A stretch of 64,000 bases of DNA from Zunongwangia mangrovi (GTDB lineage Bacteria > Bacteroidota > Bacteroidia > Flavobacteriales > Flavobacteriaceae): assembly GCF_900112105.1 (NCBI RefSeq), contig NZ_FOKV01000002.1, positions 248,001 through 312,000 on the forward strand, given 5' to 3'. The notes under the pieces are model-generated. The model had not been told where the DNA came from and did no database searches. It saw only the letters and a list, made by a program, of their open reading frames with translations. Positions 1-64,000 of the stretch are shown here, in pieces. The translations under genes were made by a program, and so were the position numbers. Position 1 is the first letter of the stretch. Each line of letters opens with the position of its first letter.

Positions 1-212
1 ACTGTATTTTTATCTGTAAGATTCTCTAAATCTACTTTAGGTAATAAAACTCCTTTATCTGTACTTTGAATATGTAAAACTGCTGAAGGATCTGGATCTG
101 ATGTACCTATACCAACTTGTGCCACTAATGAATTTGAGAAAAACAGGGTAGTAAAAACTAAAAAAATAACTGCAGAAACGAAGTTATTTTTTGAGGGGTA
201 ATTTTTCTTCAT
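1..212 (-). CDS. Exported VGIGT-type protein, N-terminal part (cut by window edge)
   Basis: Reading leftward from the ATG at 212-210 gives a signal peptide (lysine-rich start, hydrophobic core, end ...NSLVAQ) followed by VGIGTSDPDPSAVLHIQSTD and then a KGVLLPKVDL segment, after which the window ends. This is nearly the same N-terminus as the next gene (465-1250), so the two are tandem paralogues. Proteins starting with AQVGIGT..P are common exported or surface proteins in Flavobacteriia; their function is generally unknown, and some carry later adhesion or chaperone-like domains. Only about 70 residues are visible, so nothing can be said about the rest. The upstream 250 bases contain a long inverted repeat (324-357). 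Confidence 0.8.
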   Translation of the reverse strand, partial: MKKNYPSKNNFVSAVIFLVFTTLFFSNSLVAQVGIGTSDPDPSAVLHIQSTDKGVLLPKVDLENLTDKNT

Positions 213-323
213 TTTAAATCTTATTTAAATAAAATAGTCAAGAAAAGGTTAAGTTACTGACTTATAGATAGTCAAAATTAAACCTTAGCTTTTACTTAAA
301 TAAAACTTTACGATGAAGCGCGC

Positions 324-357
324 AAATAATCGTTTAAAAACGTTTAAACGGTTATTT
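324..357. repeat. Long inverted repeat between the two VGIGT paralogues
   Basis: Arms at 324-338 (AAATAATCGTTTAAA) and 343-357 pair over 15 positions with one mismatch around a 4-base centre. It lies between the stop of the 465-1250 gene and the start of the partial paralogue, both read leftward. It could terminate the first gene or act as an operator or leader hairpin for the second. The CGTTTAAA core recurs at about 1360-1370 upstream of the other paralogue, which hints at a shared regulator. The rest of 213-464 shows nothing else I can name. Confidence 0.5.
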
Positions 358-464
358 AACTGGCATTTTATCAGTATTATTTTTACAAAATCCTTGTAAT
401 AGTCACTGTTTTCGTTCAAATATTCATAATACTCTAGATATTAACAAATTGATTTTTAATTGAA

Positions 465-1250
465 TTACAACTTAAAAAGTGAAATTGAACAAGCCTCCGG
501 TATGGTAGATAACTCGGTGATCTCTCCTCTCGAATTTGCTTTCCTGGCATAGACACTAAGATCATCTGTATCTGAAAATTCAATTATACCTTGTAATGCA
601 ACTGTGTATTTTTCATCGTCATCAACTGAACTATCAATAGTTAAATAAACTGAAGAACCGTTTACTTTTTCTCCAGATTTAGTGAAATAGAATTCTACCA
701 CAGCATCTTCGGCATCATCGTCGTCTATATTCAAAGAAATGATAGCATTAACTTTAAATATTCCGTCGCTCTCTACATCCAATGCATTTTTAGAGTTATT
801 CCATCGAATATTGTTGGAGGTATAAGCTCTATCAAATCTAATTATTCTAATGTACCTATCGCTAAGGCTTTGTTTACTTCTAGCGTAAAAATTCCCATAG
901 GCTTTGGGTGTTGATTCCTCACTGGACAAGTCTGACTCATTAGTAATTTTATCCCATTGGTTGCTATCCCAACAATACAATCCTCTTTCAAGATTTTGAG
1001 CCCTATCGTTATTAGTGTTATAGACTAAAAGGCCCTCCGCAGGATTATCTACCGTATTCTTATCCCAAAGGTTTTTTAGATCTACCCTAGGTAATAATAC
1101 GCCTTTATCTGTGCTGGAAATGTGTAAAATTGAAGAAGGATCTGGCTCTGATGTACCTATACCAACTTGTGCATGGCTTGTTTCAAAATAGCAGGTGAAA
1201 ACAAGTAAAATCAAGGTATAACTACACCAAGAAAAGTAATTATGTGTCAT
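465..1250 (-). CDS. Exported VGIGT-type protein of unknown function
   Basis: 261 residues. The N-terminus is a signal peptide ending near residues 27-28 (SHA-Q), followed directly by VGIGTSEPDPSSILHISSTD and KGVLLPRVDL, the standard opening of a large flavobacterial exported family. Residues about 60-90 (EGLLVYNTN...GLYCWDSNQWDKI) match the usual continuation in which text-like repeats precede a C-terminal beta-rich domain. The C-terminal half (about 110-261) is acidic and beta-rich, TNF/C1q-like in feel, but I cannot assign a domain. It is a tandem paralogue of the gene at 1-212 and stands apart from the ATPase gene to its right by 204 bp. Function unknown; probably cell surface or extracellular. 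Confidence 0.85.
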   Translation of the reverse strand: MTHNYFSWCSYTLILLVFTCYFETSHAQVGIGTSEPDPSSILHISSTDKGVLLPRVDLKNLWDKNTVDNPAEGLLVYNTNNDRAQNLERGLYCWDSNQWDKITNESDLSSEESTPKAYGNFYARSKQSLSDRYIRIIRFDRAYTSNNIRWNNSKNALDVESDGIFKVNAIISLNIDDDDAEDAVVEFYFTKSGEKVNGSSVYLTIDSSVDDDEKYTVALQGIIEFSDTDDLSVYARKANSRGEITELSTIPEACSISLFKL

Positions 1251-1454
1251 AGCAAATATTTAAAGTAGGGTTAATATTGCTTCGTAATGAAACAAACATA
1301 ATACTTTAATTTGCAATACATTAAAAATTTAACAAAAATTAAACTTTATTATTTATTAAACGTTTAAAAATAGATATGTAATGTGAAATTAAAAATAACT
1401 GCCCAAACAAAAATTCGTAGACGTTCATGGTGTTCGGGCAGCGTAAAATGAGTT

Positions 1455-4400
1455 TTATTTTTCTAAACCACGTTTTAAAACCTCTCTAATACCCTCTAAA
1501 TTTTCACTAAAAGCCATCATTTGGGATAATACCTGTGCCATCTCATTCTTGTCGCCAAATCCCTTCAGCTTATTGTTCTTTAAAAAGGTCTCTTTAATCG
1601 CATTCCAACGAGCCTCTTCATCTTCAGAAATACTTCCGCGCAATTCTTTAAACTTTAATAAATTCGCTTCCGCAGCAGCTGTTAGTGTTTGAGATTCGTT
1701 CTCGTAATGCGATAATAACAAACTATTTAGTTCTTTTTCATTCATAATCGGTACCACTTTCGAGACCAGTTTATTCATATCTCGATACGATCCCTGCAAC
1801 TTAAAAGCCGGTTCTGTTCGATATTCGTCTTCCATCCCGGCCGATTTTATATAAGTTGCATTTACTTTTAAAACGGTATTACGAATGCTTAACACTTTCT
1901 CTAAAACCGATTTATAATCCTGAATTTCCTGTTGAGTATGATTCCCCTTTAATTCCCCGGCATCAGAATTATTTTCTACACGATCGATCAACGTATACAC
2001 ATCGTCAAAATTTCGAGAACTTAATTGATGCAATACAGAATTCGATGTTAGCGAATTCTCTAATAAGCTTAATTTAAACAAACTTTCGGTATCGCCAATA
2101 ATATCTCCCAAATTATAAATATCGGCACGGTTAGAAAGCATATCCGGGATTCTAAATTTCTCACCGCTTTCGGTATAAGGGTTGCCGGCCATGATCACAC
2201 AAAATTTCTTTCCGCGTAGATCATATGTTTTTGGTTTTCCGTTATAAATTCCTTCAATTTTTCGAGTTCCATCGGCTAGTGAAATAAACTTTTGTAAAAA
2301 TTCCGGATTACAATGCTGAATATCGTCTAAATACAACATCACATTATTTCCCATCTCAAAAGCCAGATTCAGTTTTTTAAGCTCTTCTCTGGAAGCCGAA
2401 TTTGTCGCGGCCTCAGGATCTACAGAGGTAATATCGTGACCAATCGCCGGCCCATTGATTTTCATAAAAACCAATCCCAACCTGTTGGCGATATATTCCA
2501 TCAGCGTTGTTTTCCCGTAACCCGGCGGCGAAATTAACAGCAACATCCCCATTCTGTCTGTACGTCGGTTCTCCCCTACACTTCCCAATTGTTTCGCCAG
2601 GTTTTCGCCGAATAATGGAAAATAAACCTGATCGATCAATTTATTCCGAACAAAAGAAGTCAGCACTCTTGGCTTAAATTCGTCTAATTTCAGCTGTTCT
2701 TTTAAATCTTCGGTGACCTGATGTCGTGCTTTTCTAAAGGCCTGAAATGCCGGAACGCTATAATTAAAATATAACTGAAGTTTTTGTGTAAAATCATGAA
2801 AATTGAACTGAAATTGTCCATTTTCGATGTTTTTATGGTCTCCTTTTAGTTCTGAAATTACTGCGGAAGGATCGATATGGTTGACCTCCGGACTTTGCTG
2901 CGGAAATAAAATACAACACGCAGCTTCGTCGATATAATTTGCTTGATTTTCTAACAATTTCGCTTTGGCGAACGCCTGAAGCCATTGTTTTACCAACCTG
3001 ATCTTTACTGAATAAAATTGTAAACTTTCAACACTATTTCTAAACTGAGATTCGGCTTTCTCTTTCTTCAGCATTTGCTGAAAATCATCTGCTAATTTTT
3101 TTGCCAATCCGCTTACCACAAATTGATCGTCACTTTGCAGTTCTTCAAAAAGATATTGTGCGGTTTCTAAACTGACTTCCGCAGAAAATAAGCCCGATTT
3201 TTGTCCAAAATCGCTAATTACCTGCTCTAATTCCTGAATTAAAAAGTCATATTCGCGAGTATTGGGGAAATATTTTAAAACCTGCCCCGAAGCTTTTATC
3301 GAATTATTATATCCTTTTTTAGCATCGCTTTCTAACTGGTTCCAAAAATATCTTGCAAAAGCTCGAATTTCAGATCGCCACCTTAAAATACCTAAATCTT
3401 TATGTTTTTGCACCAAAATTTGCAGCATCTTAGAGGCATCAAGATCATGAACTCCTTTTATATAACCCTCAGAATAATTACTGCTGCTTTCCTCCTGAAT
3501 CAGCTTCAGCAATTCATCTTCGTTTAATTCGAATAGATTTTCAGGAGACTGGTTTTTATAGATTTTAAAGGCTAAAAATGAAGAGCGATAAACCGAGTCA
3601 TTTTCAGAAATAAATTCCTGATTCCAATATTCTCGACTATTATTTAAAATTTCATTTTCCAGTTCCTGGTAAAAATCGGTTCCGCTTAAATGGTAAAATA
3701 ACTTATCGTCTTTAAAAACAATGCTTAGATCCAGTTCCTGACGGTTAACTCCGAATTTATGATTCCCGAGTTTGATAATATTTTCGCCATCTTCGTAAAG
3801 ATCCTGCTTGTCTTTTAGCTTTCGCAGCGCATCTTCCCTACTCGTTTTTAGCGAAGTTTCAATTTCTTCGGCATTACCGCTATCATCCAGTTCTCGTAAC
3901 TGCTCCACAATATCGCGAAGCTTATTTACCATAAGATCTGAAGCGAAATACCCGTTAATTTCTGAAACCGATTTTAAACTTTCAGCTTTCTTGCCAATAC
4001 TTTTTAAAATACGATCTGAAGCGGTTTGCAAGGCAATCGCCTTTTTATTTCGCTTTTCATTGATCGCACTTTTCTTACTTTCAAAGGCGTTATAAACTTC
4101 TTCCCGTTTTTCGATAATCTCAGTAATAAATTCCTCAAAATCGGCAAATTTCCCTTCTAATTCTTCCAGCTGAATACTGACTTTCGTTTGAAATTCATCA
4201 CATTTTTCAGGCGTTGAAGCGATATCCAGATAATTGATTATACTCTGATCGATCAGTTTTAATTGCGCAGCAAAATCGGCTTGGGCTTCTTTACTTCCCA
4301 GTGATTTTCTCTTATTCTTAATCGCTGCTTTTAACTGATTGATCGTTGCAAAAATCAAGCTAATATTATCAATGATTTTGGTTGAATGTGACGTATCTTC

Positions 4401-6323
4401 GATATCCAGATTCGAAACAATATCGATAAGCATTTCCAGATCTAAAGCGATCTGATTTACATCCTCTTCCAGCTTTTTGGCTTCGACAACTTTGCTGATC
4501 TTTTCTAATTGTTGCTGCTTTTCTTCAACTTTATCGTGATATGGCTGCAAGGCTTTATCATTCAGCAAAAATTCTACGCAGCGTCTCGAAATTTTAGTGG
4601 TTTGCTCTGCAATTTCAGCTTCCAGCGATTTAATAAATTCTTCGTTTACATATCGAATTTCATATAGACCAATCACCTCACCACGTAAAGCTCGTAGCTG
4701 CGAGAGTAATTCGACAAATTCGTTAATGTTTTTAAAAGAAGTACTTTTAATTTTACTGAAAAGCTCTTGTGCTTTCTGCTGAATTTCTTTGGTTTGTTTT
4801 TCAGCATTTTTCTTAAGCTGAATCACTTTCTGAAATTCATCTATCGCTGCATTTGCGGCAATATTGATCTCTTTTAACGGCTCACTTAAAACCGCTGTTT
4901 CCTTTTCATTCAGCCAATAATAAGCATCTAAAATATTCTTTGAAGATTTCGCAATATCGACATACAATCCGTCATAATTATCCTCCTTACTCAGCAATGT
5001 GATCAGCTCATTAGCCTCTGCCATTGCTTTCACGATATCTTTATTCCCAATTTTATATAACATCGAATCCTGATGTTCAGAAGGCATAATATCGCCTTCC
5101 AAATACGGCGTTTGCCAAATCTGGATCATGTGATGTTTGGTCTGCTCGTCATCAGCCTTAAAATAGCAAAGCTCTCCATTGGGTAAAATGGTGAAGCCAC
5201 CACAAACAATAGGTGTTTTGATTTCCTGCTCGATCATATTATAATCCATTAGCAGATAAGTGCCTTTTGAAGGCGAATAGAAAATATACAGAAAATCCTC
5301 CCCATTTGGAGAATTCATTATTCCCTGATATTTTAAAGACTGAACTTCGTTAGAGAATAGATGAAATTCCCCGGTTTGTAAATAGTAACCATTTGGGAAA
5401 ATAATTCCCTGATCGTCTGGTAATAAAACTGCCGTTTCTTTGATCGAATCGATTTTCTGAACTTCCTGCATTTTGTGATTGTATACAAAATAGCGTGCTT
5501 CTTCCTGAAAAGGTTTTATTTCAAGAATGATTAAATTTCCTAGATCGGCAAAGCGAATCTGGCCATCATCCAGCGTTTGATCTTTATAATCTACAGGTTC
5601 AGAATAAATTCCCATTCCGTCTTCTGTATTATCTTCAATTTTAATCGTAAGATCGCCGCCAATAGTTTCAACAAAAACTTTATCTAAAATTGCAACATGC
5701 GGATGTTCACCATAGCGTTGCATATCTCGCGTAGCTTCCTGCCAGTTAAATTGGTGCTGCTTAGGATACTTAAATTCGTGTTCGCTACGATTATCGATAT
5801 AGGTAAGCGAATTATCCTTTATAAGCCATTTAAAGGTCTTAATATCGGTCACACTTTCACTCAGCTGAAAAACCATATGCAGATAGTTCCCTATTCTTGC
5901 AAACTTACTAAAGATCGTATTTCGATAATATTTGTAAAGATTTGAAAAATCGGTTTTAAAAGTATCATCTTCAAAAAGCGCTAAAGAAACTGCTTCAAAA
6001 TGATGGTCTTTAAACTCGTAAACGCTAAAAACATCAGAAAGAGTAATTTCTGTACGTAATCCAAAATGAACATTATAGCCAAAAATGCAGGTATTTCCCA
6101 GCGAAATGATATCCCTGGCCACACAATTATTTTCGGTACTAATTCGGTTATTGGCAATTAATTGCGTTTCAAGCGAACCAAAAACCGTTTTCCGGGCGTC
6201 ATTTAAGGTATTAAGACGTTCCTGTAGATCAGATTTATGAGTGTTGAGACGTTTACGGATAATCTCGTAGGTTCCACCATCCAAAGCATCTTTTTGTACA
6301 GACTTTTCTTCGTTAGTATTCAT
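1455..6323 (-). CDS. Giant AAA+ ATPase (DUF3686 / 'DNA repair ATPase' family) of a PspA-flotillin cassette
   Basis: 1622 residues. The C-terminal quarter is a MoxR-like AAA+ module: Walker A PPGYGKTTL at about residues 1266-1274, Walker B-like MLYLDDIQHC at about 1328-1337 (DD rather than DE), sensor-1 region IMAGNPYTESGEK near 1378, then ML-NRAD. Residues about 90-420 are beta-rich with repeated short strands, possibly a propeller, and 480-860 are long charged coiled coils. Annotators usually call this family a DNA repair ATPase and attach DUF3686 to its N-terminus; both come from memory. The neighbours (flotillin, YqiJ/NfeD-like, PspA, YbjN-like) instead argue for remodelling membrane-associated PspA or flotillin assemblies. 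It is the last gene of the leftward cassette, 132 bp after the flotillin gene with a GC-rich hairpin between. The ATPase assignment is firm; the substrate is inferred. Confidence 0.85.
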   Translation of the reverse strand: MNTNEEKSVQKDALDGGTYEIIRKRLNTHKSDLQERLNTLNDARKTVFGSLETQLIANNRISTENNCVARDIISLGNTCIFGYNVHFGLRTEITLSDVFSVYEFKDHHFEAVSLALFEDDTFKTDFSNLYKYYRNTIFSKFARIGNYLHMVFQLSESVTDIKTFKWLIKDNSLTYIDNRSEHEFKYPKQHQFNWQEATRDMQRYGEHPHVAILDKVFVETIGGDLTIKIEDNTEDGMGIYSEPVDYKDQTLDDGQIRFADLGNLIILEIKPFQEEARYFVYNHKMQEVQKIDSIKETAVLLPDDQGIIFPNGYYLQTGEFHLFSNEVQSLKYQGIMNSPNGEDFLYIFYSPSKGTYLLMDYNMIEQEIKTPIVCGGFTILPNGELCYFKADDEQTKHHMIQIWQTPYLEGDIMPSEHQDSMLYKIGNKDIVKAMAEANELITLLSKEDNYDGLYVDIAKSSKNILDAYYWLNEKETAVLSEPLKEINIAANAAIDEFQKVIQLKKNAEKQTKEIQQKAQELFSKIKSTSFKNINEFVELLSQLRALRGEVIGLYEIRYVNEEFIKSLEAEIAEQTTKISRRCVEFLLNDKALQPYHDKVEEKQQQLEKISKVVEAKKLEEDVNQIALDLEMLIDIVSNLDIEDTSHSTKIIDNISLIFATINQLKAAIKNKRKSLGSKEAQADFAAQLKLIDQSIINYLDIASTPEKCDEFQTKVSIQLEELEGKFADFEEFITEIIEKREEVYNAFESKKSAINEKRNKKAIALQTASDRILKSIGKKAESLKSVSEINGYFASDLMVNKLRDIVEQLRELDDSGNAEEIETSLKTSREDALRKLKDKQDLYEDGENIIKLGNHKFGVNRQELDLSIVFKDDKLFYHLSGTDFYQELENEILNNSREYWNQEFISENDSVYRSSFLAFKIYKNQSPENLFELNEDELLKLIQEESSSNYSEGYIKGVHDLDASKMLQILVQKHKDLGILRWRSEIRAFARYFWNQLESDAKKGYNNSIKASGQVLKYFPNTREYDFLIQELEQVISDFGQKSGLFSAEVSLETAQYLFEELQSDDQFVVSGLAKKLADDFQQMLKKEKAESQFRNSVESLQFYSVKIRLVKQWLQAFAKAKLLENQANYIDEAACCILFPQQSPEVNHIDPSAVISELKGDHKNIENGQFQFNFHDFTQKLQLYFNYSVPAFQAFRKARHQVTEDLKEQLKLDEFKPRVLTSFVRNKLIDQVYFPLFGENLAKQLGSVGENRRTDRMGMLLLISPPGYGKTTLMEYIANRLGLVFMKINGPAIGHDITSVDPEAATNSASREELKKLNLAFEMGNNVMLYLDDIQHCNPEFLQKFISLADGTRKIEGIYNGKPKTYDLRGKKFCVIMAGNPYTESGEKFRIPDMLSNRADIYNLGDIIGDTESLFKLSLLENSLTSNSVLHQLSSRNFDDVYTLIDRVENNSDAGELKGNHTQQEIQDYKSVLEKVLSIRNTVLKVNATYIKSAGMEDEYRTEPAFKLQGSYRDMNKLVSKVVPIMNEKELNSLLLSHYENESQTLTAAAEANLLKFKELRGSISEDEEARWNAIKETFLKNNKLKGFGDKNEMAQVLSQMMAFSENLEGIREVLKRGLEK

Positions 6324-6392
6324 TTGGTTTTGTGGTAAGGTTAGGGTTTGATTGCTCTAATTATTGAAGCAGAAAGAATTAGAGAGGATGAA

Positions 6393-6413
6393 ATCCCGGG
6401 TCACGCCCGGGAT
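6393..6413. repeat. GC-rich perfect hairpin between flotillin and ATPase genes
   Basis: ATCCCGGG (6393-6400) and CCCGGGAT (6406-6413) pair over 8 bases around TCACG, followed by GACA. The composition contrasts sharply with the AT-rich flanks. The hairpin has no following T-run on either strand, so it is not a standard terminator. It resembles widespread CCCGGG-containing intergenic palindromes seen in many bacteria and could modulate expression of the ATPase relative to the flotillin in the same transcript. Confidence 0.6.
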
Positions 6414-6455
6414 GACAAGGCTCTAAATTTTAATTGATTTTCTTCAAATATTAGA

Positions 6456-8534
6456 TCAAACCTTTAAGGTTGAAACTCGCTTATCAGACAATCCTAAACC
6501 TTTAGCCAGGTTGAATAAATTGCCTAACATGGTTTGCTCATTTTGATCGTTTGAGCGCCCTTTTAATTCCATGATCAAATTAGCGATTGTTAGGTTTTTG
6601 ATATCTTCGGAAGAGATTCCGTACTTCTCTGAAAATTCACGAACTTTGGTTAGCAAATTCCCCTGAATATCATCACTGCCTAAGATCGAATCCTTTAGAT
6701 CCTGAATGTTAGAACTGTTCTGTACCAATCTATCGAATCCTTTACCTCTGGTAATCTGACCAATGATCTGGTCGAAGAACATGGTTTCACCACCAACAAT
6801 ATCGATCTTAGCGGCTTTAAGTGCATCACTAATTACATGCGCCTGAGCATCTGCAATATCTTTTTGGATGTTGATATGCGCAAGATCTACCTGTAATTCT
6901 TTATCCAGTTTCAACTTGAATTCTTCGTGTTCTTTACCTACACCATCAAGTTTCTTCATTGCGGCAGCCTTTTCTTCTATACCGGCAGCATCGGCAAGTG
7001 CTTTATCTCTAATCACATCTGCAGCGGCTTTACCTTCTTTTCTACTCGCTTCAGCTTTAGCTTCCATTCCGGCAGCTTCAGCTTTGGCTTTTTTCTCGAT
7101 AATAAGCGCTTCCATAAGTCCTTGTCTCTCGCTGGCATCTGCTTTCGCGTGCATTACTTCAGCTTCAGATAATCCAATGGTTGCTTCTTCTTTCGCTTTT
7201 GCTTCAGCAATGGTTTTTCTTGCTTCTGCTTCTTTTTCACTGGCTTCTTTATGCGCCTGCGCTTCAATATTAATTTCTTCAGCTTTTTGCTTGGCAGCTT
7301 CTTTTTGTGCTTCTGCAGCTTTAATGGTTTTGATCAATTGTTCCTGAGCGTTCGCTTCAGCAATAGTAACTTTCACTTGCTTCTCACGATCTGCAGTTTT
7401 AAAGGCCTGGATATCTTTCATATTCTCCTGCTCTTCTACCACACCTTTTTCTAACATCACACGATCACGAATAACATCCTGAATGTTTTTCTTCTCTACT
7501 TCTAGAACTTTCTCTTTCTCGATCTGCGCCAGCGTTACGATACGTTCTCTTTCAGTAGCCTCTAACATACGGTCTTTTTCAACACGTTCGCTTTCTACAG
7601 CTTCTGTTCGTTCTTTGTTTTTCGCCGCCACGATGATTTGACGGTTCATATTTTCTTCGGCAACTTTTACTTTTTCTTCCGTAGCAATTCTTGCTGTTTC
7701 AGATTTTAGGCGCTCTTCTTCAGCAACTTTGCTTACTTCAGCATTTTCTCGTGCCTTAATGTTTGCGATCTCACGTTTTTGAGCTTCTTCTTTTTCAGCT
7801 AATTGTTTATCTAATTCAAGGATAGCTTCGCGAGCTTCAACGTCTTGTTTTCTGATGGTTTTTTCTTCGTCACGCTTAATAAGGTTCGCTTTCATATTCT
7901 GAACCGCAGTAAGCTCGGTAATCTTTTTGATCCCTTCAGAATCCAGAATATTATCTGGTTTTAAATGCGAAATTGGTGTTTGCTCTAAAAAGTCGATCGC
8001 GCAATCCTCTAAAGTATAGCCGTTAAGATCTGTACCAATAATATTTACGATCTCGTCTCTAAATTCGCGACGTGCTTCGTATAGTTCGATAAAATCAAAC
8101 TTCTTTCCTACGGTTTTTAAGGCTTCAGAAAATTTAGCTTCAAAAAGATCCTCTAAAGTTTCGATTCTTGATGCACGATCTACACCAATGGTTTGTGCTA
8201 CTCTTTTAATAAAAGAAATATCGTTGTTCACCCTAACGAAGAAGGCAACTTTAATATCTGCCCGCATATTGTCTTTACAAATAAGGCCCTCGTGCTCCAT
8301 TCTTTCGATCTGGATTTTCTTTACAGAAATATCCATAACTTCCACTTTGTGGAAAACAGGCACCACATAAAGTCCTTTATCTGTGGCTACTTTGGTTCCC
8401 CCAAAACCGGTACGAACAATGGCACGGCCTTGTGGAACTTTCTTGTAAAACATCGCAATTATTGCGAAGTAAACTACGACTAGGAAGATAAATCCCCCTA
8501 ATCCAAATCCGATAAGTGGTAAAATTTGATCCAT
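6456..8534 (-). CDS. Flotillin-like SPFH/Band 7 membrane scaffold protein (YqiK-like)
   Basis: 692 residues. One N-terminal membrane helix (about residues 5-28) is followed by an SPFH/Band 7 domain (about 30-200; GRAIVRTGFGG, then KVEVMDISVKKIQIE). A very long Ala/Glu/Lys-rich coiled coil covers about 215-560, and a conserved C-terminal segment follows (about 590-692). This is the layout of bacterial flotillins such as FloT and YqiK, which form oligomeric scaffolds in ordered membrane patches. It sits 16 bp downstream of a YqiJ/NfeD-like gene, the usual flotillin partner. The high-GC alanine codons of the coiled coil create long spurious reading frames on the opposite strand (about 6868-7347), which are not genes. 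Confidence 0.93.
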   Translation of the reverse strand: MDQILPLIGFGLGGFIFLVVVYFAIIAMFYKKVPQGRAIVRTGFGGTKVATDKGLYVVPVFHKVEVMDISVKKIQIERMEHEGLICKDNMRADIKVAFFVRVNNDISFIKRVAQTIGVDRASRIETLEDLFEAKFSEALKTVGKKFDFIELYEARREFRDEIVNIIGTDLNGYTLEDCAIDFLEQTPISHLKPDNILDSEGIKKITELTAVQNMKANLIKRDEEKTIRKQDVEAREAILELDKQLAEKEEAQKREIANIKARENAEVSKVAEEERLKSETARIATEEKVKVAEENMNRQIIVAAKNKERTEAVESERVEKDRMLEATERERIVTLAQIEKEKVLEVEKKNIQDVIRDRVMLEKGVVEEQENMKDIQAFKTADREKQVKVTIAEANAQEQLIKTIKAAEAQKEAAKQKAEEINIEAQAHKEASEKEAEARKTIAEAKAKEEATIGLSEAEVMHAKADASERQGLMEALIIEKKAKAEAAGMEAKAEASRKEGKAAADVIRDKALADAAGIEEKAAAMKKLDGVGKEHEEFKLKLDKELQVDLAHINIQKDIADAQAHVISDALKAAKIDIVGGETMFFDQIIGQITRGKGFDRLVQNSSNIQDLKDSILGSDDIQGNLLTKVREFSEKYGISSEDIKNLTIANLIMELKGRSNDQNEQTMLGNLFNLAKGLGLSDKRVSTLKV

Positions 8535-8550
8535 TTTTTTTAAGTTAGGT

Positions 8551-9261
8551 TTAGTCGTTATAAGATTGTACTAAGAAGTAATTTTTATCTGCAGATTGCT
8601 TGATAATTAAGATTTTGTCGTGGTAATTTAATTGATGTCCATCTAACGATTTTACGTAGATGGAATGCGAATCTCCATTAGCATAGATTTCAGCATTTCC
8701 CATTTTATCACCAGAAATGGTGGATAACAAAATACCTTGCCTGCCAATATAATCGATAGCTTTATCACCGTCTTTATTCAGGTTTTTAAAGAAACCTTTA
8801 AATGGTGTAGTAAAGATCTTGTTTACAAATAAAGAGGTAAAAAAACCGGCGATCATGATGGCGAAACCCAAAAAGTTATCATACGTGTAGGTTAGCGCTG
8901 TTGTAATTGCCGTGGTAAACCACCAGATAAATACGAAACAGGTAAAGGTGAACATAAATGGCAGCCCAACAAAGTTGAAATAGATCAACATAATTTGCCA
9001 CCATTTTAAAGGTTGAATTCTTCTACCTACCACATCCTCTTTATTCAGCTCGGCATTCGAAACATCCTGAAATTCCATATTTGCGCCATCGGTTGCCAAA
9101 TCGGCATCGACATCTACATCGGCATCGATATCAATATCCATGTCGTAATCAAAGTCGATACCGCTTATCATGGTTAGCAACCAATAAACGATCAATAGCA
9201 TACAGAGGATGCTTAAGGTAATGTTTACCTCAGAGAATAATATGTCTGTTAAACTGGTCAA
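8551..9261 (-). CDS. YqiJ/NfeD-like inner-membrane protein with OB-fold C-terminus
   Basis: 236 residues. A first membrane helix (about residues 14-33, IYWLL-type) is followed by a striking acidic alternation (residues about 36-58, DYDMDIDIDADVDVDADLAT) and then two more helices (about 90-150). The C-terminal 80 residues (IGRQGILLSTISGDKMGNAE onward) look like the OB-fold of NfeD and YqiJ proteins. This architecture and the DxDxD run match the YqiJ family, which in many bacteria is encoded beside the YqiK flotillin. NfeD-like proteins are thought to support flotillin assembly. It lies 5 bp after pspA and 16 bp before the flotillin gene, clearly one transcript. Confidence 0.85.
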   Translation of the reverse strand: MTSLTDILFSEVNITLSILCMLLIVYWLLTMISGIDFDYDMDIDIDADVDVDADLATDGANMEFQDVSNAELNKEDVVGRRIQPLKWWQIMLIYFNFVGLPFMFTFTCFVFIWWFTTAITTALTYTYDNFLGFAIMIAGFFTSLFVNKIFTTPFKGFFKNLNKDGDKAIDYIGRQGILLSTISGDKMGNAEIYANGDSHSIYVKSLDGHQLNYHDKILIIKQSADKNYFLVQSYND

Positions 9262-9266
9262 TTTCG

Positions 9267-9980
9267 TTATTTTTTATCATCATTTAAACCTAATTGATCT
9301 TTAAGTTTGCTAAGATCATCTTCGGCTTTTGCTTCTGTAGTGCTTGCTGCTTTTTCAAGCTCTTCGTCAATAGATTTAGAGGCGCCTGCAATATCGCCAT
9401 AGGCTTCAGCCAAAGCTTCTTCCTGCGCTACTTTTTCTTTCATGCGCTCTAGCATAGAAACTGTGCTACTACTATCAATCTCGGCCATTTGCTTGTTAAG
9501 GCTCTTTGTGGCGTTACTCACTTTTACACGAGCTTTAAGCGTTCTAAGTTCGTTTTCCCAATTGCTAATATTCGATTTGATGGTTTGAATATTTCGCTCT
9601 AATTGGGCTACGTTTTCATTAAACTTTTTGGCTTCTTCTTCAGATCGTTCTACGTGTTTTTGCGCTTCTTCCTTTTTTACTAAAGCCTCACGAGCAAGGC
9701 GATCTGATTCGGTTTTATCCATATCACCACTTTGTCCTTTCTTCAGGATCAAAATCGCTTTATTATGGTAGTCTTCTTTTTTGTCCAGATATTCTTCCTG
9801 GTCGTTCTTTGCTCTAATTGCCAGGGCTTTTACCTGCGCCAAAGCTTCCAGATTTTTCTCCAAATCCTGTTTAAGGTCCCTGATTCCCTGCTCGGTTAAT
9901 TTAATGGGATCTTCCATTTTATCTATTGCTGAATTTGCTTCAGCTTCTCCTATTTTAAATAATCGTTTAAAAATGTTCAT
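9267..9980 (-). CDS. pspA: PspA/IM30 family membrane-stress protein
   Basis: 237 residues, almost entirely alpha-helical coiled coil. The N-terminus (MNIFKRLFKIGEAEANSAID, then KMEDPIKLTEQGIRDLKQDL) is the diagnostic opening of PspA/IM30/Vipp1, with an amphipathic helix that binds stressed membranes and a conserved MEDP motif. Family members assemble into ESCRT-III-like rods and rings that stabilise or repair the cytoplasmic membrane. No PspB, PspC or PspF is encoded nearby. The partners here are a YbjN-like protein (11 bp upstream) and YqiJ, flotillin and an AAA+ ATPase downstream, so regulation must differ from the sigma-54 system of enterobacteria. Confidence 0.93.
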   Translation of the reverse strand: MNIFKRLFKIGEAEANSAIDKMEDPIKLTEQGIRDLKQDLEKNLEALAQVKALAIRAKNDQEEYLDKKEDYHNKAILILKKGQSGDMDKTESDRLAREALVKKEEAQKHVERSEEEAKKFNENVAQLERNIQTIKSNISNWENELRTLKARVKVSNATKSLNKQMAEIDSSSTVSMLERMKEKVAQEEALAEAYGDIAGASKSIDEELEKAASTTEAKAEDDLSKLKDQLGLNDDKK

Positions 9981-9991
9981 AACGCTAAGGT

Positions 9992-10387
9992 TTAATATTT
10001 TGAAAATTCTATGATTTTGTCTGAATATTCACTCATTAATAAACTAAGTGAATTTAATGATCCTTCCAGTTCGTTTAGATCTAAGTTTTCTATCTGAAGC
10101 GTATCTCTAAAGATCACTTTTTCTCCAGAATCGTCTACTACAAAGGCGCCATGGATAATGTCACGGTTTTTTTGCAACAGGCTGCGATAGATCTTTTCAG
10201 ACTGGTTATTAATCTTGAATAAGAACTGCTCCATTATTAAAATAGGCGGTGCTACACCCAGGATAAGGTTTTTAATTCCAAAATTCTCTTTTCGAATCAT
10301 TAAAATTCCTTCGGCTTCATTTTCGAAATCGATATTGAAATTAAGCTCTAGCAGAAAATTTTTGGTTATCTGAAAGTGGTTTTTCAT
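9992..10387 (-). CDS. YbjN-like small protein, first gene of the pspA-flotillin cassette
   Basis: 131 residues, no signal peptide. The alternation of helices and strands (ILMIRKENFGIKNLILGVAP, then KINNQSEKIYRSLLQKN and GAFVVDDSGEKVIFRDTLQI) resembles the YbjN / type III secretion chaperone-like fold, also found as small companions of PspA (YjfI-type) in other genomes. It is 11 bp upstream of pspA and is the promoter-proximal gene. A plausible role is a chaperone or adaptor for PspA; this is inference from order and fold resemblance. The inverted repeat at 10430-10453 lies about 43 bp before its start. Confidence 0.7.
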   Translation of the reverse strand: MKNHFQITKNFLLELNFNIDFENEAEGILMIRKENFGIKNLILGVAPPILIMEQFLFKINNQSEKIYRSLLQKNRDIIHGAFVVDDSGEKVIFRDTLQIENLDLNELEGSLNSLSLLMSEYSDKIIEFSKY

Positions 10388-10429
10388 CTAGACAGTGTTT
10401 TTTGATTGGTGTTAAAAACTAGAGTATAA

Positions 10430-10453
10430 TAATACAAAATCTATTTTGTATTA
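10430..10453. promoter_or_regulatory. Perfect 11-bp inverted repeat, candidate operator of the pspA cassette
   Basis: TAATACAAAAT (10430-10440), two-base spacer CT, then ATTTTGTATTA (10443-10453). The symmetry is exact over all 22 paired bases. It sits 43 bp before the start codon of the YbjN-like gene, inside the 291-bp divergent region shared with the XRE regulator at 10679. Its size and spacing suit a dimeric helix-turn-helix repressor or activator. Nearby, GCTGTAAT occurs twice as a 12-bp-spaced direct repeat (about 10476 and 10488). Confidence 0.6.
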
Positions 10454-10612
10454 AGGTATTATTAACACAATCACTGCTGTAATTATTGCTGTAATCATTG
10501 GTTGTTTAGGTTTAAAGTTCAAATTTTCCATTTCAAGCTAATTCATTTAGCAATCTCTTTCTTTTTAAATTCATATAGAGAAATAACCAAATAAATTAGT
10601 AATTATCAAATC

Positions 10613-10624
10613 TATTAGCTAATA
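10613..10624. promoter_or_regulatory. 12-bp palindrome near the XRE regulator start
   Basis: TATTAGCTAATA is a perfect 12-base palindrome 55 bp upstream of the XRE gene. A related near-palindrome, AATTAGTAATT, lies at 10594-10604. The pair could be an autoregulatory operator. The AT-rich background makes chance occurrence possible, so confidence is limited. Confidence 0.35.
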
Positions 10625-10678
10625 TTGTTAGATAAAGATACAACTAAATTTCAATATTGCAAATAATTTTAGCAAAAT

Positions 10679-11437
10679 ATGTCGTATTTCGGTAAAAATA
10701 TTAGGAAGATAAGAAATGTAAAGAAACTAAGTCAGCAGGCTTTTGCTGAATTATTCGAGCTAAAACGCGGTACTTTGGGTGCTTACGAAGAAGAACGAAG
10801 TGAACCTAGAATCGAAACCATTATTAAAATAGCTAATCATTTTAGCATTACTATAGATGATCTACTTACCAAAGAACTTACCGTGAATAAACTTTTAAAA
10901 TTTAAAGACGACCTTGCGCTACAAGGTAGTTTTAGTAAAGAAGAGTTTACCAAAATTCCCTGTATCACTCCAAAAACCGAAGCAGATTATATACAATATT
11001 ACGATAAGCCACACTTTATAGAAGATCTTCCCAAACTTCATTTACCAATAAATCCTGATAAAAAATATAGAGGTTACTTAATTTCTAATTTAGAAATGAC
11101 TGATAACGATAAAGCATTTTGCCCTAAGGATGTTGTTATAGGAGAACATATTTTAGCGGAAGATTTTACCAAAATCGAAAATGGCAGCCTGGTTATTGTT
11201 TTAGTTCACGGAAAAATATTCTTTAGAAAGTTTTATCACTCTTCAACAACTGTAACCTTAAGAGCAACTAATACCAATATCGACGATCTTGAAGTTTCTC
11301 CTACAGAAATTAAAGAAATGTGGAGTGTTTGCTACACCTTCTTTAAGCGTCTTCCTGAAAATAATAATGTTGAAATCGAACAAAAGCTTAATTTCCTAGA
11401 GCAGGAATTTATGAAATTAAGGCAGAATTTTAAGTAA
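10679..11437 (+). CDS. XRE-family regulator with degenerate S24-like C-terminal domain
   Basis: 252 residues. Residues about 5-60 form a Cro/C1-type helix-turn-helix (IRKIRNVKKLSQQAFAELF, then KRGTLGAYEEERSEPRIETI). Residues about 125-225 (GYLISNLEMTDNDKAFCPKD, then VLVHGKIFFRKFY and EIKEMWSVCYTFF) follow the order of LexA/CI-like S24 domains, but the catalytic serine region lacks the G-D-S-M motif, so self-cleavage is unlikely. A short coiled coil ends the protein. It is transcribed away from the pspA-flotillin cassette across a 291-bp region holding two dyads, which makes it the best local candidate for the cassette's regulator. No phage genes lie nearby. Confidence 0.8.
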   Translation: MSYFGKNIRKIRNVKKLSQQAFAELFELKRGTLGAYEEERSEPRIETIIKIANHFSITIDDLLTKELTVNKLLKFKDDLALQGSFSKEEFTKIPCITPKTEADYIQYYDKPHFIEDLPKLHLPINPDKKYRGYLISNLEMTDNDKAFCPKDVVIGEHILAEDFTKIENGSLVIVLVHGKIFFRKFYHSSTTVTLRATNTNIDDLEVSPTEIKEMWSVCYTFFKRLPENNNVEIEQKLNFLEQEFMKLRQNFK

Positions 11438-11583
11438 GTTGTATTCCGAAGAATACATTCTTTCTAGATTTATTTATAGTTTCTAAGCCTATTTTAGAGC
11501 GGAAAAAGCCTATAATTCAAAAATTAGCTGTCTAATATAATATTGCAGAATTTTACTTAAATTAAGCCATTAAAATCCCCATC

Positions 11584-12177
11584 ATGAAATCGGCCTTTTC
11601 AATAATTATTATTTTATTTCTTGATTTTGCGCTGTATGCACAAAAAGAGAATTATACCTATACGATAATCCACAAGGACGATACGATTGGGCAATTAAAA
11701 GCGGTTAAAGAAACACAGGGCCAAAGTGTACAATATCTTACCAAAACAAATATAGAAACCCGAATTTTAACCAAAATTGAAGTCAGTTACGCCTTTGATG
11801 TAAAATTTGATGGCCAACATTTAGAACAATCTGATGTTCAAATTTATTTTAACGGTAAAGAACGTACAAATACCAAAACTTTAAAATCTACCAGCGGTTA
11901 CAAGTTTTACGATTCGGGCGAATTAGAGAAAAACATCAAACATTCTGTCTCCTATTGTGGCGTGCAATTAATTTTTGAAGAACCTACAGGAATAGATCGC
12001 GTTTACAGCGAAGAAACAGGTGGATTTCATGCGTTAAGAAAGATTGGAAACCATATCTACGCAAAAGAAAACGAAAAAGGCCGGGAAAGCACTTATCTTT
12101 ATAAAAACGGAATTTTACATTCTGCAAAAATTGATGCCGGAATTATCGAATTTGAGCTGCGCTTACAGCAATCATAA
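11584..12177 (+). CDS. Exported protein of unknown function (DUF6134-like)
   Basis: 197 residues with a signal peptide ending ...ALYAQ at about residue 20. The mature part is beta-rich with regularly spaced strands (YTYTIIHKDDTIGQLKAVKE, later TYLYKNGILHSAKI) and resembles the DUF6134 family of periplasmic Bacteroidota proteins; that name is from memory. One cysteine is visible (Cys in SYCGVQ). The 3' end overlaps the convergent DUF1697 gene by 6 bp. Function unknown. Confidence 0.75.
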   Translation: MKSAFSIIIILFLDFALYAQKENYTYTIIHKDDTIGQLKAVKETQGQSVQYLTKTNIETRILTKIEVSYAFDVKFDGQHLEQSDVQIYFNGKERTNTKTLKSTSGYKFYDSGELEKNIKHSVSYCGVQLIFEEPTGIDRVYSEETGGFHALRKIGNHIYAKENEKGRESTYLYKNGILHSAKIDAGIIEFELRLQQS

Positions 12178-12714
12178 GCTTTTAGTCATCTCTAAGAGCT
12201 TAATACAGGTTTTCCAGTTTCGGGTAGTACAATTTATTTTCAACAGCTTTTCAGCGACACTATTATTGATATTCGATTTACTGTAACGCTCTGTTTCACA
12301 GCAAATGTAAACACAATCTTCAGCAGTCGTAAAGACATCTGGAGAGGCATCGAAAGTTTCAAGCTTTTGGCGGTTTTCTAAGATGGGTTCAGTCTTAAAA
12401 AAAGTACAGTGTAAACGCTTAATATCAACCTCAGCATAAGGATTATTTTTAATGATCGCAGCAAAATTTTCTTCGGAAAGAACCAATGTGCTCACCTCAA
12501 ATCCATAATGTTCTAAGATCTTTTTCTGAATTAATTGCGCCAGCTTTGCTTCACTATCTCCTGAAGCGCTAAAGATTATATTACCGCTTTGAATATAGGT
12601 TTTAACTTTATCTATTTCTTCTATTTTCGTTAGCAAATCCCTGAGCTCTGCCATTAGAATCTTTTTGTGTCCACCAACGTTGATTCCTTTTAAGATTGCA
12701 ATGTATTTCTTCAT
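12172..12714 (-). CDS. DUF1697 family protein
   Basis: 180 residues. The opening MKKYIAILKGINVGGHKKIL followed by MAELRDLL and TYIQSGNIIFSA is the hallmark of DUF1697, a small cytoplasmic family found across bacteria with no firmly established function. Conserved segments TLVLSEENFAAIIKNNPY and the C-terminal KSNINNSVAEKLLKINCTTR-like block are also typical. It overlaps the 3' end of the convergent gene at 11584-12177. Confidence 0.88.
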   Translation of the reverse strand: MKKYIAILKGINVGGHKKILMAELRDLLTKIEEIDKVKTYIQSGNIIFSASGDSEAKLAQLIQKKILEHYGFEVSTLVLSEENFAAIIKNNPYAEVDIKRLHCTFFKTEPILENRQKLETFDASPDVFTTAEDCVYICCETERYSKSNINNSVAEKLLKINCTTRNWKTCIKLLEMTKSL

Positions 12715-12825
12715 TAAAATTTGGAGTAATTAACATTAAAAGCTAAATCGAGGTGAATTTAAAAATAATTAAGACTATTATCGTTAGTCTTACCTTAATT
12801 TTGATAGGAATATATAAAATCGCCT

Positions 12826-13287
12826 ATGGAAAAGATAAATGATAGTAAAAAGATTGCGAATGCATTGCAGGAGCTTTTAGAAAAAAATTGCGATGCAGAA
12901 CAGGTTTACAAGGATGGATTAAATGATACGGAAGACAATCTTTTAAAAGACTTTATTTTAACGCAGGCGAAACAGCGTGCAAGATTTGCTAAGGAATTAG
13001 AAAGAGAGCTTTACCAAATTGATCATTTGCCCGCAGCCAGTGGAACTTTACAAGGAACCTTGCAGCGTACCTGGATGGATTTAAAAACAATCTTCAGCAA
13101 AAATAAAGATGAAATTATCCTTGAAGAATGCCTAAAAGGTGAAAAAGAAAGCGCCGAAGAATACGAAAGAGCTATTGCACAGTACAATTTCAGTGAAGAC
13201 GTTTTAAGGGTTTTAAACGGCCAGTTAGACGAAATAAACTATACACTAACAAAAATATCTTCCATAAAGGATCTGGAGCATTATTAA
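12826..13287 (+). CDS. PA2169-type (DUF2383) four-helix-bundle protein
   Basis: 153 residues, fully helical, no signal peptide. The pattern LQELLEKNCDAEQVYKDGLN, then FAKELERELYQ and a final EYERAI helix, corresponds to the PA2169/DUF2383 ferritin-like bundle family. These are usually found among stress-associated genes. The metal-binding residues of true ferritins are not obvious. The 3' end faces the universal stress protein gene, with repeat copy C (13298-13398) filling the convergent gap. Confidence 0.85.
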   Translation: MEKINDSKKIANALQELLEKNCDAEQVYKDGLNDTEDNLLKDFILTQAKQRARFAKELERELYQIDHLPAASGTLQGTLQRTWMDLKTIFSKNKDEIILEECLKGEKESAEEYERAIAQYNFSEDVLRVLNGQLDEINYTLTKISSIKDLEHY

Positions 13288-13297
13288 GATCCAGATT

Positions 13298-13398
13298 TTC
13301 TTGGCACCGCCAACGGGTATAATACTCCGCGGCTTGCCTCGAAATTAAAAAATTGTTTCTAGTGAATGCCTCGTGGGCTAACCCCGAGGTAGTTTACT
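13298..13398 (-). repeat. Dispersed intergenic repeat, copy C (full length, inverted)
   Basis: On the minus strand it runs AGTAAACTACCTCGGGG, a variable middle with GAGGCATTC and TTTTTAATTTCGAGGCAAG, then GTATTATACCC and TTGGCGGTGCCAA. It aligns end to end with copy B (35456-35556). The TAA stop codon of the universal stress protein (13394-13396) is formed by the repeat's own terminus. It fills the convergent gap between the genes ending at 13287 and 13394. Confidence 0.85.
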
Positions 13399-13852
13399 TT
13401 TTAATTGGAACCATATACACCGGCACATCAGTTTTCTCTAAAACTTTAGACGCTACAGTTCCCACCAGTACTTTCTCTAAAGTAGAATGGCTATGTGTAC
13501 CCATAACAATTAGATCTGCTCCCCATTCTTTCGCATATTTTAAGATTCCTCGATGGCTATCGCCAATCTCTAAGGCTACAGAAACTTTATCGTCATTAAA
13601 CTGCTTTTTAGCCGTTTTTAGATAATCCTGAGCCATTTCCTGCAATTGTGCACTAACACCCAGATCGAAACCCATATTTTGATAACCTGGATAGCCTAAG
13701 AACTCAGAATAATTTACGCCGTAATGAGAAACATCGGCTAGTACATGTAGCAAGCAAACTTCAGCACTCATCCTTTTGGCAAGATCGTAGCCAGCAGTTG
13801 CCACTACTTCTGAGTTTGGATGATAATCGATAGCAATTAATACTTTTTCCAT
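13394..13852 (-). CDS. Universal stress protein (UspA family)
   Basis: 152 residues, a single USP domain. It starts MEKVLIAIDYHPNSEVVATA and carries the ATP-binding-type C-terminal signature MGTHSHSTLEKVLVGTVASK, with Gly residues spaced as G-x2-G-x9-G-S/T apart from substitutions in the first part. VPVYMVP is the usual last strand. The family binds nucleotides and supports survival under stress. The stop codon lies in the end of a dispersed repeat. It is 20 bp downstream of the FMN-dependent enzyme gene at 13873-15402 and probably shares its transcript. Confidence 0.92.
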   Translation of the reverse strand: MEKVLIAIDYHPNSEVVATAGYDLAKRMSAEVCLLHVLADVSHYGVNYSEFLGYPGYQNMGFDLGVSAQLQEMAQDYLKTAKKQFNDDKVSVALEIGDSHRGILKYAKEWGADLIVMGTHSHSTLEKVLVGTVASKVLEKTDVPVYMVPIKK

Positions 13853-13872
13853 AATCTTGATTATTTAGTTAG

Positions 13873-15402
13873 TTAAGGAGCGACATATTCTTCTTTTAGA
13901 TAAGCTCCGGTCGCTACATTAGGATAAAAAACAGAATACGACTTTATCTCGTCATTTATTTTTTTATTGATCATTTTGCGATTAAGCTCTAAAAGGTCAT
14001 TACAGCCGGCAGCTGCAAAAAGCTCTAAGAAATCGTCCAAAGTTTGTTGCTGGTAGTTCTTAACACGCTTCCATTTATCTTCTACTACCAAACCATTCAT
14101 TAACCTATTGTTATTTGTAGCTACACCTGTAGGACATTTATTAGTATCGCAGCGCATTGCCTGGATACAGCCTAAAGCCAGCATCATTCCGCGAGCTGAA
14201 TTACAAATATCGGCACCAATACATAAAGCTTTAAAAATATCGAAGGCGGTAAAGATCTTTGTTGCGGTAAGTACTTTGATGTCCTTTTTAAGATCAAAAC
14301 CATTTAGAATATCTACCACAAAGATCAATGCATTTTCCCACGGCATCCCTACGTAATTGGAAAAATCTATAGGTGCGGCACCAGTACCGCCTTCTGCTCC
14401 GTCTACTGTGATAAAATCTGGTTTGATCCCAGTTTCGATCATTTTCTCACAAATTTCAATAAACTCGTCTTTTGAACCTATGCTCAATTTAAATCCAACA
14501 GGCTTAGCGTTTGATAAGTCCCTTAGCTGCTGTACAAATTTTAATAAACCTTCAGCATCTGTAAAAGCAGTATGACCGGGCGGAGATAATACATCGGTGT
14601 GTGGTTCTACACCTCTAATTTCAGCAATTTCCTTATTATTTTTTGAAGCCGGTAAAACTCCGCCATGACCAGGTTTAGCGCCTTGTGATATTTTTATTTC
14701 GATCATTTTAACCTCAGCCCAATTCGCTTTTTCTTCAAATTGATGGGGATCAAAATCTCCATCTTTAGTTCTGCAGCCAAAATATCCTGTACCTATTTCC
14801 CAAACCAGATCGCCACCAAATCGGTGATAATCTGAAATCGCGCCCTCTCCTGTATCGTGAAAAAAGTTTCCCGCTTTAGCACCTTTATTTAAAGCTTCTA
14901 TCGCATTTTTGCTGAGTGCGCCATAGCTCATTGCTGAAATATTGAATAAGGAAGCCGAATACAGCTGCCTGCAATCTGGACCGCCAACTATTACTCTTGG
15001 ATATTCGGTTTTTACTTTTGTAGGATAGATACTGTGTTGCATCCATTTAAAATTCTCTGCTTCTACATTTAATTGCGTTCCAAATGGATGTGTTTCTTTC
15101 TGAAGTTTTGCTCGTTGGTAGATGTAACTTCTGTGATTACGATCTATAGGTTTTCCATCGGTATCATTTTCGATAAAATATTGATGAATTTCTGGACTTA
15201 TTAGCTCCAGCATATAACGCATATGCCCCAGCAAAGGGAAATTTCTTAAGATCGTATGTTCTTTCTGAAAAATATCATACAGGCCAATTGCAAAAAGTAA
15301 GATTCCAAATATCGAAAATCCCCAAACAGGCCATAAAATAGTGCAAATGATCAATCCAACGATTAAGGCTATAATTAGAGTAAAGCGTATGGCTTCTCTC
15401 AT
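13873..15402 (-). CDS. FMN-binding glutamate-synthase-like protein (GltB domain 2 family, membrane-anchored)
   Basis: 509 residues. Two N-terminal membrane helices (about 8-45) precede a Glu_synthase (FMN) barrel at about 85-480. Landmarks are NISAMSYGALSKNAIEALNK, AKPGHGGVLPASK, DGAEGGTGAAPIDF and the cysteine cluster GCIQAMRCDTNKCPTG near 408-422, which in the glutamate synthase large subunit binds a 3Fe-4S cluster. It lacks the glutaminase and GXGXG domains of GltB, as in stand-alone YerD-type proteins. The substrate is unknown; assignment as a true glutamate synthase is not justified. It lies upstream of the universal stress protein gene. Confidence 0.9.
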   Translation of the reverse strand: MREAIRFTLIIALIVGLIICTILWPVWGFSIFGILLFAIGLYDIFQKEHTILRNFPLLGHMRYMLELISPEIHQYFIENDTDGKPIDRNHRSYIYQRAKLQKETHPFGTQLNVEAENFKWMQHSIYPTKVKTEYPRVIVGGPDCRQLYSASLFNISAMSYGALSKNAIEALNKGAKAGNFFHDTGEGAISDYHRFGGDLVWEIGTGYFGCRTKDGDFDPHQFEEKANWAEVKMIEIKISQGAKPGHGGVLPASKNNKEIAEIRGVEPHTDVLSPPGHTAFTDAEGLLKFVQQLRDLSNAKPVGFKLSIGSKDEFIEICEKMIETGIKPDFITVDGAEGGTGAAPIDFSNYVGMPWENALIFVVDILNGFDLKKDIKVLTATKIFTAFDIFKALCIGADICNSARGMMLALGCIQAMRCDTNKCPTGVATNNNRLMNGLVVEDKWKRVKNYQQQTLDDFLELFAAAGCNDLLELNRKMINKKINDEIKSYSVFYPNVATGAYLKEEYVAP

Positions 15403-15599
15403 TCTTCGTGATATTAAAACTTAATACTCAGTTACTTTATAAAGCTAATTAGCATTTAACATTTTCTATGCTAAAATCATGTTATAATTTAAAAGTAACA
15501 GCATCTTCCTAAAACGCCGTTTTTATCGCCTCTTAAAATAAACCCTTATAATTCACAGTATTCCTGATAAATGTCATAATTATAAAACCAATATTTCTC

Positions 15600-15607
15600 T
15601 AAGTTTG
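15600..15607 (+). promoter_or_regulatory. Bacteroidota -7 element upstream of nhaA
   Basis: TAAGTTTG matches the TAnnTTTG element of the Bacteroidota primary sigma factor, 44 bp before the nhaA start codon. A matching -33 TTTG is not obvious, so this is a moderate call. Confidence 0.45.
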
Positions 15608-15651
15608 ATAAGCCACTCTATAGTATTTGTTCATCCTTAATTACAACTATT

Positions 15652-16968
15652 ATGAGGAAGTCTCCCCTAGATCAATATTTGATCTTACCCATCAAAAAAT
15701 TTATCGAAAAACAAACTTCTGTAGGTATCCTATTAATTTTCGCTGCCTTACTGGCCATGCTTGTTGCTAATTCACCCTTAGCCGAAGCATATCACCAACT
15801 TTGGGAACAGCACATTCATATAGGAATTAATGATTTTGTAATTAATAAGAGCATATTACATTGGATAAACGATGGTTTAATGTCCATGTTCTTTTTCCTG
15901 ATTGGTCTCGAAATCAAAAAAGAAATATTGCATGGTGAGCTCTCTACTTTTAGAGGTGCACTTTTACCGCTTACTGCGGGAATTGGCGGAATGATGATGC
16001 CTGCAATAATTTTTAGTCTGTTTAATTCAGGAACTCCAGCTATCGAAGGTTGGGGAATTCCTATGGCAACAGATATCGCATTTGCCCTAGGATTACTTTA
16101 TTTACTTGGCGATAAAGTTCCTTTGTCTCTAAAGATCTTTCTAACTGCCATCGCGGTAATCGATGATCTTGGTGCTGTTTTGATCATTGCTTTATTTTAT
16201 ACTTCAGATATTTCACTTTTAAACCTGGGAATAGCAGCAGTATTCCTTTCTATTTTAGTTGTTGCTAACTATATAGGCGTTAGAAATACCATTTTTTATA
16301 TGATCGTAGGTATTGGTGGCCTTTGGCTTGCCATTCTACTTTCTGGCGTTCACGCTACCATCGCAGCAGTTCTTGCTGCATTGGCTATACCAAACTCTAG
16401 AACTGTCGATCCTCCTTTATTTCTACGGAAAGTAAAACTATGGGCATTCAAGATCAATAAAAATGAAGATCCTGAATTAACCAGTAGCAACGAAGATACC
16501 GGGATGATCATTGAAAAGTTTGCGCTACTTACTAAAGAAGCTACGCCACCACTACAGCGTTTAGAAAATGGCTTAACAAACTTTGTGAATTTTGTAGTCT
16601 TACCTCTTTTTGCCTTTGCAAATGCAGGCGTTACTATTAATGCGGATTCTTTTGGTTTTTTTCTAAGTCCCATCACCATTGGGATTATTCTTGGATTGAT
16701 CATCGGGAAGTTTTGTGGCATTGTTTTCTTTACCCGATTACTTTGCGCTATAAAAATATGTAAATTACCAAAAGGAGTAAACTGGAAGCATATTTATGGC
16801 GTTGGTTGCTTAGGCGGAATTGGTTTTACTATGTCTCTTTTTATTACTGAACTTGCCTTTGATAAACCAGAAATGCTCACACAGGCAAAAATTGGAATCT
16901 TAACGGCCTCGATCTTAGCGGGAATTATTGGATATAACTACCTAAATTGGGTAAGCAAAAGGAAGTAA
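15652..16968 (+). CDS. nhaA: Na+/H+ antiporter NhaA
   Basis: 438 residues with about 12 hydrophobic segments. Conserved NhaA signatures are present: FFLIGLEIKKEILHGELS, MPAIIF, the ATDIAFALG motif and AVIDDLGAVLIIALFY near residue 168, whose two adjacent aspartates bind Na+ or H+. The extended cytoplasmic loop before helix 9 (NKNEDPELTSSNEDTG) is typical of Bacteroidota versions. It exports Na+ in exchange for protons, fitting a marine organism. A bidirectional terminator follows (17012-17047). Confidence 0.96.
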   Translation: MRKSPLDQYLILPIKKFIEKQTSVGILLIFAALLAMLVANSPLAEAYHQLWEQHIHIGINDFVINKSILHWINDGLMSMFFFLIGLEIKKEILHGELSTFRGALLPLTAGIGGMMMPAIIFSLFNSGTPAIEGWGIPMATDIAFALGLLYLLGDKVPLSLKIFLTAIAVIDDLGAVLIIALFYTSDISLLNLGIAAVFLSILVVANYIGVRNTIFYMIVGIGGLWLAILLSGVHATIAAVLAALAIPNSRTVDPPLFLRKVKLWAFKINKNEDPELTSSNEDTGMIIEKFALLTKEATPPLQRLENGLTNFVNFVVLPLFAFANAGVTINADSFGFFLSPITIGIILGLIIGKFCGIVFFTRLLCAIKICKLPKGVNWKHIYGVGCLGGIGFTMSLFITELAFDKPEMLTQAKIGILTASILAGIIGYNYLNWVSKRK

Positions 16969-17011
16969 ACTGCCTCAGATCGGTATCGGTAATAAATATT
17001 TTTTTAAGTAT

Positions 17012-17047
17012 AAAAAAAGCTGCCTGATCACACCAGACAGCTTTTTT
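17012..17047. terminator. Bidirectional intrinsic terminator after nhaA
   Basis: An AAAAAAAGCTGCCTG arm pairs with CAGACAGCTTTTTTT around ATCACAC, with one mismatch. A- and T-tracts flank both sides, so it serves both nhaA and the convergent gene at 17101. Confidence 0.85.
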
Positions 17048-17100
17048 ATAATTAATTTGAAATACTATAAAATTTGCTCGTAAATTATCGAATCTTAGCG

Positions 17101-17718
17101 CTATTGCTTTACTACCATTAAACTTGCTCTGGCACCGGTAAGTAAATTCCATTCTTTGGAAACAAGTTGCTTACCGTCTTCTCCAAAAACCTTTAACATC
17201 GCCGTATTTGGTCCAGATAAGCCTTGATTTAAAGCTTCAAATTCGATCGTATTAAAACCACTCTGCAAAGTGACCAATATTGGTTTATAAGAACCGGTTA
17301 AAGCTAAGTTTTTAAAGATCACTTCGCCATTTACCGTAATTTTCACTCGGTCTCCATCAACAAACTCATGATCTCTACAGTATAATTCTACAAATTTACC
17401 GGTAGTTTTTACATCTCCCAGGTATTGATCTTTTGCGTATTCTTCTTTTGCTTTTTTATCTTCTTTCCACTCGGCTGCAACACGATCACCTTCAGTTAGA
17501 AGTCCGTTTTTATCCTGGCGCATATTAATTTTGCGCTCTTCTTTCTTCATAAAGATGTCTTCGACCTCGTTATTCACTCGAGGAAGAAAAACACTGTTGT
17601 TTCCGGTCGTAACTGGCTTCACTGAACCTCCTGTGTTGGTCGTACTTGGGATTTCCTGAGCCTGAATAAAATTGCAGGCAAAAATCGCTATTATGAAACT
17701 AAAAACTATCTTTTTCAT
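17101..17718 (-). CDS. Exported protein of unknown function
   Basis: 205 residues with a signal peptide ending ...FIQAQ near residue 21. A low-complexity Thr/Asn-rich linker leads into a charged segment (VEDIFMKKEERKINMRQDKN) and a beta-sandwich-like C-terminal half (GKFVELYCRDHEFVDGDRVK, then FNTIEFEALNQG). A conserved single cysteine sits in ELYCRDH. I recognise this as a conserved exported protein in Flavobacteriia but not its role. It stands alone between two terminated neighbours. Confidence 0.75.
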   Translation of the reverse strand: MKKIVFSFIIAIFACNFIQAQEIPSTTNTGGSVKPVTTGNNSVFLPRVNNEVEDIFMKKEERKINMRQDKNGLLTEGDRVAAEWKEDKKAKEEYAKDQYLGDVKTTGKFVELYCRDHEFVDGDRVKITVNGEVIFKNLALTGSYKPILVTLQSGFNTIEFEALNQGLSGPNTAMLKVFGEDGKQLVSKEWNLLTGARASLMVVKQ

Positions 17719-17921
17719 TTTTATGCGGAATTATCTTCAGGATTAATATCAAAAATATAGCCAAAAATAACCAATTTTGAACTGAAATACAGCTTTTTCG
17801 ATTATCAATGCCATTTCTGTAAAATTCTGAAACATTCTGAAACACTTCAGAATTAAAACTTCATGGAATCCTTTGTTATAGTTTGTATATTTAAAGCATC
17901 TAACGCCAAAACTACAAATCG

Positions 17922-18581
17922 ATGCATGTTCATCATTTATTAAATAATAACTCTATTGCCAATAAATTTATTGCCCAACTTCGTGATGTGACAGTTCAAG
18001 AGGATCGTATGCGCTTCCGAAGAAATATAGAGCGCTTAGGAGAGATATTAAGTTACGAACTTAGTAGTAAACTTCAATATACCACCAAAGAGATTACGAC
18101 GCCTTTAGGAAATTCTAAAGTAGAACTTCCTGCTAATGACATTGTGATCTGTTCGATTCTACGTGCAGGTCTTCCTTTACACAATGGGATTTTAAATTAT
18201 TTTGATGATGCTGAAAATTCATTTATTTCGGCCTATAGACACCATCCAAATGAAGATGAAGAGTTTGAAATTAAAGTAGAATATCTAGCTTCGCCTTCGC
18301 TAAATGATAAAACCTTGATCTTGGCCGATCCTATGCTTGCTACCGGCCGTTCTTTTGTAAATGTAATGCAGGCCTTAAAACAAATGGGAACGCCAAAAGA
18401 GATTCATTTAGTCGCTGTAATTGGTGCTGAAGAAGGTTTAAAATTACTTGATGAAGAATTTCCGCAGCATACACATTTATGGATCGCTGCCATAGACCAA
18501 AAATTAGATCACAGAGGTTATATTGTTCCCGGTCTTGGAGATGCTGGTGATCTTTGCTTCGGAAGCAAAAAACAACATTAA
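17922..18581 (+). CDS. upp: Uracil phosphoribosyltransferase
   Basis: 219 residues, full length for the family. Motifs include ICSILRAGLPLHNGIL for substrate positioning, the PRPP-binding loop ADPMLATGRSF at about 135-146, and the uracil-binding C-terminal GYIVPGLGDAGDLCFG. It converts uracil and PRPP to UMP in pyrimidine salvage, in the cytoplasm. It is a single-gene unit with a 203-bp upstream region and converges on tamL. Confidence 0.95.
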   Translation: MHVHHLLNNNSIANKFIAQLRDVTVQEDRMRFRRNIERLGEILSYELSSKLQYTTKEITTPLGNSKVELPANDIVICSILRAGLPLHNGILNYFDDAENSFISAYRHHPNEDEEFEIKVEYLASPSLNDKTLILADPMLATGRSFVNVMQALKQMGTPKEIHLVAVIGAEEGLKLLDEEFPQHTHLWIAAIDQKLDHRGYIVPGLGDAGDLCFGSKKQH

Positions 18582-18607
18582 TTATCTCTGAAATTCGCTA
18601 ATTTCAA

Positions 18608-20911
18608 CTAGAATGGATATCCTATCGCAAAATTGAAAATAGGACTTCCAAAATCGTAGGTCCATCGATCTCCTTCTGGTAACGAAGGATCGTGCATTGG
18701 TGCTGCAAGATCAAAGCGAATTACAAATCCCTGTATGTCTACTCGTACACCTACCCCGGTACCAATTCCTAGTTCGTTCATAAAGTTCGAGCTAAACTTA
18801 CCACCCGGTAAACTCGTTTCTTCTGTAGACGTCCATACGTTACCGGCATCTGCAAAGACAGCTCCGTTTACGTAAGGAGGAAAAAGTGGGAAACGATATT
18901 CGATATTTGCTTCTAATCGAATATTCCCGGCACGATCAAAATAATCGGTATTTATTACACCATTTTCATCCCTGTTTTCATCAGGATTATAAACTCCGGG
19001 GCCAAGTTGCCTGATCCTAAAAGCTCTTACACTATACGGTCCTCCAGAAAAATATTGCTTTGTAAAAGGCATAATTTCAGAATTACCGTAGGGCATTCCG
19101 TAACCAGCGAACAAGCGAGTAGCAATTTTAGTGCCGCTACCCAAATTTAAATGATAACGAAAATCAACATCGGCTTTAGCGTATTGTGCGTATTCTAAAT
19201 TGAAAACGGTTTGCGGATCTTCTTCTGCATTTCCGCTTACAAGATCTAAGAAGTTTCCTGCGATATCTAGCGTTGAATTTACAAAAAACTGATGCGTTTT
19301 ATTTTGATCTACCATTCCGTTATACGTAAAACTATACATAGATCCCGCGATAAATTGTTGCTCAAAGCTACTTCTCAGGTATGGATTTTCATCCAAAATT
19401 TCTTCAAATTCTGGTGTGGTATTAATAAGATCTACATAAGTAACTGATACAGGGTCGAAACTATGCGTTACATATCTGTTCGCATTCCATATATAACCAA
19501 ATGTCGAAGAAGCCGATCCTAATGCAAAAAGCTGACTACGTCTTAGATAATCTACATTAAGGCTAATCTTTGTTTTTGGAATATCATATTTAAAAAAATC
19601 CTCGTTAAAATGCCATGGAAATAATAATCTAGGAAAGATAAGATCACTACCTATACCTAACTGAATACTATTTAAACCTGTGTTATTCCCACTCGCTACC
19701 TGAACTTCGTAACCAAAACGCCCCTGAATATTTATAATTTCACCTCCTTTAAATAAGTTTCTATTGGTTAAAGAAAGTGCAAGGCTAGGGCCGGCAAAAT
19801 TATTAGATTTAGTAACCGCTTGTAATTCGGCTCTAATCGCACGTTTATTTAAGGGCGACAAATAAATATTAGCTTCCAAAACACCTAAACTATCTGTGGC
19901 AAGCGTATCTACTTCCTCGTAATCGATATTTATAAACTTATAAGCGCCTATCGAGCCCAATCTTCTACTGGTTGCCTTAGAGATATCGGGACTATAATAA
20001 TCTCCTTCTTCTATCAAAACAAATGGATCTAATCGTTTTGGCAGGAAAAAGATACTATCATGATCCTGAACAAAAGTTTTATTATTAAATCGTACACTAT
20101 CTTTCTGTAAAGAATCACGCTGTATAGAACTATTTGGGTAAATGTTTACTTTAGAAATTTTATACGGAATAAGTGCTTTCTCAGGCACATCCTTTTTCAC
20201 CTTTAAGAAAAGATCAAAACGCTTATTATCGTATTGATTGGTATCTGCTTGAAACAATAAAAATCCCGAGTTAAAATTGTAGTAACCTTTTTCTTTAAGC
20301 GCTACATCGATCCTTTGACGTTCATTTTTCATATTCGCTAGATCGAAACGCATCTCTTCAAAGAATTTACTCTCGTTAACTATCGGTTTCATATCCTGGT
20401 AAATGAGCAAACTATCCTCTACCAGTTGATAGCTTTCCATCCTGTATGGAGTAGTAACGCCCACATCGTAAGCTGCTGTTGCAATCTTTTTTTTATCGTT
20501 GGTATTTACATTTGCGCTTACCCTACTGTAAAAGAAACCGCGATTTTCTAATCGATTAAGAATTAGATCCTGGGTATTACCAATTTCTACATCGCTTAAA
20601 TAAACAGGTTCTTCGCCAATTTTTTTATCCAGAAATTTATTGATGATTCCCGGTTTTTCCCGTTGTGCTTTATAGTGAAAATAAAGACCAGGATAACCAC
20701 CCAAAAATTTAGAATTTGGCTTAGGCACTAAAACATTTTGAAGCTCTGTTTTAACTTTCCCAAGATCTTTTATCGATGTGGTATCTGGAATCAAAGAGAT
20801 ATCTGCACCCCGGTATAGATATTCGTCTTCAGGAATATATTTATCTACGCTACAGGCATTAAGAAAGCCCAGAGCCATTAAAAAAATGATGCTATATTTC
20901 CTTATTTTCAT
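18608..20911 (-). CDS. tamL: TamL: lipidated TamA/BamA-like outer-membrane assembly barrel
   Basis: 767 residues. A lipoprotein signal peptide (MALGFLNAC, lipid-accepting Cys at about residue 20) is followed by POTRA-like segments (about 25-360) and a C-terminal 16-strand Omp85 barrel (about 370-767). The barrel holds YFSGGPYSVRAFRIRQLGPG, a typical Omp85 loop motif, and ends in an aromatic residue (GYPF). In Bacteroidota the TamA partner of TamB is commonly lipidated and called TamL. It starts inside the tamB stop (ATGA overlap at 20908-20911), so the two are translated together. Its role is assembly of outer-membrane components or lipid transfer with TamB. Confidence 0.92.
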   Translation of the reverse strand: MKIRKYSIIFLMALGFLNACSVDKYIPEDEYLYRGADISLIPDTTSIKDLGKVKTELQNVLVPKPNSKFLGGYPGLYFHYKAQREKPGIINKFLDKKIGEEPVYLSDVEIGNTQDLILNRLENRGFFYSRVSANVNTNDKKKIATAAYDVGVTTPYRMESYQLVEDSLLIYQDMKPIVNESKFFEEMRFDLANMKNERQRIDVALKEKGYYNFNSGFLLFQADTNQYDNKRFDLFLKVKKDVPEKALIPYKISKVNIYPNSSIQRDSLQKDSVRFNNKTFVQDHDSIFFLPKRLDPFVLIEEGDYYSPDISKATSRRLGSIGAYKFINIDYEEVDTLATDSLGVLEANIYLSPLNKRAIRAELQAVTKSNNFAGPSLALSLTNRNLFKGGEIINIQGRFGYEVQVASGNNTGLNSIQLGIGSDLIFPRLLFPWHFNEDFFKYDIPKTKISLNVDYLRRSQLFALGSASSTFGYIWNANRYVTHSFDPVSVTYVDLINTTPEFEEILDENPYLRSSFEQQFIAGSMYSFTYNGMVDQNKTHQFFVNSTLDIAGNFLDLVSGNAEEDPQTVFNLEYAQYAKADVDFRYHLNLGSGTKIATRLFAGYGMPYGNSEIMPFTKQYFSGGPYSVRAFRIRQLGPGVYNPDENRDENGVINTDYFDRAGNIRLEANIEYRFPLFPPYVNGAVFADAGNVWTSTEETSLPGGKFSSNFMNELGIGTGVGVRVDIQGFVIRFDLAAPMHDPSLPEGDRWTYDFGSPIFNFAIGYPF

Positions 20912-23900
20912 TCTTCTTCGTCTTCTTTTTTGGCGGGTTGGTCTTCTTGCTCTTCAGATTTAAGCAAGGTATTCCATAACTCACGATATTCGTTAAATTC
21001 CTGAGTAAATATTAATGCAATTCCACTAACGATCAATTGGCCATCGATCACGTTTTCAAATTGATTTCTTCTGAAACCTCGTATTCTAAAACGTCCTTCT
21101 TCGGTAAGCAGGTATTCTAAACTAACATTCCCAATAAGTGGATTGGTCTCCTGTCTTCCGCTATTACTTCCTTCTATATTTACCTGGCTTCCTACACTTA
21201 CAATCAAACGATCGTCCAATAATTTCTTTTGTGCACTTACATTAAGATCTGTGCGCTGCTGCGGCCCACTATCACCCTGATAATCGGTATAACTATCTAC
21301 ACCAAAATTAAGCGAAACACCGGTGTCTCCCAGTAGCTTTTCAGAAAACATATTTAATTGATCTGATAGTGCCTGGCTAATATTTTCTCTTGCAATGGCC
21401 ATTGTTCCTCCATTACTACCATCTGTTCCAGCATCTGGATAAAACCTGTTTAAAACCAGCAAACTGAATACCTGCTTATTTAATTGATTTTCCTGGCTAT
21501 TTAATTGCTGCACTCTACCATACACCTGTCCACCAATGGCTCCCTGCGAGTCTCTTGGCATATCTAAACCAAAACTTAGTTCAGGTTGCATTAATTCACC
21601 ATCAACATTTAAATAAACCATAAATGGTAGTTCCTGGCGATATCTGTTCTGTTCGCGACCGCTACTACCCGATAGACTTGTAGCCATTAGTGCATAGGCT
21701 GAGGTTTCTACATTGTAAATAGCTCTTACATCTAAGTTGGCATCAAAAGGATCGCCACTCCAACTCACCGAACTACCATCTGCAATTTCGAATCTACGAT
21801 TTACCAGGTTGTAGAGACTCATTTCATAATGACCGTCTGATATTGTGTATTTTCCGCTTAAAGAAGTTCTTCCGTTTGGAGAAATATTAAAACGCAGGTC
21901 GCCATTTCCCTGGATTTGAAGGTTATCATTTGTTTGTTCATTTAGTATGACATTGATAATCGCTTCATCTCGAATTTTTAATTGAGCACCTATATCATAA
22001 CCGCTAAAAACATAAGATTCTTCCTCGCTTTGAGTTAGAATATTATCAGGATCTTCTTTATTTACAAAAGTGACGATGCCTTCACGTTCCTGCATTTGCA
22101 ATTCGGTTTCAGGCACTACGTAGGTAACATTTGTATTTTCACCAACTTCAAGATTAAGTCTCAATTTTGGCAAATTTAGATCTCCTTTTAGCGTGGCCTG
22201 AGCATCAAAGCTGGCTGTTCCGTAGAAAAGATCATTATCCTCTTCCGTAGAATTTAAAACATTGAAGTCATTAGCTTCAAAACTAAGATCGAAGGTAGGA
22301 TTTATAAAACTTTCAGTCCCCAATTCTCCATCGACTACAAAAGAATTACCCTTAGTATCGCCAATCTTGAAATTATTAAAATAAACCCCATCATTATCTA
22401 AATCGAGCGTTTCATTTTTAAAAATAAAAGGAGCGTTTAACATAGAAACCCTAAACTGCGCATCATTAAAATCAATCTTACCAGAATACTCTGGATTTAC
22501 TGTTGTTCCGTTTAATTTTATATTTCCTTTAAATGAACCTTTACCATCTTCTAAAGCACCAAATGAAAATCCTGTTACCGCAGCCATTTCAACTTTGTTA
22601 AGATCTAAATTCATATCCAGATTGGCGGTAGAATCTGCCGCAACGTAATTTCCTGTAAGATCCATATCTACGGCGCCTTCTTTCATTCCCATCTCGAAGC
22701 GATACTTTTCGGCGCCCATGGCGATTCCACGTAAAGATAACTTCCCAAGATCTACATCCATAGATTCCAATTGCTCGATATTAAGATCTGCCAGGATCCC
22801 GGTCTTACCAAAAGGCTCCACCAAAGCAAAACGTCCATTCATATTTCCTTTCGCTAATTTAACCTCAGGATTTAAGAAGTTCAGAAAAGCAGCAAGTTTA
22901 AAATTATCGAACAGTAAGGTGATATTATCTAAATTTCGTTCGTTTTCTTGGTTCACGAGTTCTAGAGACTGACTTTCCCTTGTGATCCTAAAGTTCTCGA
23001 ATATTATTTTTTCACCATCGTATAATAGCGCATTATTTTGCTGAATATGCCACAGGTTTTTATTCAGAATTAATTTCTTATCACTCACTTCGTATCTAAA
23101 AACATCTTCGTTTTTCGATAATTTTGAAGAAACATTGACTAGCGTATCTTCATCGTAAACCGAATTAAAGTTTAATCCCAAAACGCGATTTGCCAAATTT
23201 GCTTTTAATTCGGTTTTCTTTAGCGCCAGTGGGCCGGCACTAATCGAGTTAAAACCAAAACTAAAATCGAGATCCTTACGGTCTGATCGTACCGAAATCC
23301 CTAAACTATCAATCGCAGCACCATAATAATGAGCGAAAGGTATCTTAACGTCTGCGTTTAGTTTATGTTTCTTTTCGCTAAAATCGACATCAATTTTTAC
23401 GGTATCTAATTCTTCTAAATTAACCAGCAAGACTTCGTTTAAAATTGGTGCCTGGCTAATCGTTCCTTTTACATAAAGATTTACCGGATTTTCTACCGTA
23501 TCGGTAGGATCGTCTTCGGTTAGGTAACTTTGATAATGTCGCTTTAGGGCCTGACTAAATTCTAACGGACTCGCATTAGATTGCAGGTTAAGATCCAACA
23601 TTTTGTTATTTACCTTTACTGAGGTGGTATCTGGAGTTACAAAAGCCGATAGGTCTAAATCTCCTAACAAATAAGTATGATTATCGTAAACGGCGACACC
23701 TTCTTTTATTTCTGCCGAAGCTTCGTATTTTTTCGCATTTCCTTTAAAATTACCCTGCAGTTTAAAACCGGTACGAATATTTCGATTAACAATACCAAGT
23801 TCAGCAAGATCTGCTCCAGCAAGATCTAGATTCAGACTAACTTCAGGAGCAACAGAATCTAGGATCACATTCGCAAGCAAGTCGGCATTCAAATTATCGT

Positions 23901-25920
23901 CCTCGTAGCTACTTTCTATATCGCCACGACCATTTTCAATATCTCCCGTGATCTTAAGATCTTTGATAGGATAATTGTTATAAGTAAAATGGCTAATATT
24001 GGTTTCTAACTGCGCATTTAGCGTATTTACTGTATTACCGCTACCCTTCGCTTTAAGCTTAAGATTTAATTTTCCTAAAGCAGCATTTTGTAACAATTCT
24101 CCTAGTCCTAAACTGTCTACTTTTACATCTGCCTGAAATGCAATCTCTTCTGTATTCTGGAAGTTTCCTTTCGCGATAATATTCCCAAGGCTGGATTCTA
24201 AAACGGCATCTGCTTCAATATCACTTGGCGTACCAGCAAGGTTTCCAGAAAGTGCAATGCTCTTTGGTAAATTAATACCTAACTGCTTTTCGTCTACAAA
24301 ATAGTTTAGATCGCTTTTGGTTGAACGTGCTCTAAAACGTGGAATATTAAAATAAATATTTTCGGGATCTGTAGCATTTCGAATTTGCCCATTTAGTATC
24401 AGATTTGTTTGACTTCCCCAGGAGATATTTGCTGAAGGAATCCTGATATTCGACAATTGGCCGTTAGCACTTAAACTTCCGGTAAGTAATTTACGGCTTA
24501 GTGCTTTTAAATATTGATTTTGCTGAAGTGCAGGCTGAAATCTAAATACTTCATTTACATCCAGCTGAATTTCAGAAAGACTAGCATCTAAACTCGCATT
24601 TTCAGGTTTTTCGATCAAGCTTTCTACAGCATCATATTTCAATTTAAGTGTTCCCTGAAGCTGATTATTATTTAAAGTCAGAATAAGATTCTTCACATTT
24701 AATGCTGAATTATCCAAAGTGACTTCCGTAGAAAATTCTCTAAGATCTAATCCCGAAGCTTCTCTAAAACTCACCTGATTAATATCTGCATTAACCTGCC
24801 GATCTGCCAATATTATATTTCCGGTTTTTAGACTAAGATCTCTAAACTTTAAGGCATTAGGATTAAATTTTTGTTGCTCGATCTTAGCGCTATCTACGAT
24901 ATACGCGATATTATTTTGCTCTAAATCGATATTTTGAACATTAATTTTCCAGGCCGGCCAAACAAAACCTGCGGTATCATTCTCAGTCGAATCCTTAGGC
25001 TGAGATTGTGCAGTTTTAGTCTGCATTCTTAGCAAAATATTCGATCTTTTTAGCGATACGGTATTCAACTCAATTTCATAATTCCCAAGATCCATTTTGG
25101 GCATTTCAGCAAGAAATTCTGGAATATGAACGTCGGCAAGCATTCCATCAGGTTCAGACTGGTATTTAGCATTTACATTATTCAACCTTAAACGATCTAC
25201 TACAACCAAAGGCATTGGCGCTTCAGAATCTTCACTTGGTGGTAAAGCTTTATTTTGCCGATATACCACCATCGTATTATTAAGCGAAGCGTCTGCAACC
25301 TCAAATTGCATATTTTGAAGATCTGTTTTTCGCATGGCGACATCTAGCTCTCCCAATTTAATTTCGGCTTCCATCCCGGTGACCTCGTCATTATAATTCA
25401 GAATAATATTTTGAAGATTAACGTCTCCGATATTAATATTCATGGAAGATGAAGTGGTATCCTGAGCTTGCGTTTGCTGCGTGCTCGTAGAGTCTGAAGC
25501 CGCAAAAGCATCCATTAAAAACTGAAAATTATAGCCAGAAATCGAGTCTTTTCGATATACATTTGCTTTTAAGCCTTTTAGATCAAGATCATTAATCCCA
25601 AATCCGCTTCCTTTTATAATGGGCCAAATAGGAATATTTGCTTCCAGATTGTGAGCATAAACCAATGTATCTCCTTTTTTATCTTCAAGATAAAGCCCTT
25701 CCAAACTAACAGCTCCACCAAATGTGATAAATAAACGATCGATTTCAACTTCGGTTTTCGTTTTCTTTTCGATCGAAGAGACTACCTTATTTACAATAAT
25801 ATTTTGCCCCCACGGACTTCTAATAAAAAGGATAAGCAATAATAAGAAAATAAGTATACCAGCTAAGATCTTTAGGGTAATCCTTAATGCTTTTCTCAGT
25901 TTTGGATGTTTCTTACTCAA
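20908..25920 (-). CDS. tamB: TamB: translocation and assembly module, inner-membrane anchored
   Basis: 1670 residues. A single N-terminal membrane helix (about 12-32) leads into an AsmA-like region and a very long run of beta-strand repeats that in this family forms a hydrophobic groove spanning the periplasm. The C-terminal TamB (DUF490) domain covers roughly the last 350 residues (GRTSLSGKYTISDGHYEMSL, then the NVSAQKKLLDDRLIVSVGSQ and YLLTEEGRFRIRGFRRNQFE blocks). An acidic tail (EEQEDQPAKKEDEEE) ends it. It partners with TamL, encoded immediately downstream with a 4-bp overlap. Current family knowledge points to phospholipid transport to the outer membrane and assembly of some barrels. 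Confidence 0.93.
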   Translation of the reverse strand: MSKKHPKLRKALRITLKILAGILIFLLLLILFIRSPWGQNIIVNKVVSSIEKKTKTEVEIDRLFITFGGAVSLEGLYLEDKKGDTLVYAHNLEANIPIWPIIKGSGFGINDLDLKGLKANVYRKDSISGYNFQFLMDAFAASDSTSTQQTQAQDTTSSSMNINIGDVNLQNIILNYNDEVTGMEAEIKLGELDVAMRKTDLQNMQFEVADASLNNTMVVYRQNKALPPSEDSEAPMPLVVVDRLRLNNVNAKYQSEPDGMLADVHIPEFLAEMPKMDLGNYEIELNTVSLKRSNILLRMQTKTAQSQPKDSTENDTAGFVWPAWKINVQNIDLEQNNIAYIVDSAKIEQQKFNPNALKFRDLSLKTGNIILADRQVNADINQVSFREASGLDLREFSTEVTLDNSALNVKNLILTLNNNQLQGTLKLKYDAVESLIEKPENASLDASLSEIQLDVNEVFRFQPALQQNQYLKALSRKLLTGSLSANGQLSNIRIPSANISWGSQTNLILNGQIRNATDPENIYFNIPRFRARSTKSDLNYFVDEKQLGINLPKSIALSGNLAGTPSDIEADAVLESSLGNIIAKGNFQNTEEIAFQADVKVDSLGLGELLQNAALGKLNLKLKAKGSGNTVNTLNAQLETNISHFTYNNYPIKDLKITGDIENGRGDIESSYEDDNLNADLLANVILDSVAPEVSLNLDLAGADLAELGIVNRNIRTGFKLQGNFKGNAKKYEASAEIKEGVAVYDNHTYLLGDLDLSAFVTPDTTSVKVNNKMLDLNLQSNASPLEFSQALKRHYQSYLTEDDPTDTVENPVNLYVKGTISQAPILNEVLLVNLEELDTVKIDVDFSEKKHKLNADVKIPFAHYYGAAIDSLGISVRSDRKDLDFSFGFNSISAGPLALKKTELKANLANRVLGLNFNSVYDEDTLVNVSSKLSKNEDVFRYEVSDKKLILNKNLWHIQQNNALLYDGEKIIFENFRITRESQSLELVNQENERNLDNITLLFDNFKLAAFLNFLNPEVKLAKGNMNGRFALVEPFGKTGILADLNIEQLESMDVDLGKLSLRGIAMGAEKYRFEMGMKEGAVDMDLTGNYVAADSTANLDMNLDLNKVEMAAVTGFSFGALEDGKGSFKGNIKLNGTTVNPEYSGKIDFNDAQFRVSMLNAPFIFKNETLDLDNDGVYFNNFKIGDTKGNSFVVDGELGTESFINPTFDLSFEANDFNVLNSTEEDNDLFYGTASFDAQATLKGDLNLPKLRLNLEVGENTNVTYVVPETELQMQEREGIVTFVNKEDPDNILTQSEEESYVFSGYDIGAQLKIRDEAIINVILNEQTNDNLQIQGNGDLRFNISPNGRTSLSGKYTISDGHYEMSLYNLVNRRFEIADGSSVSWSGDPFDANLDVRAIYNVETSAYALMATSLSGSSGREQNRYRQELPFMVYLNVDGELMQPELSFGLDMPRDSQGAIGGQVYGRVQQLNSQENQLNKQVFSLLVLNRFYPDAGTDGSNGGTMAIARENISQALSDQLNMFSEKLLGDTGVSLNFGVDSYTDYQGDSGPQQRTDLNVSAQKKLLDDRLIVSVGSQVNIEGSNSGRQETNPLIGNVSLEYLLTEEGRFRIRGFRRNQFENVIDGQLIVSGIALIFTQEFNEYRELWNTLLKSEEQEDQPAKKEDEEE

Positions 25921-26344
25921 ATTATGGTATATCTTAATTGATTGCGGAAAAAATGCAGCTGCAATTAACTACTAAGAAGGCATATTTTACGCGATATTCT
26001 TATAATCTTCTGTTAAAATTGAAATTACCACATCTGTGGAACAAATTCTACAGAAGTTTAGAAAATTTCAACACTTTAATTTCCTAAATATTTTTTCAGA
26101 AAAAATAGAAAAAATCTTTATATCGACCATAAACAACTGTTTTTCAACAGTTATAAAAGTAAAATAAAACTTCCCCAAAATTTTTGGGTACGTTTTTGAA
26201 GCACTAAAATTCCAAATGTGAAAAAAGTTTAATAGCAAGTTAAATAAGCTTAAAAACAAACTATCTATTAAAATTCTATGTTGTTTTAAGCCATCATTCA
26301 GCAAAAAAGTTGAATTCAATATTAAACTATTAACTACTTAAATA
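25921..26344. other. 424-bp divergent intergenic region between tamB and ompA-like gene
   Basis: This AT-rich stretch should contain the promoters of both tamB (leftward) and the OmpA lipoprotein (rightward). The only structure I can point to is a compact dyad at 26174-26188 (CCCAAAA-T-TTTTGGG). An 83-codon minus-strand frame at 26068-26319 is low-complexity and looks non-coding. No clear TAnnTTTG element precedes either gene. Confidence 0.5.
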
Positions 26345-27190
26345 ATGAGAAAAATGAAAAGAAGTTTAGCTGTAACAGTTTTTTCAACGGCCCTGTTGGC
26401 CTCATGTGTTTCTAAAAAGAAATATGTAGCCTTAGAGGGTGAGCTTGACGATACTAAAAGTACCCTACAACAAACAAGAGTAGAAAAAGAAGAAATTGAA
26501 GAAAAATACGCTGCGATAGAAGAGCGAGTAGCAGACTATAATGCAAAGATAAATTCGCTACGCTCTTCTAATGACGAAAAGTTAGAAATGAACGATGTAA
26601 CAGCGATGTCTAACAAGACTAAAGAGCGCATGAGAAAAACCATTGCTAAAATGGATGCCTCTAAGCTTGAAGGTGTAGAAACTTTAGAAGATTCTATTAA
26701 CGCTGCTATCTCATATAATCTTAAAAATGAGATTACAGAAGGTAAAGATGGTGACGATGTAGATATTACTGTAGATAAAACAGTCGTGATGATCAACGTT
26801 TCAGATAAATTATTATTTAGAAGCGGTAGCTATAGATTGTCTAACGAGGCGCAACCATTACTTAAAAAACTTGCTGAAGTAATTAACAGCGAGCCAGCGA
26901 TGGAAGTAATGGTAGAAGGTCATACAGACGATCGTACCATGGTAGAAGATTCTTGGTTAGAAGATAACTGGGATCTAAGTGTACGTAGAGCCACAGCAGT
27001 TGTAAGACAATTACAGGATAAATACGATGTAGATGGCAAAAAACTTATCGCTGCAGGTAGAAGTAGTTATGCTCCACTAGTAGAAAATACATCTAAAGAA
27101 AATATGGCAAAGAATAGAAGAACTAGAATTGTGGTAATTCCAAATCTTGATAAATTCTTTGCAATGTTAGATTCTGAAGGAGAAATATAA
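26345..27190 (+). CDS. OmpA-family peptidoglycan-binding lipoprotein
   Basis: 281 residues. The lipobox LLASC places the lipidated Cys at about residue 21. A coiled coil (about 30-75) follows, then the OmpA C-terminal domain (about 150-275) with VEGHTDDRTMVEDSWLEDNW, DLSVRRATAVVRQL and NRRTRIVVIP, which holds the Asp and Arg that bind diaminopimelate in peptidoglycan. It anchors the outer membrane to the cell wall. A second in-frame ATG lies 9 bases downstream (MKRSLAV) and is an equally good start. It is followed by an intrinsic terminator at 27248-27281. Confidence 0.92.
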   Translation: MRKMKRSLAVTVFSTALLASCVSKKKYVALEGELDDTKSTLQQTRVEKEEIEEKYAAIEERVADYNAKINSLRSSNDEKLEMNDVTAMSNKTKERMRKTIAKMDASKLEGVETLEDSINAAISYNLKNEITEGKDGDDVDITVDKTVVMINVSDKLLFRSGSYRLSNEAQPLLKKLAEVINSEPAMEVMVEGHTDDRTMVEDSWLEDNWDLSVRRATAVVRQLQDKYDVDGKKLIAAGRSSYAPLVENTSKENMAKNRRTRIVVIPNLDKFFAMLDSEGEI

Positions 27191-27247
27191 TCTTACAGAT
27201 TGCAAAAGGCTTTAATCGAAGTCTATAAATAAAAGTTCAAATTGTGT

Positions 27248-27281
27248 AAAAAAGGCGGAACCTTATGGTTTCGCCTTTTTT
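27248..27281 (+). terminator. Intrinsic terminator after the OmpA lipoprotein gene
   Basis: AAAAAAGGCGGAACC pairs with GGTTTCGCCTTTTTT around TTAT, with one G-T wobble, and ends in a T-run. Confidence 0.88.
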
Positions 27282-27368
27282 GTGCTTAATTTAAGAGCAT
27301 TTTAAAACAAGCTTAAGTCTGATTTTAGAAGATTCTGACCTATATTTTTTAAATTGAAAATAAAAATT

Positions 27369-27677
27369 ATGAGCACAACTGAAAGAAACAAAAATCAGGA
27401 TCTACCTTACAATCCAGAAATCACGAAAGAAGATGAACAGGCTTTGAATGATAAAGGCAAAAGCATGAACAAAGGACAGGATGCCGAACTGGATAATAAA
27501 GAAACTCCAACCGATTTTACTGCTGAAAATTTAGATATTCCAGGAAGAAATGAAGCCGATGTTTCTACAGATGGAGCTGATATTCCAGATGAAGAAAACT
27601 ATCAGTTTAATGAGCGTGGCACTAAACCTGAACATCAAAAAGAAAGTGAGCATCCTAAAAGCGATGAAAAAATTTAA
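27369..27677 (+). CDS. Small acidic, probably disordered protein
   Basis: 102 residues from the ATG at 27369; an upstream TTG at 27354 would add five residues but is less likely. The protein is hydrophilic, rich in Asp, Glu, Lys and Asn, with no hydrophobic segment (KNQDLPYNPEITKEDEQALN, then PGRNEADVSTDGADIPDEEN). It resembles small conserved flavobacterial proteins of unknown function that look intrinsically disordered. Repeat copy A begins 12 bp after the stop, followed by a bidirectional terminator. Confidence 0.7.
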   Translation: MSTTERNKNQDLPYNPEITKEDEQALNDKGKSMNKGQDAELDNKETPTDFTAENLDIPGRNEADVSTDGADIPDEENYQFNERGTKPEHQKESEHPKSDEKI

Positions 27678-27688
27678 AATCACTTTTT

Positions 27689-27746
27689 AGTAAACTACCT
27701 CGAGGAGAGCCTCGTAGTATTATACCCATTGGCGGTGCCAATAAAA
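27689..27746 (+). repeat. Dispersed intergenic repeat, copy A (short form)
   Basis: It runs AGTAAACTACCTCGAGG, a short CGAGG/CCTCG stem, then GTATTATACCC and TTGGCGGTGCCAATAAAAA. It keeps both ends of the full-length copies but lacks the middle of about 40 bp. Its end merges with the terminator at 27743. Confidence 0.85.
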
Positions 27747-27776
27747 AAGGCGGGACATTTTTGTCCCACCTTTTTT
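27743..27776. terminator. Bidirectional intrinsic terminator
   Basis: AAAAAAGGCGGGAC pairs with GTCCCACCTTTTTT around ATTTTT. A- and T-tracts on both sides allow it to serve the gene ending at 27677 and the convergent M56-amidase gene ending at 27803. Confidence 0.9.
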
Positions 27777-27802
27777 GTTTCAGTTTAAAACCGAAGCTAA
27801 TT

Positions 27803-29233
27803 TTATCGATTTTCGGCAATTGTTTTTAAGCTTTTAAAAATTTTCTCTGCGATTTTCTGCTGCCCTACTTCACTATTGAAGTAATTTGAATTTTCGTTAC
27901 TCGCAAAATCTCCCACTTCTAACAATACCGAAGGTTTTTTACTTTGTAAGATTATAAACTTTCCTTCATTAATTTTTGAAGCCTTATCCTTAAAAACTGA
28001 AACCAAATCTTCAGCAATTTCTTTAGATGCAGCAGCACTGCTGCTCTCTGGATTATAAAATCCCTGAACTCCGTTTTTATTTCCGCCCCCCAAGTGTAAA
28101 CTTAGCAAAAGGTCTGCACTGCTAGTTTTTGCGATTTCCAAGCGGTGTTTCAAATCTATAAATTCATCTTCATCCCTAAGTAATCGAATTTCTACGTCAC
28201 GATCACTTAGTTTTTGTAAAGTTGAAGCTATTTTTAAATTGATATCTTTTTCTTGAATTCCGTGCTGAAGATTTCCTGGGTCTATTCCGCCATGCCCGGC
28301 GTCTAGAAGCACCACAAATTTAGGATCACTCCTTTCTGCGGCGAAAGAGCTAAAAACCAATACTGAAGCAAATAAGCTTAATGCTGAAAATAGATTTAAA
28401 AATAATTTCAGTTTTGATGGATGATGTTTGTAAATCATGGTAATTCGTTTTTTGGTATTGATAAAACTAAATGAACTCGCCAGGCTGGTTTGTTTTGCCC
28501 GGCAAAAATTAAATATTGTTGATGCGTAATCGTTTTTTCCAAAACCCTTTTTCAAAACTGCTTCATCTGCTAAAAACTCATGATTCTGAATAATTTCTTT
28601 CTTTAAAAGCCACAATGCAGGATTAAACCAGAAGAAACATAGCAAGACTTCAACAATTATAAGATCTACGGAATGAAGCTGATCTGCATGGGCTTTTTCG
28701 TGGGCTAGAATATATTCCAGAGTTGTCTTATTTCTTTCATCTTCAATAAAAATGTAATTGAAAAAACTAAAAGATTCCTCATTAGCCTTGGACATAAAAA
28801 CGCGGTATTTCCCTTGTTTTCCGAAATTTGAAATCTTTAATTTTTTATAGATAAGCAATAAATTCCTGGTAAAGCGTAAAATGAAAATGCTAGTAATTAG
28901 CCCGAAAATAATCGATAAGATGTTTAATGGATTCGGTTTCTTTTCTTCGAAAGGAATTAAAGTTTGTTCGCTACTTAAATCATTTGAAGCTTCAATTGTC
29001 AATTCTCTTGGATGTCCTGCGAAGATGTCTTCAGCATTAAAATCTAAATTTACAGTTGGTAGATTACTTTCAAATAAGTTTGAGATCGGCAACAAAGGAG
29101 CACTTAAGCCACCAACTAGAATAAGTAATAAAAAAAACCTGCTAAATTGATGATTTTTAGCTTTAACAAAAGCTAGATAAATGAAGTAACACAAGCTTAA
29201 ACTAAGAATACTTATTATTGAATATGCGATCAT
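27803..29233 (-). CDS. BlaR1-type M56 metallopeptidase fused to an N-acetylmuramoyl-L-alanine amidase domain
   Basis: 476 residues. Residues 1-300 form a multi-pass M56 (BlaR1/MecR1) membrane peptidase with the zinc motif HEKAH (His178, Glu179, His182). A membrane helix at about 277-300 ends in SFAA. Residues 307-476 are a complete amidase_3 domain: LDAGHGGIDPG (His314), GIQEKD (Glu328), SLHLGGG (His380) and LLEVGD (catalytic Glu439), so all expected metal and catalytic residues are present. In BlaR1 the extracellular part senses beta-lactams; here a peptidoglycan-cleaving domain replaces it, suggesting cell-wall sensing or a direct repair activity. It abuts the BlaI gene with no gap, the standard sensor-repressor pair. 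Confidence 0.9.
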   Translation of the reverse strand: MIAYSIISILSLSLCYFIYLAFVKAKNHQFSRFFLLLILVGGLSAPLLPISNLFESNLPTVNLDFNAEDIFAGHPRELTIEASNDLSSEQTLIPFEEKKPNPLNILSIIFGLITSIFILRFTRNLLLIYKKLKISNFGKQGKYRVFMSKANEESFSFFNYIFIEDERNKTTLEYILAHEKAHADQLHSVDLIIVEVLLCFFWFNPALWLLKKEIIQNHEFLADEAVLKKGFGKNDYASTIFNFCRAKQTSLASSFSFINTKKRITMIYKHHPSKLKLFLNLFSALSLFASVLVFSSFAAERSDPKFVVLLDAGHGGIDPGNLQHGIQEKDINLKIASTLQKLSDRDVEIRLLRDEDEFIDLKHRLEIAKTSSADLLLSLHLGGGNKNGVQGFYNPESSSAAASKEIAEDLVSVFKDKASKINEGKFIILQSKKPSVLLEVGDFASNENSNYFNSEVGQQKIAEKIFKSLKTIAENR

Positions 29234-29611
29234 TTACTGCTGCTTTTTATCTTTTATTTTTTCCTGAAGAATACTTTCTAACTCTTTGAGTTCTTCTAAA
29301 CTTAAATCTGAATTTTTTGTAAAAAACGAAGCGAATTGAGAACTCGAATTATCGAAAAATCCAGAAACGATCTCTTTAAAATGATTTTTAAAATATTCGG
29401 TTTTGGTGATTTTGGGATAATATTCTTTATCACGCCCATATTTTTCAAAACCTATGTATCCTTTCTTCACCATCCTAGAGATCAATGTTGAAATCGTAGT
29501 GTAAGCTGGTGCCGGATCTGGAAATTGATCTACAATATCTTTAAGAAACCCCTTTTCTATAGCCCAAAGGTATTTCATGATCTGTAATTCAGATTTAGAG
29601 AATTGTTTCAT
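29234..29611 (-). CDS. BlaI/MecI/CopY-family repressor
   Basis: 125 residues. It has a winged-helix N-terminal domain (FSKSELQIMKYLWAIEKGFL, then PAPAYTTISTLISRMVKKGY) and a helical dimerisation C-terminus (FTKNSDLSLEELKELESILQ). Family members bind TACA/TGTA dyads and are released when the M56 partner cleaves them after sensing a signal. The stop codon abuts the start codon of the M56-amidase gene. An exact BlaI-type dyad, TACTACA-AA-TGTAGTA, lies 21 bp before its start, so autorepression is likely. Confidence 0.94.
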   Translation of the reverse strand: MKQFSKSELQIMKYLWAIEKGFLKDIVDQFPDPAPAYTTISTLISRMVKKGYIGFEKYGRDKEYYPKITKTEYFKNHFKEIVSGFFDNSSSQFASFFTKNSDLSLEELKELESILQEKIKDKKQQ

Positions 29612-29613
29612 TG

Positions 29614-29647
29614 CTACATTAGTAGTTTACATACTACAAATGTAGTA
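29614..29647. promoter_or_regulatory. BlaI-type operator upstream of the blaI-M56 pair
   Basis: TACTACA (29632-29638), AA, TGTAGTA (29641-29647) is a perfect 7-bp inverted repeat of the BlaI/MecI class. A second, weaker dyad CTAC-ATTA-GTAG lies at 29614-29625, right at the start codon. Two adjacent sites are usual for this repressor family. Confidence 0.8.
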
Positions 29648-29887
29648 ATAAGTTTCTATATTAGGTTAGTTTTTAAAAATTTTCGTGGTTCAATTGACTT
29701 TCCCACTCAAATTGTAGGTTTAGACCAATATTTTACAAACCGGAACGTTATAGAAATTTATCCATCATCCTTTCTATGATTAATAAACCAAAGTATATAA
29801 AGCTTCTTAAGATTGATCGCTACAAAGATTTTGAATGTATCAAATCCAGATGTAGAAATTCCCAGAAAAAACTTTAAAAAGCTTAAA

Positions 29888-30622
29888 ATGAAAGATCTTT
29901 TTTGGTTATTGATATTCATCATTTGCAGCGCTACGGTAAATGCACAGAAAATAACCGGCTATGTTTACAATACCGAAGGAATAATTCCCAACTTTAAAGT
30001 TGAAAATATTTCTAAAGGATTTTATGTAGAAACCAATGCTGAGGGTAAATTTTTGATCTCTGCTAATTTAGGCGATACCATCAGTTTTAGATCGATTGCT
30101 TACAATTCCTATAAATTTATGGTCAAAAATTCTCATTTTGAAGAAGAAATAGTGGTCGAATTAACAACAAATAGTCTGGAAGAAGTAAAGCTATCTGGCG
30201 GTAAAAGTTTTAAAGTTCCGGTAGAGCAATTAGATGATCAATTGCTTAAAGGCATCAGAAGTGATATTGCTAAAAACCCACTGGCTTACAGACCTGGTTA
30301 CGGAAATTTACTGGAAGCTCCTTTATATCTTGCTAAACTTATTTTTCCGAAGAAAAAAAAGACCGAAATAGCTCATAAAGTTGAATATAATTTAAGATTT
30401 GAACATTTTAAAGCCTTTTTTAAAGAGGATGACCTTATAAATGAAGAATTCTTGATGAACGAACTTTTAATTCCGAAGAAATATCACGTCTTATTCTTCA
30501 ATTTTTTAGAAACGGAAAATTATACCTCAGCACTTCTCGGAAAAGATCTGAAATTAGAAATGATTAGCAGGTTGCAAGAATCAGCAAAAGAATATCGGCA
30601 AGAAGTTCTTTCTAAGCAATAA
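29888..30622 (+). CDS. Exported protein with carboxypeptidase-like regulatory domain
   Basis: 244 residues from the ATG at 29888, which begins a signal peptide (MKDLFWLLIF...VNAQ); a TTG-started extension from 29813 would put 25 charged residues ahead of it and is rejected. After cleavage an immunoglobulin-like CarboxypepD_reg fold appears (KITGYVYNTEGIIPNFKVEN, then FRSIAYNSYKFMV, about 20-100). The rest is helical and basic. Similar small exported proteins occur near M56 peptidases and TonB systems in Bacteroidota. Its substrate is unknown. It diverges from the blaI pair and ends at a strong terminator. Confidence 0.8.
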   Translation: MKDLFWLLIFIICSATVNAQKITGYVYNTEGIIPNFKVENISKGFYVETNAEGKFLISANLGDTISFRSIAYNSYKFMVKNSHFEEEIVVELTTNSLEEVKLSGGKSFKVPVEQLDDQLLKGIRSDIAKNPLAYRPGYGNLLEAPLYLAKLIFPKKKKTEIAHKVEYNLRFEHFKAFFKEDDLINEEFLMNELLIPKKYHVLFFNFLETENYTSALLGKDLKLEMISRLQESAKEYRQEVLSKQ

Positions 30623-30655
30623 AATAACGCCTAAAAAACTCGAATATCAAAAACC

Positions 30656-30684
30656 AAAAACCCCTCAAAAATCGAGGGGTTTTT
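30656..30684. terminator. Bidirectional intrinsic terminator
   Basis: AAAAACCCCTC pairs exactly with GAGGGGTTTTT around seven bases, between convergent genes ending at 30622 and 30707. Confidence 0.9.
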
Positions 30685-30706
30685 ATTGATTTTTATGTAA
30701 AGCTGA

Positions 30707-32242
30707 CTAAAATTCTTTATTTATAGCCATTCTTAATTTTCTGGAATAATCTTCTTCTAACCAATCGCGATAGTTCTTGGTACTTTTAGAAATACAATAA
30801 GAGTATTGTTTAATTCTAGAAGAAATATCGTCTTTCAACTCTTTCGCCAAAATACGTGCATCAAATACATCTTCGCTATTTTCTACACACATTTTTACGT
30901 GCTGCTCCATCGACCATTCCAGCACTGCTTTCGATTTAAGTCCGCGTTTAATCACATCGTCATAAGCCGCCTCAACATCGAAGTCTACATTATCTGAATT
31001 GGAGAATTGCTCACGTAATTCTGGAGGCATTTCATATTTAAACTCACGCTCAATTTCCTCATCGCTTAATAGATTTTCAAAATAGAAATCTGGCGAACGG
31101 AAAATTTGTTTCCAATCTACAGGAGCGCTCCAATGCCCAAATCGAGCCATATTATTACCAAGATCGATTACATTAAACTCCTTTTTACCCGGTAACACAC
31201 GAGAACCACGACCAATCATCTGGAAATATAAAGTCAGTGATTTTGTCGCACGATTAAGAATAATGGTATCTACCGTTGGCTCATCGAAACCTGTAGTTAG
31301 AATACTTACCGATGTCACAATAGCATCTGGCGTATGTTTAAACCATTTTAAAATTTCCTTACGATCCTGTTTGCTCGTCGTATTATCCAGGTGACGAATG
31401 TTATAACCGGCCTGTTTAAAAGTGTAGTAAACTTCGATCGAAGTATTAATACCATTATTAAATATTAAGGTCTTTTTCCCTTTAGAGCGTTCTAAATAAG
31501 CGTTTAATAGCTTTTCCTGCATCGACATATTCGTATACAGTTCTTCGGAAGATTTTACGGTGTAATCACCGTTCATTCCTACTTTTAATGCTGATAGACC
31601 TACGTTATAGCTATAAATATTTGCTCGTGCTAAAAAGCCTTTTTCTATTAATGAAGAAATAGAATCACCCACGATCAATTCGCGGTAATTATCCTTCATT
31701 GGTAATTTAATGTTAGAACTAAGCGGAGTTGCAGTTACTCCAAGGATAAAGCATTTTTCAAAAAACTTGAATAGCTTTCTAAAACTATTGTAATGCGCCT
31801 CATCGATAATCACCATCCCGATATCCTCAAGATCTAATTTATCATCGTGAAGACGGTTATTTAAAGTCTCTACCATGGCAACAAAACACATATAGTCATG
31901 TTGATCTGGTAATTCTTTCACTTTACTATTTATGATCTTATTCTTAACACCAAAATCGGTAAGCATTTTGTTGGTTTGCTTACAAAGTTCGATACGGTGC
32001 GTTAGAATAAGTACTTTCTTTTCTGTACGCTGAATATACTCTCTAACAATTTCAGAAAAAATTACCGTTTTTCCTCCACCAGTAGGTAATTGATATAAGA
32101 GATTATAATGTTCTGGATGTTCATCTATAACACTAAAAATCTTATCAATATCATTCTGCTGATATCCATAAAGTTGCTTATCTACCTTCTTCTCGCTAAT
32201 TCCTAAATCTGAAACTTCCATATACCCTGTTTTAATCTGCAA
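30707..32242 (-). CDS. DEAD/DEAH-box superfamily 2 helicase
   Basis: 511 residues. Helicase motifs appear in order: Q-like segment, Walker A QLPTGGGKT (Lys58), VLILTHRIELCKQ, DEAH box (VIIDEAHYNS), motif III VTATPLS, then in the second RecA-like domain SVSILTTGFDEPTVD and QMIGRGSRVLPG. A C-terminal helical region (about 400-511) is specific to this subgroup. It is related to the type III restriction/UvrB-like ResIII helicases, but no methyltransferase or nuclease lies nearby, so it is probably a chromosomal nucleic-acid helicase. A start at residue 8 (MEVSDLG) is also possible. Confidence 0.92.
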   Translation of the reverse strand: MQIKTGYMEVSDLGISEKKVDKQLYGYQQNDIDKIFSVIDEHPEHYNLLYQLPTGGGKTVIFSEIVREYIQRTEKKVLILTHRIELCKQTNKMLTDFGVKNKIINSKVKELPDQHDYMCFVAMVETLNNRLHDDKLDLEDIGMVIIDEAHYNSFRKLFKFFEKCFILGVTATPLSSNIKLPMKDNYRELIVGDSISSLIEKGFLARANIYSYNVGLSALKVGMNGDYTVKSSEELYTNMSMQEKLLNAYLERSKGKKTLIFNNGINTSIEVYYTFKQAGYNIRHLDNTTSKQDRKEILKWFKHTPDAIVTSVSILTTGFDEPTVDTIILNRATKSLTLYFQMIGRGSRVLPGKKEFNVIDLGNNMARFGHWSAPVDWKQIFRSPDFYFENLLSDEEIEREFKYEMPPELREQFSNSDNVDFDVEAAYDDVIKRGLKSKAVLEWSMEQHVKMCVENSEDVFDARILAKELKDDISSRIKQYSYCISKSTKNYRDWLEEDYSRKLRMAINKEF

Positions 32243-32316
32243 TTTTGCAAAAATAGCGCATTTTTCAGGTTTATAGAAATTATCTGCGTAGAAATCGAGA
32301 TTTACGCCATAATTTG

Positions 32317-33204
32317 TTAATCCTCAAACAAATCTGAAGACAAATAACGGTCGCCACGGTCGCAAACAATGCTTACCACCACACCTTCTTCTAAAGAATC
32401 ACAAAGTTTTAAAGCCGCAGCGGTAGCTCCTCCACTACTCATCCCCGCAAAAATTCCTTCTTCTTTTGCGAGTCGCTTGGTCATTTCTCTGGCTTCATCT
32501 TCGCTTACTTCGATCACCTGGTCTACTTTCCTTTCATCAAATATCTTCGGAAGATAAGCCTTGGGCCATTTTCTAATCCCGGGAATACTAGAATCATCTG
32601 TAGGCTGTACCCCAACGATCTGAATATTTTTATTTTGTTCCTTCAAATAGGTTGAAGTTCCCATAATGGTCCCGGTGGTTCCCATGCTCGAAACAAAATG
32701 TGTCACTTTATGATCGGTATCTTTCCAAATCTCTGGACCTGTAGTTTTGTAATGCGCTTTCCAGTTATCTTCATTGCTAAACTGGTTGAACATAAAATAG
32801 CCCTCGTTTTCAACTTTAGCTTCAGCATAATCCCTACTTCCTTCTATACCTTCTTCAGCACTAGTTAAGGTCACTTTGGCTCCATAAGCACGCATGGTTT
32901 GTACACGTTCTTTGGTAGCATTTTCAGGCATTACCAATTCTATGTCCAACTTAAACATAGAGGCGATCATCGCTAACGCAATGCCCGTATTTCCGCTGGT
33001 GGCTTCGATTAGTTTGGTTTCTTCATTAATTTCTCCTCGATCCAAAGCACTTTTAATCATATTATAAGCAGCGCGATCTTTTACACTACCACCGGGATTT
33101 TGCCCTTCAAGCTTAAAATAAAGCTTAACCTTTGGATTGCTGACTAATGTTCTGGCTTCGACTAAAGGTGTGTTTCCTATTAATCTGAATATCGATTTAC
33201 TCAT
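32317..33204 (-). CDS. cysM: Cysteine synthase B (O-acetylserine sulfhydrylase)
   Basis: 295 residues. PLP-dependent fold type [17 protein letters not shown], the Schiff-base lysine in [12 protein letters not shown] (Lys42), the substrate loop [16 protein letters not shown] and the phosphate-binding [11 protein letters not shown]. The segment [16 protein letters not shown] is typical of CysM rather than CysK. It joins O-acetylserine with sulfide (or thiosulfate in some CysM) to make cysteine. It overlaps the serine acetyltransferase gene upstream by 8 bp, so both steps are co-expressed. Confidence 0.95.
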
Positions 33205-33991
33205 TTTGAGCTGTATTTTTAATATTAATTTGTGGAGTGTGGGAAACCATAGAATTTGCAGGTACAGATTTGGTTAACCAAACATTCCCTCCTATCACGC
33301 TATTGGCACCAATTACCGTTTCGCCACCAAGGATCGTTGCATTGGCATAAATGGTTACATTTTCTTCGATTGTTGGATGGCGTTTTACTTTACGCAAATT
33401 GCGATCTACATACAAGGCGCCTAATGTGACTCCCTGATACACTTTTACATTATCCTTTATCACCGCCGTTTCTCCTATAACCACACCGGTAGCATGATCT
33501 ATAAAAAACGGAACTCCAATCTTAGCACCAGGATTTATATCTGTTCCGGTAAGATTGTGAGCACACTCAGTCATTAACCTTGGCACTAATGGTAAACCAA
33601 ACTGGTAAAATTCATGACTTAATCTATAAATTGCGATGGCAAAAAAACCAGGATAAGAAAGACAAACTTCTTCAACCGAATTTGCCGCGGGATCATTAGT
33701 CGCTATCGCTAGTGCATCTGAATTCAATTTTTGAAGAATCTCTGGTAGTTTTTCAAGATACTCTTCCCAAATATTTCTACATGGTGTATTAGGTTTCCAG
33801 CAAACAAGATCGGCCAGTGTTTCAAATTCCTTCCCTAATTTCTTAAGGTTTTCTTCAACTTCAGTATCTTCATCAAACAAAGTATAGAACAAATGTTTGG
33901 TAAAAGCTTCTGTTCTTTCTTTAATTTCAAACTTAAGATTCGGTAATTTTTTATGGCTTTTTATTTCTTTGATTACTGCGTCCAAATTCAT
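33197..33991 (-). CDS. cysE: Serine O-acetyltransferase
   Basis: 264 residues. An N-terminal helical domain (about 1-120) precedes a left-handed beta-helix hexapeptide transferase (about 140-250): [60 protein letters not shown]. The DH dyad and the histidine of RHPTIE are the catalytic residues. It acetylates serine with acetyl-CoA, the first step of cysteine synthesis. It is the first gene of a two-gene operon with cysM, overlapping by 8 bp. Confidence 0.94.
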
Positions 33992-34107
33992 TTGCTTCTC
34001 ACAATTTTATTCCAAAAATAAGGATTAAGATTTCAATAGTCGACTGAATACTGTAAAGCTTTCAGTATAACCTATCGGAATTGTTGGTTTACGACCCAAA
34101 TTAATTA

Positions 34108-35376
34108 ATGCTGAAAGAAATACAAGTCTATTTTAGCCTCGAATTTCTAAATTCTATATTTGTAAAAACTTGTAATTTGAAGGATTTTTACCGCTTTATC
34201 ATTGCTAATTTCAAAAAGCTAAGTTTTGGATGGGTTTTAACATTTCTCTCCAGCTTTGGGCAAACCTTTCTAATCTCTCTCTACGTCCCAGAAATCATAA
34301 AATCTTTTTCAATTTCTGAAGGAACTTTTGGTGCTATCTATGCCGGCTGCACAGTTACGGCTTCTGTCATCATGCTTAGTCTTGGACATAACGTAGATCA
34401 TAAACCCGCAAAAACCGTTACTGCTTTTAGTATTACCGGTCTTGCCATTGCAAGTATTTTATTGGGATTCAGTTATCATTTTGCTGTTTTAATATTGGCC
34501 ATCATTATGTTGCGGCTATTTGGGCAGGGCTTACTTACGCATATTAGTATGACTCTAATTTCTAAGATCTTTGACAAAAATCGCGGAAAAGCACTGAGTT
34601 TTTCTTCTTTAGGTTTTTCTATCGGCGAAGCGATTTTACCGATTTTGATCACCACGATCATTAGTTTTTATAATTGGCGAATCGCTGCAATTTGTAGCGG
34701 AGTCTTACTGCTTTTTTATCTAATCAAGTTAAAGTTCACTAATCTTGATCATTTTGATGAACAATTAATCTCTATCAAAGGAAATTCTACAAAGAAGATG
34801 GTTCGCAATTATAAAGAGATTATTTTTAATCGAAAATTCGGAATCATAATGCCCGCTGTTTTCGCAGTAAGTTTCATAAATACGGCTGTATTTTTCTATC
34901 AGTATATTTTTGTAGAAGAAAAACAATGGTCGGTAACCTTATATGCTTCATTTTTTACCGCTTATGCGATCACCAGGCTTGTATTTTCGTTGTTCGGTGG
35001 CGTTTGGGTAGACAAATACACCGCTAAAAAATTATTCAGATTTTATCTAATTCCGCTTAATATTGGTCTTTTACCTTTTGCGTTTATGGATAGTATCTTA
35101 GGTGCCTTGGCTTTTCTAATTTTAGCCGGAATAACCACCGGAATTTCAGGAACAGTAAAAACTGCTATCATTGCTGAAATCTATGGCACAAAGAATCTGG
35201 GAGCAATTAGAAGTATATTTACCATGTTTATGGTTATAAGTACTGCTTTAGGACCTTTATTGGTAGGATTACTTATCGATAATAATTTTAGTGTTTCGAC
35301 AATACTTTTATGTTTAAGCATTTTACTAATTCTGGTCGTTTTTAATTCACAACGCATTGGTAAAATAGAGAAATAA
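34108..35376 (+). CDS. Major facilitator superfamily transporter
   Basis: 422 residues from the ATG at 34108, about 12 membrane helices. The first half begins FGWVLTFLSSFGQTFLISLY and contains an MFS-like loop (GHNVDHKPAKTVTA); the second half contains GGVWVDKYTAKKLFRFY, the equivalent of the conserved loop motif. The start is uncertain: a TAnnTTTG promoter-like TATATTTG lies at 34155-34162, inside the annotated N-terminus, and a TTG at 34177 would start at the conserved part. The substrate cannot be told. It diverges from cysE. Confidence 0.85.
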   Translation: MLKEIQVYFSLEFLNSIFVKTCNLKDFYRFIIANFKKLSFGWVLTFLSSFGQTFLISLYVPEIIKSFSISEGTFGAIYAGCTVTASVIMLSLGHNVDHKPAKTVTAFSITGLAIASILLGFSYHFAVLILAIIMLRLFGQGLLTHISMTLISKIFDKNRGKALSFSSLGFSIGEAILPILITTIISFYNWRIAAICSGVLLLFYLIKLKFTNLDHFDEQLISIKGNSTKKMVRNYKEIIFNRKFGIIMPAVFAVSFINTAVFFYQYIFVEEKQWSVTLYASFFTAYAITRLVFSLFGGVWVDKYTAKKLFRFYLIPLNIGLLPFAFMDSILGALAFLILAGITTGISGTVKTAIIAEIYGTKNLGAIRSIFTMFMVISTALGPLLVGLLIDNNFSVSTILLCLSILLILVVFNSQRIGKIEK

Positions 35377-35455
35377 AGTCCTAATAATTACAGCGTTTTA
35401 TCTTTTCTGAAGACATCTAGAGAAGCATTAAATCCGAAATGTTTATATTTAGCCA

Positions 35456-35556
35456 AGTAAACTACCTCAGGGCAAACCCTCGAGGCATTCGTTGGAAACA
35501 AATTTTTAATTTCGAGGCAAGACTCTGGGTATTATACCCTTTGGCGGTACCAATCA
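35456..35556 (+). repeat. Dispersed intergenic repeat, copy B (full length)
   Basis: It runs AGTAAACTACCTCAGGG, a middle with CGAGGCATTC and TTTTTAATTTCGAGGCAAG, then GGGTATTATACCC and TTGGCGGTACCAATCAAA. It contains the 13-base palindrome GGGTATTATACCC and the hairpin TTGG-CGGTA-CCAA. It lies in the leader region upstream of the X-Pro peptidase and creates a false N-terminal extension of that gene. Confidence 0.85.
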
Positions 35557-35597
35557 AATTTTATTCATTATTAACCTCACTTAATTACCTCACTAAA

Positions 35598-37424
35598 ATG
35601 ATTAAAAAACAAATCGCTTTTTTCTGGATCGCCTGTTCTATCGTGGTTGTAAGCTTTGCTCAGGAAAAAGTACAGCCAATTTTTGAAAATGGCGAAGCGC
35701 AAATAGTACCAGAATTTGAAGATTCTTCAAAATGGATTCGACATGATCTTTGGGTTGAAACCGAATTTGATACAGATGGCGATGGAAAATTAGACCGCAT
35801 GCATGTAGATGTGACCAGACCTGAAGCTACCGAAACTCAGGGATTAAAACTTCCGGTTATTTACGAATCAAGTCCTTACTATGCCGGGACAGCAGGTTTT
35901 GCTGAAGGTATTTTTTGGGATGTAAATCATGAACTTGGTGAGTCTCCAAAAGAAAGAGTACATCCAGAAGTTGTAAGACGTGGCGAGCGTCCAATAATAT
36001 CGAATTCCCAGATCGAAACCTGGGTGCCACGTGGTTATATCGTTATACACTCCTCTTCGCCGGGAACAGGTTTGTCTGATGGTTCTCCTACCGTTGGTGG
36101 TGATAACGAGTCTTTGGCTCCAAAAGCAGTGATCGATTGGCTAAACGGTCGTGCAAAAGGATATACCGAGCGTACCGGAAACGAAGAAGTAAAAGCGTAC
36201 TGGTCTACTGGTAAAGTTGGAATGACGGGCACTTCTTATAACGGAACCATTCCCCTTGCAGCGGCAACAACCGGAGTTGATGGTTTAGAGGCAATTATCC
36301 CGGTTGCCCCAAATACTTCTTATTATCACTATTATCGCTCTAACGGATTGGTAAAATCTCCTGGTGGCTACCTTGGCGAAGATATTGATGTGCTTTACGA
36401 CTTTATTCATAGTGGAGACGAATCTAAAAGAACTTACAGCAACAGAACCGTGCGTGATACCGAAATGAGAAATAACCTGGATAGAGTTACAGGAGATTAT
36501 AACGATTTTTGGGCCGGCCGCGATTATTTAAATGATATGAAGCCAATGAAAGCGGCTTTATTAATGTCGCACGGATTTAATGACTGGAACGTGATGCCAG
36601 AGCATAGCTACCGTATTTATAAAAAAGCGGAAGAAATGGGATTACCAACTCAAATCTATTATCACCAAAACGGTCACGGCGGGCCTCCACCACTTAGTAT
36701 GATGAATCGTTGGTTTACGCATTTTTTATTCGGAATCGATAATGGCGTAGAAGACGATCCAAAAGCATGGATCGTAAGAGAAAACGACGATCGCCAAAAG
36801 CCAACGCCTTATGCCAATTATCCAAATCCAGAAGCCAAAGATGTTAAGTTACATTTAAGCAAAGGAGCACCAAAAACCGGTAAGCTTCAACTTGAAAAGC
36901 AAGATAATCAAGGCAACGAAACTTTAGTAGATAATTATTCTTTTAGCGGTGAAACACTGGCACAGGCCGAGAATACAGATCATCGTTTGCTTTTTGTGAC
37001 TCCAACTCTAAAAGAAGATGTTCATCTTTCGGGAATTTCAACTATAACCTTAAAATTGGCGAGTAGTAAACCTGCTGCTAATCTTTCGGTTTGGATGGTT
37101 TCTTTACCTTGGACAGAAGGTCGAAATTCGAAGATTACAGATAATATTATTACAAGAGGCTGGGCAGATCCTCAGAATTATAAATCAGTTACTGAAAGTG
37201 AGCCTTTAAAACCAGGCAAATTCTATGAAATGAGTTTCGATCTAATTCCAGATGATCAAATCATTAAAAAAGGACAGCAAATCGGACTAATGATCTTTTC
37301 TAGTGATAAGAATTTCACTTTACATCCCGAGCCGGGAACAGAACTAACAATAGATCTTGATGCGACATCGATCACGATTCCTGTGGTTGGTGGCGAAGCA
37401 GCTTTAAAAACTGCTTTAGAATAA
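35598..37424 (+). CDS. Exported X-Pro dipeptidyl-peptidase (S15/CocE family)
   Basis: 609 residues from the ATG at 35598, which begins a signal peptide (MIKKQIAFFW...SFAQ). An open frame extends upstream to 35439, but those 53 codons are the dispersed repeat and should be excluded. The alpha/beta-hydrolase nucleophile is in GMTGTSYNGT (Ser213); the catalytic Asp is in SHGFNDWNVMP and the His in NGHGG. The C-terminal third is a jelly-roll domain (LSGISTITLKLASSKPAANL). It cleaves X-Pro dipeptides from peptides in the periplasm or outside. A terminator follows at 37449-37473. Confidence 0.92.
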   Translation: MIKKQIAFFWIACSIVVVSFAQEKVQPIFENGEAQIVPEFEDSSKWIRHDLWVETEFDTDGDGKLDRMHVDVTRPEATETQGLKLPVIYESSPYYAGTAGFAEGIFWDVNHELGESPKERVHPEVVRRGERPIISNSQIETWVPRGYIVIHSSSPGTGLSDGSPTVGGDNESLAPKAVIDWLNGRAKGYTERTGNEEVKAYWSTGKVGMTGTSYNGTIPLAAATTGVDGLEAIIPVAPNTSYYHYYRSNGLVKSPGGYLGEDIDVLYDFIHSGDESKRTYSNRTVRDTEMRNNLDRVTGDYNDFWAGRDYLNDMKPMKAALLMSHGFNDWNVMPEHSYRIYKKAEEMGLPTQIYYHQNGHGGPPPLSMMNRWFTHFLFGIDNGVEDDPKAWIVRENDDRQKPTPYANYPNPEAKDVKLHLSKGAPKTGKLQLEKQDNQGNETLVDNYSFSGETLAQAENTDHRLLFVTPTLKEDVHLSGISTITLKLASSKPAANLSVWMVSLPWTEGRNSKITDNIITRGWADPQNYKSVTESEPLKPGKFYEMSFDLIPDDQIIKKGQQIGLMIFSSDKNFTLHPEPGTELTIDLDATSITIPVVGGEAALKTALE

Positions 37425-37448
37425 TCTTTATCGAAATTGTATAAAATC

Positions 37449-37473
37449 AGCCGGAATTTTTTCCGGCTTTTTT
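37449..37473 (+). terminator. Intrinsic terminator after X-Pro peptidase gene
   Basis: AGCCGGAA pairs exactly with TTCCGGCT around TTTT, followed by a run of T. Confidence 0.9.
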
Positions 37474-37556
37474 ATTTAAAACTAGAGATTTCTTTTAGCC
37501 ATAACAGTTAACATATGCTTATTTTGTTATCTTTAAAAGGTCTACAAAATTATAGC

Positions 37557-39425
37557 ATGAAAATCATCAATCTTTTAGTTATCGCCTTTTTAGCGCTGCC
37601 AATTACGGTGCAAACAACCGAAAAAGAAATCAAAACTGAAGTCAGCGGTGTTACCGTATTTCTGGAAGGAGCCCAGGTTTCCCGCCAAAAGAATATTCCT
37701 GTAAATAGTGGAATATCGATTTTAAAATTTACCAACTTATCCCCTTTTATCGATGCAAAAAGCGTTCAGGTTAAAGCTGAAGGAAATATCACGGTACTTT
37801 CAGTAAATCATCAGCAAAACTTTTTAAACGAATTAAAAAAGTCTTCAGAATTAGAAAATCTTGAAAACAACATCACTGAAATCAATCAGAAATTAGAAAT
37901 AGAAAACACCTATTTATCAATTATTCGCGAGCAAATTATATTTCTTCAGGAAAACAGAGATATTGGCGGGAAAAACGAGCAGGTTGATATTTCAAATTTA
38001 GAACAGGCGTCTAATTTCTACGGAAAAAAATTAACCGAGCTTAAGTTAAGCGAAGTAGAACGGGTTAGAAATGTTGAAAAATTAGTTGCAGAAAAGACCA
38101 AAATCGAAAATCAGATTAATAGCATTAGCAGTAAAAAAGATTTTCCGAATGGAGAAATACTAGTTAAAATTGAAGCAAAACAAAGCACCACTTTTCCTAT
38201 AGAAATCACATATTTAGTGGGAAATGCCGGCTGGTTTCCTTCTTACGATATTAGAGCAAAAAATATTAAAGAACCTATTAACCTGGTTTACAAAGCCAAT
38301 GTAAAGCAAGATACCAAGGTAGATTGGAAAAATGTAAAGCTCAAATTTTCTTCAGCGAATCCAAATACTTCTGGATTGGCACCAAAATTAAGAACCTATT
38401 ATTTAGGATATAATACGCTGCCGCCTTCTTATAATCTTACCAATAATTCGGTTACTGGAAAAGTTGTAGACGAAAATGGCGATCCATTACCGGGAGCAAA
38501 TGTGATGATCGAAGGCTCTACCATTGGCACCGTAACAGATTTTGACGGCTATTATTCGATTACCATTCCTAACGAGGAAAGTAGATTAAGTATTAGCTAT
38601 GTTGGTTTTGAATCCCAAAAAGTACCTGCGAATAGAAGCCAAATCGATATCGTTTTAAAAGAAGATTCTGCAGCATTAGATGAGGTCGTTGTTGTAGGAT
38701 ATGGAAGAAGTAATCGAAGTGTTAGTAGAGCTCTCGCAGGAAAAGTTGCTGGTGTTTCCGTAAACTCTAAAAAGAAAAATGAAAGCATCCCGGTTCCCAG
38801 TGTTCAAAAAGAAAATCAAACTACCGTAGATTTCGAAATTGAAATGCCGTATACTATAAATTCAGACAATAAAAGTTATGTGGTTGAAATGACCAATTAC
38901 GAGCTACCCGCGCAATACCAGTATTACGCCGTTCCTAAAATTCAAAAAGATGCGTTTTTAATTGCTAATATTAACAATTGGGAACAATATAATCTGCTGG
39001 AAGGCGAAGCCAATATTTTCTTTGAAGGCACTTATATTGGAAAATCTTTGATGGATGTACGATATATTACAGATACGCTAGAGGTTTCTTTAGGTATCGA
39101 TAAAAAGGTTTCTGTAAATCGCCAAAAGATTAAAGATTTTACCGAAAAACAATTTATTGGTAATAAAAAAGAAGAAATTCGAGAATGGGAAATTTCTATA
39201 AAAAACAATAAAAACGAAGCCATAAAAATGATCGTACTAGATCAGGTTCCTGTGGCTACTTCAGAAGATATTTCAATAGATATTGAAAATATATCGAACG
39301 GAAAATTGAATGAAGAAAATGGTGAAGTAGCATGGGATTTTAGCCTAGAACCGACTCAGGAAATAAAATTCAATCTAAAATATTCTGCTAAATATGCTAA
39401 AAGTAGAAATCTAATTTTGGAATAA
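37557..39425 (+). CDS. MuiA-like DUF4139 protein with an inserted SusC-type N-terminal module
   Basis: 622 residues from the ATG at 37557, which begins the signal peptide (MKIINLLVIAFLALPITVQT). The N-terminal DUF4140 part (GVTVFLEGAQVSRQKNIPVN, then a coiled coil) and the C-terminal DUF4139 part (FPIEITYLVGNAGWFPSYDI, later LLEGEANIFFEGTYIGKS) match mucoidy-inhibitor-A-like proteins. Between them, residues about 297-405 are a CarboxypepD_reg fold (VTGKVVDENGDPLPGANVMI, TVTDFDGYYSI) ending in LDEVVVVGYG and GKVAGVSV, exactly as at the start of SusC TonB receptors, but with no barrel. Function is unknown; probably periplasmic. Confidence 0.88.
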   Translation: MKIINLLVIAFLALPITVQTTEKEIKTEVSGVTVFLEGAQVSRQKNIPVNSGISILKFTNLSPFIDAKSVQVKAEGNITVLSVNHQQNFLNELKKSSELENLENNITEINQKLEIENTYLSIIREQIIFLQENRDIGGKNEQVDISNLEQASNFYGKKLTELKLSEVERVRNVEKLVAEKTKIENQINSISSKKDFPNGEILVKIEAKQSTTFPIEITYLVGNAGWFPSYDIRAKNIKEPINLVYKANVKQDTKVDWKNVKLKFSSANPNTSGLAPKLRTYYLGYNTLPPSYNLTNNSVTGKVVDENGDPLPGANVMIEGSTIGTVTDFDGYYSITIPNEESRLSISYVGFESQKVPANRSQIDIVLKEDSAALDEVVVVGYGRSNRSVSRALAGKVAGVSVNSKKKNESIPVPSVQKENQTTVDFEIEMPYTINSDNKSYVVEMTNYELPAQYQYYAVPKIQKDAFLIANINNWEQYNLLEGEANIFFEGTYIGKSLMDVRYITDTLEVSLGIDKKVSVNRQKIKDFTEKQFIGNKKEEIREWEISIKNNKNEAIKMIVLDQVPVATSEDISIDIENISNGKLNEENGEVAWDFSLEPTQEIKFNLKYSAKYAKSRNLILE

Positions 39426-39458
39426 TTTCGTATTATTATCAAACTTAAATCCCTACAA

Positions 39459-40433
39459 ATGCGCAAATTACTCTTGGTTTTCATCCTGGGATCACTCCTA
39501 TCCTGCGGAAGATCGTCTACAGATTTTAGCCCAAAAATAAATTGGAAAGTTGGAGAAACTAAAAATCTAACGATAAGTGTTTACGCCAAGGAAATACATA
39601 ATAGTAAAATATTGAAAGATAGTACGTTTACATTACATGCAAGCATAGTAGTAAACGAAGTTAAAAACGATTCTTATTTTGTTGATTTTGAACTTAAAAA
39701 TCCTTTGGTTCTGCTTGCAAAAAACTATGATAAAAAGATTGAAAGTAAACTTAAAGATTTTAAAACGATCAAAGCAAAACTTAAGCTTGGTAAACAGTCC
39801 CTGGAATCTTGTTTAGTTTCTGAAGTGCAATATACATCAAGTATAGTAGCCAGCAAAAAGGTTATTATAGAGATGCTAAATATCAATACTCCTGAAAAAT
39901 TGGCTGAAGCCGAAAAAGCAATAAGCAGCACTGAAGAAGAATTGATCAAAACGAAAATGATCTTACAGATTCCAGATCTACTGCTTAAATCTTATACAAT
40001 TAATTATTCTGTTCAAGACACAATAACAACCATCGATACCACTGCAAATCCATTCGATCTAGAACAATTTAAACAGGCTACCAGAAAAACTTATGTTCAA
40101 AATGGCAAAAATGAAACTTTTACGGTCGTTTCTGAAACTAAATATGATTTTGGAGCTTATAAAAAGCAAATTGAAAATTTAAAAAATAAGATGCTTACTG
40201 AGGTAGCTAAGGATTCTACTGAAAAACAAGTAGCGCAAACAACTAATCTTGCAGACGCTTATTTTACTAACTTAGCAATGGTTTACGATCTGGACGCTTC
40301 AGATAAAATAGAAATCGCAAGATCAAAAAGCGATAATTGGCCAAAACATATCGTTAGATATAGTATGCTAAGCATGGAAAATTCAGATCTTAATTCTAAA
40401 GCAATAGTGAAAATTAATATCAATATTGAATAA
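39459..40433 (+). CDS. Lipoprotein of unknown function (DUF6263-like)
   Basis: 324 residues with a lipobox LLSC (Cys16). The mature part opens FSPKINWKVGETKNLTISVY and is beta-rich, with a helical middle (EKLAEAEKAISSTEEELIKT). The overall layout resembles the DUF6263 family; that name is from memory and less certain than the lipoprotein call. It lies 33 bp after the MuiA-like gene and 32 bp before the RDD gene, so these are probably co-transcribed. Confidence 0.75.
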   Translation: MRKLLLVFILGSLLSCGRSSTDFSPKINWKVGETKNLTISVYAKEIHNSKILKDSTFTLHASIVVNEVKNDSYFVDFELKNPLVLLAKNYDKKIESKLKDFKTIKAKLKLGKQSLESCLVSEVQYTSSIVASKKVIIEMLNINTPEKLAEAEKAISSTEEELIKTKMILQIPDLLLKSYTINYSVQDTITTIDTTANPFDLEQFKQATRKTYVQNGKNETFTVVSETKYDFGAYKKQIENLKNKMLTEVAKDSTEKQVAQTTNLADAYFTNLAMVYDLDASDKIEIARSKSDNWPKHIVRYSMLSMENSDLNSKAIVKININIE

Positions 40434-40465
40434 AAACGGGCTATTTTCGTGGCAAAATCAGCCAC

Positions 40466-41236
40466 ATGTTTCCCTCTTCATCAAACTTAAGATTAGCGAG
40501 TAGAAAACGTCGATTCGCAGCATTTGTAATCGATCATTTTCTATTTACAGTTATTTTGGTTTCCTTTATTTTTTTGGTGATTGGTACAGACTTTACTAAC
40601 AAAGAAGACACCGCAAAATCAGCAATTTCAATACTTGCAAGTGCTTCTGTAGGAATATTAATTTATCTCTTTAAAGATTGTATAAAAGGAAACAGCCCGG
40701 GCAAATGGTTGTTGGGTATTGCGGTTAGAGATGAGCACGATCCACATCACATCCCAGCATATTATAAATTATTCTTAAGGAATGTTTTTCTATTAATCTG
40801 GCCGTTAGAAGCGATCATCCTTGCAAGCAGTAACGAGAAAAAACGACTTGGCGACAAAGCGACAAACGCCATTGTAGTTCAGCAAAATAAAAAGCCAAAA
40901 TTGCTGCCAATAATATCGATTATCGTCGTTACTTTTATTTCATTCTTTACATTTATTATTTTCTTTATCGCAGGAGCTTTAAAAAACTCTGATTCTTATA
41001 AAATTTCTATTGCTGAAATTGAACAAAATAAGGCTATTATTGAAGAAACCGGCGGAATTGTAGAATATGGAATTTTTCCCAGCGGAAGTATTTCTACCAG
41101 AAATGGCGAAGGCGAAGCCGACTTAAAAATTAGCGTAAAAGGAAAGCTTAAAGATGTAAAGGTTCGTGTAAATCTTACAAAATCGGCTGAAGAAAACTGG
41201 AAAGTTGTTAATATTGAATATCATCCTGAAAATTAA
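40466..41236 (+). CDS. RDD-family membrane protein with Coa1-like C-terminal domain
   Basis: 256 residues. Residues about 10-140 form an RDD domain (KRRFAAFVIDHFLFTVILVS, GNSPGKWLLGIAVRDEHDPH and RLGDKATNAIVV), with three membrane helices carrying the conserved Arg-Asp-Asp pattern. A fourth helix (about 148-170) leads to a C-terminal periplasmic or cytoplasmic domain (LKNSDSYKISIAEIEQNKAI, then SVKGKLKDVKVRVNLTKS) similar to the cytochrome c oxidase assembly factor Coa1/DUF1783 fold. RDD proteins include ion exchangers, but the role here is unknown. Confidence 0.8.
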   Translation: MFPSSSNLRLASRKRRFAAFVIDHFLFTVILVSFIFLVIGTDFTNKEDTAKSAISILASASVGILIYLFKDCIKGNSPGKWLLGIAVRDEHDPHHIPAYYKLFLRNVFLLIWPLEAIILASSNEKKRLGDKATNAIVVQQNKKPKLLPIISIIVVTFISFFTFIIFFIAGALKNSDSYKISIAEIEQNKAIIEETGGIVEYGIFPSGSISTRNGEGEADLKISVKGKLKDVKVRVNLTKSAEENWKVVNIEYHPEN

Positions 41237-41239
41237 GTT

Positions 41240-41824
41240 ATGAAAAATTCTATTTACGAATTTACACGAGAAGATTGGAATACGCTGTACCCTATTCATC
41301 TGGAAGATCATAATCCAGAATGGAAAACTATTTTCGAAAAAGAAAAGGAGCTAATTTTATCGAATATCGACTCAAAGTATTTTGAAAAAATAGAACATTT
41401 TGGCAGTTCGTCTATTCCCGGGATAAAATCCAAGCCTTATATCGATATTTTTATCATTATTCCTGAAGCCTATTTATTTGATAAGGAACTGATAAAAGCT
41501 TTTGAAAATTTAGGCTATTTTCATTTTGAAGTTCCCGCCCGCGAAGATATTGAAGCTTACAGTTCTTTTGGCAAAGGCTATCGTGTAGACGGAAAAAAGG
41601 AGCAGATTTTTCATATACATATGTGTCCATCGTCCAATATTATGTGCAAGCAATTGGGGTTTAGAGATTATTTAATCGCTAATCCAGAAAAAGCCAGAGC
41701 TTATGAAAATTTAAAGATCGCACTTGCCAATAAATTCAAAAACGATCGTGGCGCTTATGTTTTAGGTAAAACCGAATTTACCAAAGAGATCATTAAACTT
41801 TGGAAAGCGTCTAAAACCAGTTAA
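41240..41824 (+). CDS. GrpB/UPF0157 family nucleotidyltransferase-like protein
   Basis: 194 residues. The motif HFGSSSIPGIKSKPYIDIFI is diagnostic for GrpB/UPF0157, a branch of the nucleotidyltransferase fold with a G-S-S plus D-x-D-like layout, followed by the conserved HIHMCPSSNIMCKQLGFRDY block. Members have been linked to nucleotide transfer, but a substrate is not established. It starts 4 bp after the RDD gene. Confidence 0.9.
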   Translation: MKNSIYEFTREDWNTLYPIHLEDHNPEWKTIFEKEKELILSNIDSKYFEKIEHFGSSSIPGIKSKPYIDIFIIIPEAYLFDKELIKAFENLGYFHFEVPAREDIEAYSSFGKGYRVDGKKEQIFHIHMCPSSNIMCKQLGFRDYLIANPEKARAYENLKIALANKFKNDRGAYVLGKTEFTKEIIKLWKASKTS

Positions 41825-41914
41825 TTCAGGTTAATTTGATTTTTGTTACTTTAGAAGGCGAAGGCATTTCAAAACTTTCATCCAAAATCTATTGTGTAAC
41901 ATTAATTTATTCGC

Positions 41915-43324
41915 TTGAAAAAACTCTTCCTATTATTGCCAATATTGGCCATTTTAAGCTGCAAAAATTCTGAAGAAAAAACTGCCGAGAATTTAGATTT
42001 CGATCTTGCCATAACAAACATTCAAATTATCGATCTGGAGAAAGGCGAAATTCTACAAAATAAGACCGTTTTTATAAAAGACGATCTTATTTCAGCAATA
42101 AAAGATTCCGAAGAAAATACCTCAGCAAAAAAAGTTATCGACGGAAAAGATAAATTTCTATTACCCGGATTTTGGGATAATCATGTTCATTTTAGAGGCG
42201 GTGATTCGCTAATTTCAGCAAATAAAAATTTCCTTGGTCTATTTTTAGCCAACGGGGTAACCACGGTTAGAGAATGTGGTGGCGATATGACCAGTTCTAT
42301 TTTAGAATGGCAGCAAAATATTGCTAATAATCAACTTGCCGGACCTACAATTTATACTTCTGGACCAAAATTGGACGGAGAAAATGCACGCTGGGAAGGT
42401 TCTTTAAAAATTGCTTCTGAAGATGATATTGCTCCTGCCCTGGATTCTTTGCAAAAACTGAAAACCGATTTTGTAAAATTATACGATAGTAAATTTACCG
42501 GCGAATTATACTTAAAAACGATCGGAGATACTGAAGCACGCGGAATAATAAGTAGCGGCCACATGCCTTTTAGCGTGACTTTAGACGAAACAACCGCAGC
42601 AGGAATGGATGGTATCGAGCATCTTTATTATATTTTAAAAGCCTGCTCTGCGGAAGAAGAAAGTATTACCCAGGATGTGATTGATGGGAAAACCAGTTTT
42701 TGGGAATCTTTAGACCGAGTAATGAAAACCTATGCTGAAGAAACTGCTGAAAAAACATTTACTACTTTAAAATCTCGTGAAGTTTACGCAATCCCCACCC
42801 TGCATATTAATCATACGCTTAGCTATCTTGATGAAGAACCCCATGAGAATGACGAATATTTGGATTATATGGGTAGCGGAATCATAAAAACTTATGAAGG
42901 CCGAATTAGAAGTGCACTCAATGCGAGCGAGGAATTTGTTAAGACTAGAAAACAATTAGATTCAGCTTTTGTGAGTTTAGCTAAAAAGCTTCAGGAAAAT
43001 GAAGTTTCGCTTTTAGCAGGATCAGATTGTGGAGCTTTCAATTCTTATATTTATCCGGGGATTTCGTTACACCAGGAATTACAAGCATTGGTTGACGCAG
43101 GTCTTAGCCCCCTGCAGGCTTTACAGACTTCAGCAATAAATGGTGCAAAATTTCTAAAGAAAGAAAACACTGGCGCTATTAAGGCAAATTACAAAGCAGA
43201 TCTGGTAATTTTAAATGCCAATCCTTTAAAAAATATCGAAGAAACGCAGAATATTAGCTCAGTTATTAAAAACGGAAAGGTATTTCAGCAGCAAGATTTA
43301 GAGGGCTTAAAAACAGCACCATAA
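41915..43324 (+). CDS. Lipoprotein amidohydrolase (imidazolonepropionase-like family)
   Basis: 469 residues from a TTG start that opens a lipoprotein signal (MKKLFLLLPILAILSC, Cys16). The metal-dependent hydrolase barrel shows WDNHVHFRGG (His-x-His), the candidate carboxylated lysine in DFVKLYD, SSGHMPF, EHLYY and the catalytic Asp in LLAGSDCGAF. C-terminal strands (IKANYKADLVILNANPLKNI) match amidohydrolases of the prolidase/imidazolonepropionase type. It is likely a secreted dipeptidase or ring hydrolase; the substrate is unknown. A strong terminator follows. Confidence 0.9.
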   Translation: MKKLFLLLPILAILSCKNSEEKTAENLDFDLAITNIQIIDLEKGEILQNKTVFIKDDLISAIKDSEENTSAKKVIDGKDKFLLPGFWDNHVHFRGGDSLISANKNFLGLFLANGVTTVRECGGDMTSSILEWQQNIANNQLAGPTIYTSGPKLDGENARWEGSLKIASEDDIAPALDSLQKLKTDFVKLYDSKFTGELYLKTIGDTEARGIISSGHMPFSVTLDETTAAGMDGIEHLYYILKACSAEEESITQDVIDGKTSFWESLDRVMKTYAEETAEKTFTTLKSREVYAIPTLHINHTLSYLDEEPHENDEYLDYMGSGIIKTYEGRIRSALNASEEFVKTRKQLDSAFVSLAKKLQENEVSLLAGSDCGAFNSYIYPGISLHQELQALVDAGLSPLQALQTSAINGAKFLKKENTGAIKANYKADLVILNANPLKNIEETQNISSVIKNGKVFQQQDLEGLKTAP

Positions 43325-43366
43325 AAATTGATTCAAAAAATTTATAATCTTAACTATAGAGAAAAC

Positions 43367-43397
43367 AAAAAAGGGAATGCCATGGCATTCCCTTTTT
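43367..43397. terminator. Bidirectional intrinsic terminator
   Basis: AAAAAGGGAATGCC pairs exactly with GGCATTCCCTTTTT around AT, between convergent genes ending at 43324 and 43426. Confidence 0.92.
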
Positions 43398-43425
43398 ACT
43401 TCAACTAAATTAAATTGACGACAAA

Positions 43426-44052
43426 TTAATTTGCTGTCGATACGGTATCTACTTCGACATCTACAGAGATACCAGATTTTACTTTTGTAGAATCTGTTGT
43501 TACCTTAATGTTTTTAGAGTCTCCTCCCATCATATCAGCGAAACCTTTTAAACCTTCAACATTAATATCATCGGCATCTAGAGATTTCACAAGCTCCATG
43601 ATCTTTTGTGGATTCATATCCTTTCCTAAGATCCTTGCAACTCCCATTCCGCGTTCATTATCGTATCCAAAAGCTACGATCTCGTCTATCGCATCTTCTT
43701 CTCCGGTAAAGTAAAGCGCTCCTTTTCTTTCGTTGCTTCCGTACTTCATTAGTAATTGATACTTTTCATTACTAAAAATCTCTTCCAATTCGGCTTTTTC
43801 AGCATCAAAAGTTTCGTTTTCTTCATTTAAAGGATAGGCAAGTACATTAATCTTACGAACGCTTTCCAAGGTTGCACGCTGATCCTCGTCTAAATTATCG
43901 GCCTTTGCAAAAAGGCTGGTAGGAATATCTAAAGAAATAAACTTACTGTCTTCCTGGTTCTCTACATAATACTTCTGTAATGTTTTCTCGTTATTACACG
44001 CTAACATTAATAGACTTATGGCTATAAAACTGATGGTTTTGATGATTTTCAT
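43426..44052 (-). CDS. DUF4252 lipoprotein, last gene of the sigma-factor operon
   Basis: 208 residues with lipobox LMLAC (Cys19). The body (FISLDIPTSLFAKADNLDED, then LLMKYGSNERKGALYFTGEE) follows the DUF4252 pattern of Bacteroidota proteins found next to ECF sigma factors. It is 2 bp downstream of a second DUF4252 gene and is related to it in layout, so they probably arose by duplication. Function unknown; envelope-located. Confidence 0.85.
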   Translation of the reverse strand: MKIIKTISFIAISLLMLACNNEKTLQKYYVENQEDSKFISLDIPTSLFAKADNLDEDQRATLESVRKINVLAYPLNEENETFDAEKAELEEIFSNEKYQLLMKYGSNERKGALYFTGEEDAIDEIVAFGYDNERGMGVARILGKDMNPQKIMELVKSLDADDINVEGLKGFADMMGGDSKNIKVTTDSTKVKSGISVDVEVDTVSTAN

Positions 44053-44054
44053 GT

Positions 44055-44588
44055 TTATTGGTTTTTAGTTTTTGCGTTTTTTAATTGATCTGCTCCCGGC
44101 ACATTAAGATCTGAAGTTAACTTGGATAACTGTGTAAGATCGATCTGCCCGGTAATTCTTAAGATTACAGAGATTGGCTCGCCTCCTTCATCACCGTCCA
44201 TAAACATTAAAAGCTCTTTTACGATGTCATCGTTTTTACCATCTGATTTTGAGTAAAATTTGATGTTTTTTCCAGAATCTTTAATTCGCATTAATTCGTC
44301 TAAAGAGCCTTTATTTAAATAAGCCTCAAAATCTTTAGACATCTGCCCTCTTATAGAAGAAGAATTTGTTTTATACAATCTTATCTCACTAAGATTCTCG
44401 ATCATTTCCATGTATTTTTTAGCTTCAGGATCTCCTTCGCTAAGATCTACTTTAGATAACATTTTAAACATCTTGCTGGTCATTACCATCGCATCGACAT
44501 CTTTCATGTTTTCATACTTGGCAAAATCCTGTGATTGTGCCAAAAACGGAGCCATAAAAAGGGCTACAATTACTACTATTCGTTTCAT
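44055..44588 (-). CDS. DUF4252 exported protein
   Basis: 177 residues with a signal peptide (MKRIVVIVALFMAPFLAQSQ) and no lipobox. The segment MVMTSKMFKMLSKVDLSEGD, then FYSKSDGKNDDIVKELLMFM and VILRITGQIDLTQLSKL, matches DUF4252. It lies 8 bp after the anti-sigma-like gene and 2 bp before the second DUF4252 gene. In this family the protein is thought to act in the periplasm; its role is not known. Confidence 0.87.
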   Translation of the reverse strand: MKRIVVIVALFMAPFLAQSQDFAKYENMKDVDAMVMTSKMFKMLSKVDLSEGDPEAKKYMEMIENLSEIRLYKTNSSSIRGQMSKDFEAYLNKGSLDELMRIKDSGKNIKFYSKSDGKNDDIVKELLMFMDGDEGGEPISVILRITGQIDLTQLSKLTSDLNVPGADQLKNAKTKNQ

Positions 44589-44596
44589 ACTGTTCG

Positions 44597-45058
44597 TTAT
44601 TTGTTGTTGATTATTTTTTCTGTGGGGTTACTAAATTCTTTTAAGTACTTTAAATCTTCTTTACCTTCGTTCATTAATTTTGAAATCATCTGAAGAGTTT
44701 GCTTTGTTTGCTGATACGCCATTTCTTCTTCGGTTAACTGCCCTAAATTTTCTGAATTTAAAGTGCTATCCTGATTTTTAAAGAAGAAAATACTAAAGAT
44801 TAAAGCGATCATTGCTGCGGCATACATCCAGGATTGCGGCTTTAGCCTGCTTTTGCGCTTTTCCGGCTTCAATTGTGGGGTAACATCTGTGGTTTCCTTT
44901 CTACTAAAAGCTGAAAAACTAAACATTAGCTGATAAGCTTTATGTCGCTGTGCAACCTGCCCGCTATCAAAATACTCCTGTAGCTCCTGCTCTTCAGCAA
45001 GACTAGTTTCCGCAGCATCATACTTTTTTAAAAGTATGTCTATTCTATCCAATTCCAT
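44597..45058 (-). CDS. Single-pass membrane protein, probable anti-sigma factor
   Basis: 153 residues. A cytoplasmic N-terminal part (MELDRIDILLKKYDAAETSL) precedes one membrane helix at about 77-96 (WMYAAAMIALIFSIFFF) and a short periplasmic tail. There is no visible HxxxCxxC zinc motif, so it is not a ZAS-type anti-sigma. It overlaps the end of the sigma-factor gene by 14 bp, the usual arrangement for a sigma/anti-sigma pair; the role is inferred from that position and topology. Confidence 0.8.
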   Translation of the reverse strand: MELDRIDILLKKYDAAETSLAEEQELQEYFDSGQVAQRHKAYQLMFSFSAFSRKETTDVTPQLKPEKRKSRLKPQSWMYAAAMIALIFSIFFFKNQDSTLNSENLGQLTEEEMAYQQTKQTLQMISKLMNEGKEDLKYLKEFSNPTEKIINNK

Positions 45059-45554
45059 AGCTGTGTTGTTTAATAAGACTTTCTTTTATTTTTTTTCTTG
45101 CACGGGAGAGCGCTACTCTCACCGCTGTATTTTTCATTTTCATGATCTTACAAATCTCCTCGAACTCATAGTGCTCTACATCTCTTAGCTGAAATATGGC
45201 CTGCTGCTGCTCGGGTAGTGTTTTTAAAATTTCGTTTATCCACTGCATTTCATCTTTCAGTTCAAGTTGTCGTTGTCCAGAGATTTCGTTGTTATCATAA
45301 TTAGTATGTACAATCCGAAGATTATTGTTTTGCTTAAGCTTTAGTTGATCATAACAATAATTCTTGGTAACCGTCATTGCAAACGCTTCTACGTTGGCAT
45401 AATCATTGATTTTATCTTGTTGGTTCCAAAGTTTAATAATCACATCCTGGGTTGCATCCTGTGCTGCTTCTTTAGATGTAAGCAATCTTAGAGCCAAACG
45501 ATAAATCTTATCCTTAAAAGGGTTGATAATATTTAAGAATGTTTGTTCTTTCAT
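45045..45554 (-). CDS. ECF-type RNA polymerase sigma factor
   Basis: 169 residues. Region 2 (FKDKIYRLALRLLTSKEAAQ, then DATQDVIIKLWNQQDKI) and region 4 (TLPEQQQAIFQLRDVEHYEF, then EEICKIMKMKNTAVRVALSR) are complete, with no extra C-terminal domain. It is the first gene of a four-gene operon (sigma, anti-sigma-like, two DUF4252). A TGTAAC...CGTCGT promoter-like pair with 16-base spacing lies 40-67 bp upstream of the start codon, compatible with autoregulation. Confidence 0.94.
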   Translation of the reverse strand: MKEQTFLNIINPFKDKIYRLALRLLTSKEAAQDATQDVIIKLWNQQDKINDYANVEAFAMTVTKNYCYDQLKLKQNNNLRIVHTNYDNNEISGQRQLELKDEMQWINEILKTLPEQQQAIFQLRDVEHYEFEEICKIMKMKNTAVRVALSRARKKIKESLIKQHSYGIG

Positions 45555-45593
45555 TTTTGATTGATGGTTGGTTTTTACTACCCTTTCATAATT

Positions 45594-45621
45594 ACGACGG
45601 ACGACAATTTATTTTGTTACA
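45594..45621 (-). promoter_or_regulatory. Candidate ECF-dependent promoter of the sigma operon
   Basis: On the minus strand TGTAAC (45621-45616) and CGTCGT (45599-45594) are separated by 16 bases, the classic ECF -35/-10 arrangement (AAC plus CGTC). The start codon is 40 bp downstream of the -10. The TAnnTTTG housekeeping element is not evident here, which supports control by the encoded sigma factor. Confidence 0.6.
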
Positions 45622-45680
45622 AAACTTTTTCAAATTATTTGTTTTGTCGCTATTTTAGCTTTTTTTAATAATAACTTTAA

Positions 45681-47153
45681 ATGAAACGCATGAAAATGAG
45701 AAGATTTCTACTAGTCGCAATATTTGCTGGTAGTTTAATGACGTCCTGTTCTGAAGATATGGATGATGTGATTGATGATGATGTACTTGTAGAGCGAGAA
45801 AATGTCGAGATTGAAGACTTCATTTATCGTGGGATGGACGAGATCTATTTATACAAACCAGATATTCCAGAATTAGCAGATGATTATTTTGATTCTGAAG
45901 ATGATTATTACGATTTCCTGGTAAGTTGGGATACCCCTGAAGATTTATTCGATGAAGGACTTGTAGCTCCACAGGATCGCTTTAGCTATATTACAGATGA
46001 TTATATCGAATTAGAAAATAGTTTTAGCGGAATCTCAGAAACTACTGGTGTAGATTATAGATTGTATCTTTTTTCTAATTCTGATGATATTTTTGGAGTT
46101 GTAAGGTATATTGTTCCTGGTAGTAATGCCGAAGGAACTGCGATAAAAAGAGGTGACCTCTTTACTGAAATTAATGGAGAAACCTTAAATAGAAATAATT
46201 ATAGATCATTATTATCCAGCCCATCAGTAACTTTTACATTAGCTGAAATAAATGATAATGCGGTATCAAATACCGGTGAAGAGGTTACCATAGCAACTAG
46301 CGAAGTGACCGAAAATCCTGTCCTTATTCAGAATGTTATCGAAACTGATGGATTAAAGATCGGATACTTGATGTATAATAGCTTTGTGGCCGATTTCGAC
46401 CAGCAATTAAATGATGCTTTTGCCTATTTTGCTTCAGAAAATATCGACCACCTTGTACTAGATTTAAGATATAATGGTGGTGGTCGTGTAAGTTCTGCAA
46501 CGGCTTTAGCAAGTATGATCACTGGTTCTTATACTGGGGAGATCTTTGCAAAGCAACAGTGGAATGAAGATTATCAAAACTACTTTTTAGCTACAGATCC
46601 AGATCGTTTATTCAATTACTTTACAGATGATCTTCCGGGAGAAATAGCATTAAATCAGTTAAACCTTACAGATCTTTACGTTATTGGTACTTCTAGTACT
46701 GCCTCAGCAAGTGAGCTAGTGATCAATGGATTAAAACCATATATCGATGTGTATTTAATTGGACATACTACTACTGGTAAATCGCAGGCTTCTGTAACAC
46801 TTTACGACAGTCCAAATTTTGGTCCAACAAATGCAAATCCAGATCACACCTACGCAATACAACCATTGGTTTATGAATCTGTAAATGCAAATGATATCGT
46901 AGTGCCTTACGATGGAATCGATCCAGACGTTGAAAGTTATGAATCTCTATCCGATTTAGGTGTTTTAGGTGATCCATCTGAACCTATGCTTGCTGCTGCT
47001 ATTAATGCTATTACAGGCAATACTTCAGAAGCCCAGGCTATGACTCGCCAAAGAGAATTTAATTATCAGGAATTTAAAGAGCGTGCTTCTTTACAGCCTA
47101 ATTATAAAAGAATGTATATCGATGAATTACCGAGTTTAAGATTAGACCAATAA
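45681..47153 (+). CDS. S41 (C-terminal processing) peptidase lipoprotein
   Basis: 490 residues with lipobox LMTSC (Cys23 from the first ATG; another start lies 9 bases on) followed by an acidic stretch (SEDMDDVIDDDV). A PDZ-like segment (VPGSNAEGTAIKRGDLFTEI) precedes the S41 catalytic domain: LVLDLRYNGGGRVSSATALA, the nucleophile in TSSTASASELVING and the general-base Lys in HTTTGKSQA. It degrades peptides at the cell envelope, probably surface-exposed given the acidic residues after the Cys. It diverges from the sigma operon and ends at a strong terminator. Confidence 0.92.
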   Translation: MKRMKMRRFLLVAIFAGSLMTSCSEDMDDVIDDDVLVERENVEIEDFIYRGMDEIYLYKPDIPELADDYFDSEDDYYDFLVSWDTPEDLFDEGLVAPQDRFSYITDDYIELENSFSGISETTGVDYRLYLFSNSDDIFGVVRYIVPGSNAEGTAIKRGDLFTEINGETLNRNNYRSLLSSPSVTFTLAEINDNAVSNTGEEVTIATSEVTENPVLIQNVIETDGLKIGYLMYNSFVADFDQQLNDAFAYFASENIDHLVLDLRYNGGGRVSSATALASMITGSYTGEIFAKQQWNEDYQNYFLATDPDRLFNYFTDDLPGEIALNQLNLTDLYVIGTSSTASASELVINGLKPYIDVYLIGHTTTGKSQASVTLYDSPNFGPTNANPDHTYAIQPLVYESVNANDIVVPYDGIDPDVESYESLSDLGVLGDPSEPMLAAAINAITGNTSEAQAMTRQREFNYQEFKERASLQPNYKRMYIDELPSLRLDQ

Positions 47154-47177
47154 AATTTTAAACTTGATATAAAAAAC

Positions 47178-47204
47178 AAAAGCCCCGGTTTCCCGGGGCT
47201 TTTT
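47178..47204 (+). terminator. Intrinsic terminator after S41 peptidase gene
   Basis: AGCCCCGG pairs exactly with CCGGGGCT around TTTC, with A- and T-tracts on the sides. Confidence 0.92.
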
Positions 47205-47420
47205 CATAGGTGATAGAATCTTATTTTAGCTTTCGCTAATTTCGATTCTATTTTAAAACGAAAACATTTTACTCTAATTTCCTTTAGAATATTAAAGTTT
47301 TCTAAAGATTGGGTACAAAAAAAGAATCTTTACATACTAAGGGCAAGCTTCCAGTTAAGTATATCTTTTGAAACTACTGCACATCAATAACATAAACTTA
47401 CAGAAGCTAGCCACAAAGAA

Positions 47421-48500
47421 TTAATCATTAAAATAAAAGCTGTTAGGACCAATACCTACGCTAAATTCAGCTACGAAATCTCCAGCTGTTGTATAAATTT
47501 CTATAGTCCCTGCAGATGCAAAATCACCTCCATCTGAAGTATAGATATAATCATCTTCTACTGCAAAACCATACATTACTCCGTAAGCTGAAGTGCTTTC
47601 ATATGAGAATAATGGCGATTCTGGCGATTCTAGATCACCTTCAGTAATAGCATAAACAGAAGTTCCAGAAGTAAAATAAATTATTCCATCTTCAATATCA
47701 AGATTATTAGTGGATCCAATATTACTTAGATCTGTTTTAGTTAATTCTTCCCCAGTACTCAAATTTAAAGTATAAAGATTCTGATTCGACAAGGCATAGA
47801 TTACGTTATCAATGATTTCTATAGAAGTTAAACCTTCAGTTTCATTTTCATTATTAACAAAAAGCTCATAAGTATCTTCAAATGCATTTGTTTCAGGATT
47901 AAATACTAGAATACTGTTTCCTAATCCAAACGACGCATTTTCAACGTAAATTAAACCATCTTTTTCAAATACTTGTCCTAGGACTTTACCAGCTTCAATA
48001 GTTTTTTCTACTTCCAGAGTTTCCAAATCAATAACAGTTAAAAAATCATCTGTAGTATATCCATCTCCCCAAGTCAAATTACGATTGGATACGTAAGCTT
48101 TACCATTGTAGGCCACACCATACACTGGAACAGTGAGACCACTATCAACAACACCTTCATATTCAAAAGTTTCACGATCTACAACGGTAATTAAATTAGA
48201 GCCATTAGAAATAATATAAGCATGATCTTCATCAAAGAAGATAGACTGTAAATAACCACCAAGTCCCATATCGGGATTTACAGTTTCAAAAATGTTATTT
48301 TCTACATTCGTAAATTCTGAATCTAAAAATGAAACAGTTCCCTCAGTTTGTGATCCTTCATTTAAGATAATTACGCCTTCCTCATACGCTTGTTCTTCAT
48401 TTTCTTCTGGAACTTCAACGAAACCATCGTCGTCACTGCTACAGGAATTCAGTAAAAAAGTGCCAAAAAGGCCAAGAGCAAATAATTTGCTAATCTTCAT
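47421..48500 (-). CDS. btuG: BtuG-like surface lipoprotein (beta-propeller, cobalamin uptake)
   Basis: 359 residues. The lipobox LLNSC (Cys20) is followed by SSDDDG, matching the acidic export signal that places lipoproteins on the outer surface in flavobacteria. The rest repeats short beta blades (LITVVDRETFEYEGVVD, DFLTVIDLETLEVEKTIEAG, NSILVFNPETNAFEDTYELF, LYTLNLSTGEELTK), about seven, as in the DUF5074/YncE-like propellers to which Bacteroides BtuG belongs. It lies 10 bp after btuB, behind a B12 riboswitch, so a role in capturing vitamin B12 for BtuB is well supported by context. The symbol is by analogy. Confidence 0.8.
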   Translation of the reverse strand: MKISKLFALGLFGTFLLNSCSSDDDGFVEVPEENEEQAYEEGVIILNEGSQTEGTVSFLDSEFTNVENNIFETVNPDMGLGGYLQSIFFDEDHAYIISNGSNLITVVDRETFEYEGVVDSGLTVPVYGVAYNGKAYVSNRNLTWGDGYTTDDFLTVIDLETLEVEKTIEAGKVLGQVFEKDGLIYVENASFGLGNSILVFNPETNAFEDTYELFVNNENETEGLTSIEIIDNVIYALSNQNLYTLNLSTGEELTKTDLSNIGSTNNLDIEDGIIYFTSGTSVYAITEGDLESPESPLFSYESTSAYGVMYGFAVEDDYIYTSDGGDFASAGTIEIYTTAGDFVAEFSVGIGPNSFYFND

Positions 48501-48510
48501 AGTTAACTAG

Positions 48511-50346
48511 TTAAAAATTAATGTTTAGGTATAAATTATAATTGATTCCCGGCATCCACCGGTCTTCTACATTCTGATATTCGTTATTTAATAGGTTATT
48601 TATTCTTGCGCCTAACTGCCAGTTTCTTCGTTTATCGATGGCATAAGAAAGTCCTACATTGGTTAAAAAATATCCCGAAAGTTCATCACTATGATCGGTA
48701 CGTGTGTAAACCTTCCCGTTATATAAAAACTGAAGCGATGGCGTAAATCGATAGATCTGGTAATTGATATTTCCGTTAATCTTTTGGAAAGGCGTATAAA
48801 TTAACTGGCGATGAGTTTCGGCATTTTCAGAAATCGTATACGCATAATTCAAATTAACGTTCAAGATTTGATCTTTCGCCAGCTTTTTCTGCCAGTTTAG
48901 GTAAGATTCAATTCCGAAGATCTCTACTTTATCTTCATTAACAGGACGCCAAATTCCGCCTTCTCCCGGCAACCAGCGAATCATATCTTCTACCTGGTTG
49001 TAAAAAAATGTAAGCCCAGATTCGATGTTTTTAATCCTGAAAATATTACCAATTTCTGCCTGATCTGAAGTTTCCGGATTTAAATATGGATTCCCTGAAG
49101 ATGCCCAATAAAGATCGTTATATGTTGGTATCCTGAAATTTCTTGAGCCGTTGAATTTTAAGCTGTAAAAATCGCTAAACTCATAACTGGCACCAAAAGA
49201 ATATAGAAGCGGACTATCATAATTGTCTGTCGCCTCCTTTCGCAAACCTATTTCAGATTGAAATTTTTCTGAAAAATGGTATTTAGCTAATATCGCTGCA
49301 GAAAATATATTACGATCATTTTTAGCAATGCTACTGCCCTCGCCTTCTGTATAGGTATTCTGAATTACGGCATTCATTAAAAGATCTTCTGAAGCTTCAT
49401 AGGCTAAATCGTATTTTGCAATATAACTTTGGGCATTTCCGAAGCTAAAACTATCATTTTCGATATTCGCGAAATATTGATATTCCTCTCGAATAAAAGC
49501 CAATCTTGCCACCTGAGTGAAATTAGAAAATTCGCTATTCCACTCCAGCAAGTTTCGATAAGATCGATCATTATATTTGGTTCGATTTTCGGAAGGGCGA
49601 ATTAGTGAAAAATGCCGTTCTCCATCGTAAATTTCGCTGATCAGTTTTAGTGTATTTTTTGAATTAAATCGATATCCCAGCGTAACATTGGCTGAATTAT
49701 TATAAAAATCGCCATTCAGGTTCTCGCCACGATCATCTGGATACTCATAATCATTGTCACTGCTATTTCTGGAAATCGATAAATTTAAGCTCCAATTTTT
49801 TCGGGCGGTTTTAAAATTGTAGCGAGCATCAAGCGTATTAAAACTTCCGTAGCGCAATAAAAGATGATGTTCCTGCCGTTTTTTGAAAGATAAAGTATTA
49901 TTTAAATGCACGCTTCCACCAATCGCTCCGGTGCCGTAAACCACGCTTCCACCACCACCGCGAACCGCAATCTGGTTATAAGCACCACTATTTACAGTAT
50001 TAAAATCGATCTGACCGTTAAACTGGGAATTGATGTTGATCCCGTTCCAGATAACCGCAGTTTGCGAAGCTGAAGTCCCTCTAAACGATGGCGATGAAAC
50101 CATGCCGAGACCATTTTCTCTAAAATATATTGGTGTGTTAAAATTTAAAACTTCGGTTAAGAGGGGCTGATTTTGGGTAAGTAAGGAGTCAGAAAGCACG
50201 GCAACATGCTGCCCTGTAGAAAATTTCTGTAGCTTCGTATCACTAAGCATCACAGTATCTAAAACCGTAATTTCCCGTGATTGAGAATAGATTTTAGACG
50301 AAAAAAGCCCAAAGGCTACCAGTATAAAAAGTAGTTGTTTCTTCAT
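48511..50346 (-). CDS. btuB: TonB-dependent cobalamin receptor BtuB
   Basis: 611 residues with a signal peptide (...LFSSKIYSQ). A plug domain (FRENGLGMVSSPSFRGTSAS, GGGGSVVYGTGAIGGSVHLN) precedes a 22-strand barrel that ends in Phe (LNINF). There is no CarboxypepD_reg extension, so it is BtuB-type rather than SusC-type. A cobalamin riboswitch sits directly upstream and a BtuG-like gene downstream; btuFCD genes diverge. It brings vitamin B12 across the outer membrane using TonB energy. Confidence 0.93.
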   Translation of the reverse strand: MKKQLLFILVAFGLFSSKIYSQSREITVLDTVMLSDTKLQKFSTGQHVAVLSDSLLTQNQPLLTEVLNFNTPIYFRENGLGMVSSPSFRGTSASQTAVIWNGININSQFNGQIDFNTVNSGAYNQIAVRGGGGSVVYGTGAIGGSVHLNNTLSFKKRQEHHLLLRYGSFNTLDARYNFKTARKNWSLNLSISRNSSDNDYEYPDDRGENLNGDFYNNSANVTLGYRFNSKNTLKLISEIYDGERHFSLIRPSENRTKYNDRSYRNLLEWNSEFSNFTQVARLAFIREEYQYFANIENDSFSFGNAQSYIAKYDLAYEASEDLLMNAVIQNTYTEGEGSSIAKNDRNIFSAAILAKYHFSEKFQSEIGLRKEATDNYDSPLLYSFGASYEFSDFYSLKFNGSRNFRIPTYNDLYWASSGNPYLNPETSDQAEIGNIFRIKNIESGLTFFYNQVEDMIRWLPGEGGIWRPVNEDKVEIFGIESYLNWQKKLAKDQILNVNLNYAYTISENAETHRQLIYTPFQKINGNINYQIYRFTPSLQFLYNGKVYTRTDHSDELSGYFLTNVGLSYAIDKRRNWQLGARINNLLNNEYQNVEDRWMPGINYNLYLNINF

Positions 50347-50392
50347 GCGCCAGCGACTTTTATCCCGAAAGTCAATCCGTTTTTAATAATCT

Positions 50393-50590
50393 CTGGCAGG
50401 TCTCCTGGCTAGCGTCCTGTAATGTACCTTCCCATCTAAAAAGACAGTGGTTTGAAGTTTTTTACAAGCATTCCTAAAACGGAACAAAGCTTACAGTTGC
50501 GGGAACAGCTCAGGTTTTAACTAAAAATCGACGTTTAAAACAGCAATTTTCAATATTTCCTGATTCCCTTTTAATCGGCATTGCCGAACC
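50393..50590 (-). promoter_or_regulatory. Cobalamin (B12) riboswitch controlling btuB
   Basis: On the minus strand the conserved elements appear in order: AAAAGGGAATCAGG, CCTGAGCTGTTCCCGCAACTG, CCACTG, GGGAAGG, GACGCTAGCC and the B12 box AGCCAGGAGACCTGCC (at 50410-50395). The aptamer ends about 46 bp before the btuB start. A CTGGC next to the start codon (50353-50349) can pair with GCCAG of the box end, suggesting control of translation. Binding of adenosylcobalamin or a related corrinoid would switch off btuB and the BtuG-like gene. Confidence 0.95.
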
Positions 50591-50651
50591 AAAATTTCAA
50601 TGCGAATTTAATCATTTCCCAAACGAAAGCATCTAAATTTCTAAATAATAT

Positions 50652-50659
50652 TACTTTTG
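50652..50659 (+). promoter_or_regulatory. Bacteroidota -7 element upstream of btuF
   Basis: TACTTTTG fits TAnnTTTG and lies 18 bp before the GTG start of btuF. It coincides with an in-frame TTG (50657) that would otherwise look like a start, which argues for the GTG. No clear -33 element is visible. Confidence 0.5.
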
Positions 50660-50677
50660 AAGTCAAAATTCATTCTT

Positions 50678-51817
50678 GTGAAAAAAATCGGAATCCTTTT
50701 TATTTTTCTCTTAAGCCTTTCCTGTAAAGATTCAGAAAAGTCTGAAAAATCTACTAAAAACCTGCATGGACAGGAAATTGAGATCTCTTACGCAAACGGA
50801 TTTTCGATCACAGAATTTGATGATTACAGCATTATCGAAGTAAATTCTCCCTGGCCGGAAGCCGAAAAAAGCTTCCGCTACTTACTTGCAGAAAAAGAAG
50901 CCAAAATTCCTGCAAACTTAGAATTTGATCAAATAGTGACGATTCCTGTGCAAAAAATTGTGGTGACTTCAACAACACATATTCCAGCTTTAGAAGCGCT
51001 AAATGAAACCAAATCTTTAAAAGGTTTTCCCGGCCTGGATTATATTTCTTCCGAAGAGACAAGAAGTTTAATTAATTCCGGAGCGATAAAAGAGGTTGGA
51101 AAGAACGAAAGCTTAAATACTGAAGTCTTAATCGACCTTCAACCAGATGTTGTAATAGGTTTTGCTATTAATGCTGATAATAAAAGTTTTAGCACGATTC
51201 AAAAAACAGGAATTCCTGTAATTTATAATGGTGAATGGACCGAATCTTCAGCACTTGGAAAAGCCGAATGGATCAAGTTCTTTGGCGCACTTTACGACAA
51301 ATCCGAAGCCGCAGATTCGATATTCGATACTATTGAAAGCAATTATAATTCGGCTAAAAAACTGGCTGAGACTATCGAAAATAAGCCCAGCGTTCTTAGT
51401 GGATCTATGTTTAAAGATCAGTGGTATGTGCCTTATGGAAATAGCTGGCAGGCGCAAATGATCAAAGATGCGAACGCAAACTACCTTTGGGCAGACACCA
51501 AAGGTTCAGGAAGTCTTTCTTTGTCTTTCGAATCGGTTTTAGATAAAGCTCAAAATGCTGAATTTTGGATTAGTGCCGGGCAGTTTACATCCTATTCTGG
51601 GATGTTGAAACAATCGCAGCATTATTCGCAGTTTAAAGCTGTTCAGGATAAAAAAGTATATTCGGTAAGTATGAGCAAAGGCGAGACCGGCGGTGTGATC
51701 TTTTACGAACTTGGACCCAATCGCCCAGATCTCATTCTAAAAGATCTAATTTCGATATTTCATCCGCAGCTTTTAGAAAATTACGAACCTACATTTTTTA
51801 AAGCGCTTAACGATTAA
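50678..51817 (+). CDS. btuF: Cobalamin ABC transporter substrate-binding lipoprotein BtuF
   Basis: 379 residues from the GTG at 50678, which opens a lipoprotein signal (MKKIGILFIFLLSLSC, Cys16). A TTG at 50657 is in frame but overlaps the promoter -7 element. The class III periplasmic binding fold is recognisable (KIVVTSTTHIPALEALNETK, LIDLQPDVVIGF, GIPVIYNGEWTESSALGKAE). The location in the riboswitch-btuB/btuFCD cluster indicates cobalamin rather than siderophore binding. It overlaps btuC by one base (TAATG). Confidence 0.9.
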   Translation: MKKIGILFIFLLSLSCKDSEKSEKSTKNLHGQEIEISYANGFSITEFDDYSIIEVNSPWPEAEKSFRYLLAEKEAKIPANLEFDQIVTIPVQKIVVTSTTHIPALEALNETKSLKGFPGLDYISSEETRSLINSGAIKEVGKNESLNTEVLIDLQPDVVIGFAINADNKSFSTIQKTGIPVIYNGEWTESSALGKAEWIKFFGALYDKSEAADSIFDTIESNYNSAKKLAETIENKPSVLSGSMFKDQWYVPYGNSWQAQMIKDANANYLWADTKGSGSLSLSFESVLDKAQNAEFWISAGQFTSYSGMLKQSQHYSQFKAVQDKKVYSVSMSKGETGGVIFYELGPNRPDLILKDLISIFHPQLLENYEPTFFKALND

Positions 51818-52848
51818 TGCAACATACCGGGAAATACGTATCGATATTATTGATTTTAGGGCTCTTTTTAGTTGCGCTAATTTTACTGAATATCAGTTTA
51901 GGATCGGTAAATATTCCTGTAAAAGACATTTTTTCCTCAATTTTTAATACTGAAGTTTCCAAAGAAACCTATCGCTACATTGTTTTAGATTATCGATTAC
52001 CAAAGGCTTTTACTGCTATAATCGCCGGATCTGGACTCGCAATTAGCGGATTATTGATGCAAACCATGTTTAGAAATCCGCTTGCCGGGCCTTATGTTTT
52101 GGGCTTAAGCAGCGGTGCTAGTTTGGGCGTTGCGATCGTAATTATGGGCGCAACCTTGATTGGCGGAAGCTTTGTAGCTTTGGCGCTTTCTAAATGGACT
52201 TTGGTTATTGCATCAAGTTTGGGAAGTTTAATGGTACTTTTTGCGGTTGTTTTAGGATCGGTACGATTAAGGGACACGATGGCGATCTTGATTGTGGGAT
52301 TGATGTTTGCCAGTTTAACCGGTGCTGTGGTGAGTATTCTCAGCTATTTTAGCCCGGCTGCGCAGTTACAACAATATATTTTCTGGTCTTTTGGGAGTCT
52401 TGGCGATCTTTCGTGGGCAGAAGTTGGTATCCTTGCTATTTTCTGGTTTTTAGGAATTAGTTTGGCAATTTTCTGCATCAAAAATCTAAACAGCTTATTG
52501 CTTGGCGAAGAATATGCACGCAGCCTGGGAGTTAATATTAGTCAAAATCGAATGCTAATTATTATCGCTACCTGTTTACTGGCAGGTAGCATTACCGCGT
52601 TTTGTGGCCCGATTGCCTTTATAGGATTAGCAGTCCCACATTTAATTCGGCAAATCTTCCCCATAAACAATCATCTTATTTTATTGCCGGCAGTAATTTT
52701 AGGCGGTGCCATTTTAATGCTTATTTGCGATATCGTAGCGCAATTCCCAGGAATGGAATTTACATTGCCAATCAATGCTATAACTTCGCTTATCGGTGCT
52801 CCTGTGGTGATTTGGTTACTCATTAGAAAACAAAAATTCCTGTTTTAG
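51817..52848 (+). CDS. btuC: Cobalamin ABC transporter permease BtuC (FecCD family)
   Basis: 343 residues, about 10 membrane helices. FecCD signatures: YRLPKAFTAIIAGSGLAISG, MQTMFRNPLAGPYVLGLSSG, a cytoplasmic coupling segment LLGEEYARSLGVNISQNRML, and FCGPIAFIGLAVPHLIRQIF. It forms the transmembrane channel with BtuD. Start overlaps the btuF stop; its stop abuts the btuD start. Confidence 0.93.
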   Translation: MQHTGKYVSILLILGLFLVALILLNISLGSVNIPVKDIFSSIFNTEVSKETYRYIVLDYRLPKAFTAIIAGSGLAISGLLMQTMFRNPLAGPYVLGLSSGASLGVAIVIMGATLIGGSFVALALSKWTLVIASSLGSLMVLFAVVLGSVRLRDTMAILIVGLMFASLTGAVVSILSYFSPAAQLQQYIFWSFGSLGDLSWAEVGILAIFWFLGISLAIFCIKNLNSLLLGEEYARSLGVNISQNRMLIIIATCLLAGSITAFCGPIAFIGLAVPHLIRQIFPINNHLILLPAVILGGAILMLICDIVAQFPGMEFTLPINAITSLIGAPVVIWLLIRKQKFLF

Positions 52849-53649
52849 ATGAAATCAAATGCTGAAAATATCACCCTAAAAACATCGAATCTGGAGATTG
52901 GTTATCAGGATAAAAACGGAATAAAATCGATTGCTGAAAAGATTGATCTTGAAGTTCACAAATCTGAATTAATCGCGGTAATCGGCGTAAACGGAATCGG
53001 AAAATCTACGCTATTACGAACAATTTCAGGAATCCAGCAAGCACTTTCTGGAACAGTTGAAATTGAAGGTAAAACCCTGAACGCACTTAACGATCTGCAA
53101 CGAGCTTCACAAATTAGCTTGGTACTTACCAATCAGCCTATTTCAAAGAATCTAAGTGTTTTTGAATTGATCGCTTTAGGACGCCAACCCTATACCAACT
53201 GGCTGGGAAAACTATCAAAAATAGATACCGAAAAGATCGAAAATGCCATTAAGCTAACCTCTATTGAATCTTTAAAAGATCGAAAGTGTTACGAGCTTAG
53301 TGATGGCCAATTGCAACGCGTTTTAATTGCTAGGGCGATTGCTCAGGACACGCCAATCATCATCTTAGATGAGCCAACTACGCATCTTGATATGTACCAC
53401 AAAGCTTACGTGGTAAAGCTGCTGAAAAAGCTCGCGAAACAGACCAATAAAACAATCATTTTTGCTTCTCACGAGATCAATTTAGCGATACAAATTTGTG
53501 ATAAGATCATCTTAATGCATCCCGAAAAAACACAAATCGACACTCCTAAAAATCTAATTTCATCTGGAGCATTTCAGGATTTATTTCCAAAAGATCTGAT
53601 TCATTTTGATGAAATTTCAGGAGCTTTTCGAATCAAAAATGAAGATTAA
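52849..53649 (+). CDS. btuD: Cobalamin ABC transporter ATP-binding protein BtuD
   Basis: 266 residues. Walker A GVNGIGKSTLLR, Q-loop region LVLTNQPISKNLSVFEL, signature LSDGQLQRVLIARA (D replaces the usual G in LSGGQ), Walker B IIILDEPTTHLD and the H-loop ASHE. It hydrolyses ATP to drive BtuC. It begins directly after the btuC stop codon and ends the btuFCD operon. Regulation of this rightward operon is not by the riboswitch, which reads leftward. Confidence 0.93.
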   Translation: MKSNAENITLKTSNLEIGYQDKNGIKSIAEKIDLEVHKSELIAVIGVNGIGKSTLLRTISGIQQALSGTVEIEGKTLNALNDLQRASQISLVLTNQPISKNLSVFELIALGRQPYTNWLGKLSKIDTEKIENAIKLTSIESLKDRKCYELSDGQLQRVLIARAIAQDTPIIILDEPTTHLDMYHKAYVVKLLKKLAKQTNKTIIFASHEINLAIQICDKIILMHPEKTQIDTPKNLISSGAFQDLFPKDLIHFDEISGAFRIKNED

Positions 53650-53812
53650 AATTCGCTGAAAAATCAGTCTTTTTTTTTAATCAAAAATCGACATTAAATA
53701 AATTGAATTTTGAACTATTTTTTTTTATAAAAAAAAGCCCGAAAATAGTGCATCATTTCAATTAAAATCTAGCTTAATTTTTATCGATTTTAGGTCTTAA
53801 AAAACTTATCAT

Positions 53813-53820
53813 TATATTTG
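53813..53820 (+). promoter_or_regulatory. Bacteroidota -7 element upstream of rmuC
   Basis: TATATTTG matches TAnnTTTG, 19 bp before the rmuC start codon. A -33 element is not clear. Confidence 0.5.
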
Positions 53821-53839
53821 AAACAAACCCACTTATTAC

Positions 53840-55240
53840 ATGGATCAAATTTTGCCATTTTTAGTAGTTTTTATCGTTGCTTTAGCCTTAGGATTCGTTT
53901 TCGGGAAGCTAATTTCAGGATTAAAATCAAAAAACAAATCAGCTATTCAAGAAGAAAAAAATAATCAACTTTTACTTGAAATAGACAAACTCAAACAACT
54001 GGAAAATAAAAATTTAAACGAATACAAAACAAACCTAGAAAACACTAAAAATGACTTGCTAATAAAATTAGCAGAGGTAAAAACAGAGCGTGAAGACATC
54101 AGAAAGGAAAAAGATTTCTATAAGAACGAACTTACCCGAAAAAATGCCGATTACGAGCATCTTTTAGAACGCCAAACCGAGCAGAAAAAAGACCTAGAAA
54201 AGCTTCAGGAAAAATTCAGTATTCAGTTTGAAAATCTGGCGAATAAAATCCTCGAAAATAAGTCAGAAAAATTCACCAATTTAAACAAGGAAAATATTCA
54301 GAATATCCTTTCTCCTCTTCATGAAAAAATTCAACTTTTCGAAAAGAAAATCGAGGAAGGAAATAAAGAAAGTATTGATAGGCATGCGATGCTTCGGGAA
54401 CAAATTATTGGCTTAAAAGATCTCAATTTACAAATGAGTAAAGAAGCGAATAATCTTACCAAAGCTTTAAAGGGCGATACCAAAATGCAGGGCAATTGGG
54501 GCGAGATGGTTTTGGAACGTGTTTTGGAAAAAAGTGGGCTGCAAAAAGATCGTGAATATAGCGTGCAACAATCTTTTACTACCGAGGATGGAAAACGTGT
54601 TTTACCCGATGTGATCATTAATCTTCCCGGCGAGAAAAAAATGATCATCGATTCTAAAGTTTCTTTGAATGCATATGAGCGCTATGTGAACGAAACCGAG
54701 GAAGGCGAAAAACCACTTCATCTTAAAAATCATCTTATCGCGCTTCGAAATCGGATTAACGAACTCAGCCATAAAAATTATCATCAGTTATATGATGTAG
54801 AAAGTCCGGATTTTGTATTGCTTTTTATCCCGATAGAAGCTGCTTTTGCGGTAGCTTCGAATAATTATCCTAATTTGTACAGCGAAGCTTTCGATAAAAA
54901 TATCATTTTGGTGACGCCAACGACGCTTTTGGCCGTTTTAAGAACCATCGATAGTATGTGGCAAAACGAAAAGCAAAAAGAAAACGCTATTGAAATTGCA
55001 ACCCAGGCAGGAAAATTATACGATCAATTCACTAATCTTACTGAAGAACTTTTAAAAGTCGGCAAACAATTGGGCACGGTACAAAATAGTTATGATGGCG
55101 CTATGAAAAAGCTCACCGGAAAAGGTAATTTGATCTCTAGAGTAGAAAAACTGAAAAATCTTGGCGCCAAAGCCAGCAAACAGATCGATACGAATCTTGT
55201 AAAAAAATCCTCAAACGAACTTCCTAATCTTAATCCATGA
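53840..55240 (+). CDS. rmuC: DNA recombination protein RmuC
   Basis: 466 residues. An N-terminal membrane helix (about 4-24) leads to a long coiled coil (about 30-190) and the RmuC domain (about 210-430): KGDTKMQGNWGEMVLERVLE, GEKKMIIDSKVSLNAYERYV and VTPTTLLAVLRTIDSMWQNE. The fold is related to restriction-type nucleases; in other bacteria RmuC limits recombination at inverted repeats and affects mobile DNA. It is the first gene of an overlapping run; its stop overlaps the next gene start (ATGA). Confidence 0.93.
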   Translation: MDQILPFLVVFIVALALGFVFGKLISGLKSKNKSAIQEEKNNQLLLEIDKLKQLENKNLNEYKTNLENTKNDLLIKLAEVKTEREDIRKEKDFYKNELTRKNADYEHLLERQTEQKKDLEKLQEKFSIQFENLANKILENKSEKFTNLNKENIQNILSPLHEKIQLFEKKIEEGNKESIDRHAMLREQIIGLKDLNLQMSKEANNLTKALKGDTKMQGNWGEMVLERVLEKSGLQKDREYSVQQSFTTEDGKRVLPDVIINLPGEKKMIIDSKVSLNAYERYVNETEEGEKPLHLKNHLIALRNRINELSHKNYHQLYDVESPDFVLLFIPIEAAFAVASNNYPNLYSEAFDKNIILVTPTTLLAVLRTIDSMWQNEKQKENAIEIATQAGKLYDQFTNLTEELLKVGKQLGTVQNSYDGAMKKLTGKGNLISRVEKLKNLGAKASKQIDTNLVKKSSNELPNLNP

Positions 55241-56376
55241 TAAAAGCATTTCGATTTTATATAATTCTGTCTCTAATTTTTATAAGCTCGCTACAAGCGC
55301 AGCAGGTTTATTTTCCGGCTTTTGAAGAATGGCAGGAAAAAGAAGTCTCAAACTATGATTATGATTTTTCTGAGGCTATAAAATTTGCTGAAGAAAATGA
55401 ATATTCTGAGTCACGAGATCTTCGCCAGGCAATTTTAAAAGGATTTATGAGCGAACCCTATCATAAACTTTTAGGTCCTGTAAAACGACGCGGTGGCCCT
55501 GCAGGAATCATTTTAAAAGATGGTTACCTGGTTTCAAAATGGGGAGATACCAAACGGGTGGATATGACCTTTAGCGTTACCAAAAGTTTTTTATCGACCA
55601 CTGCCCTTTTGGCTATTGACAGCGCTTTAATTGCTCCTGAAGATCTGGTTAAAGATTATGTTTGGGATAATACTTTTGAAGGTGATCACAATGCAAAAAT
55701 CACGTGGAAAAATTTACTTCAGCAAAATTCAGATTGGTCTGGCGAATTGTGGGGTTCTTACGATTGGGCAGATCGCCCGCCTAGAGATGGTAATATTGAT
55801 AGCTGGCGCGCTAGAGAATTACACGAACCGGGAACTTATTTTAAATACAACGATGTTAGGGTAAATGTTTTGGCTTATTCGCTGCTGAATGTTTTTAGAC
55901 AACCTTTGCCAAAAATCCTGAAATCTAAAATAATGGACCCTATTGGTGCTTCTACAAGCTGGCGCTGGTATGGTTACGATAATTCCTGGGTGACCATCGA
56001 CGGACTAAAAATGCAATCTGTTAGCGGTGGTGGGCATTCTGGCGGCGGAATGTTTATTAATACTGAAGACATGGCAAGATTTGGATTGTTATTTATGAAT
56101 AATGGAAACTGGAATGGGAAACAGCTAATTTCTGCTGAAGTAATAAAAGAAGCCATGCAACCTTCTACAGCCAATCCAAATTATGGCTTTATGTGGTGGT
56201 TAAACCCTGAAAAATCACAAAAATGGGAAAAAATTGGCACTCATATTTTTTATGCTGCAGGATTTGGTGGTAATTTTATTGTTGTAGATCAAAAAGAAAA
56301 TCTTGTTATTGTAACCAGATGGTTAGAACCTTCGAAAATCGAAGACTTCTTAAATCTTGTGTATAAGAATATTTAG
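55237..56376 (+). CDS. Exported serine hydrolase of the class C beta-lactamase fold
   Basis: 379 residues with a signal peptide ending ...SSLQAQ. The SxxK nucleophile motif is SVTKSFLST, a YxN-like element is YNDV, and HSGGGM takes the place of the KTG motif. It belongs to the beta-lactamase/penicillin-binding-protein fold that includes esterases and D-amino peptidases; actual beta-lactam hydrolysis cannot be inferred. It overlaps rmuC by 4 bp. Confidence 0.88.
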   Translation: MIKAFRFYIILSLIFISSLQAQQVYFPAFEEWQEKEVSNYDYDFSEAIKFAEENEYSESRDLRQAILKGFMSEPYHKLLGPVKRRGGPAGIILKDGYLVSKWGDTKRVDMTFSVTKSFLSTTALLAIDSALIAPEDLVKDYVWDNTFEGDHNAKITWKNLLQQNSDWSGELWGSYDWADRPPRDGNIDSWRARELHEPGTYFKYNDVRVNVLAYSLLNVFRQPLPKILKSKIMDPIGASTSWRWYGYDNSWVTIDGLKMQSVSGGGHSGGGMFINTEDMARFGLLFMNNGNWNGKQLISAEVIKEAMQPSTANPNYGFMWWLNPEKSQKWEKIGTHIFYAAGFGGNFIVVDQKENLVIVTRWLEPSKIEDFLNLVYKNI

Positions 56377-56377
56377 A

Positions 56378-56746
56378 ATGAAAAAAGTCCTTTACTACAT
56401 TCTTGGTGGTATTTTCCTATTGTTTTTAGTATACTTCGCCTTTGCCTATTTTGCAACCTACAGTGAAGGTACACGTACCGGAGAACTTATAAAATTCAGT
56501 AAAAAAGGTGTTGTTTTTAAAACCTGGGAAGGTGAAATTAGCCAGGGAATAAGCGGCGCGCAGATCTTTAGTTTTTCAGTATTAAAAGAAGATGAAGATG
56601 TAGTTACGGCATTACGAAAAAACGAAGGTAATTACGTAAAATTATATTATGTAGAACGCTACGCTACGTTTGTTTTTTGGGGTGACACCAAATATTTTGT
56701 CACCAGAGTTGAAGAAGCACAATCCCCACATTTTAGAGATAGATGA
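56378..56746 (+). CDS. Small single-pass membrane protein of unknown function
   Basis: 122 residues from the ATG at 56378 (one base after the previous stop). A membrane helix at about 4-28 (VLYYILGGIFLLFLVYFAFA) precedes a conserved periplasmic part (YSEGTRTGELIKFSKKGVVF, then TWEGEI and LYYVERYATFVFWGDTKYFV). It is conserved in Bacteroidota, where it is sometimes mislabelled as a 6-phosphogluconate dehydrogenase, which it cannot be. It overlaps the thioesterase gene by 4 bp. Confidence 0.82.
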   Translation: MKKVLYYILGGIFLLFLVYFAFAYFATYSEGTRTGELIKFSKKGVVFKTWEGEISQGISGAQIFSFSVLKEDEDVVTALRKNEGNYVKLYYVERYATFVFWGDTKYFVTRVEEAQSPHFRDR

Positions 56747-57294
56747 CCAATCAAAAAAAATTTAAAAGAGTAGAAGAATCACAGGTAACCATATCTGAAC
56801 TTATGTTACCTAATCGATCTAATTTTAACGGAAAAATTCATGGAGGCTATGTGTTATCGCTTCTGGATCAAATCGCTTTTGCCTGCGCTTCAAAACATTC
56901 GGGTACGTATTGCGTGACGGCCAGTGTTGATACGGTAGATTTTTTAGCACCGATAGAAATTGGTGAATTACTTACCATGAAGGCCTCTGTAAACTATGTT
57001 GGTAGAAGTTCTATGGTTATTGGGATTCGTGTAGAAACCGAAAATATACAAACCGGCGAAAAGAAGCATTGTAACTCATCTTACTTCACGATGGTGGCTA
57101 AAGACGATAGCGGAAAATCTGTAAATGTTCCCGGATTGATCTTAGATAACGATCATGACATTCGCAGGTTCACCAAAAGCATCAAAAGAATTAACTACAA
57201 AAAACATAGATCTGACGAATTTGATGAAACCGATTTTGTTTCAGAAAATTATCTACACATGTTAGAAGATTATAAAGTTAAAATAGAACGCTAG
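56743..57294 (+). CDS. Acyl-CoA thioesterase (hotdog fold, YciA-like)
   Basis: 183 residues. Hotdog signatures: MLPNRSNFNGKIHGGYVLSL, LLDQIAFACASKHSGTYCVT and SVDTVDFLAPIEIGELLTMK, followed by VNYVGRSSMVIGIRVE. The conserved His-Gly-Gly and Asp residues match the acyl-CoA thioesterase family. It hydrolyses CoA thioesters in the cytoplasm; chain-length preference is unknown. It overlaps the preceding gene (ATGA) and lies 2 bp before the transporter. Confidence 0.9.
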   Translation: MTNQKKFKRVEESQVTISELMLPNRSNFNGKIHGGYVLSLLDQIAFACASKHSGTYCVTASVDTVDFLAPIEIGELLTMKASVNYVGRSSMVIGIRVETENIQTGEKKHCNSSYFTMVAKDDSGKSVNVPGLILDNDHDIRRFTKSIKRINYKKHRSDEFDETDFVSENYLHMLEDYKVKIER

Positions 57295-57296
57295 TT

Positions 57297-58259
57297 TTGA
57301 AGTTTAACGGATTTATCGTTTCACTTTTTGGTATTATTTTACTGGCATACTTCCTTCCGCAGGGAAATGATGTATTGCCATTAAAGACCATAAGTGATAT
57401 AGGAATTAGCTTTATTTTCTTTTTCTACGGATTAAAGCTTGCTCCGCAGGAAATAAAACAAGGGCTTTTAAACTACAAAGTGCATATTATCGTACAACTA
57501 ACCACCTTTGTTGTTTTTCCGCTCTTAGCACTCACCTATTTACCTTTGTTCGAGCAAGGCAAAGATTCTGAATTATGGACGGCTATTTTCTTTTTAGCAA
57601 CTTTGCCATCTACCGTAAGTTCTTCGATCGTGATGGTGGCCCTGGCAAAAGGAAATTTACCTACTGCGATCTTTAATGCAAGTTTATCTGGATTGATCGG
57701 GATTTTTGCGACGCCAATCTGGCTGAGTATAATTTTAGGTAAAAGTGCCGATTTTCAGTTTATAGATGTTCTTTTAAAATTAGGATGGCAAATTTTAGCT
57801 CCGCTTGTACTCGGACTTATTTTGCAGCGTTTTCTTGGGGATTGGGCTAGAAAACACAGCAAACAGCTTGGACTTTTCGATAAAGGAATCATCCTTGTCA
57901 TTGTTTACAGTAGTTTTAGTAATTCCTTTACTTCTAATTTGTTTAATACAATAGATTTTGGCGGTTTTATAAAACTGATATTGGGCGTTTTAGTCCTATT
58001 TTTTGTAGTGTTTTATCTTACAGCTTTTGTTAGTAATCTTATAAAATTATCAACTGAAGATAAAATTACGGCCCAGTTCTGCGGAACCAAAAAATCTTTG
58101 GTCCACGGCTCTGTTATGGTAAAAGTGATCTTTGGAAATTCTGCAAATACCGGTTTGTTGTTGCTTCCAATTATGCTTTTTCACTCTTCACAACTAATTT
58201 TGATTGCCTATTTTGCTGAAAAATATAGAAAAAGAGATCCTGAAATTGCTGAAGCTTAA
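57297..58259 (+). CDS. Bile acid:sodium symporter family (BASS/SBF-like) transporter
   Basis: 320 residues from a TTG start, two bases after the previous stop. About 10 membrane helices. FFFYGLKLAPQEIKQGLLNY, TTFVVFPLLALTYLPLFEQG and LPSTVSSSIVMVALAKGNLP match the SBF-like (YfeH) branch. GTKKSLVHGSVMVKVIFG is the second conserved block. The substrate is unknown; despite the name these are organic-anion transporters. It closes the rmuC run; repeat copy E follows. Confidence 0.88.
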   Translation: MKFNGFIVSLFGIILLAYFLPQGNDVLPLKTISDIGISFIFFFYGLKLAPQEIKQGLLNYKVHIIVQLTTFVVFPLLALTYLPLFEQGKDSELWTAIFFLATLPSTVSSSIVMVALAKGNLPTAIFNASLSGLIGIFATPIWLSIILGKSADFQFIDVLLKLGWQILAPLVLGLILQRFLGDWARKHSKQLGLFDKGIILVIVYSSFSNSFTSNLFNTIDFGGFIKLILGVLVLFFVVFYLTAFVSNLIKLSTEDKITAQFCGTKKSLVHGSVMVKVIFGNSANTGLLLLPIMLFHSSQLILIAYFAEKYRKRDPEIAEA

Positions 58260-58265
58260 TACCGA

Positions 58266-58310
58266 ATAAATTATCTCGGGGAATTATACCCTTTGGCGGT
58301 GCCAATAAAA
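58266..58310 (+). repeat. Dispersed intergenic repeat, copy E (short, diverged)
   Basis: It runs ATAAATTATCTCGGGG, then ATTATACCC and TTTGGCGGTGCCAATAAAA. The 5' end differs from the others at two bases; the 3' end is intact. It begins 6 bp after the BASS transporter stop. Confidence 0.8.
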
Positions 58311-58368
58311 TTTTGTTAAGCGATTGGCGTTTATTGAAAGACCCTTTACCTTTATAAAAAATTAAGAC

Positions 58369-58827
58369 ATGAAATTTCGACTACTTACTCTTGGCTTAAG
58401 CAGTATTTTAATAATCTCCTGTAAAAACGATAAAGATCAGGAAACTAAAGAAACTGAGACTTTGGTTGAAGCCCAGCAGTATGAAGAAGAAGAAACTAAG
58501 ATCCCGGTAAAAATGTGTTATTTATACGCCTCAGCAACCGATACGATAAGTCTTAATATTCAAAAATTAGATGAAACTATTTCTGGAAGCCTTATTTATA
58601 TGCTGAAGGAGAAAGATATTAATCGCGGGCAAATTTCTGGAAAGATGAAAGGCGACACTCTTTTTGCTGAATATTCCTTTATGAGTGAGGGCGAAAACTC
58701 GTTTAGGCCAGTTATGTTTTTACAAAAGGACAACCAACTTATAGAAGGTTACCTTACAGAAGATAGTACTTCTTATAAATTCAATGAAGATTTCGCCTTA
58801 ACTCGCACCAATTGTGGTGTGAATTAG
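58369..58827 (+). CDS. Small lipoprotein of unknown function
   Basis: 152 residues with lipobox LIISC (Cys18) followed by an acidic linker (KNDKDQETKETETLVEAQQY). The remainder is beta-rich (SLNIQKLDETISGSLIYMLK, KMKGDTLFAEYSFMSEG) and carries a cysteine near each end (KMCYLY, RTNCGVN), possibly one disulfide. A TTGG / TACCTTTA pair at 58324 and 58347, 20 bases apart, may be its promoter. It converges on the DUF423 gene. Confidence 0.78.
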   Translation: MKFRLLTLGLSSILIISCKNDKDQETKETETLVEAQQYEEEETKIPVKMCYLYASATDTISLNIQKLDETISGSLIYMLKEKDINRGQISGKMKGDTLFAEYSFMSEGENSFRPVMFLQKDNQLIEGYLTEDSTSYKFNEDFALTRTNCGVN

Positions 58828-58837
58828 AAAATTCATC

Positions 58838-59242
58838 TTATTGCGCAGGATTTAAATAAGTAGCAATTTCAGCAATATTGATCGTAAATAAGATCCAGCC
58901 AATAATAAGTATAAGTCCGCCTAAGGGTGTTACAGGTCCCAAAAACCGCATTTTTTTACCCGCAGCGTCACTTAAAACTAATCCGTAAATACTGAACGAA
59001 AAAAGTAGTACACCAACTACAAAGCACCATCCTGTAACTTGCTGAGAAACCTCCCGAAACGGAAAAGCGATCGCCGTAATGATAAGAATTAAAGCGTGAT
59101 ACATTTGGTAGCGTACGCCGGTTTCAAAACTTGATAATTGATCTTCAGACAATCTCTTTTTTAGCGCATGCGCTCCAAAGGCACCAAAGATTACGGCTAA
59201 AGTTCCGTACACACCCCCTATAATTAAAAAAATCTCTTTCAT
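58838..59242 (-). CDS. DUF423 membrane protein (YgdD-like)
   Basis: 134 residues, four membrane helices. The start MKEIFLIIGGVYGTLAVIFG, then AFGAHALKKRLSEDQLSSFE and TGVRYQMYHALILI, is diagnostic for DUF423, a small inner-membrane family of unknown function. FLGPVTPLGGLILIIGW is the conserved C-terminal block. Repeat copy D lies upstream. Confidence 0.92.
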   Translation of the reverse strand: MKEIFLIIGGVYGTLAVIFGAFGAHALKKRLSEDQLSSFETGVRYQMYHALILIITAIAFPFREVSQQVTGWCFVVGVLLFSFSIYGLVLSDAAGKKMRFLGPVTPLGGLILIIGWILFTINIAEIATYLNPAQ

Positions 59243-59308
59243 TCTTTATAAAATTAATTCTGTTTTTGTCGAATTTCAGGATAAATTCAGCATTGAATAT
59301 TTTTCAAA

Positions 59309-59355
59309 ATAAACTACCTCAAGGCATTATACCTTTTGGCGGTGCCAATAAAAAA
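59309..59355 (+). repeat. Dispersed intergenic repeat, copy D (short)
   Basis: It runs ATAAACTACCTCAAGG, then CATTATACC and TTTTGGCGGTGCCAATAAAAA. It is the shortest copy, with the two ends nearly joined. It lies between the carB 3' end (59426) and the DUF423 start (59242). Confidence 0.82.
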
Positions 59356-59425
59356 ATCCTCTGTAAAATTCAGTTTAATAAAACCTAAAAATACAGAGGA
59401 TCTTATATAATTATCTAAGCTGTTC

Positions 59426-62278
<2,853 letters not shown>

Positions 62279-62325
62279 TTTAAATTGTGTTGTGGTGGTA
62301 TAAATGTAAGAAGCTATTAGATATA

Positions 62326-62358
62326 AAAAAAGGCGTTACCTAAAAAGTAACACCTTTA
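62326..62358 (-). terminator. Intrinsic terminator after rpmH
   Basis: On the minus strand AAAGGTGTTAC pairs with GTAACGCCTTT around about seven bases (one mismatch) and is followed by a T-run. It lies between rpmH and carB, so carB needs its own promoter or read-through. Confidence 0.8.
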
Positions 62359-62381
62359 ATATTTAAAATCACTAACTATCA

Positions 62382-62540
62382 TTAGTGTTTATGTCTGTTT
62401 TCAGAAGATACAGATAATTTCTTTCTTCCTTTTGCTCTTCTTCTAGCAAGCACCTTTCTACCGTTCACACTAGCCATACGCTCTCTAAATCCGTGCTTGT
62501 TTTTTCTTTTTCTCTTAGATGGTTGAAACGTTCTTTTCAT
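62382..62540 (-). CDS. rpmH: 50S ribosomal protein L34
   Basis: 52 residues, too short for many gene callers. The minus-strand reading from the ATG at 62540 gives [39 protein letters not shown] and [13 protein letters not shown], which is the universally conserved L34 sequence. L34 is part of the large ribosomal subunit. It has an exact Bacteroidota promoter upstream (62600-62630) and its own terminator. The neighbouring plus-strand frame at 62493-62711 is an antisense artefact. Confidence 0.97.
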
Positions 62541-62599
62541 TTTACTGTATCTTTAAACTTCTGTGAAATCTTTTTAATTGCTCTTTTTAAAACTGCGTG

Positions 62600-62630
62600 C
62601 AAATATACAAAGCTTTTTAACTCTTCCAAA
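62600..62630 (-). promoter_or_regulatory. rpmH: Exact Bacteroidota promoter of rpmH
   Basis: On the minus strand TTTG (62630-62627), 19 bases, TATATTTG (62607-62600). This matches the TTTG-N19-TAnnTTTG consensus of the Bacteroidota primary sigma factor completely. It gives a leader of roughly 50-55 bases before the rpmH start. Confidence 0.85.
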
Positions 62631-62662
62631 CAGAAAATTAAAATATTTTTAAATCTTTTTAT

Positions 62663-62670
62663 TACCTTTG
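62663..62670 (+). promoter_or_regulatory. Bacteroidota -7 element of the TPR protein gene
   Basis: TACCTTTG matches TAnnTTTG, 22 bp before the start codon at 62693. The -33 side is T-rich without a perfect TTTG. Confidence 0.55.
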
Positions 62671-62692
62671 GCGGCTCAAAAATCAATAGACT

Positions 62693-63208
62693 ATGTTCAA
62701 TAAAAATATAAAGTTAGTTTTAGCGGGATTAGTTTTAGCGGCAGCCGTTTGGCAATTTATCGAAGGATACATTGGCAATGGTATAATGCTTATACTTTTA
62801 GCAGGGATCTTTGTATTTTTATATTTTAAGAACGAGATTATTCTTCTAGCTTTTTTACGTTTAAGAAAGCAGGATTTTCCAGGTGCTAAAAAGTGGTTGG
62901 ATAAAATAAAGGATCCAGAAGGTGCACTTACTAAAAAACAACAAGGTTACTATTGGTATCTACACGGTTTAATGGTTTCTCAAACCAATATCACTCAGGC
63001 TGAGAAACACTTTAAAAAAGCAATAAAACTTGGTCTAGCCATGGATCATGATCTTGCTATGGCGAAATTGAATCTTGCGGGAATCGCTATGACGAAAAGA
63101 AGGAAACGCGAAGCCACCAATCTTCTTGCTGAAGCCAAAAAACTTGATAAACATGGTATGCTTACCGACCAGATAAGAATGATGAAACAGCAAATGAAAA
63201 AGATTTAA
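62693..63208 (+). CDS. Membrane protein with TPR-like C-terminus
   Basis: 171 residues. Two adjacent membrane helices (about 8-26 and 30-48: LVLAGLVLAAAVWQFIEGYI, MLILLAGIFVFLYF) form a short hairpin. The cytoplasmic part (about 55-165) has tetratricopeptide-like helices (FPGAKKWLDKIKDPEGALTK, QAEKHFKKAIKLGLAMDHDL, KREATNLLAEAKKLDKHGML). It is a conserved flavobacterial protein; a scaffold or assembly role is a guess. It diverges from rpmH. Confidence 0.82.
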   Translation: MFNKNIKLVLAGLVLAAAVWQFIEGYIGNGIMLILLAGIFVFLYFKNEIILLAFLRLRKQDFPGAKKWLDKIKDPEGALTKKQQGYYWYLHGLMVSQTNITQAEKHFKKAIKLGLAMDHDLAMAKLNLAGIAMTKRRKREATNLLAEAKKLDKHGMLTDQIRMMKQQMKKI

Positions 63209-63235
63209 GCTGTAAATCTTGATTCTCTTCAACTC

Positions 63236-63305
63236 AAAACTACCTGGAGGCAAGTCTGTAAGTCATTTTTTTAAATCGTCTTTGTATCGAGGCAAGCCTT
63301 TCGAC
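63236..63305 (+). repeat. Dispersed intergenic repeat, copy F (degenerate)
   Basis: AAAACTACCTGGAGGCAAG opens it and TATCGAGGCAAGCCTTTCGACT ends it, resembling the first two thirds of copies B and C. The GTATTATACCC / GGCGGTGCC end is missing. It may be an old or truncated copy. Confidence 0.5.
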
Positions 63306-63389
63306 TTTTAATCTCTATTATCGAATTAACTAATGGGCTAATAATTATGTCCTTAGTCGAAATTATTTCTTTTTACCCTTAGTATTGTC

Positions 63390-63397
63390 TATCTTTG
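63390..63397 (+). promoter_or_regulatory. Bacteroidota -7 element upstream of the thioredoxin-fold gene
   Basis: TATCTTTG matches TAnnTTTG, 29 bp before the start codon at 63427. No exact -33 TTTG is seen at 19-base spacing. Confidence 0.5.
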
Positions 63398-63426
63398 ATA
63401 TACTATTAATTACAGTCTAAACTTCA

Positions 63427-64000
63427 ATGAAGCAATATTTATATGCATTATTGATTTTTCTGTCTTTAAGCGCGTCATCAGTTTCTGCCCAAAAAACCGA
63501 CACGATCAATAAAGATAAAGTGCTTTTCACTGAAGCTTTAGCCCTACATTTAGCCGATTATAACGAGAAAGCAGACTTTGCTTTTAGACAGAGAAATTAT
63601 AAAGAAGGTCAGCGTTTATTCGATTCTTTAACGGTAAACCACCTGGCAGGATCTTATATTGACAATTTTAAGTTTAATAACTTAAAAGGAAAAGAAGTAG
63701 ATCTTTATGATTTCGAAAAATCAATTTATTTGATCACCTATGCATCATGGTGCATCCCCGGTAAAGGCGCCATTCCCGCTATAAACGATATTGCATCGAA
63801 ATATCGAAATAAAGTTCAGGTTGTTGTTTTATTTTGGGATACTCGCGAGAAAGTGAAAAAAGTTTCTAAAGAATTTAGTAACGCTGTCGATATTGTTTAT
63901 GTAGACGAAACTAAAAATAAGTCACCTTATGTCGTAAAACAATTGAAGCATTCTTTAGGTCTCCCCACTTGCTTCCTTATCAACAATGATAAGAAGATAA
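63427..64000 (+). CDS. Exported TlpA-like thioredoxin-fold protein, C-terminus beyond window
   Basis: The first 191 residues are visible. A signal peptide (MKQYLYALLIFLSLSASSVS, cut after SAQ) is followed by a helical stretch and a redoxin domain (about 80-191): FKFNNLKGKEVDLYDFEKS, YASWCIPGKGAIPAI and the cis-proline region LGLPTCFLIN. The active site reads W-C-I-P-G (Cys109), so the second cysteine of the usual CxxC is replaced by glycine. Another cysteine follows the cis-proline Thr. It is thus probably a monothiol or non-reductase member of the TlpA/ResA group. The 3' end is beyond base 64000. Confidence 0.85.
   Translation, partial: MKQYLYALLIFLSLSASSVSAQKTDTINKDKVLFTEALALHLADYNEKADFAFRQRNYKEGQRLFDSLTVNHLAGSYIDNFKFNNLKGKEVDLYDFEKSIYLITYASWCIPGKGAIPAINDIASKYRNKVQVVVLFWDTREKVKKVSKEFSNAVDIVYVDETKNKSPYVVKQLKHSLGLPTCFLINNDKKI

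What the first reader, a model, noticed from the sequence alone, without database searches (positions are those of the whole stretch)
1455..11437. PspA-flotillin-YqiJ-YbjN cassette with a giant AAA+ ATPase and a divergent XRE regulator
Five leftward genes with gaps of 11, 5, 16 and 132 bp encode a YbjN-like protein, PspA/IM30, a YqiJ/NfeD-like protein, a flotillin and a 1622-residue MoxR-like AAA+ ATPase. They face an XRE regulator with a degenerate S24-like domain. PspA-NfeD-flotillin linkages are known from comparative work on the phage-shock response, and AAA+ ATPases are reported partners of PspA. A five-gene version with this giant ATPase and no PspB/PspC/PspF looks like a self-contained membrane-repair system whose ATPase may disassemble PspA or flotillin polymers, as Vps4 does for ESCRT-III. 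The Vps4-like role is inference. The DNA-repair label usually attached to this ATPase family is probably misleading here.
Basis: partly seen in the sequence, partly recalled or inferred. Interest (0 to 1): 0.75.

Follow-up and report, generated by a model that had tools for sequence, protein, structure and literature searches.

The report
Flotillin-ATPase membrane operon with PspA
This is a bacterial envelope-stress operon of a type already described in print, in which a very large ATP-driven protein nearly always sits next to a flotillin membrane scaffold and only sometimes next to the membrane-repair protein PspA, so the flotillin is its more likely partner.

Summary
The arrangement is not new: Ravi et al. 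2024 (PMC11237479) describe it, including the ATPase with coiled coil and beta-propeller. Comparison changes the reading. Flotillin and YqiJ accompany the ATPase in 111 of 114 loci with at least 3.5 kb upstream; PspA does so in 59 of 107 with at least 7 kb. In 395 genomes of the window's phylum the close flotillin was found in exactly the 10 with the ATPase, while 145 carry PspA without it. Four genomes hold the trio and no PspA match. So the ATPase is probably a flotillin machine; CesT-PspA is an add-on that also lives alone. Its AAA+ domain is nearest RuvB and MoxR-type structures; no Vps4 is in the top 50. The XRE regulator goes with the add-on and has conserved 15-bp palindromic operators around the promoter, which I did not find described. 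On pQBR103 another kind of PspA pair heads a gene cluster that runs into the trio. The biochemistry is untested.

The parts
1455..6323 (-). Giant AAA+ ATPase, 1622 aa: N-terminal helix, beta-propeller (about residues 54-405; DUF3686 31-468), long helices (about 420-840), helical middle region, MoxR/RuvB-like AAA+ domain with C-terminal helices (about 1220-1622)
   Evidence: models of residues 1-840 (mean pLDDT 87.1) and 840-1622 (86.8); Foldseek; motifs
6456..8534 (-). Flotillin/SPFH (Band_7) protein, 692 aa, of the subfamily that accompanies the ATPase; C-terminal part (about 450-692) is subfamily-specific
8551..9261 (-). YqiJ/YuaF (NfeD-like) membrane protein, 236 aa, TTG start
   Evidence: no Pfam match
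9267..9980 (-). PspA/IM30 protein, 237 aa; the only PspA match in this genome
9992..10387 (-). CesT/Tir-like chaperone-fold protein (PF22550), 131 aa, the PspA dyad partner
10679..11437 (+). Divergent XRE regulator with degenerate S24/LexA-like C-terminal domain
   Evidence: found divergent from the operon in 56 loci
10659..10673 (-). Operator O1 GCTAAAATTATTTGC, 5 bp from the XRE start codon and overlapping the -33 TTG
10634..10662 (-). Candidate Bacteroidota-type promoter (TTG, 19 nt, TATCTTT) reading towards the operon
   Evidence: such a pattern in 40 of 55 intergenic regions against a shuffle mean of 10.5, maximum 18; promoter consensus recalled
10618..10632 (-). Operator O2 TCTAACAATATTAGC, directly downstream of the -7 box
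10537..10551 (.). Operator-like palindrome GCTAATTCATTTAGC
10832..10846 (.). Operator-like palindrome GCTAATCATTTTAGC inside the XRE gene

Best explanation
A layered envelope-stress operon. Core: flotillin and YqiJ/NfeD form an SPFH scaffold at the inner face of the cytoplasmic membrane, and the giant AAA+ ATPase is its dedicated motor. The ATPase presumably docks through its propeller or coiled coil, or through the flotillin's special C-terminal region, forms a MoxR-type ring, and uses ATP to remodel the flotillin assembly or release trapped client proteins. Add-on: CesT-PspA, a membrane-repair pair that also exists on its own, joined in Bacteroidota so that PspA polymers are built or recruited where the flotillin machine works. 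Control: the XRE protein binds GCTAA-N5-TTAGC palindromes around the promoter, silences the operon and itself, and lets go on an unknown signal, probably without self-cleavage. Shown here: gene linkage, module structure, the flotillin subfamily, predicted domain architecture, operator conservation. Inferred: docking, ring formation, substrates, repression and its signal.
For: Trio linkage: flotillin and YqiJ in 111 of 114 ATPase loci with at least 3.5 kb upstream. The three exceptions keep the flotillin elsewhere in the genome, with YqiJ beside it in two of the three. Phyletic match: a flotillin of at least 56% identity (best piece) in exactly 10 of 395 genomes, the same 10 that carry the ATPase; 12 others have only a 30-38% flotillin (the program scored only the best 2 candidates per genome). 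Distant homologues (34-48% identity; 11 of 12 plasmid-collection places read; Bacteroidota, Pseudomonadota, Actinomycetota, Deinococcota): flotillin 11 of 11, YqiJ 10 of 11. The C-terminal part is kept in linked flotillins and largely absent or different in 12 flotillins of ATPase-free genomes; a motif there is in 75 of 112 linked against 0 of 11. PspA is optional: 59 of 107; of 14 genomes without linked PspA, 4 have no match, 1 only a sub-cut-off match, 9 a PspA outside the locus. The dyad stands alone: 11 of 11 strong PspA loci sampled from ATPase-free genomes have a CesT-superfamily neighbour, 6 strongly and 5 weakly matched. The link to PspA looks real: another dyad type (DUF2170-PspA) heads a cluster running into the trio on pQBR103, and in the window's family and order the only PspA matches with E below 1e-10 are in the 9 ATPase genomes. 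Operators: at least one site in 45 of 55 against a shuffle mean of 0.58, maximum 3, and 1 of 50 trio-only regions; composite O1/-7/O2 in 26 of 55 against 0 in each of 100 shuffles; the pair is unique in the genome. L098, which lacks CesT-PspA but keeps XRE, has an O1-like site before YqiJ. Literature: FloA-NfeD stabilises unfolded proteins without ATP (PMC11222466, passages); HflK/C SPFH proteins work with the AAA+ protease FtsH (PMC13220708, abstract and outline); an SPFH protein is needed for PspA recruitment in B. subtilis (PMC8581546, passages).
Against: I have no interaction, localisation or activity data for any protein of this operon and found none in the searches made. Linkage and co-occurrence show a shared pathway, not contact. 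YqiJ-flotillin pairs live without the ATPase beside them in E. coli and in 10 of 12 ATPase-free loci, so flotillins in general do not need it. Identity of the ATPase-free flotillins falls along the whole protein (0.19-0.49 over residues 1-300, 0.11-0.35 over 301-450, 0.02-0.23 beyond), so the C-terminal difference is partly general divergence. The tail is not uniform: its end differs in Deinococcus, Halomonas and Pseudomonas, and the motif is missing in 37 of 112 linked flotillins, so a single docking peptide is unproven. An Asp at the catalytic-Glu position might mean slow hydrolysis, a switch rather than a motor. Ten of 55 six-gene loci lack the palindrome (L011, L019, L066, L068, L071, L079, L084, L088, L095, L096). 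The trio-only control for the operators includes GC-rich phyla, so it is a soft control.
Confidence: 0.55

Rival explanations
1. One reading: the ATPase is a bacterial Vps4 that disassembles PspA (ESCRT-III-like) polymers.
For: PspA is an ESCRT-III relative (PMC8281802, start of abstract in the listing); PspA lies in the same operon in 59 of 107 loci; in the window's family and order every PspA match with E below 1e-10 comes with the ATPase; another PspA dyad type precedes the trio on pQBR103; Ravi et al. suggest ATP-dependent remodelling for PspA-AAA+ pairs.
Against: The ATPase persists, with an open frame, in genomes with no PspA match (G395, G396, G399, G401). 145 of 395 genomes have PspA over the cut-off without this ATPase. 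No Vps4 among the top 50 Foldseek matches; no MIT domain in Pfam at E up to 0.1; Walker B is D-D in 121 of 121.
Confidence: 0.15
2. MoxR-type assembly chaperone: the ATPase matures or inserts a partner (the flotillin-YqiJ complex or an envelope enzyme) rather than disassembling anything, as CbbQ and NorQ do for their targets.
For: Foldseek neighbours RuvB, CbbQ2 (target-normalised TM 0.63) and NorQ; AAA_5 match; Asp-Asp Walker B suggests a switch (inference).
Against: MoxR proteins usually pair with a VWA-domain protein (recalled); I recognised none among the 22 largest neighbour clusters printed, though no VWA model was run. The beta-propeller and coiled coil are not MoxR features (recalled).
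Confidence: 0.25
3. An anti-phage or other conflict system: a sporadic, regulated, sometimes plasmid-borne accessory module.
For: Patchy distribution (10 of 395 in the phylum; 30 of 199 in the phylum of a Gimesia locus); occurrence on plasmid records; XRE regulator, whose HTH matches several defence-associated HTH models down to E 6.7e-10; Aureivirga (Flavobacteriaceae) groups with Cytophagales rows in the ATPase tree.
Against: Flotillin, YqiJ and CesT match no PADLOC model at E up to 0.01, the ATPase only IetA over its P-loop (0.0022), PspA only coiled-coil matches of 1e-3 to 1e-2. No match of the ATPase in 50,697 phage records. No recurring neighbour that I recognised as a defence system (by eye).
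Confidence: 0.05

Closest known systems
CesT/Tir-PspA operon with band-7/flotillin, AAA+ and YqiJ of Ravi et al. 2024 (PMC11237479; example ANH61663.1)
   Same: [quoted passage not shown] abbreviated flotillin-YqiJ(-ATPase) operons are also mentioned there.
   Different: The main text mentions no XRE, LexA, S24 or operator (figures and supplements not seen). It suggests that the abbreviated operons may use PspA from elsewhere; here some such genomes have no PspA match.
Flotillin-NfeD pairs (E. coli YqiJ-YqiK, B. subtilis YuaF-FloT, S. aureus NfeD-FloA)
   Same: SPFH/flotillin next to an NfeD-type membrane protein; profile matches to E. coli YqiK and YqiJ.
   Different: No giant ATPase beside the E. 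coli pair (the others recalled or from passages); the flotillin C-terminal part differs from YqiK and from ATPase-free Bacteroidota flotillins.
HflK/C with the AAA+ protease FtsH
   Same: An SPFH assembly working with an AAA+ protein (abstract).
   Different: FtsH is a membrane-bound protease; this ATPase has no protease family match in Pfam and a MoxR/RuvB-like AAA+ domain.
ESCRT-III with Vps4
   Same: PspA belongs to the ESCRT-III superfamily.
   Different: AAA+ type, Walker B and N-terminal architecture differ, and the PspA partner is optional.
Polyamine-type YjfI(DUF2170)-PspA operon (Ravi third group)
   Same: A CesT/Tir-superfamily protein (so classed by Ravi et al.) beside PspA; on pQBR103 this cluster runs into the trio.
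   Different: A different CesT-type family and extra polyamine genes; not present in the window.

Membership tests
CesT/Tir-PspA band-7 operon (Ravi et al.) | CesT/Tir-like gene paired with pspA | tested here: met
   PF22550 E 3.6e-56 and PF04012 E 1.2e-44, 11 bp apart
[quoted passage not shown]
   Band_7 32-176; E. coli YqiK matches the flotillin profile at 1.7e-66; TM and coiled coil not computed
CesT/Tir-PspA band-7 operon (Ravi et al.) | AAA+ ATPase with coiled coil and beta-propeller | tested here: met
   models and Foldseek
CesT/Tir-PspA band-7 operon (Ravi et al.) | YqiJ/YuaF-type 3TM protein | tested here: met
   E. coli YqiJ matches the family profile at 4.5e-6; relatives L165 and L082 match YqiJ_N above and just below its cut-off; number of TM helices not computed
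Classical Psp system (PspFABC) | PspA | tested here: met
Classical Psp system (PspFABC) | PspB, PspC and PspF in the same locus | tested here: not met
   none among 13 window proteins scanned around the operon; rest of the genome not searched
Vps4 / ESCRT-III disassembly ATPase | AAA+ domain of the classical (Vps4) type | tested here: not met
   RuvB, MoxR, MCM, ClpA, LON and dynein among the top 50 of 1279 Foldseek matches, no Vps4. Against this: sequence hits to classical AAA (VCP, Rix7) cover the P-loop region, and Pfam AAA (1.7e-7) and AAA_5 (3.1e-7) are about equal
Vps4 / ESCRT-III disassembly ATPase | MIT domain | tested here: not met
   no MIT match in Pfam at E up to 0.1
Vps4 / ESCRT-III disassembly ATPase | disassembles ESCRT-III-type polymers | not testable with these tools
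   needs biochemistry
MoxR AAA+ family | MoxR-like AAA+ fold | tested here: met
   CbbQ2 and NorQ among the best Foldseek matches, with RuvB ranked first
MoxR AAA+ family | VWA-domain partner gene nearby (recalled) | tested here: inconclusive
   none recognised by eye among the 22 largest neighbour clusters; no VWA model was run
DNA-repair ATPase (the Pfam and RefSeq label) | linkage to DNA-repair genes | tested here: not met
   constant neighbours are flotillin and YqiJ, sometimes PspA; no repair gene recognised among the largest clusters, though DUF559 and GIY-YIG nuclease-like genes recur in 7 and 5 loci. No paper found with PF12458, DUF3686, or 'DNA repair ATPase' plus flotillin
LexA/S24 self-cleaving repressors | catalytic Ser and Lys | tested here: not met
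   Ser position: E in 46, S in 3 of 56; Lys position: R in 45 of 56; the positions are recalled from LexA

The most novel reading that the evidence does not exclude
Bacteria have an ATP-driven flotillin machine: a giant propeller/coiled-coil/MoxR-type AAA+ protein dedicated to one flotillin subfamily and its NfeD-like partner, seen here in eight phyla. It turns the ATP-independent flotillin holdase into an active remodelling device, and CesT-PspA repair pairs of two different kinds have been attached to it independently.
Probability: 0.45. Interest if true: 0.7.

Novelty: new member of a known kind. Interest (0 to 1): 0.45.

Why it matters
What bacterial flotillins do, and whether they need energy, is open. 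A dedicated AAA+ ATPase that follows one flotillin subfamily across phyla gives a direct genetic handle: delete the ATPase and see what happens to flotillin assemblies and their clients. It also sets a membrane context against a database name ('DNA repair ATPase') that looks misleading, and offers a candidate regulator and operator as a reporter for the inducing stress.

Tried and rejected
Fusion in L078 (3320-residue frame): rejected, the extra length is masked N sequence. Extra conserved genes at the locus: none in more than 9 of 123 loci. Defence-system reading: only weak or local matches outside the HTH and no phage record. A wider XRE regulon in this genome: strict single palindromes occur at 6 places (2 of them here) against 7 for the reversed control, so elsewhere they are at chance level, and the one at 54058 lies inside a coding frame; only the paired arrangement is specific. 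Sigma-70-type promoter and terminator scans were uninformative. Sequence search of PDB with the whole ATPase gave P-loop-region matches only.

Limits. Of the 30 Planctomycetota-type genomes 24 were read, of the 10 Verrucomicrobiota-type 9 (the tenth is L097). Loci with short flanks were left out of the counts as stated (123 in all; 114 with at least 3.5 kb and 107 with at least 7 kb upstream). Genomes are partly drafts or MAGs of unstated completeness; L050, L098 and L063 carry NZ_ accessions, L059 is a MAG; only 16 genomes were tested. In some searches only the best few candidates per genome were scored. The 11 lone PspA loci were picked from the strongest matches (E below 1e-38) of 145 genomes; the weaker PspA class was not sampled, and in 5 of the 11 (L129-L132, L139) the CesT match is weak (E 2e-6 to 5e-8; the one checked, L129, fits the related TY-Chap1 model best). 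L172 (a cut frame) was left out of the motif count. The ATPase tree is a FastTree with long branches joined; its count of 8 changes of the dyad cannot tell gain from loss. Four loci have PspA without a detected CesT (L057, L091, L123, L147), and several of these and L066 are long branches in the PspA tree.
Full report
Check of the observation. Pfam identifies DUF3686 plus AAA in the ATPase, Band_7 in the flotillin, PspA_IM30, and HTH_3 with a weak S24 domain in the regulator. The small first gene is CesT_Tir_1 (E 3.6e-56) rather than YbjN (E 2.1e-4). The nearest named relative is Zunongwangia pacifica, 97% identical over the ATPase. The window's genome has one DUF3686 match and one PspA match, both here.

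What is in print. Ravi et al. 2024 (PMC11237479; [quoted passage not shown] The window's operon is therefore a member of a published kind. The main text of that paper does not contain XRE, LexA, S24 or operator; figures and supplements were not available. Popp et al. 2022 (PMC9239133; section 11 and passages) note band-7 neighbours of pspA in Bacteroidota and HTH regulators in PspA operons in general. No paper was found with DUF3686, PF12458, or 'DNA repair ATPase' with flotillin.

Which genes belong together. DUF3686 matches 10 of 395 genomes of the window's phylum, 30 of 199 of the phylum of a Gimesia locus, 10 of 145 of the phylum of a Verrucomicrobia locus and 1 of 198 of the phylum of a Desulfobacterales locus, that genome itself. 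All 9 other positive genomes have the complete six-gene set. A scan of genome contigs kept 80 named loci of 568 relatives. With 24 Planctomycetota-type and 9 Verrucomicrobiota-type loci, 123 ATPase loci were examined. Where at least 3.5 kb upstream was held, flotillin and YqiJ were there in 111 of 114. Where at least 7 kb was held, 55 of 107 had all six genes, 45 only the trio, 4 the trio with PspA but no CesT, 1 the trio with XRE only, and 2 none (recounted). Every detected partner was on the same strand as the ATPase and every XRE divergent.

The exceptions. L069, L152 and L153 lack a linked flotillin, but all three genomes, and that of the contig-end locus L145, encode it elsewhere, with YqiJ beside it in three of the four.

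Other neighbours. No other family recurs in more than 9 of the 123 loci. The largest clusters are inside Aquimarina. Smaller ones cross genera: a LytTR-type regulator (8 loci, scattered positions), DUF559 (7) and GIY-YIG (5) nuclease-like genes (one member of each of the last two checked), the latter two mostly in the gap between flotillin and ATPase. That gap exceeds 500 bp in 32 of 114 loci.

Flotillin is the tighter partner. In the 395 genomes a flotillin of at least 56% identity was found in exactly the 10 ATPase genomes; 12 further genomes have only a 30-38% relative. PspA is over its cut-off in 155 of the same 395, so 145 have PspA without the ATPase; still, in the window's own family and order the only PspA matches with E below 1e-10 are in the 9 ATPase genomes. 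Of 14 genomes whose ATPase locus has no PspA, 4 have no PspA match at all, 1 has only a sub-cut-off match, and 9 have PspA outside the locus. Eleven strong PspA loci from ATPase-free genomes all have a CesT-superfamily neighbour, 6 with a strong match (E 2e-30 or better) and 5 with a weak one. So trio and dyad are separate modules. On the ATPase tree all 55 dyad carriers fall in one clade of 73 rows whose named members are Bacteroidota, and the label needs 8 changes. Operon PspAs and lone-dyad PspAs are largely apart (3 and 2 changes of label).

More distant homologues. tblastn in the plasmid collection gave 12 records (some, such as the 4.1-Mb Proteus and 11.9-Mb Nonomuraea records, are probably chromosomes); 11 were read (H3 was not). 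Flotillin is directly upstream in 11 of 11 and YqiJ in 10 of 11. PspA is within the 8-kb upstream flank in 2: a Hymenobacter plasmid with the full six-gene set, and pQBR103, where a DUF2170(YjfI)-PspA pair heads a seven-gene polyamine-type cluster that runs on the same strand into the trio, 97 bp from its last gene to YqiJ. That second, different dyad by the trio is the best sign that the link to PspA is functional and not only inherited. It is a single case. Phage records: no match.

The ATPase. The model of residues 1-840 (pLDDT 87.1) shows a beta-propeller at about 54-405 followed by long helices; Foldseek's best matches are WD-repeat propellers. The model of residues 840-1622 (pLDDT 86.8) has RuvB, the MoxR protein CbbQ2, NorQ, MCM, ClpA, LON and dynein among its top 50, no Vps4; these are partial matches with low query-normalised TM. 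In the 121 of 122 aligned rows that cover the region, Walker A GYGKTT, Walker B DD.QH, sensor MAGNP, the arginine of (N/S)R and GSYR are invariant; outside that set two Streptomyces homologues vary the last Walker A residue and pQBR103 has MSGNP. That Asp replaces the usual catalytic Glu is a recalled comparison.

The flotillin's tail. Against 12 flotillins from ATPase-free genomes (one cut at a contig end), 111 linked ones keep the region beyond residue 450 (occupancy by block 0.82-1.00, identity to the window 0.35-0.73; unlinked 0.18-0.91 and 0.02-0.23). Unlinked identity is also low before that (0.19-0.49 to residue 300, 0.11-0.35 to 450), so the contrast is one of degree plus an alternative end. 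A VGG...GK..D motif is in 75 of 112 linked flotillins, 2 of the 4 flotillins that lie apart from their ATPase, and 0 of 11 from ATPase-free genomes. The tail is a candidate docking site, but its end varies between phyla.

The regulator and its operators. XRE goes with the dyad: all 55 loci with CesT have it, and otherwise only L098, which lacks CesT-PspA. Its S24 catalytic positions are changed in most members. Between XRE and CesT lies a 15-bp palindrome, GCTAA-N5-TTAGC. O1 ends 5 bp from the XRE start codon in the window, the commonest placing (25 loci share the offset), and the next site follows 41-42 bp further in 29 of the 36 regions with two or more sites. At least one site occurs in 45 of 55 regions (shuffles: mean 0.58, maximum 3), two or more in 36 (maximum 1), and in 1 of 50 trio-only upstream regions. 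In 26 of 55 regions a TAnnTTT box sits between O1 and O2, in none of the regions in 100 shuffles. Related sequences are not independent, so these counts overstate the strength. The pair is unique in the window's genome (control 0), while single strict palindromes are at chance (6 against 7). L098 has an O1-like site followed by TATATTTG before YqiJ (read by eye), which suggests that XRE controls the trio too.

How it most likely works. Flotillin with NfeD stabilises unfolded proteins without ATP in S. aureus (PMC11222466, passages). HflK/C SPFH proteins work with the AAA+ protease FtsH (PMC13220708, abstract and outline). An SPFH protein is needed to bring PspA to the membrane in B. subtilis (PMC8581546, passages). 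SPFH2-NfeD pairing is old (PMC2636767, passages). I propose that the giant ATPase adds energy to one flotillin subfamily, releasing clients or recycling the scaffold, and that CesT-PspA adds membrane repair where the machine works. Confidence is about 0.55 for the trio being the functional core with this kind of role; the docking site and the substrate are guesses.

Verdict. Observation confirmed; interpretation partly supported; a member of a published operon kind. What this work adds is the separation into trio, dyad and regulator, the flotillin subfamily, genomes with trio and no PspA match, the second dyad type on pQBR103, and the operators.

Noticed in passing
L186 (pQBR103) 22-13226: A YjfI(DUF2170)-PspA-rhomboid-DUF2491-DUF350-DUF1190-glutathionylspermidine synthase cluster runs on one strand into YqiJ-flotillin-ATPase on a Pseudomonas plasmid.
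   Followed up: partly
gap between flotillin and ATPase in L011, L013, L024, L040, L049, L055, L060, L084 and others: The flotillin-ATPase gap is often long (over 500 bp in 32 of 114 loci) and in several genera holds small DUF559 or GIY-YIG nuclease-like genes, as if it were a tolerated insertion point.
   Followed up: partly
L098 5960-9651 (Chryseobacterium balustinum): XRE kept and facing YqiJ, with CesT-PspA missing and no PspA match in the genome: a natural case that separates regulator and trio from PspA.
   Followed up: partly
L057 6149-6847 (Winogradskyella MAG): A divergent PspA-like protein next to the trio without a detected CesT or XRE.
   Followed up: no
L082 9956-15676 (Desulfobacterales HSG16): The ATPase frame has a C-terminal extension that looks like ankyrin repeats (by eye).
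   Followed up: no
L027, L030-L033, L040, L046, L054, L055 (Aquimarina): A small protein of about 84 aa with a hydrophobic end, encoded between flotillin and ATPase, recurring only in this genus.
   Followed up: no
L185 2723-4503 (Proteus mirabilis record): Frames resembling a TPM-domain protein and LemA, on the opposite strand just upstream of the trio (by eye); the record is filed as a plasmid but is 4.1 Mb.
   Followed up: no
window 54058-54072: A perfect operator-like palindrome inside an RmuC-like coding frame (53840-55240, named by eye); by genome counts it is at chance level.
   Followed up: yes
L078 9860-19822 (Gimesia MAG): An apparent 3320-residue ATPase frame that is only masked N sequence read through.
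   Followed up: yes
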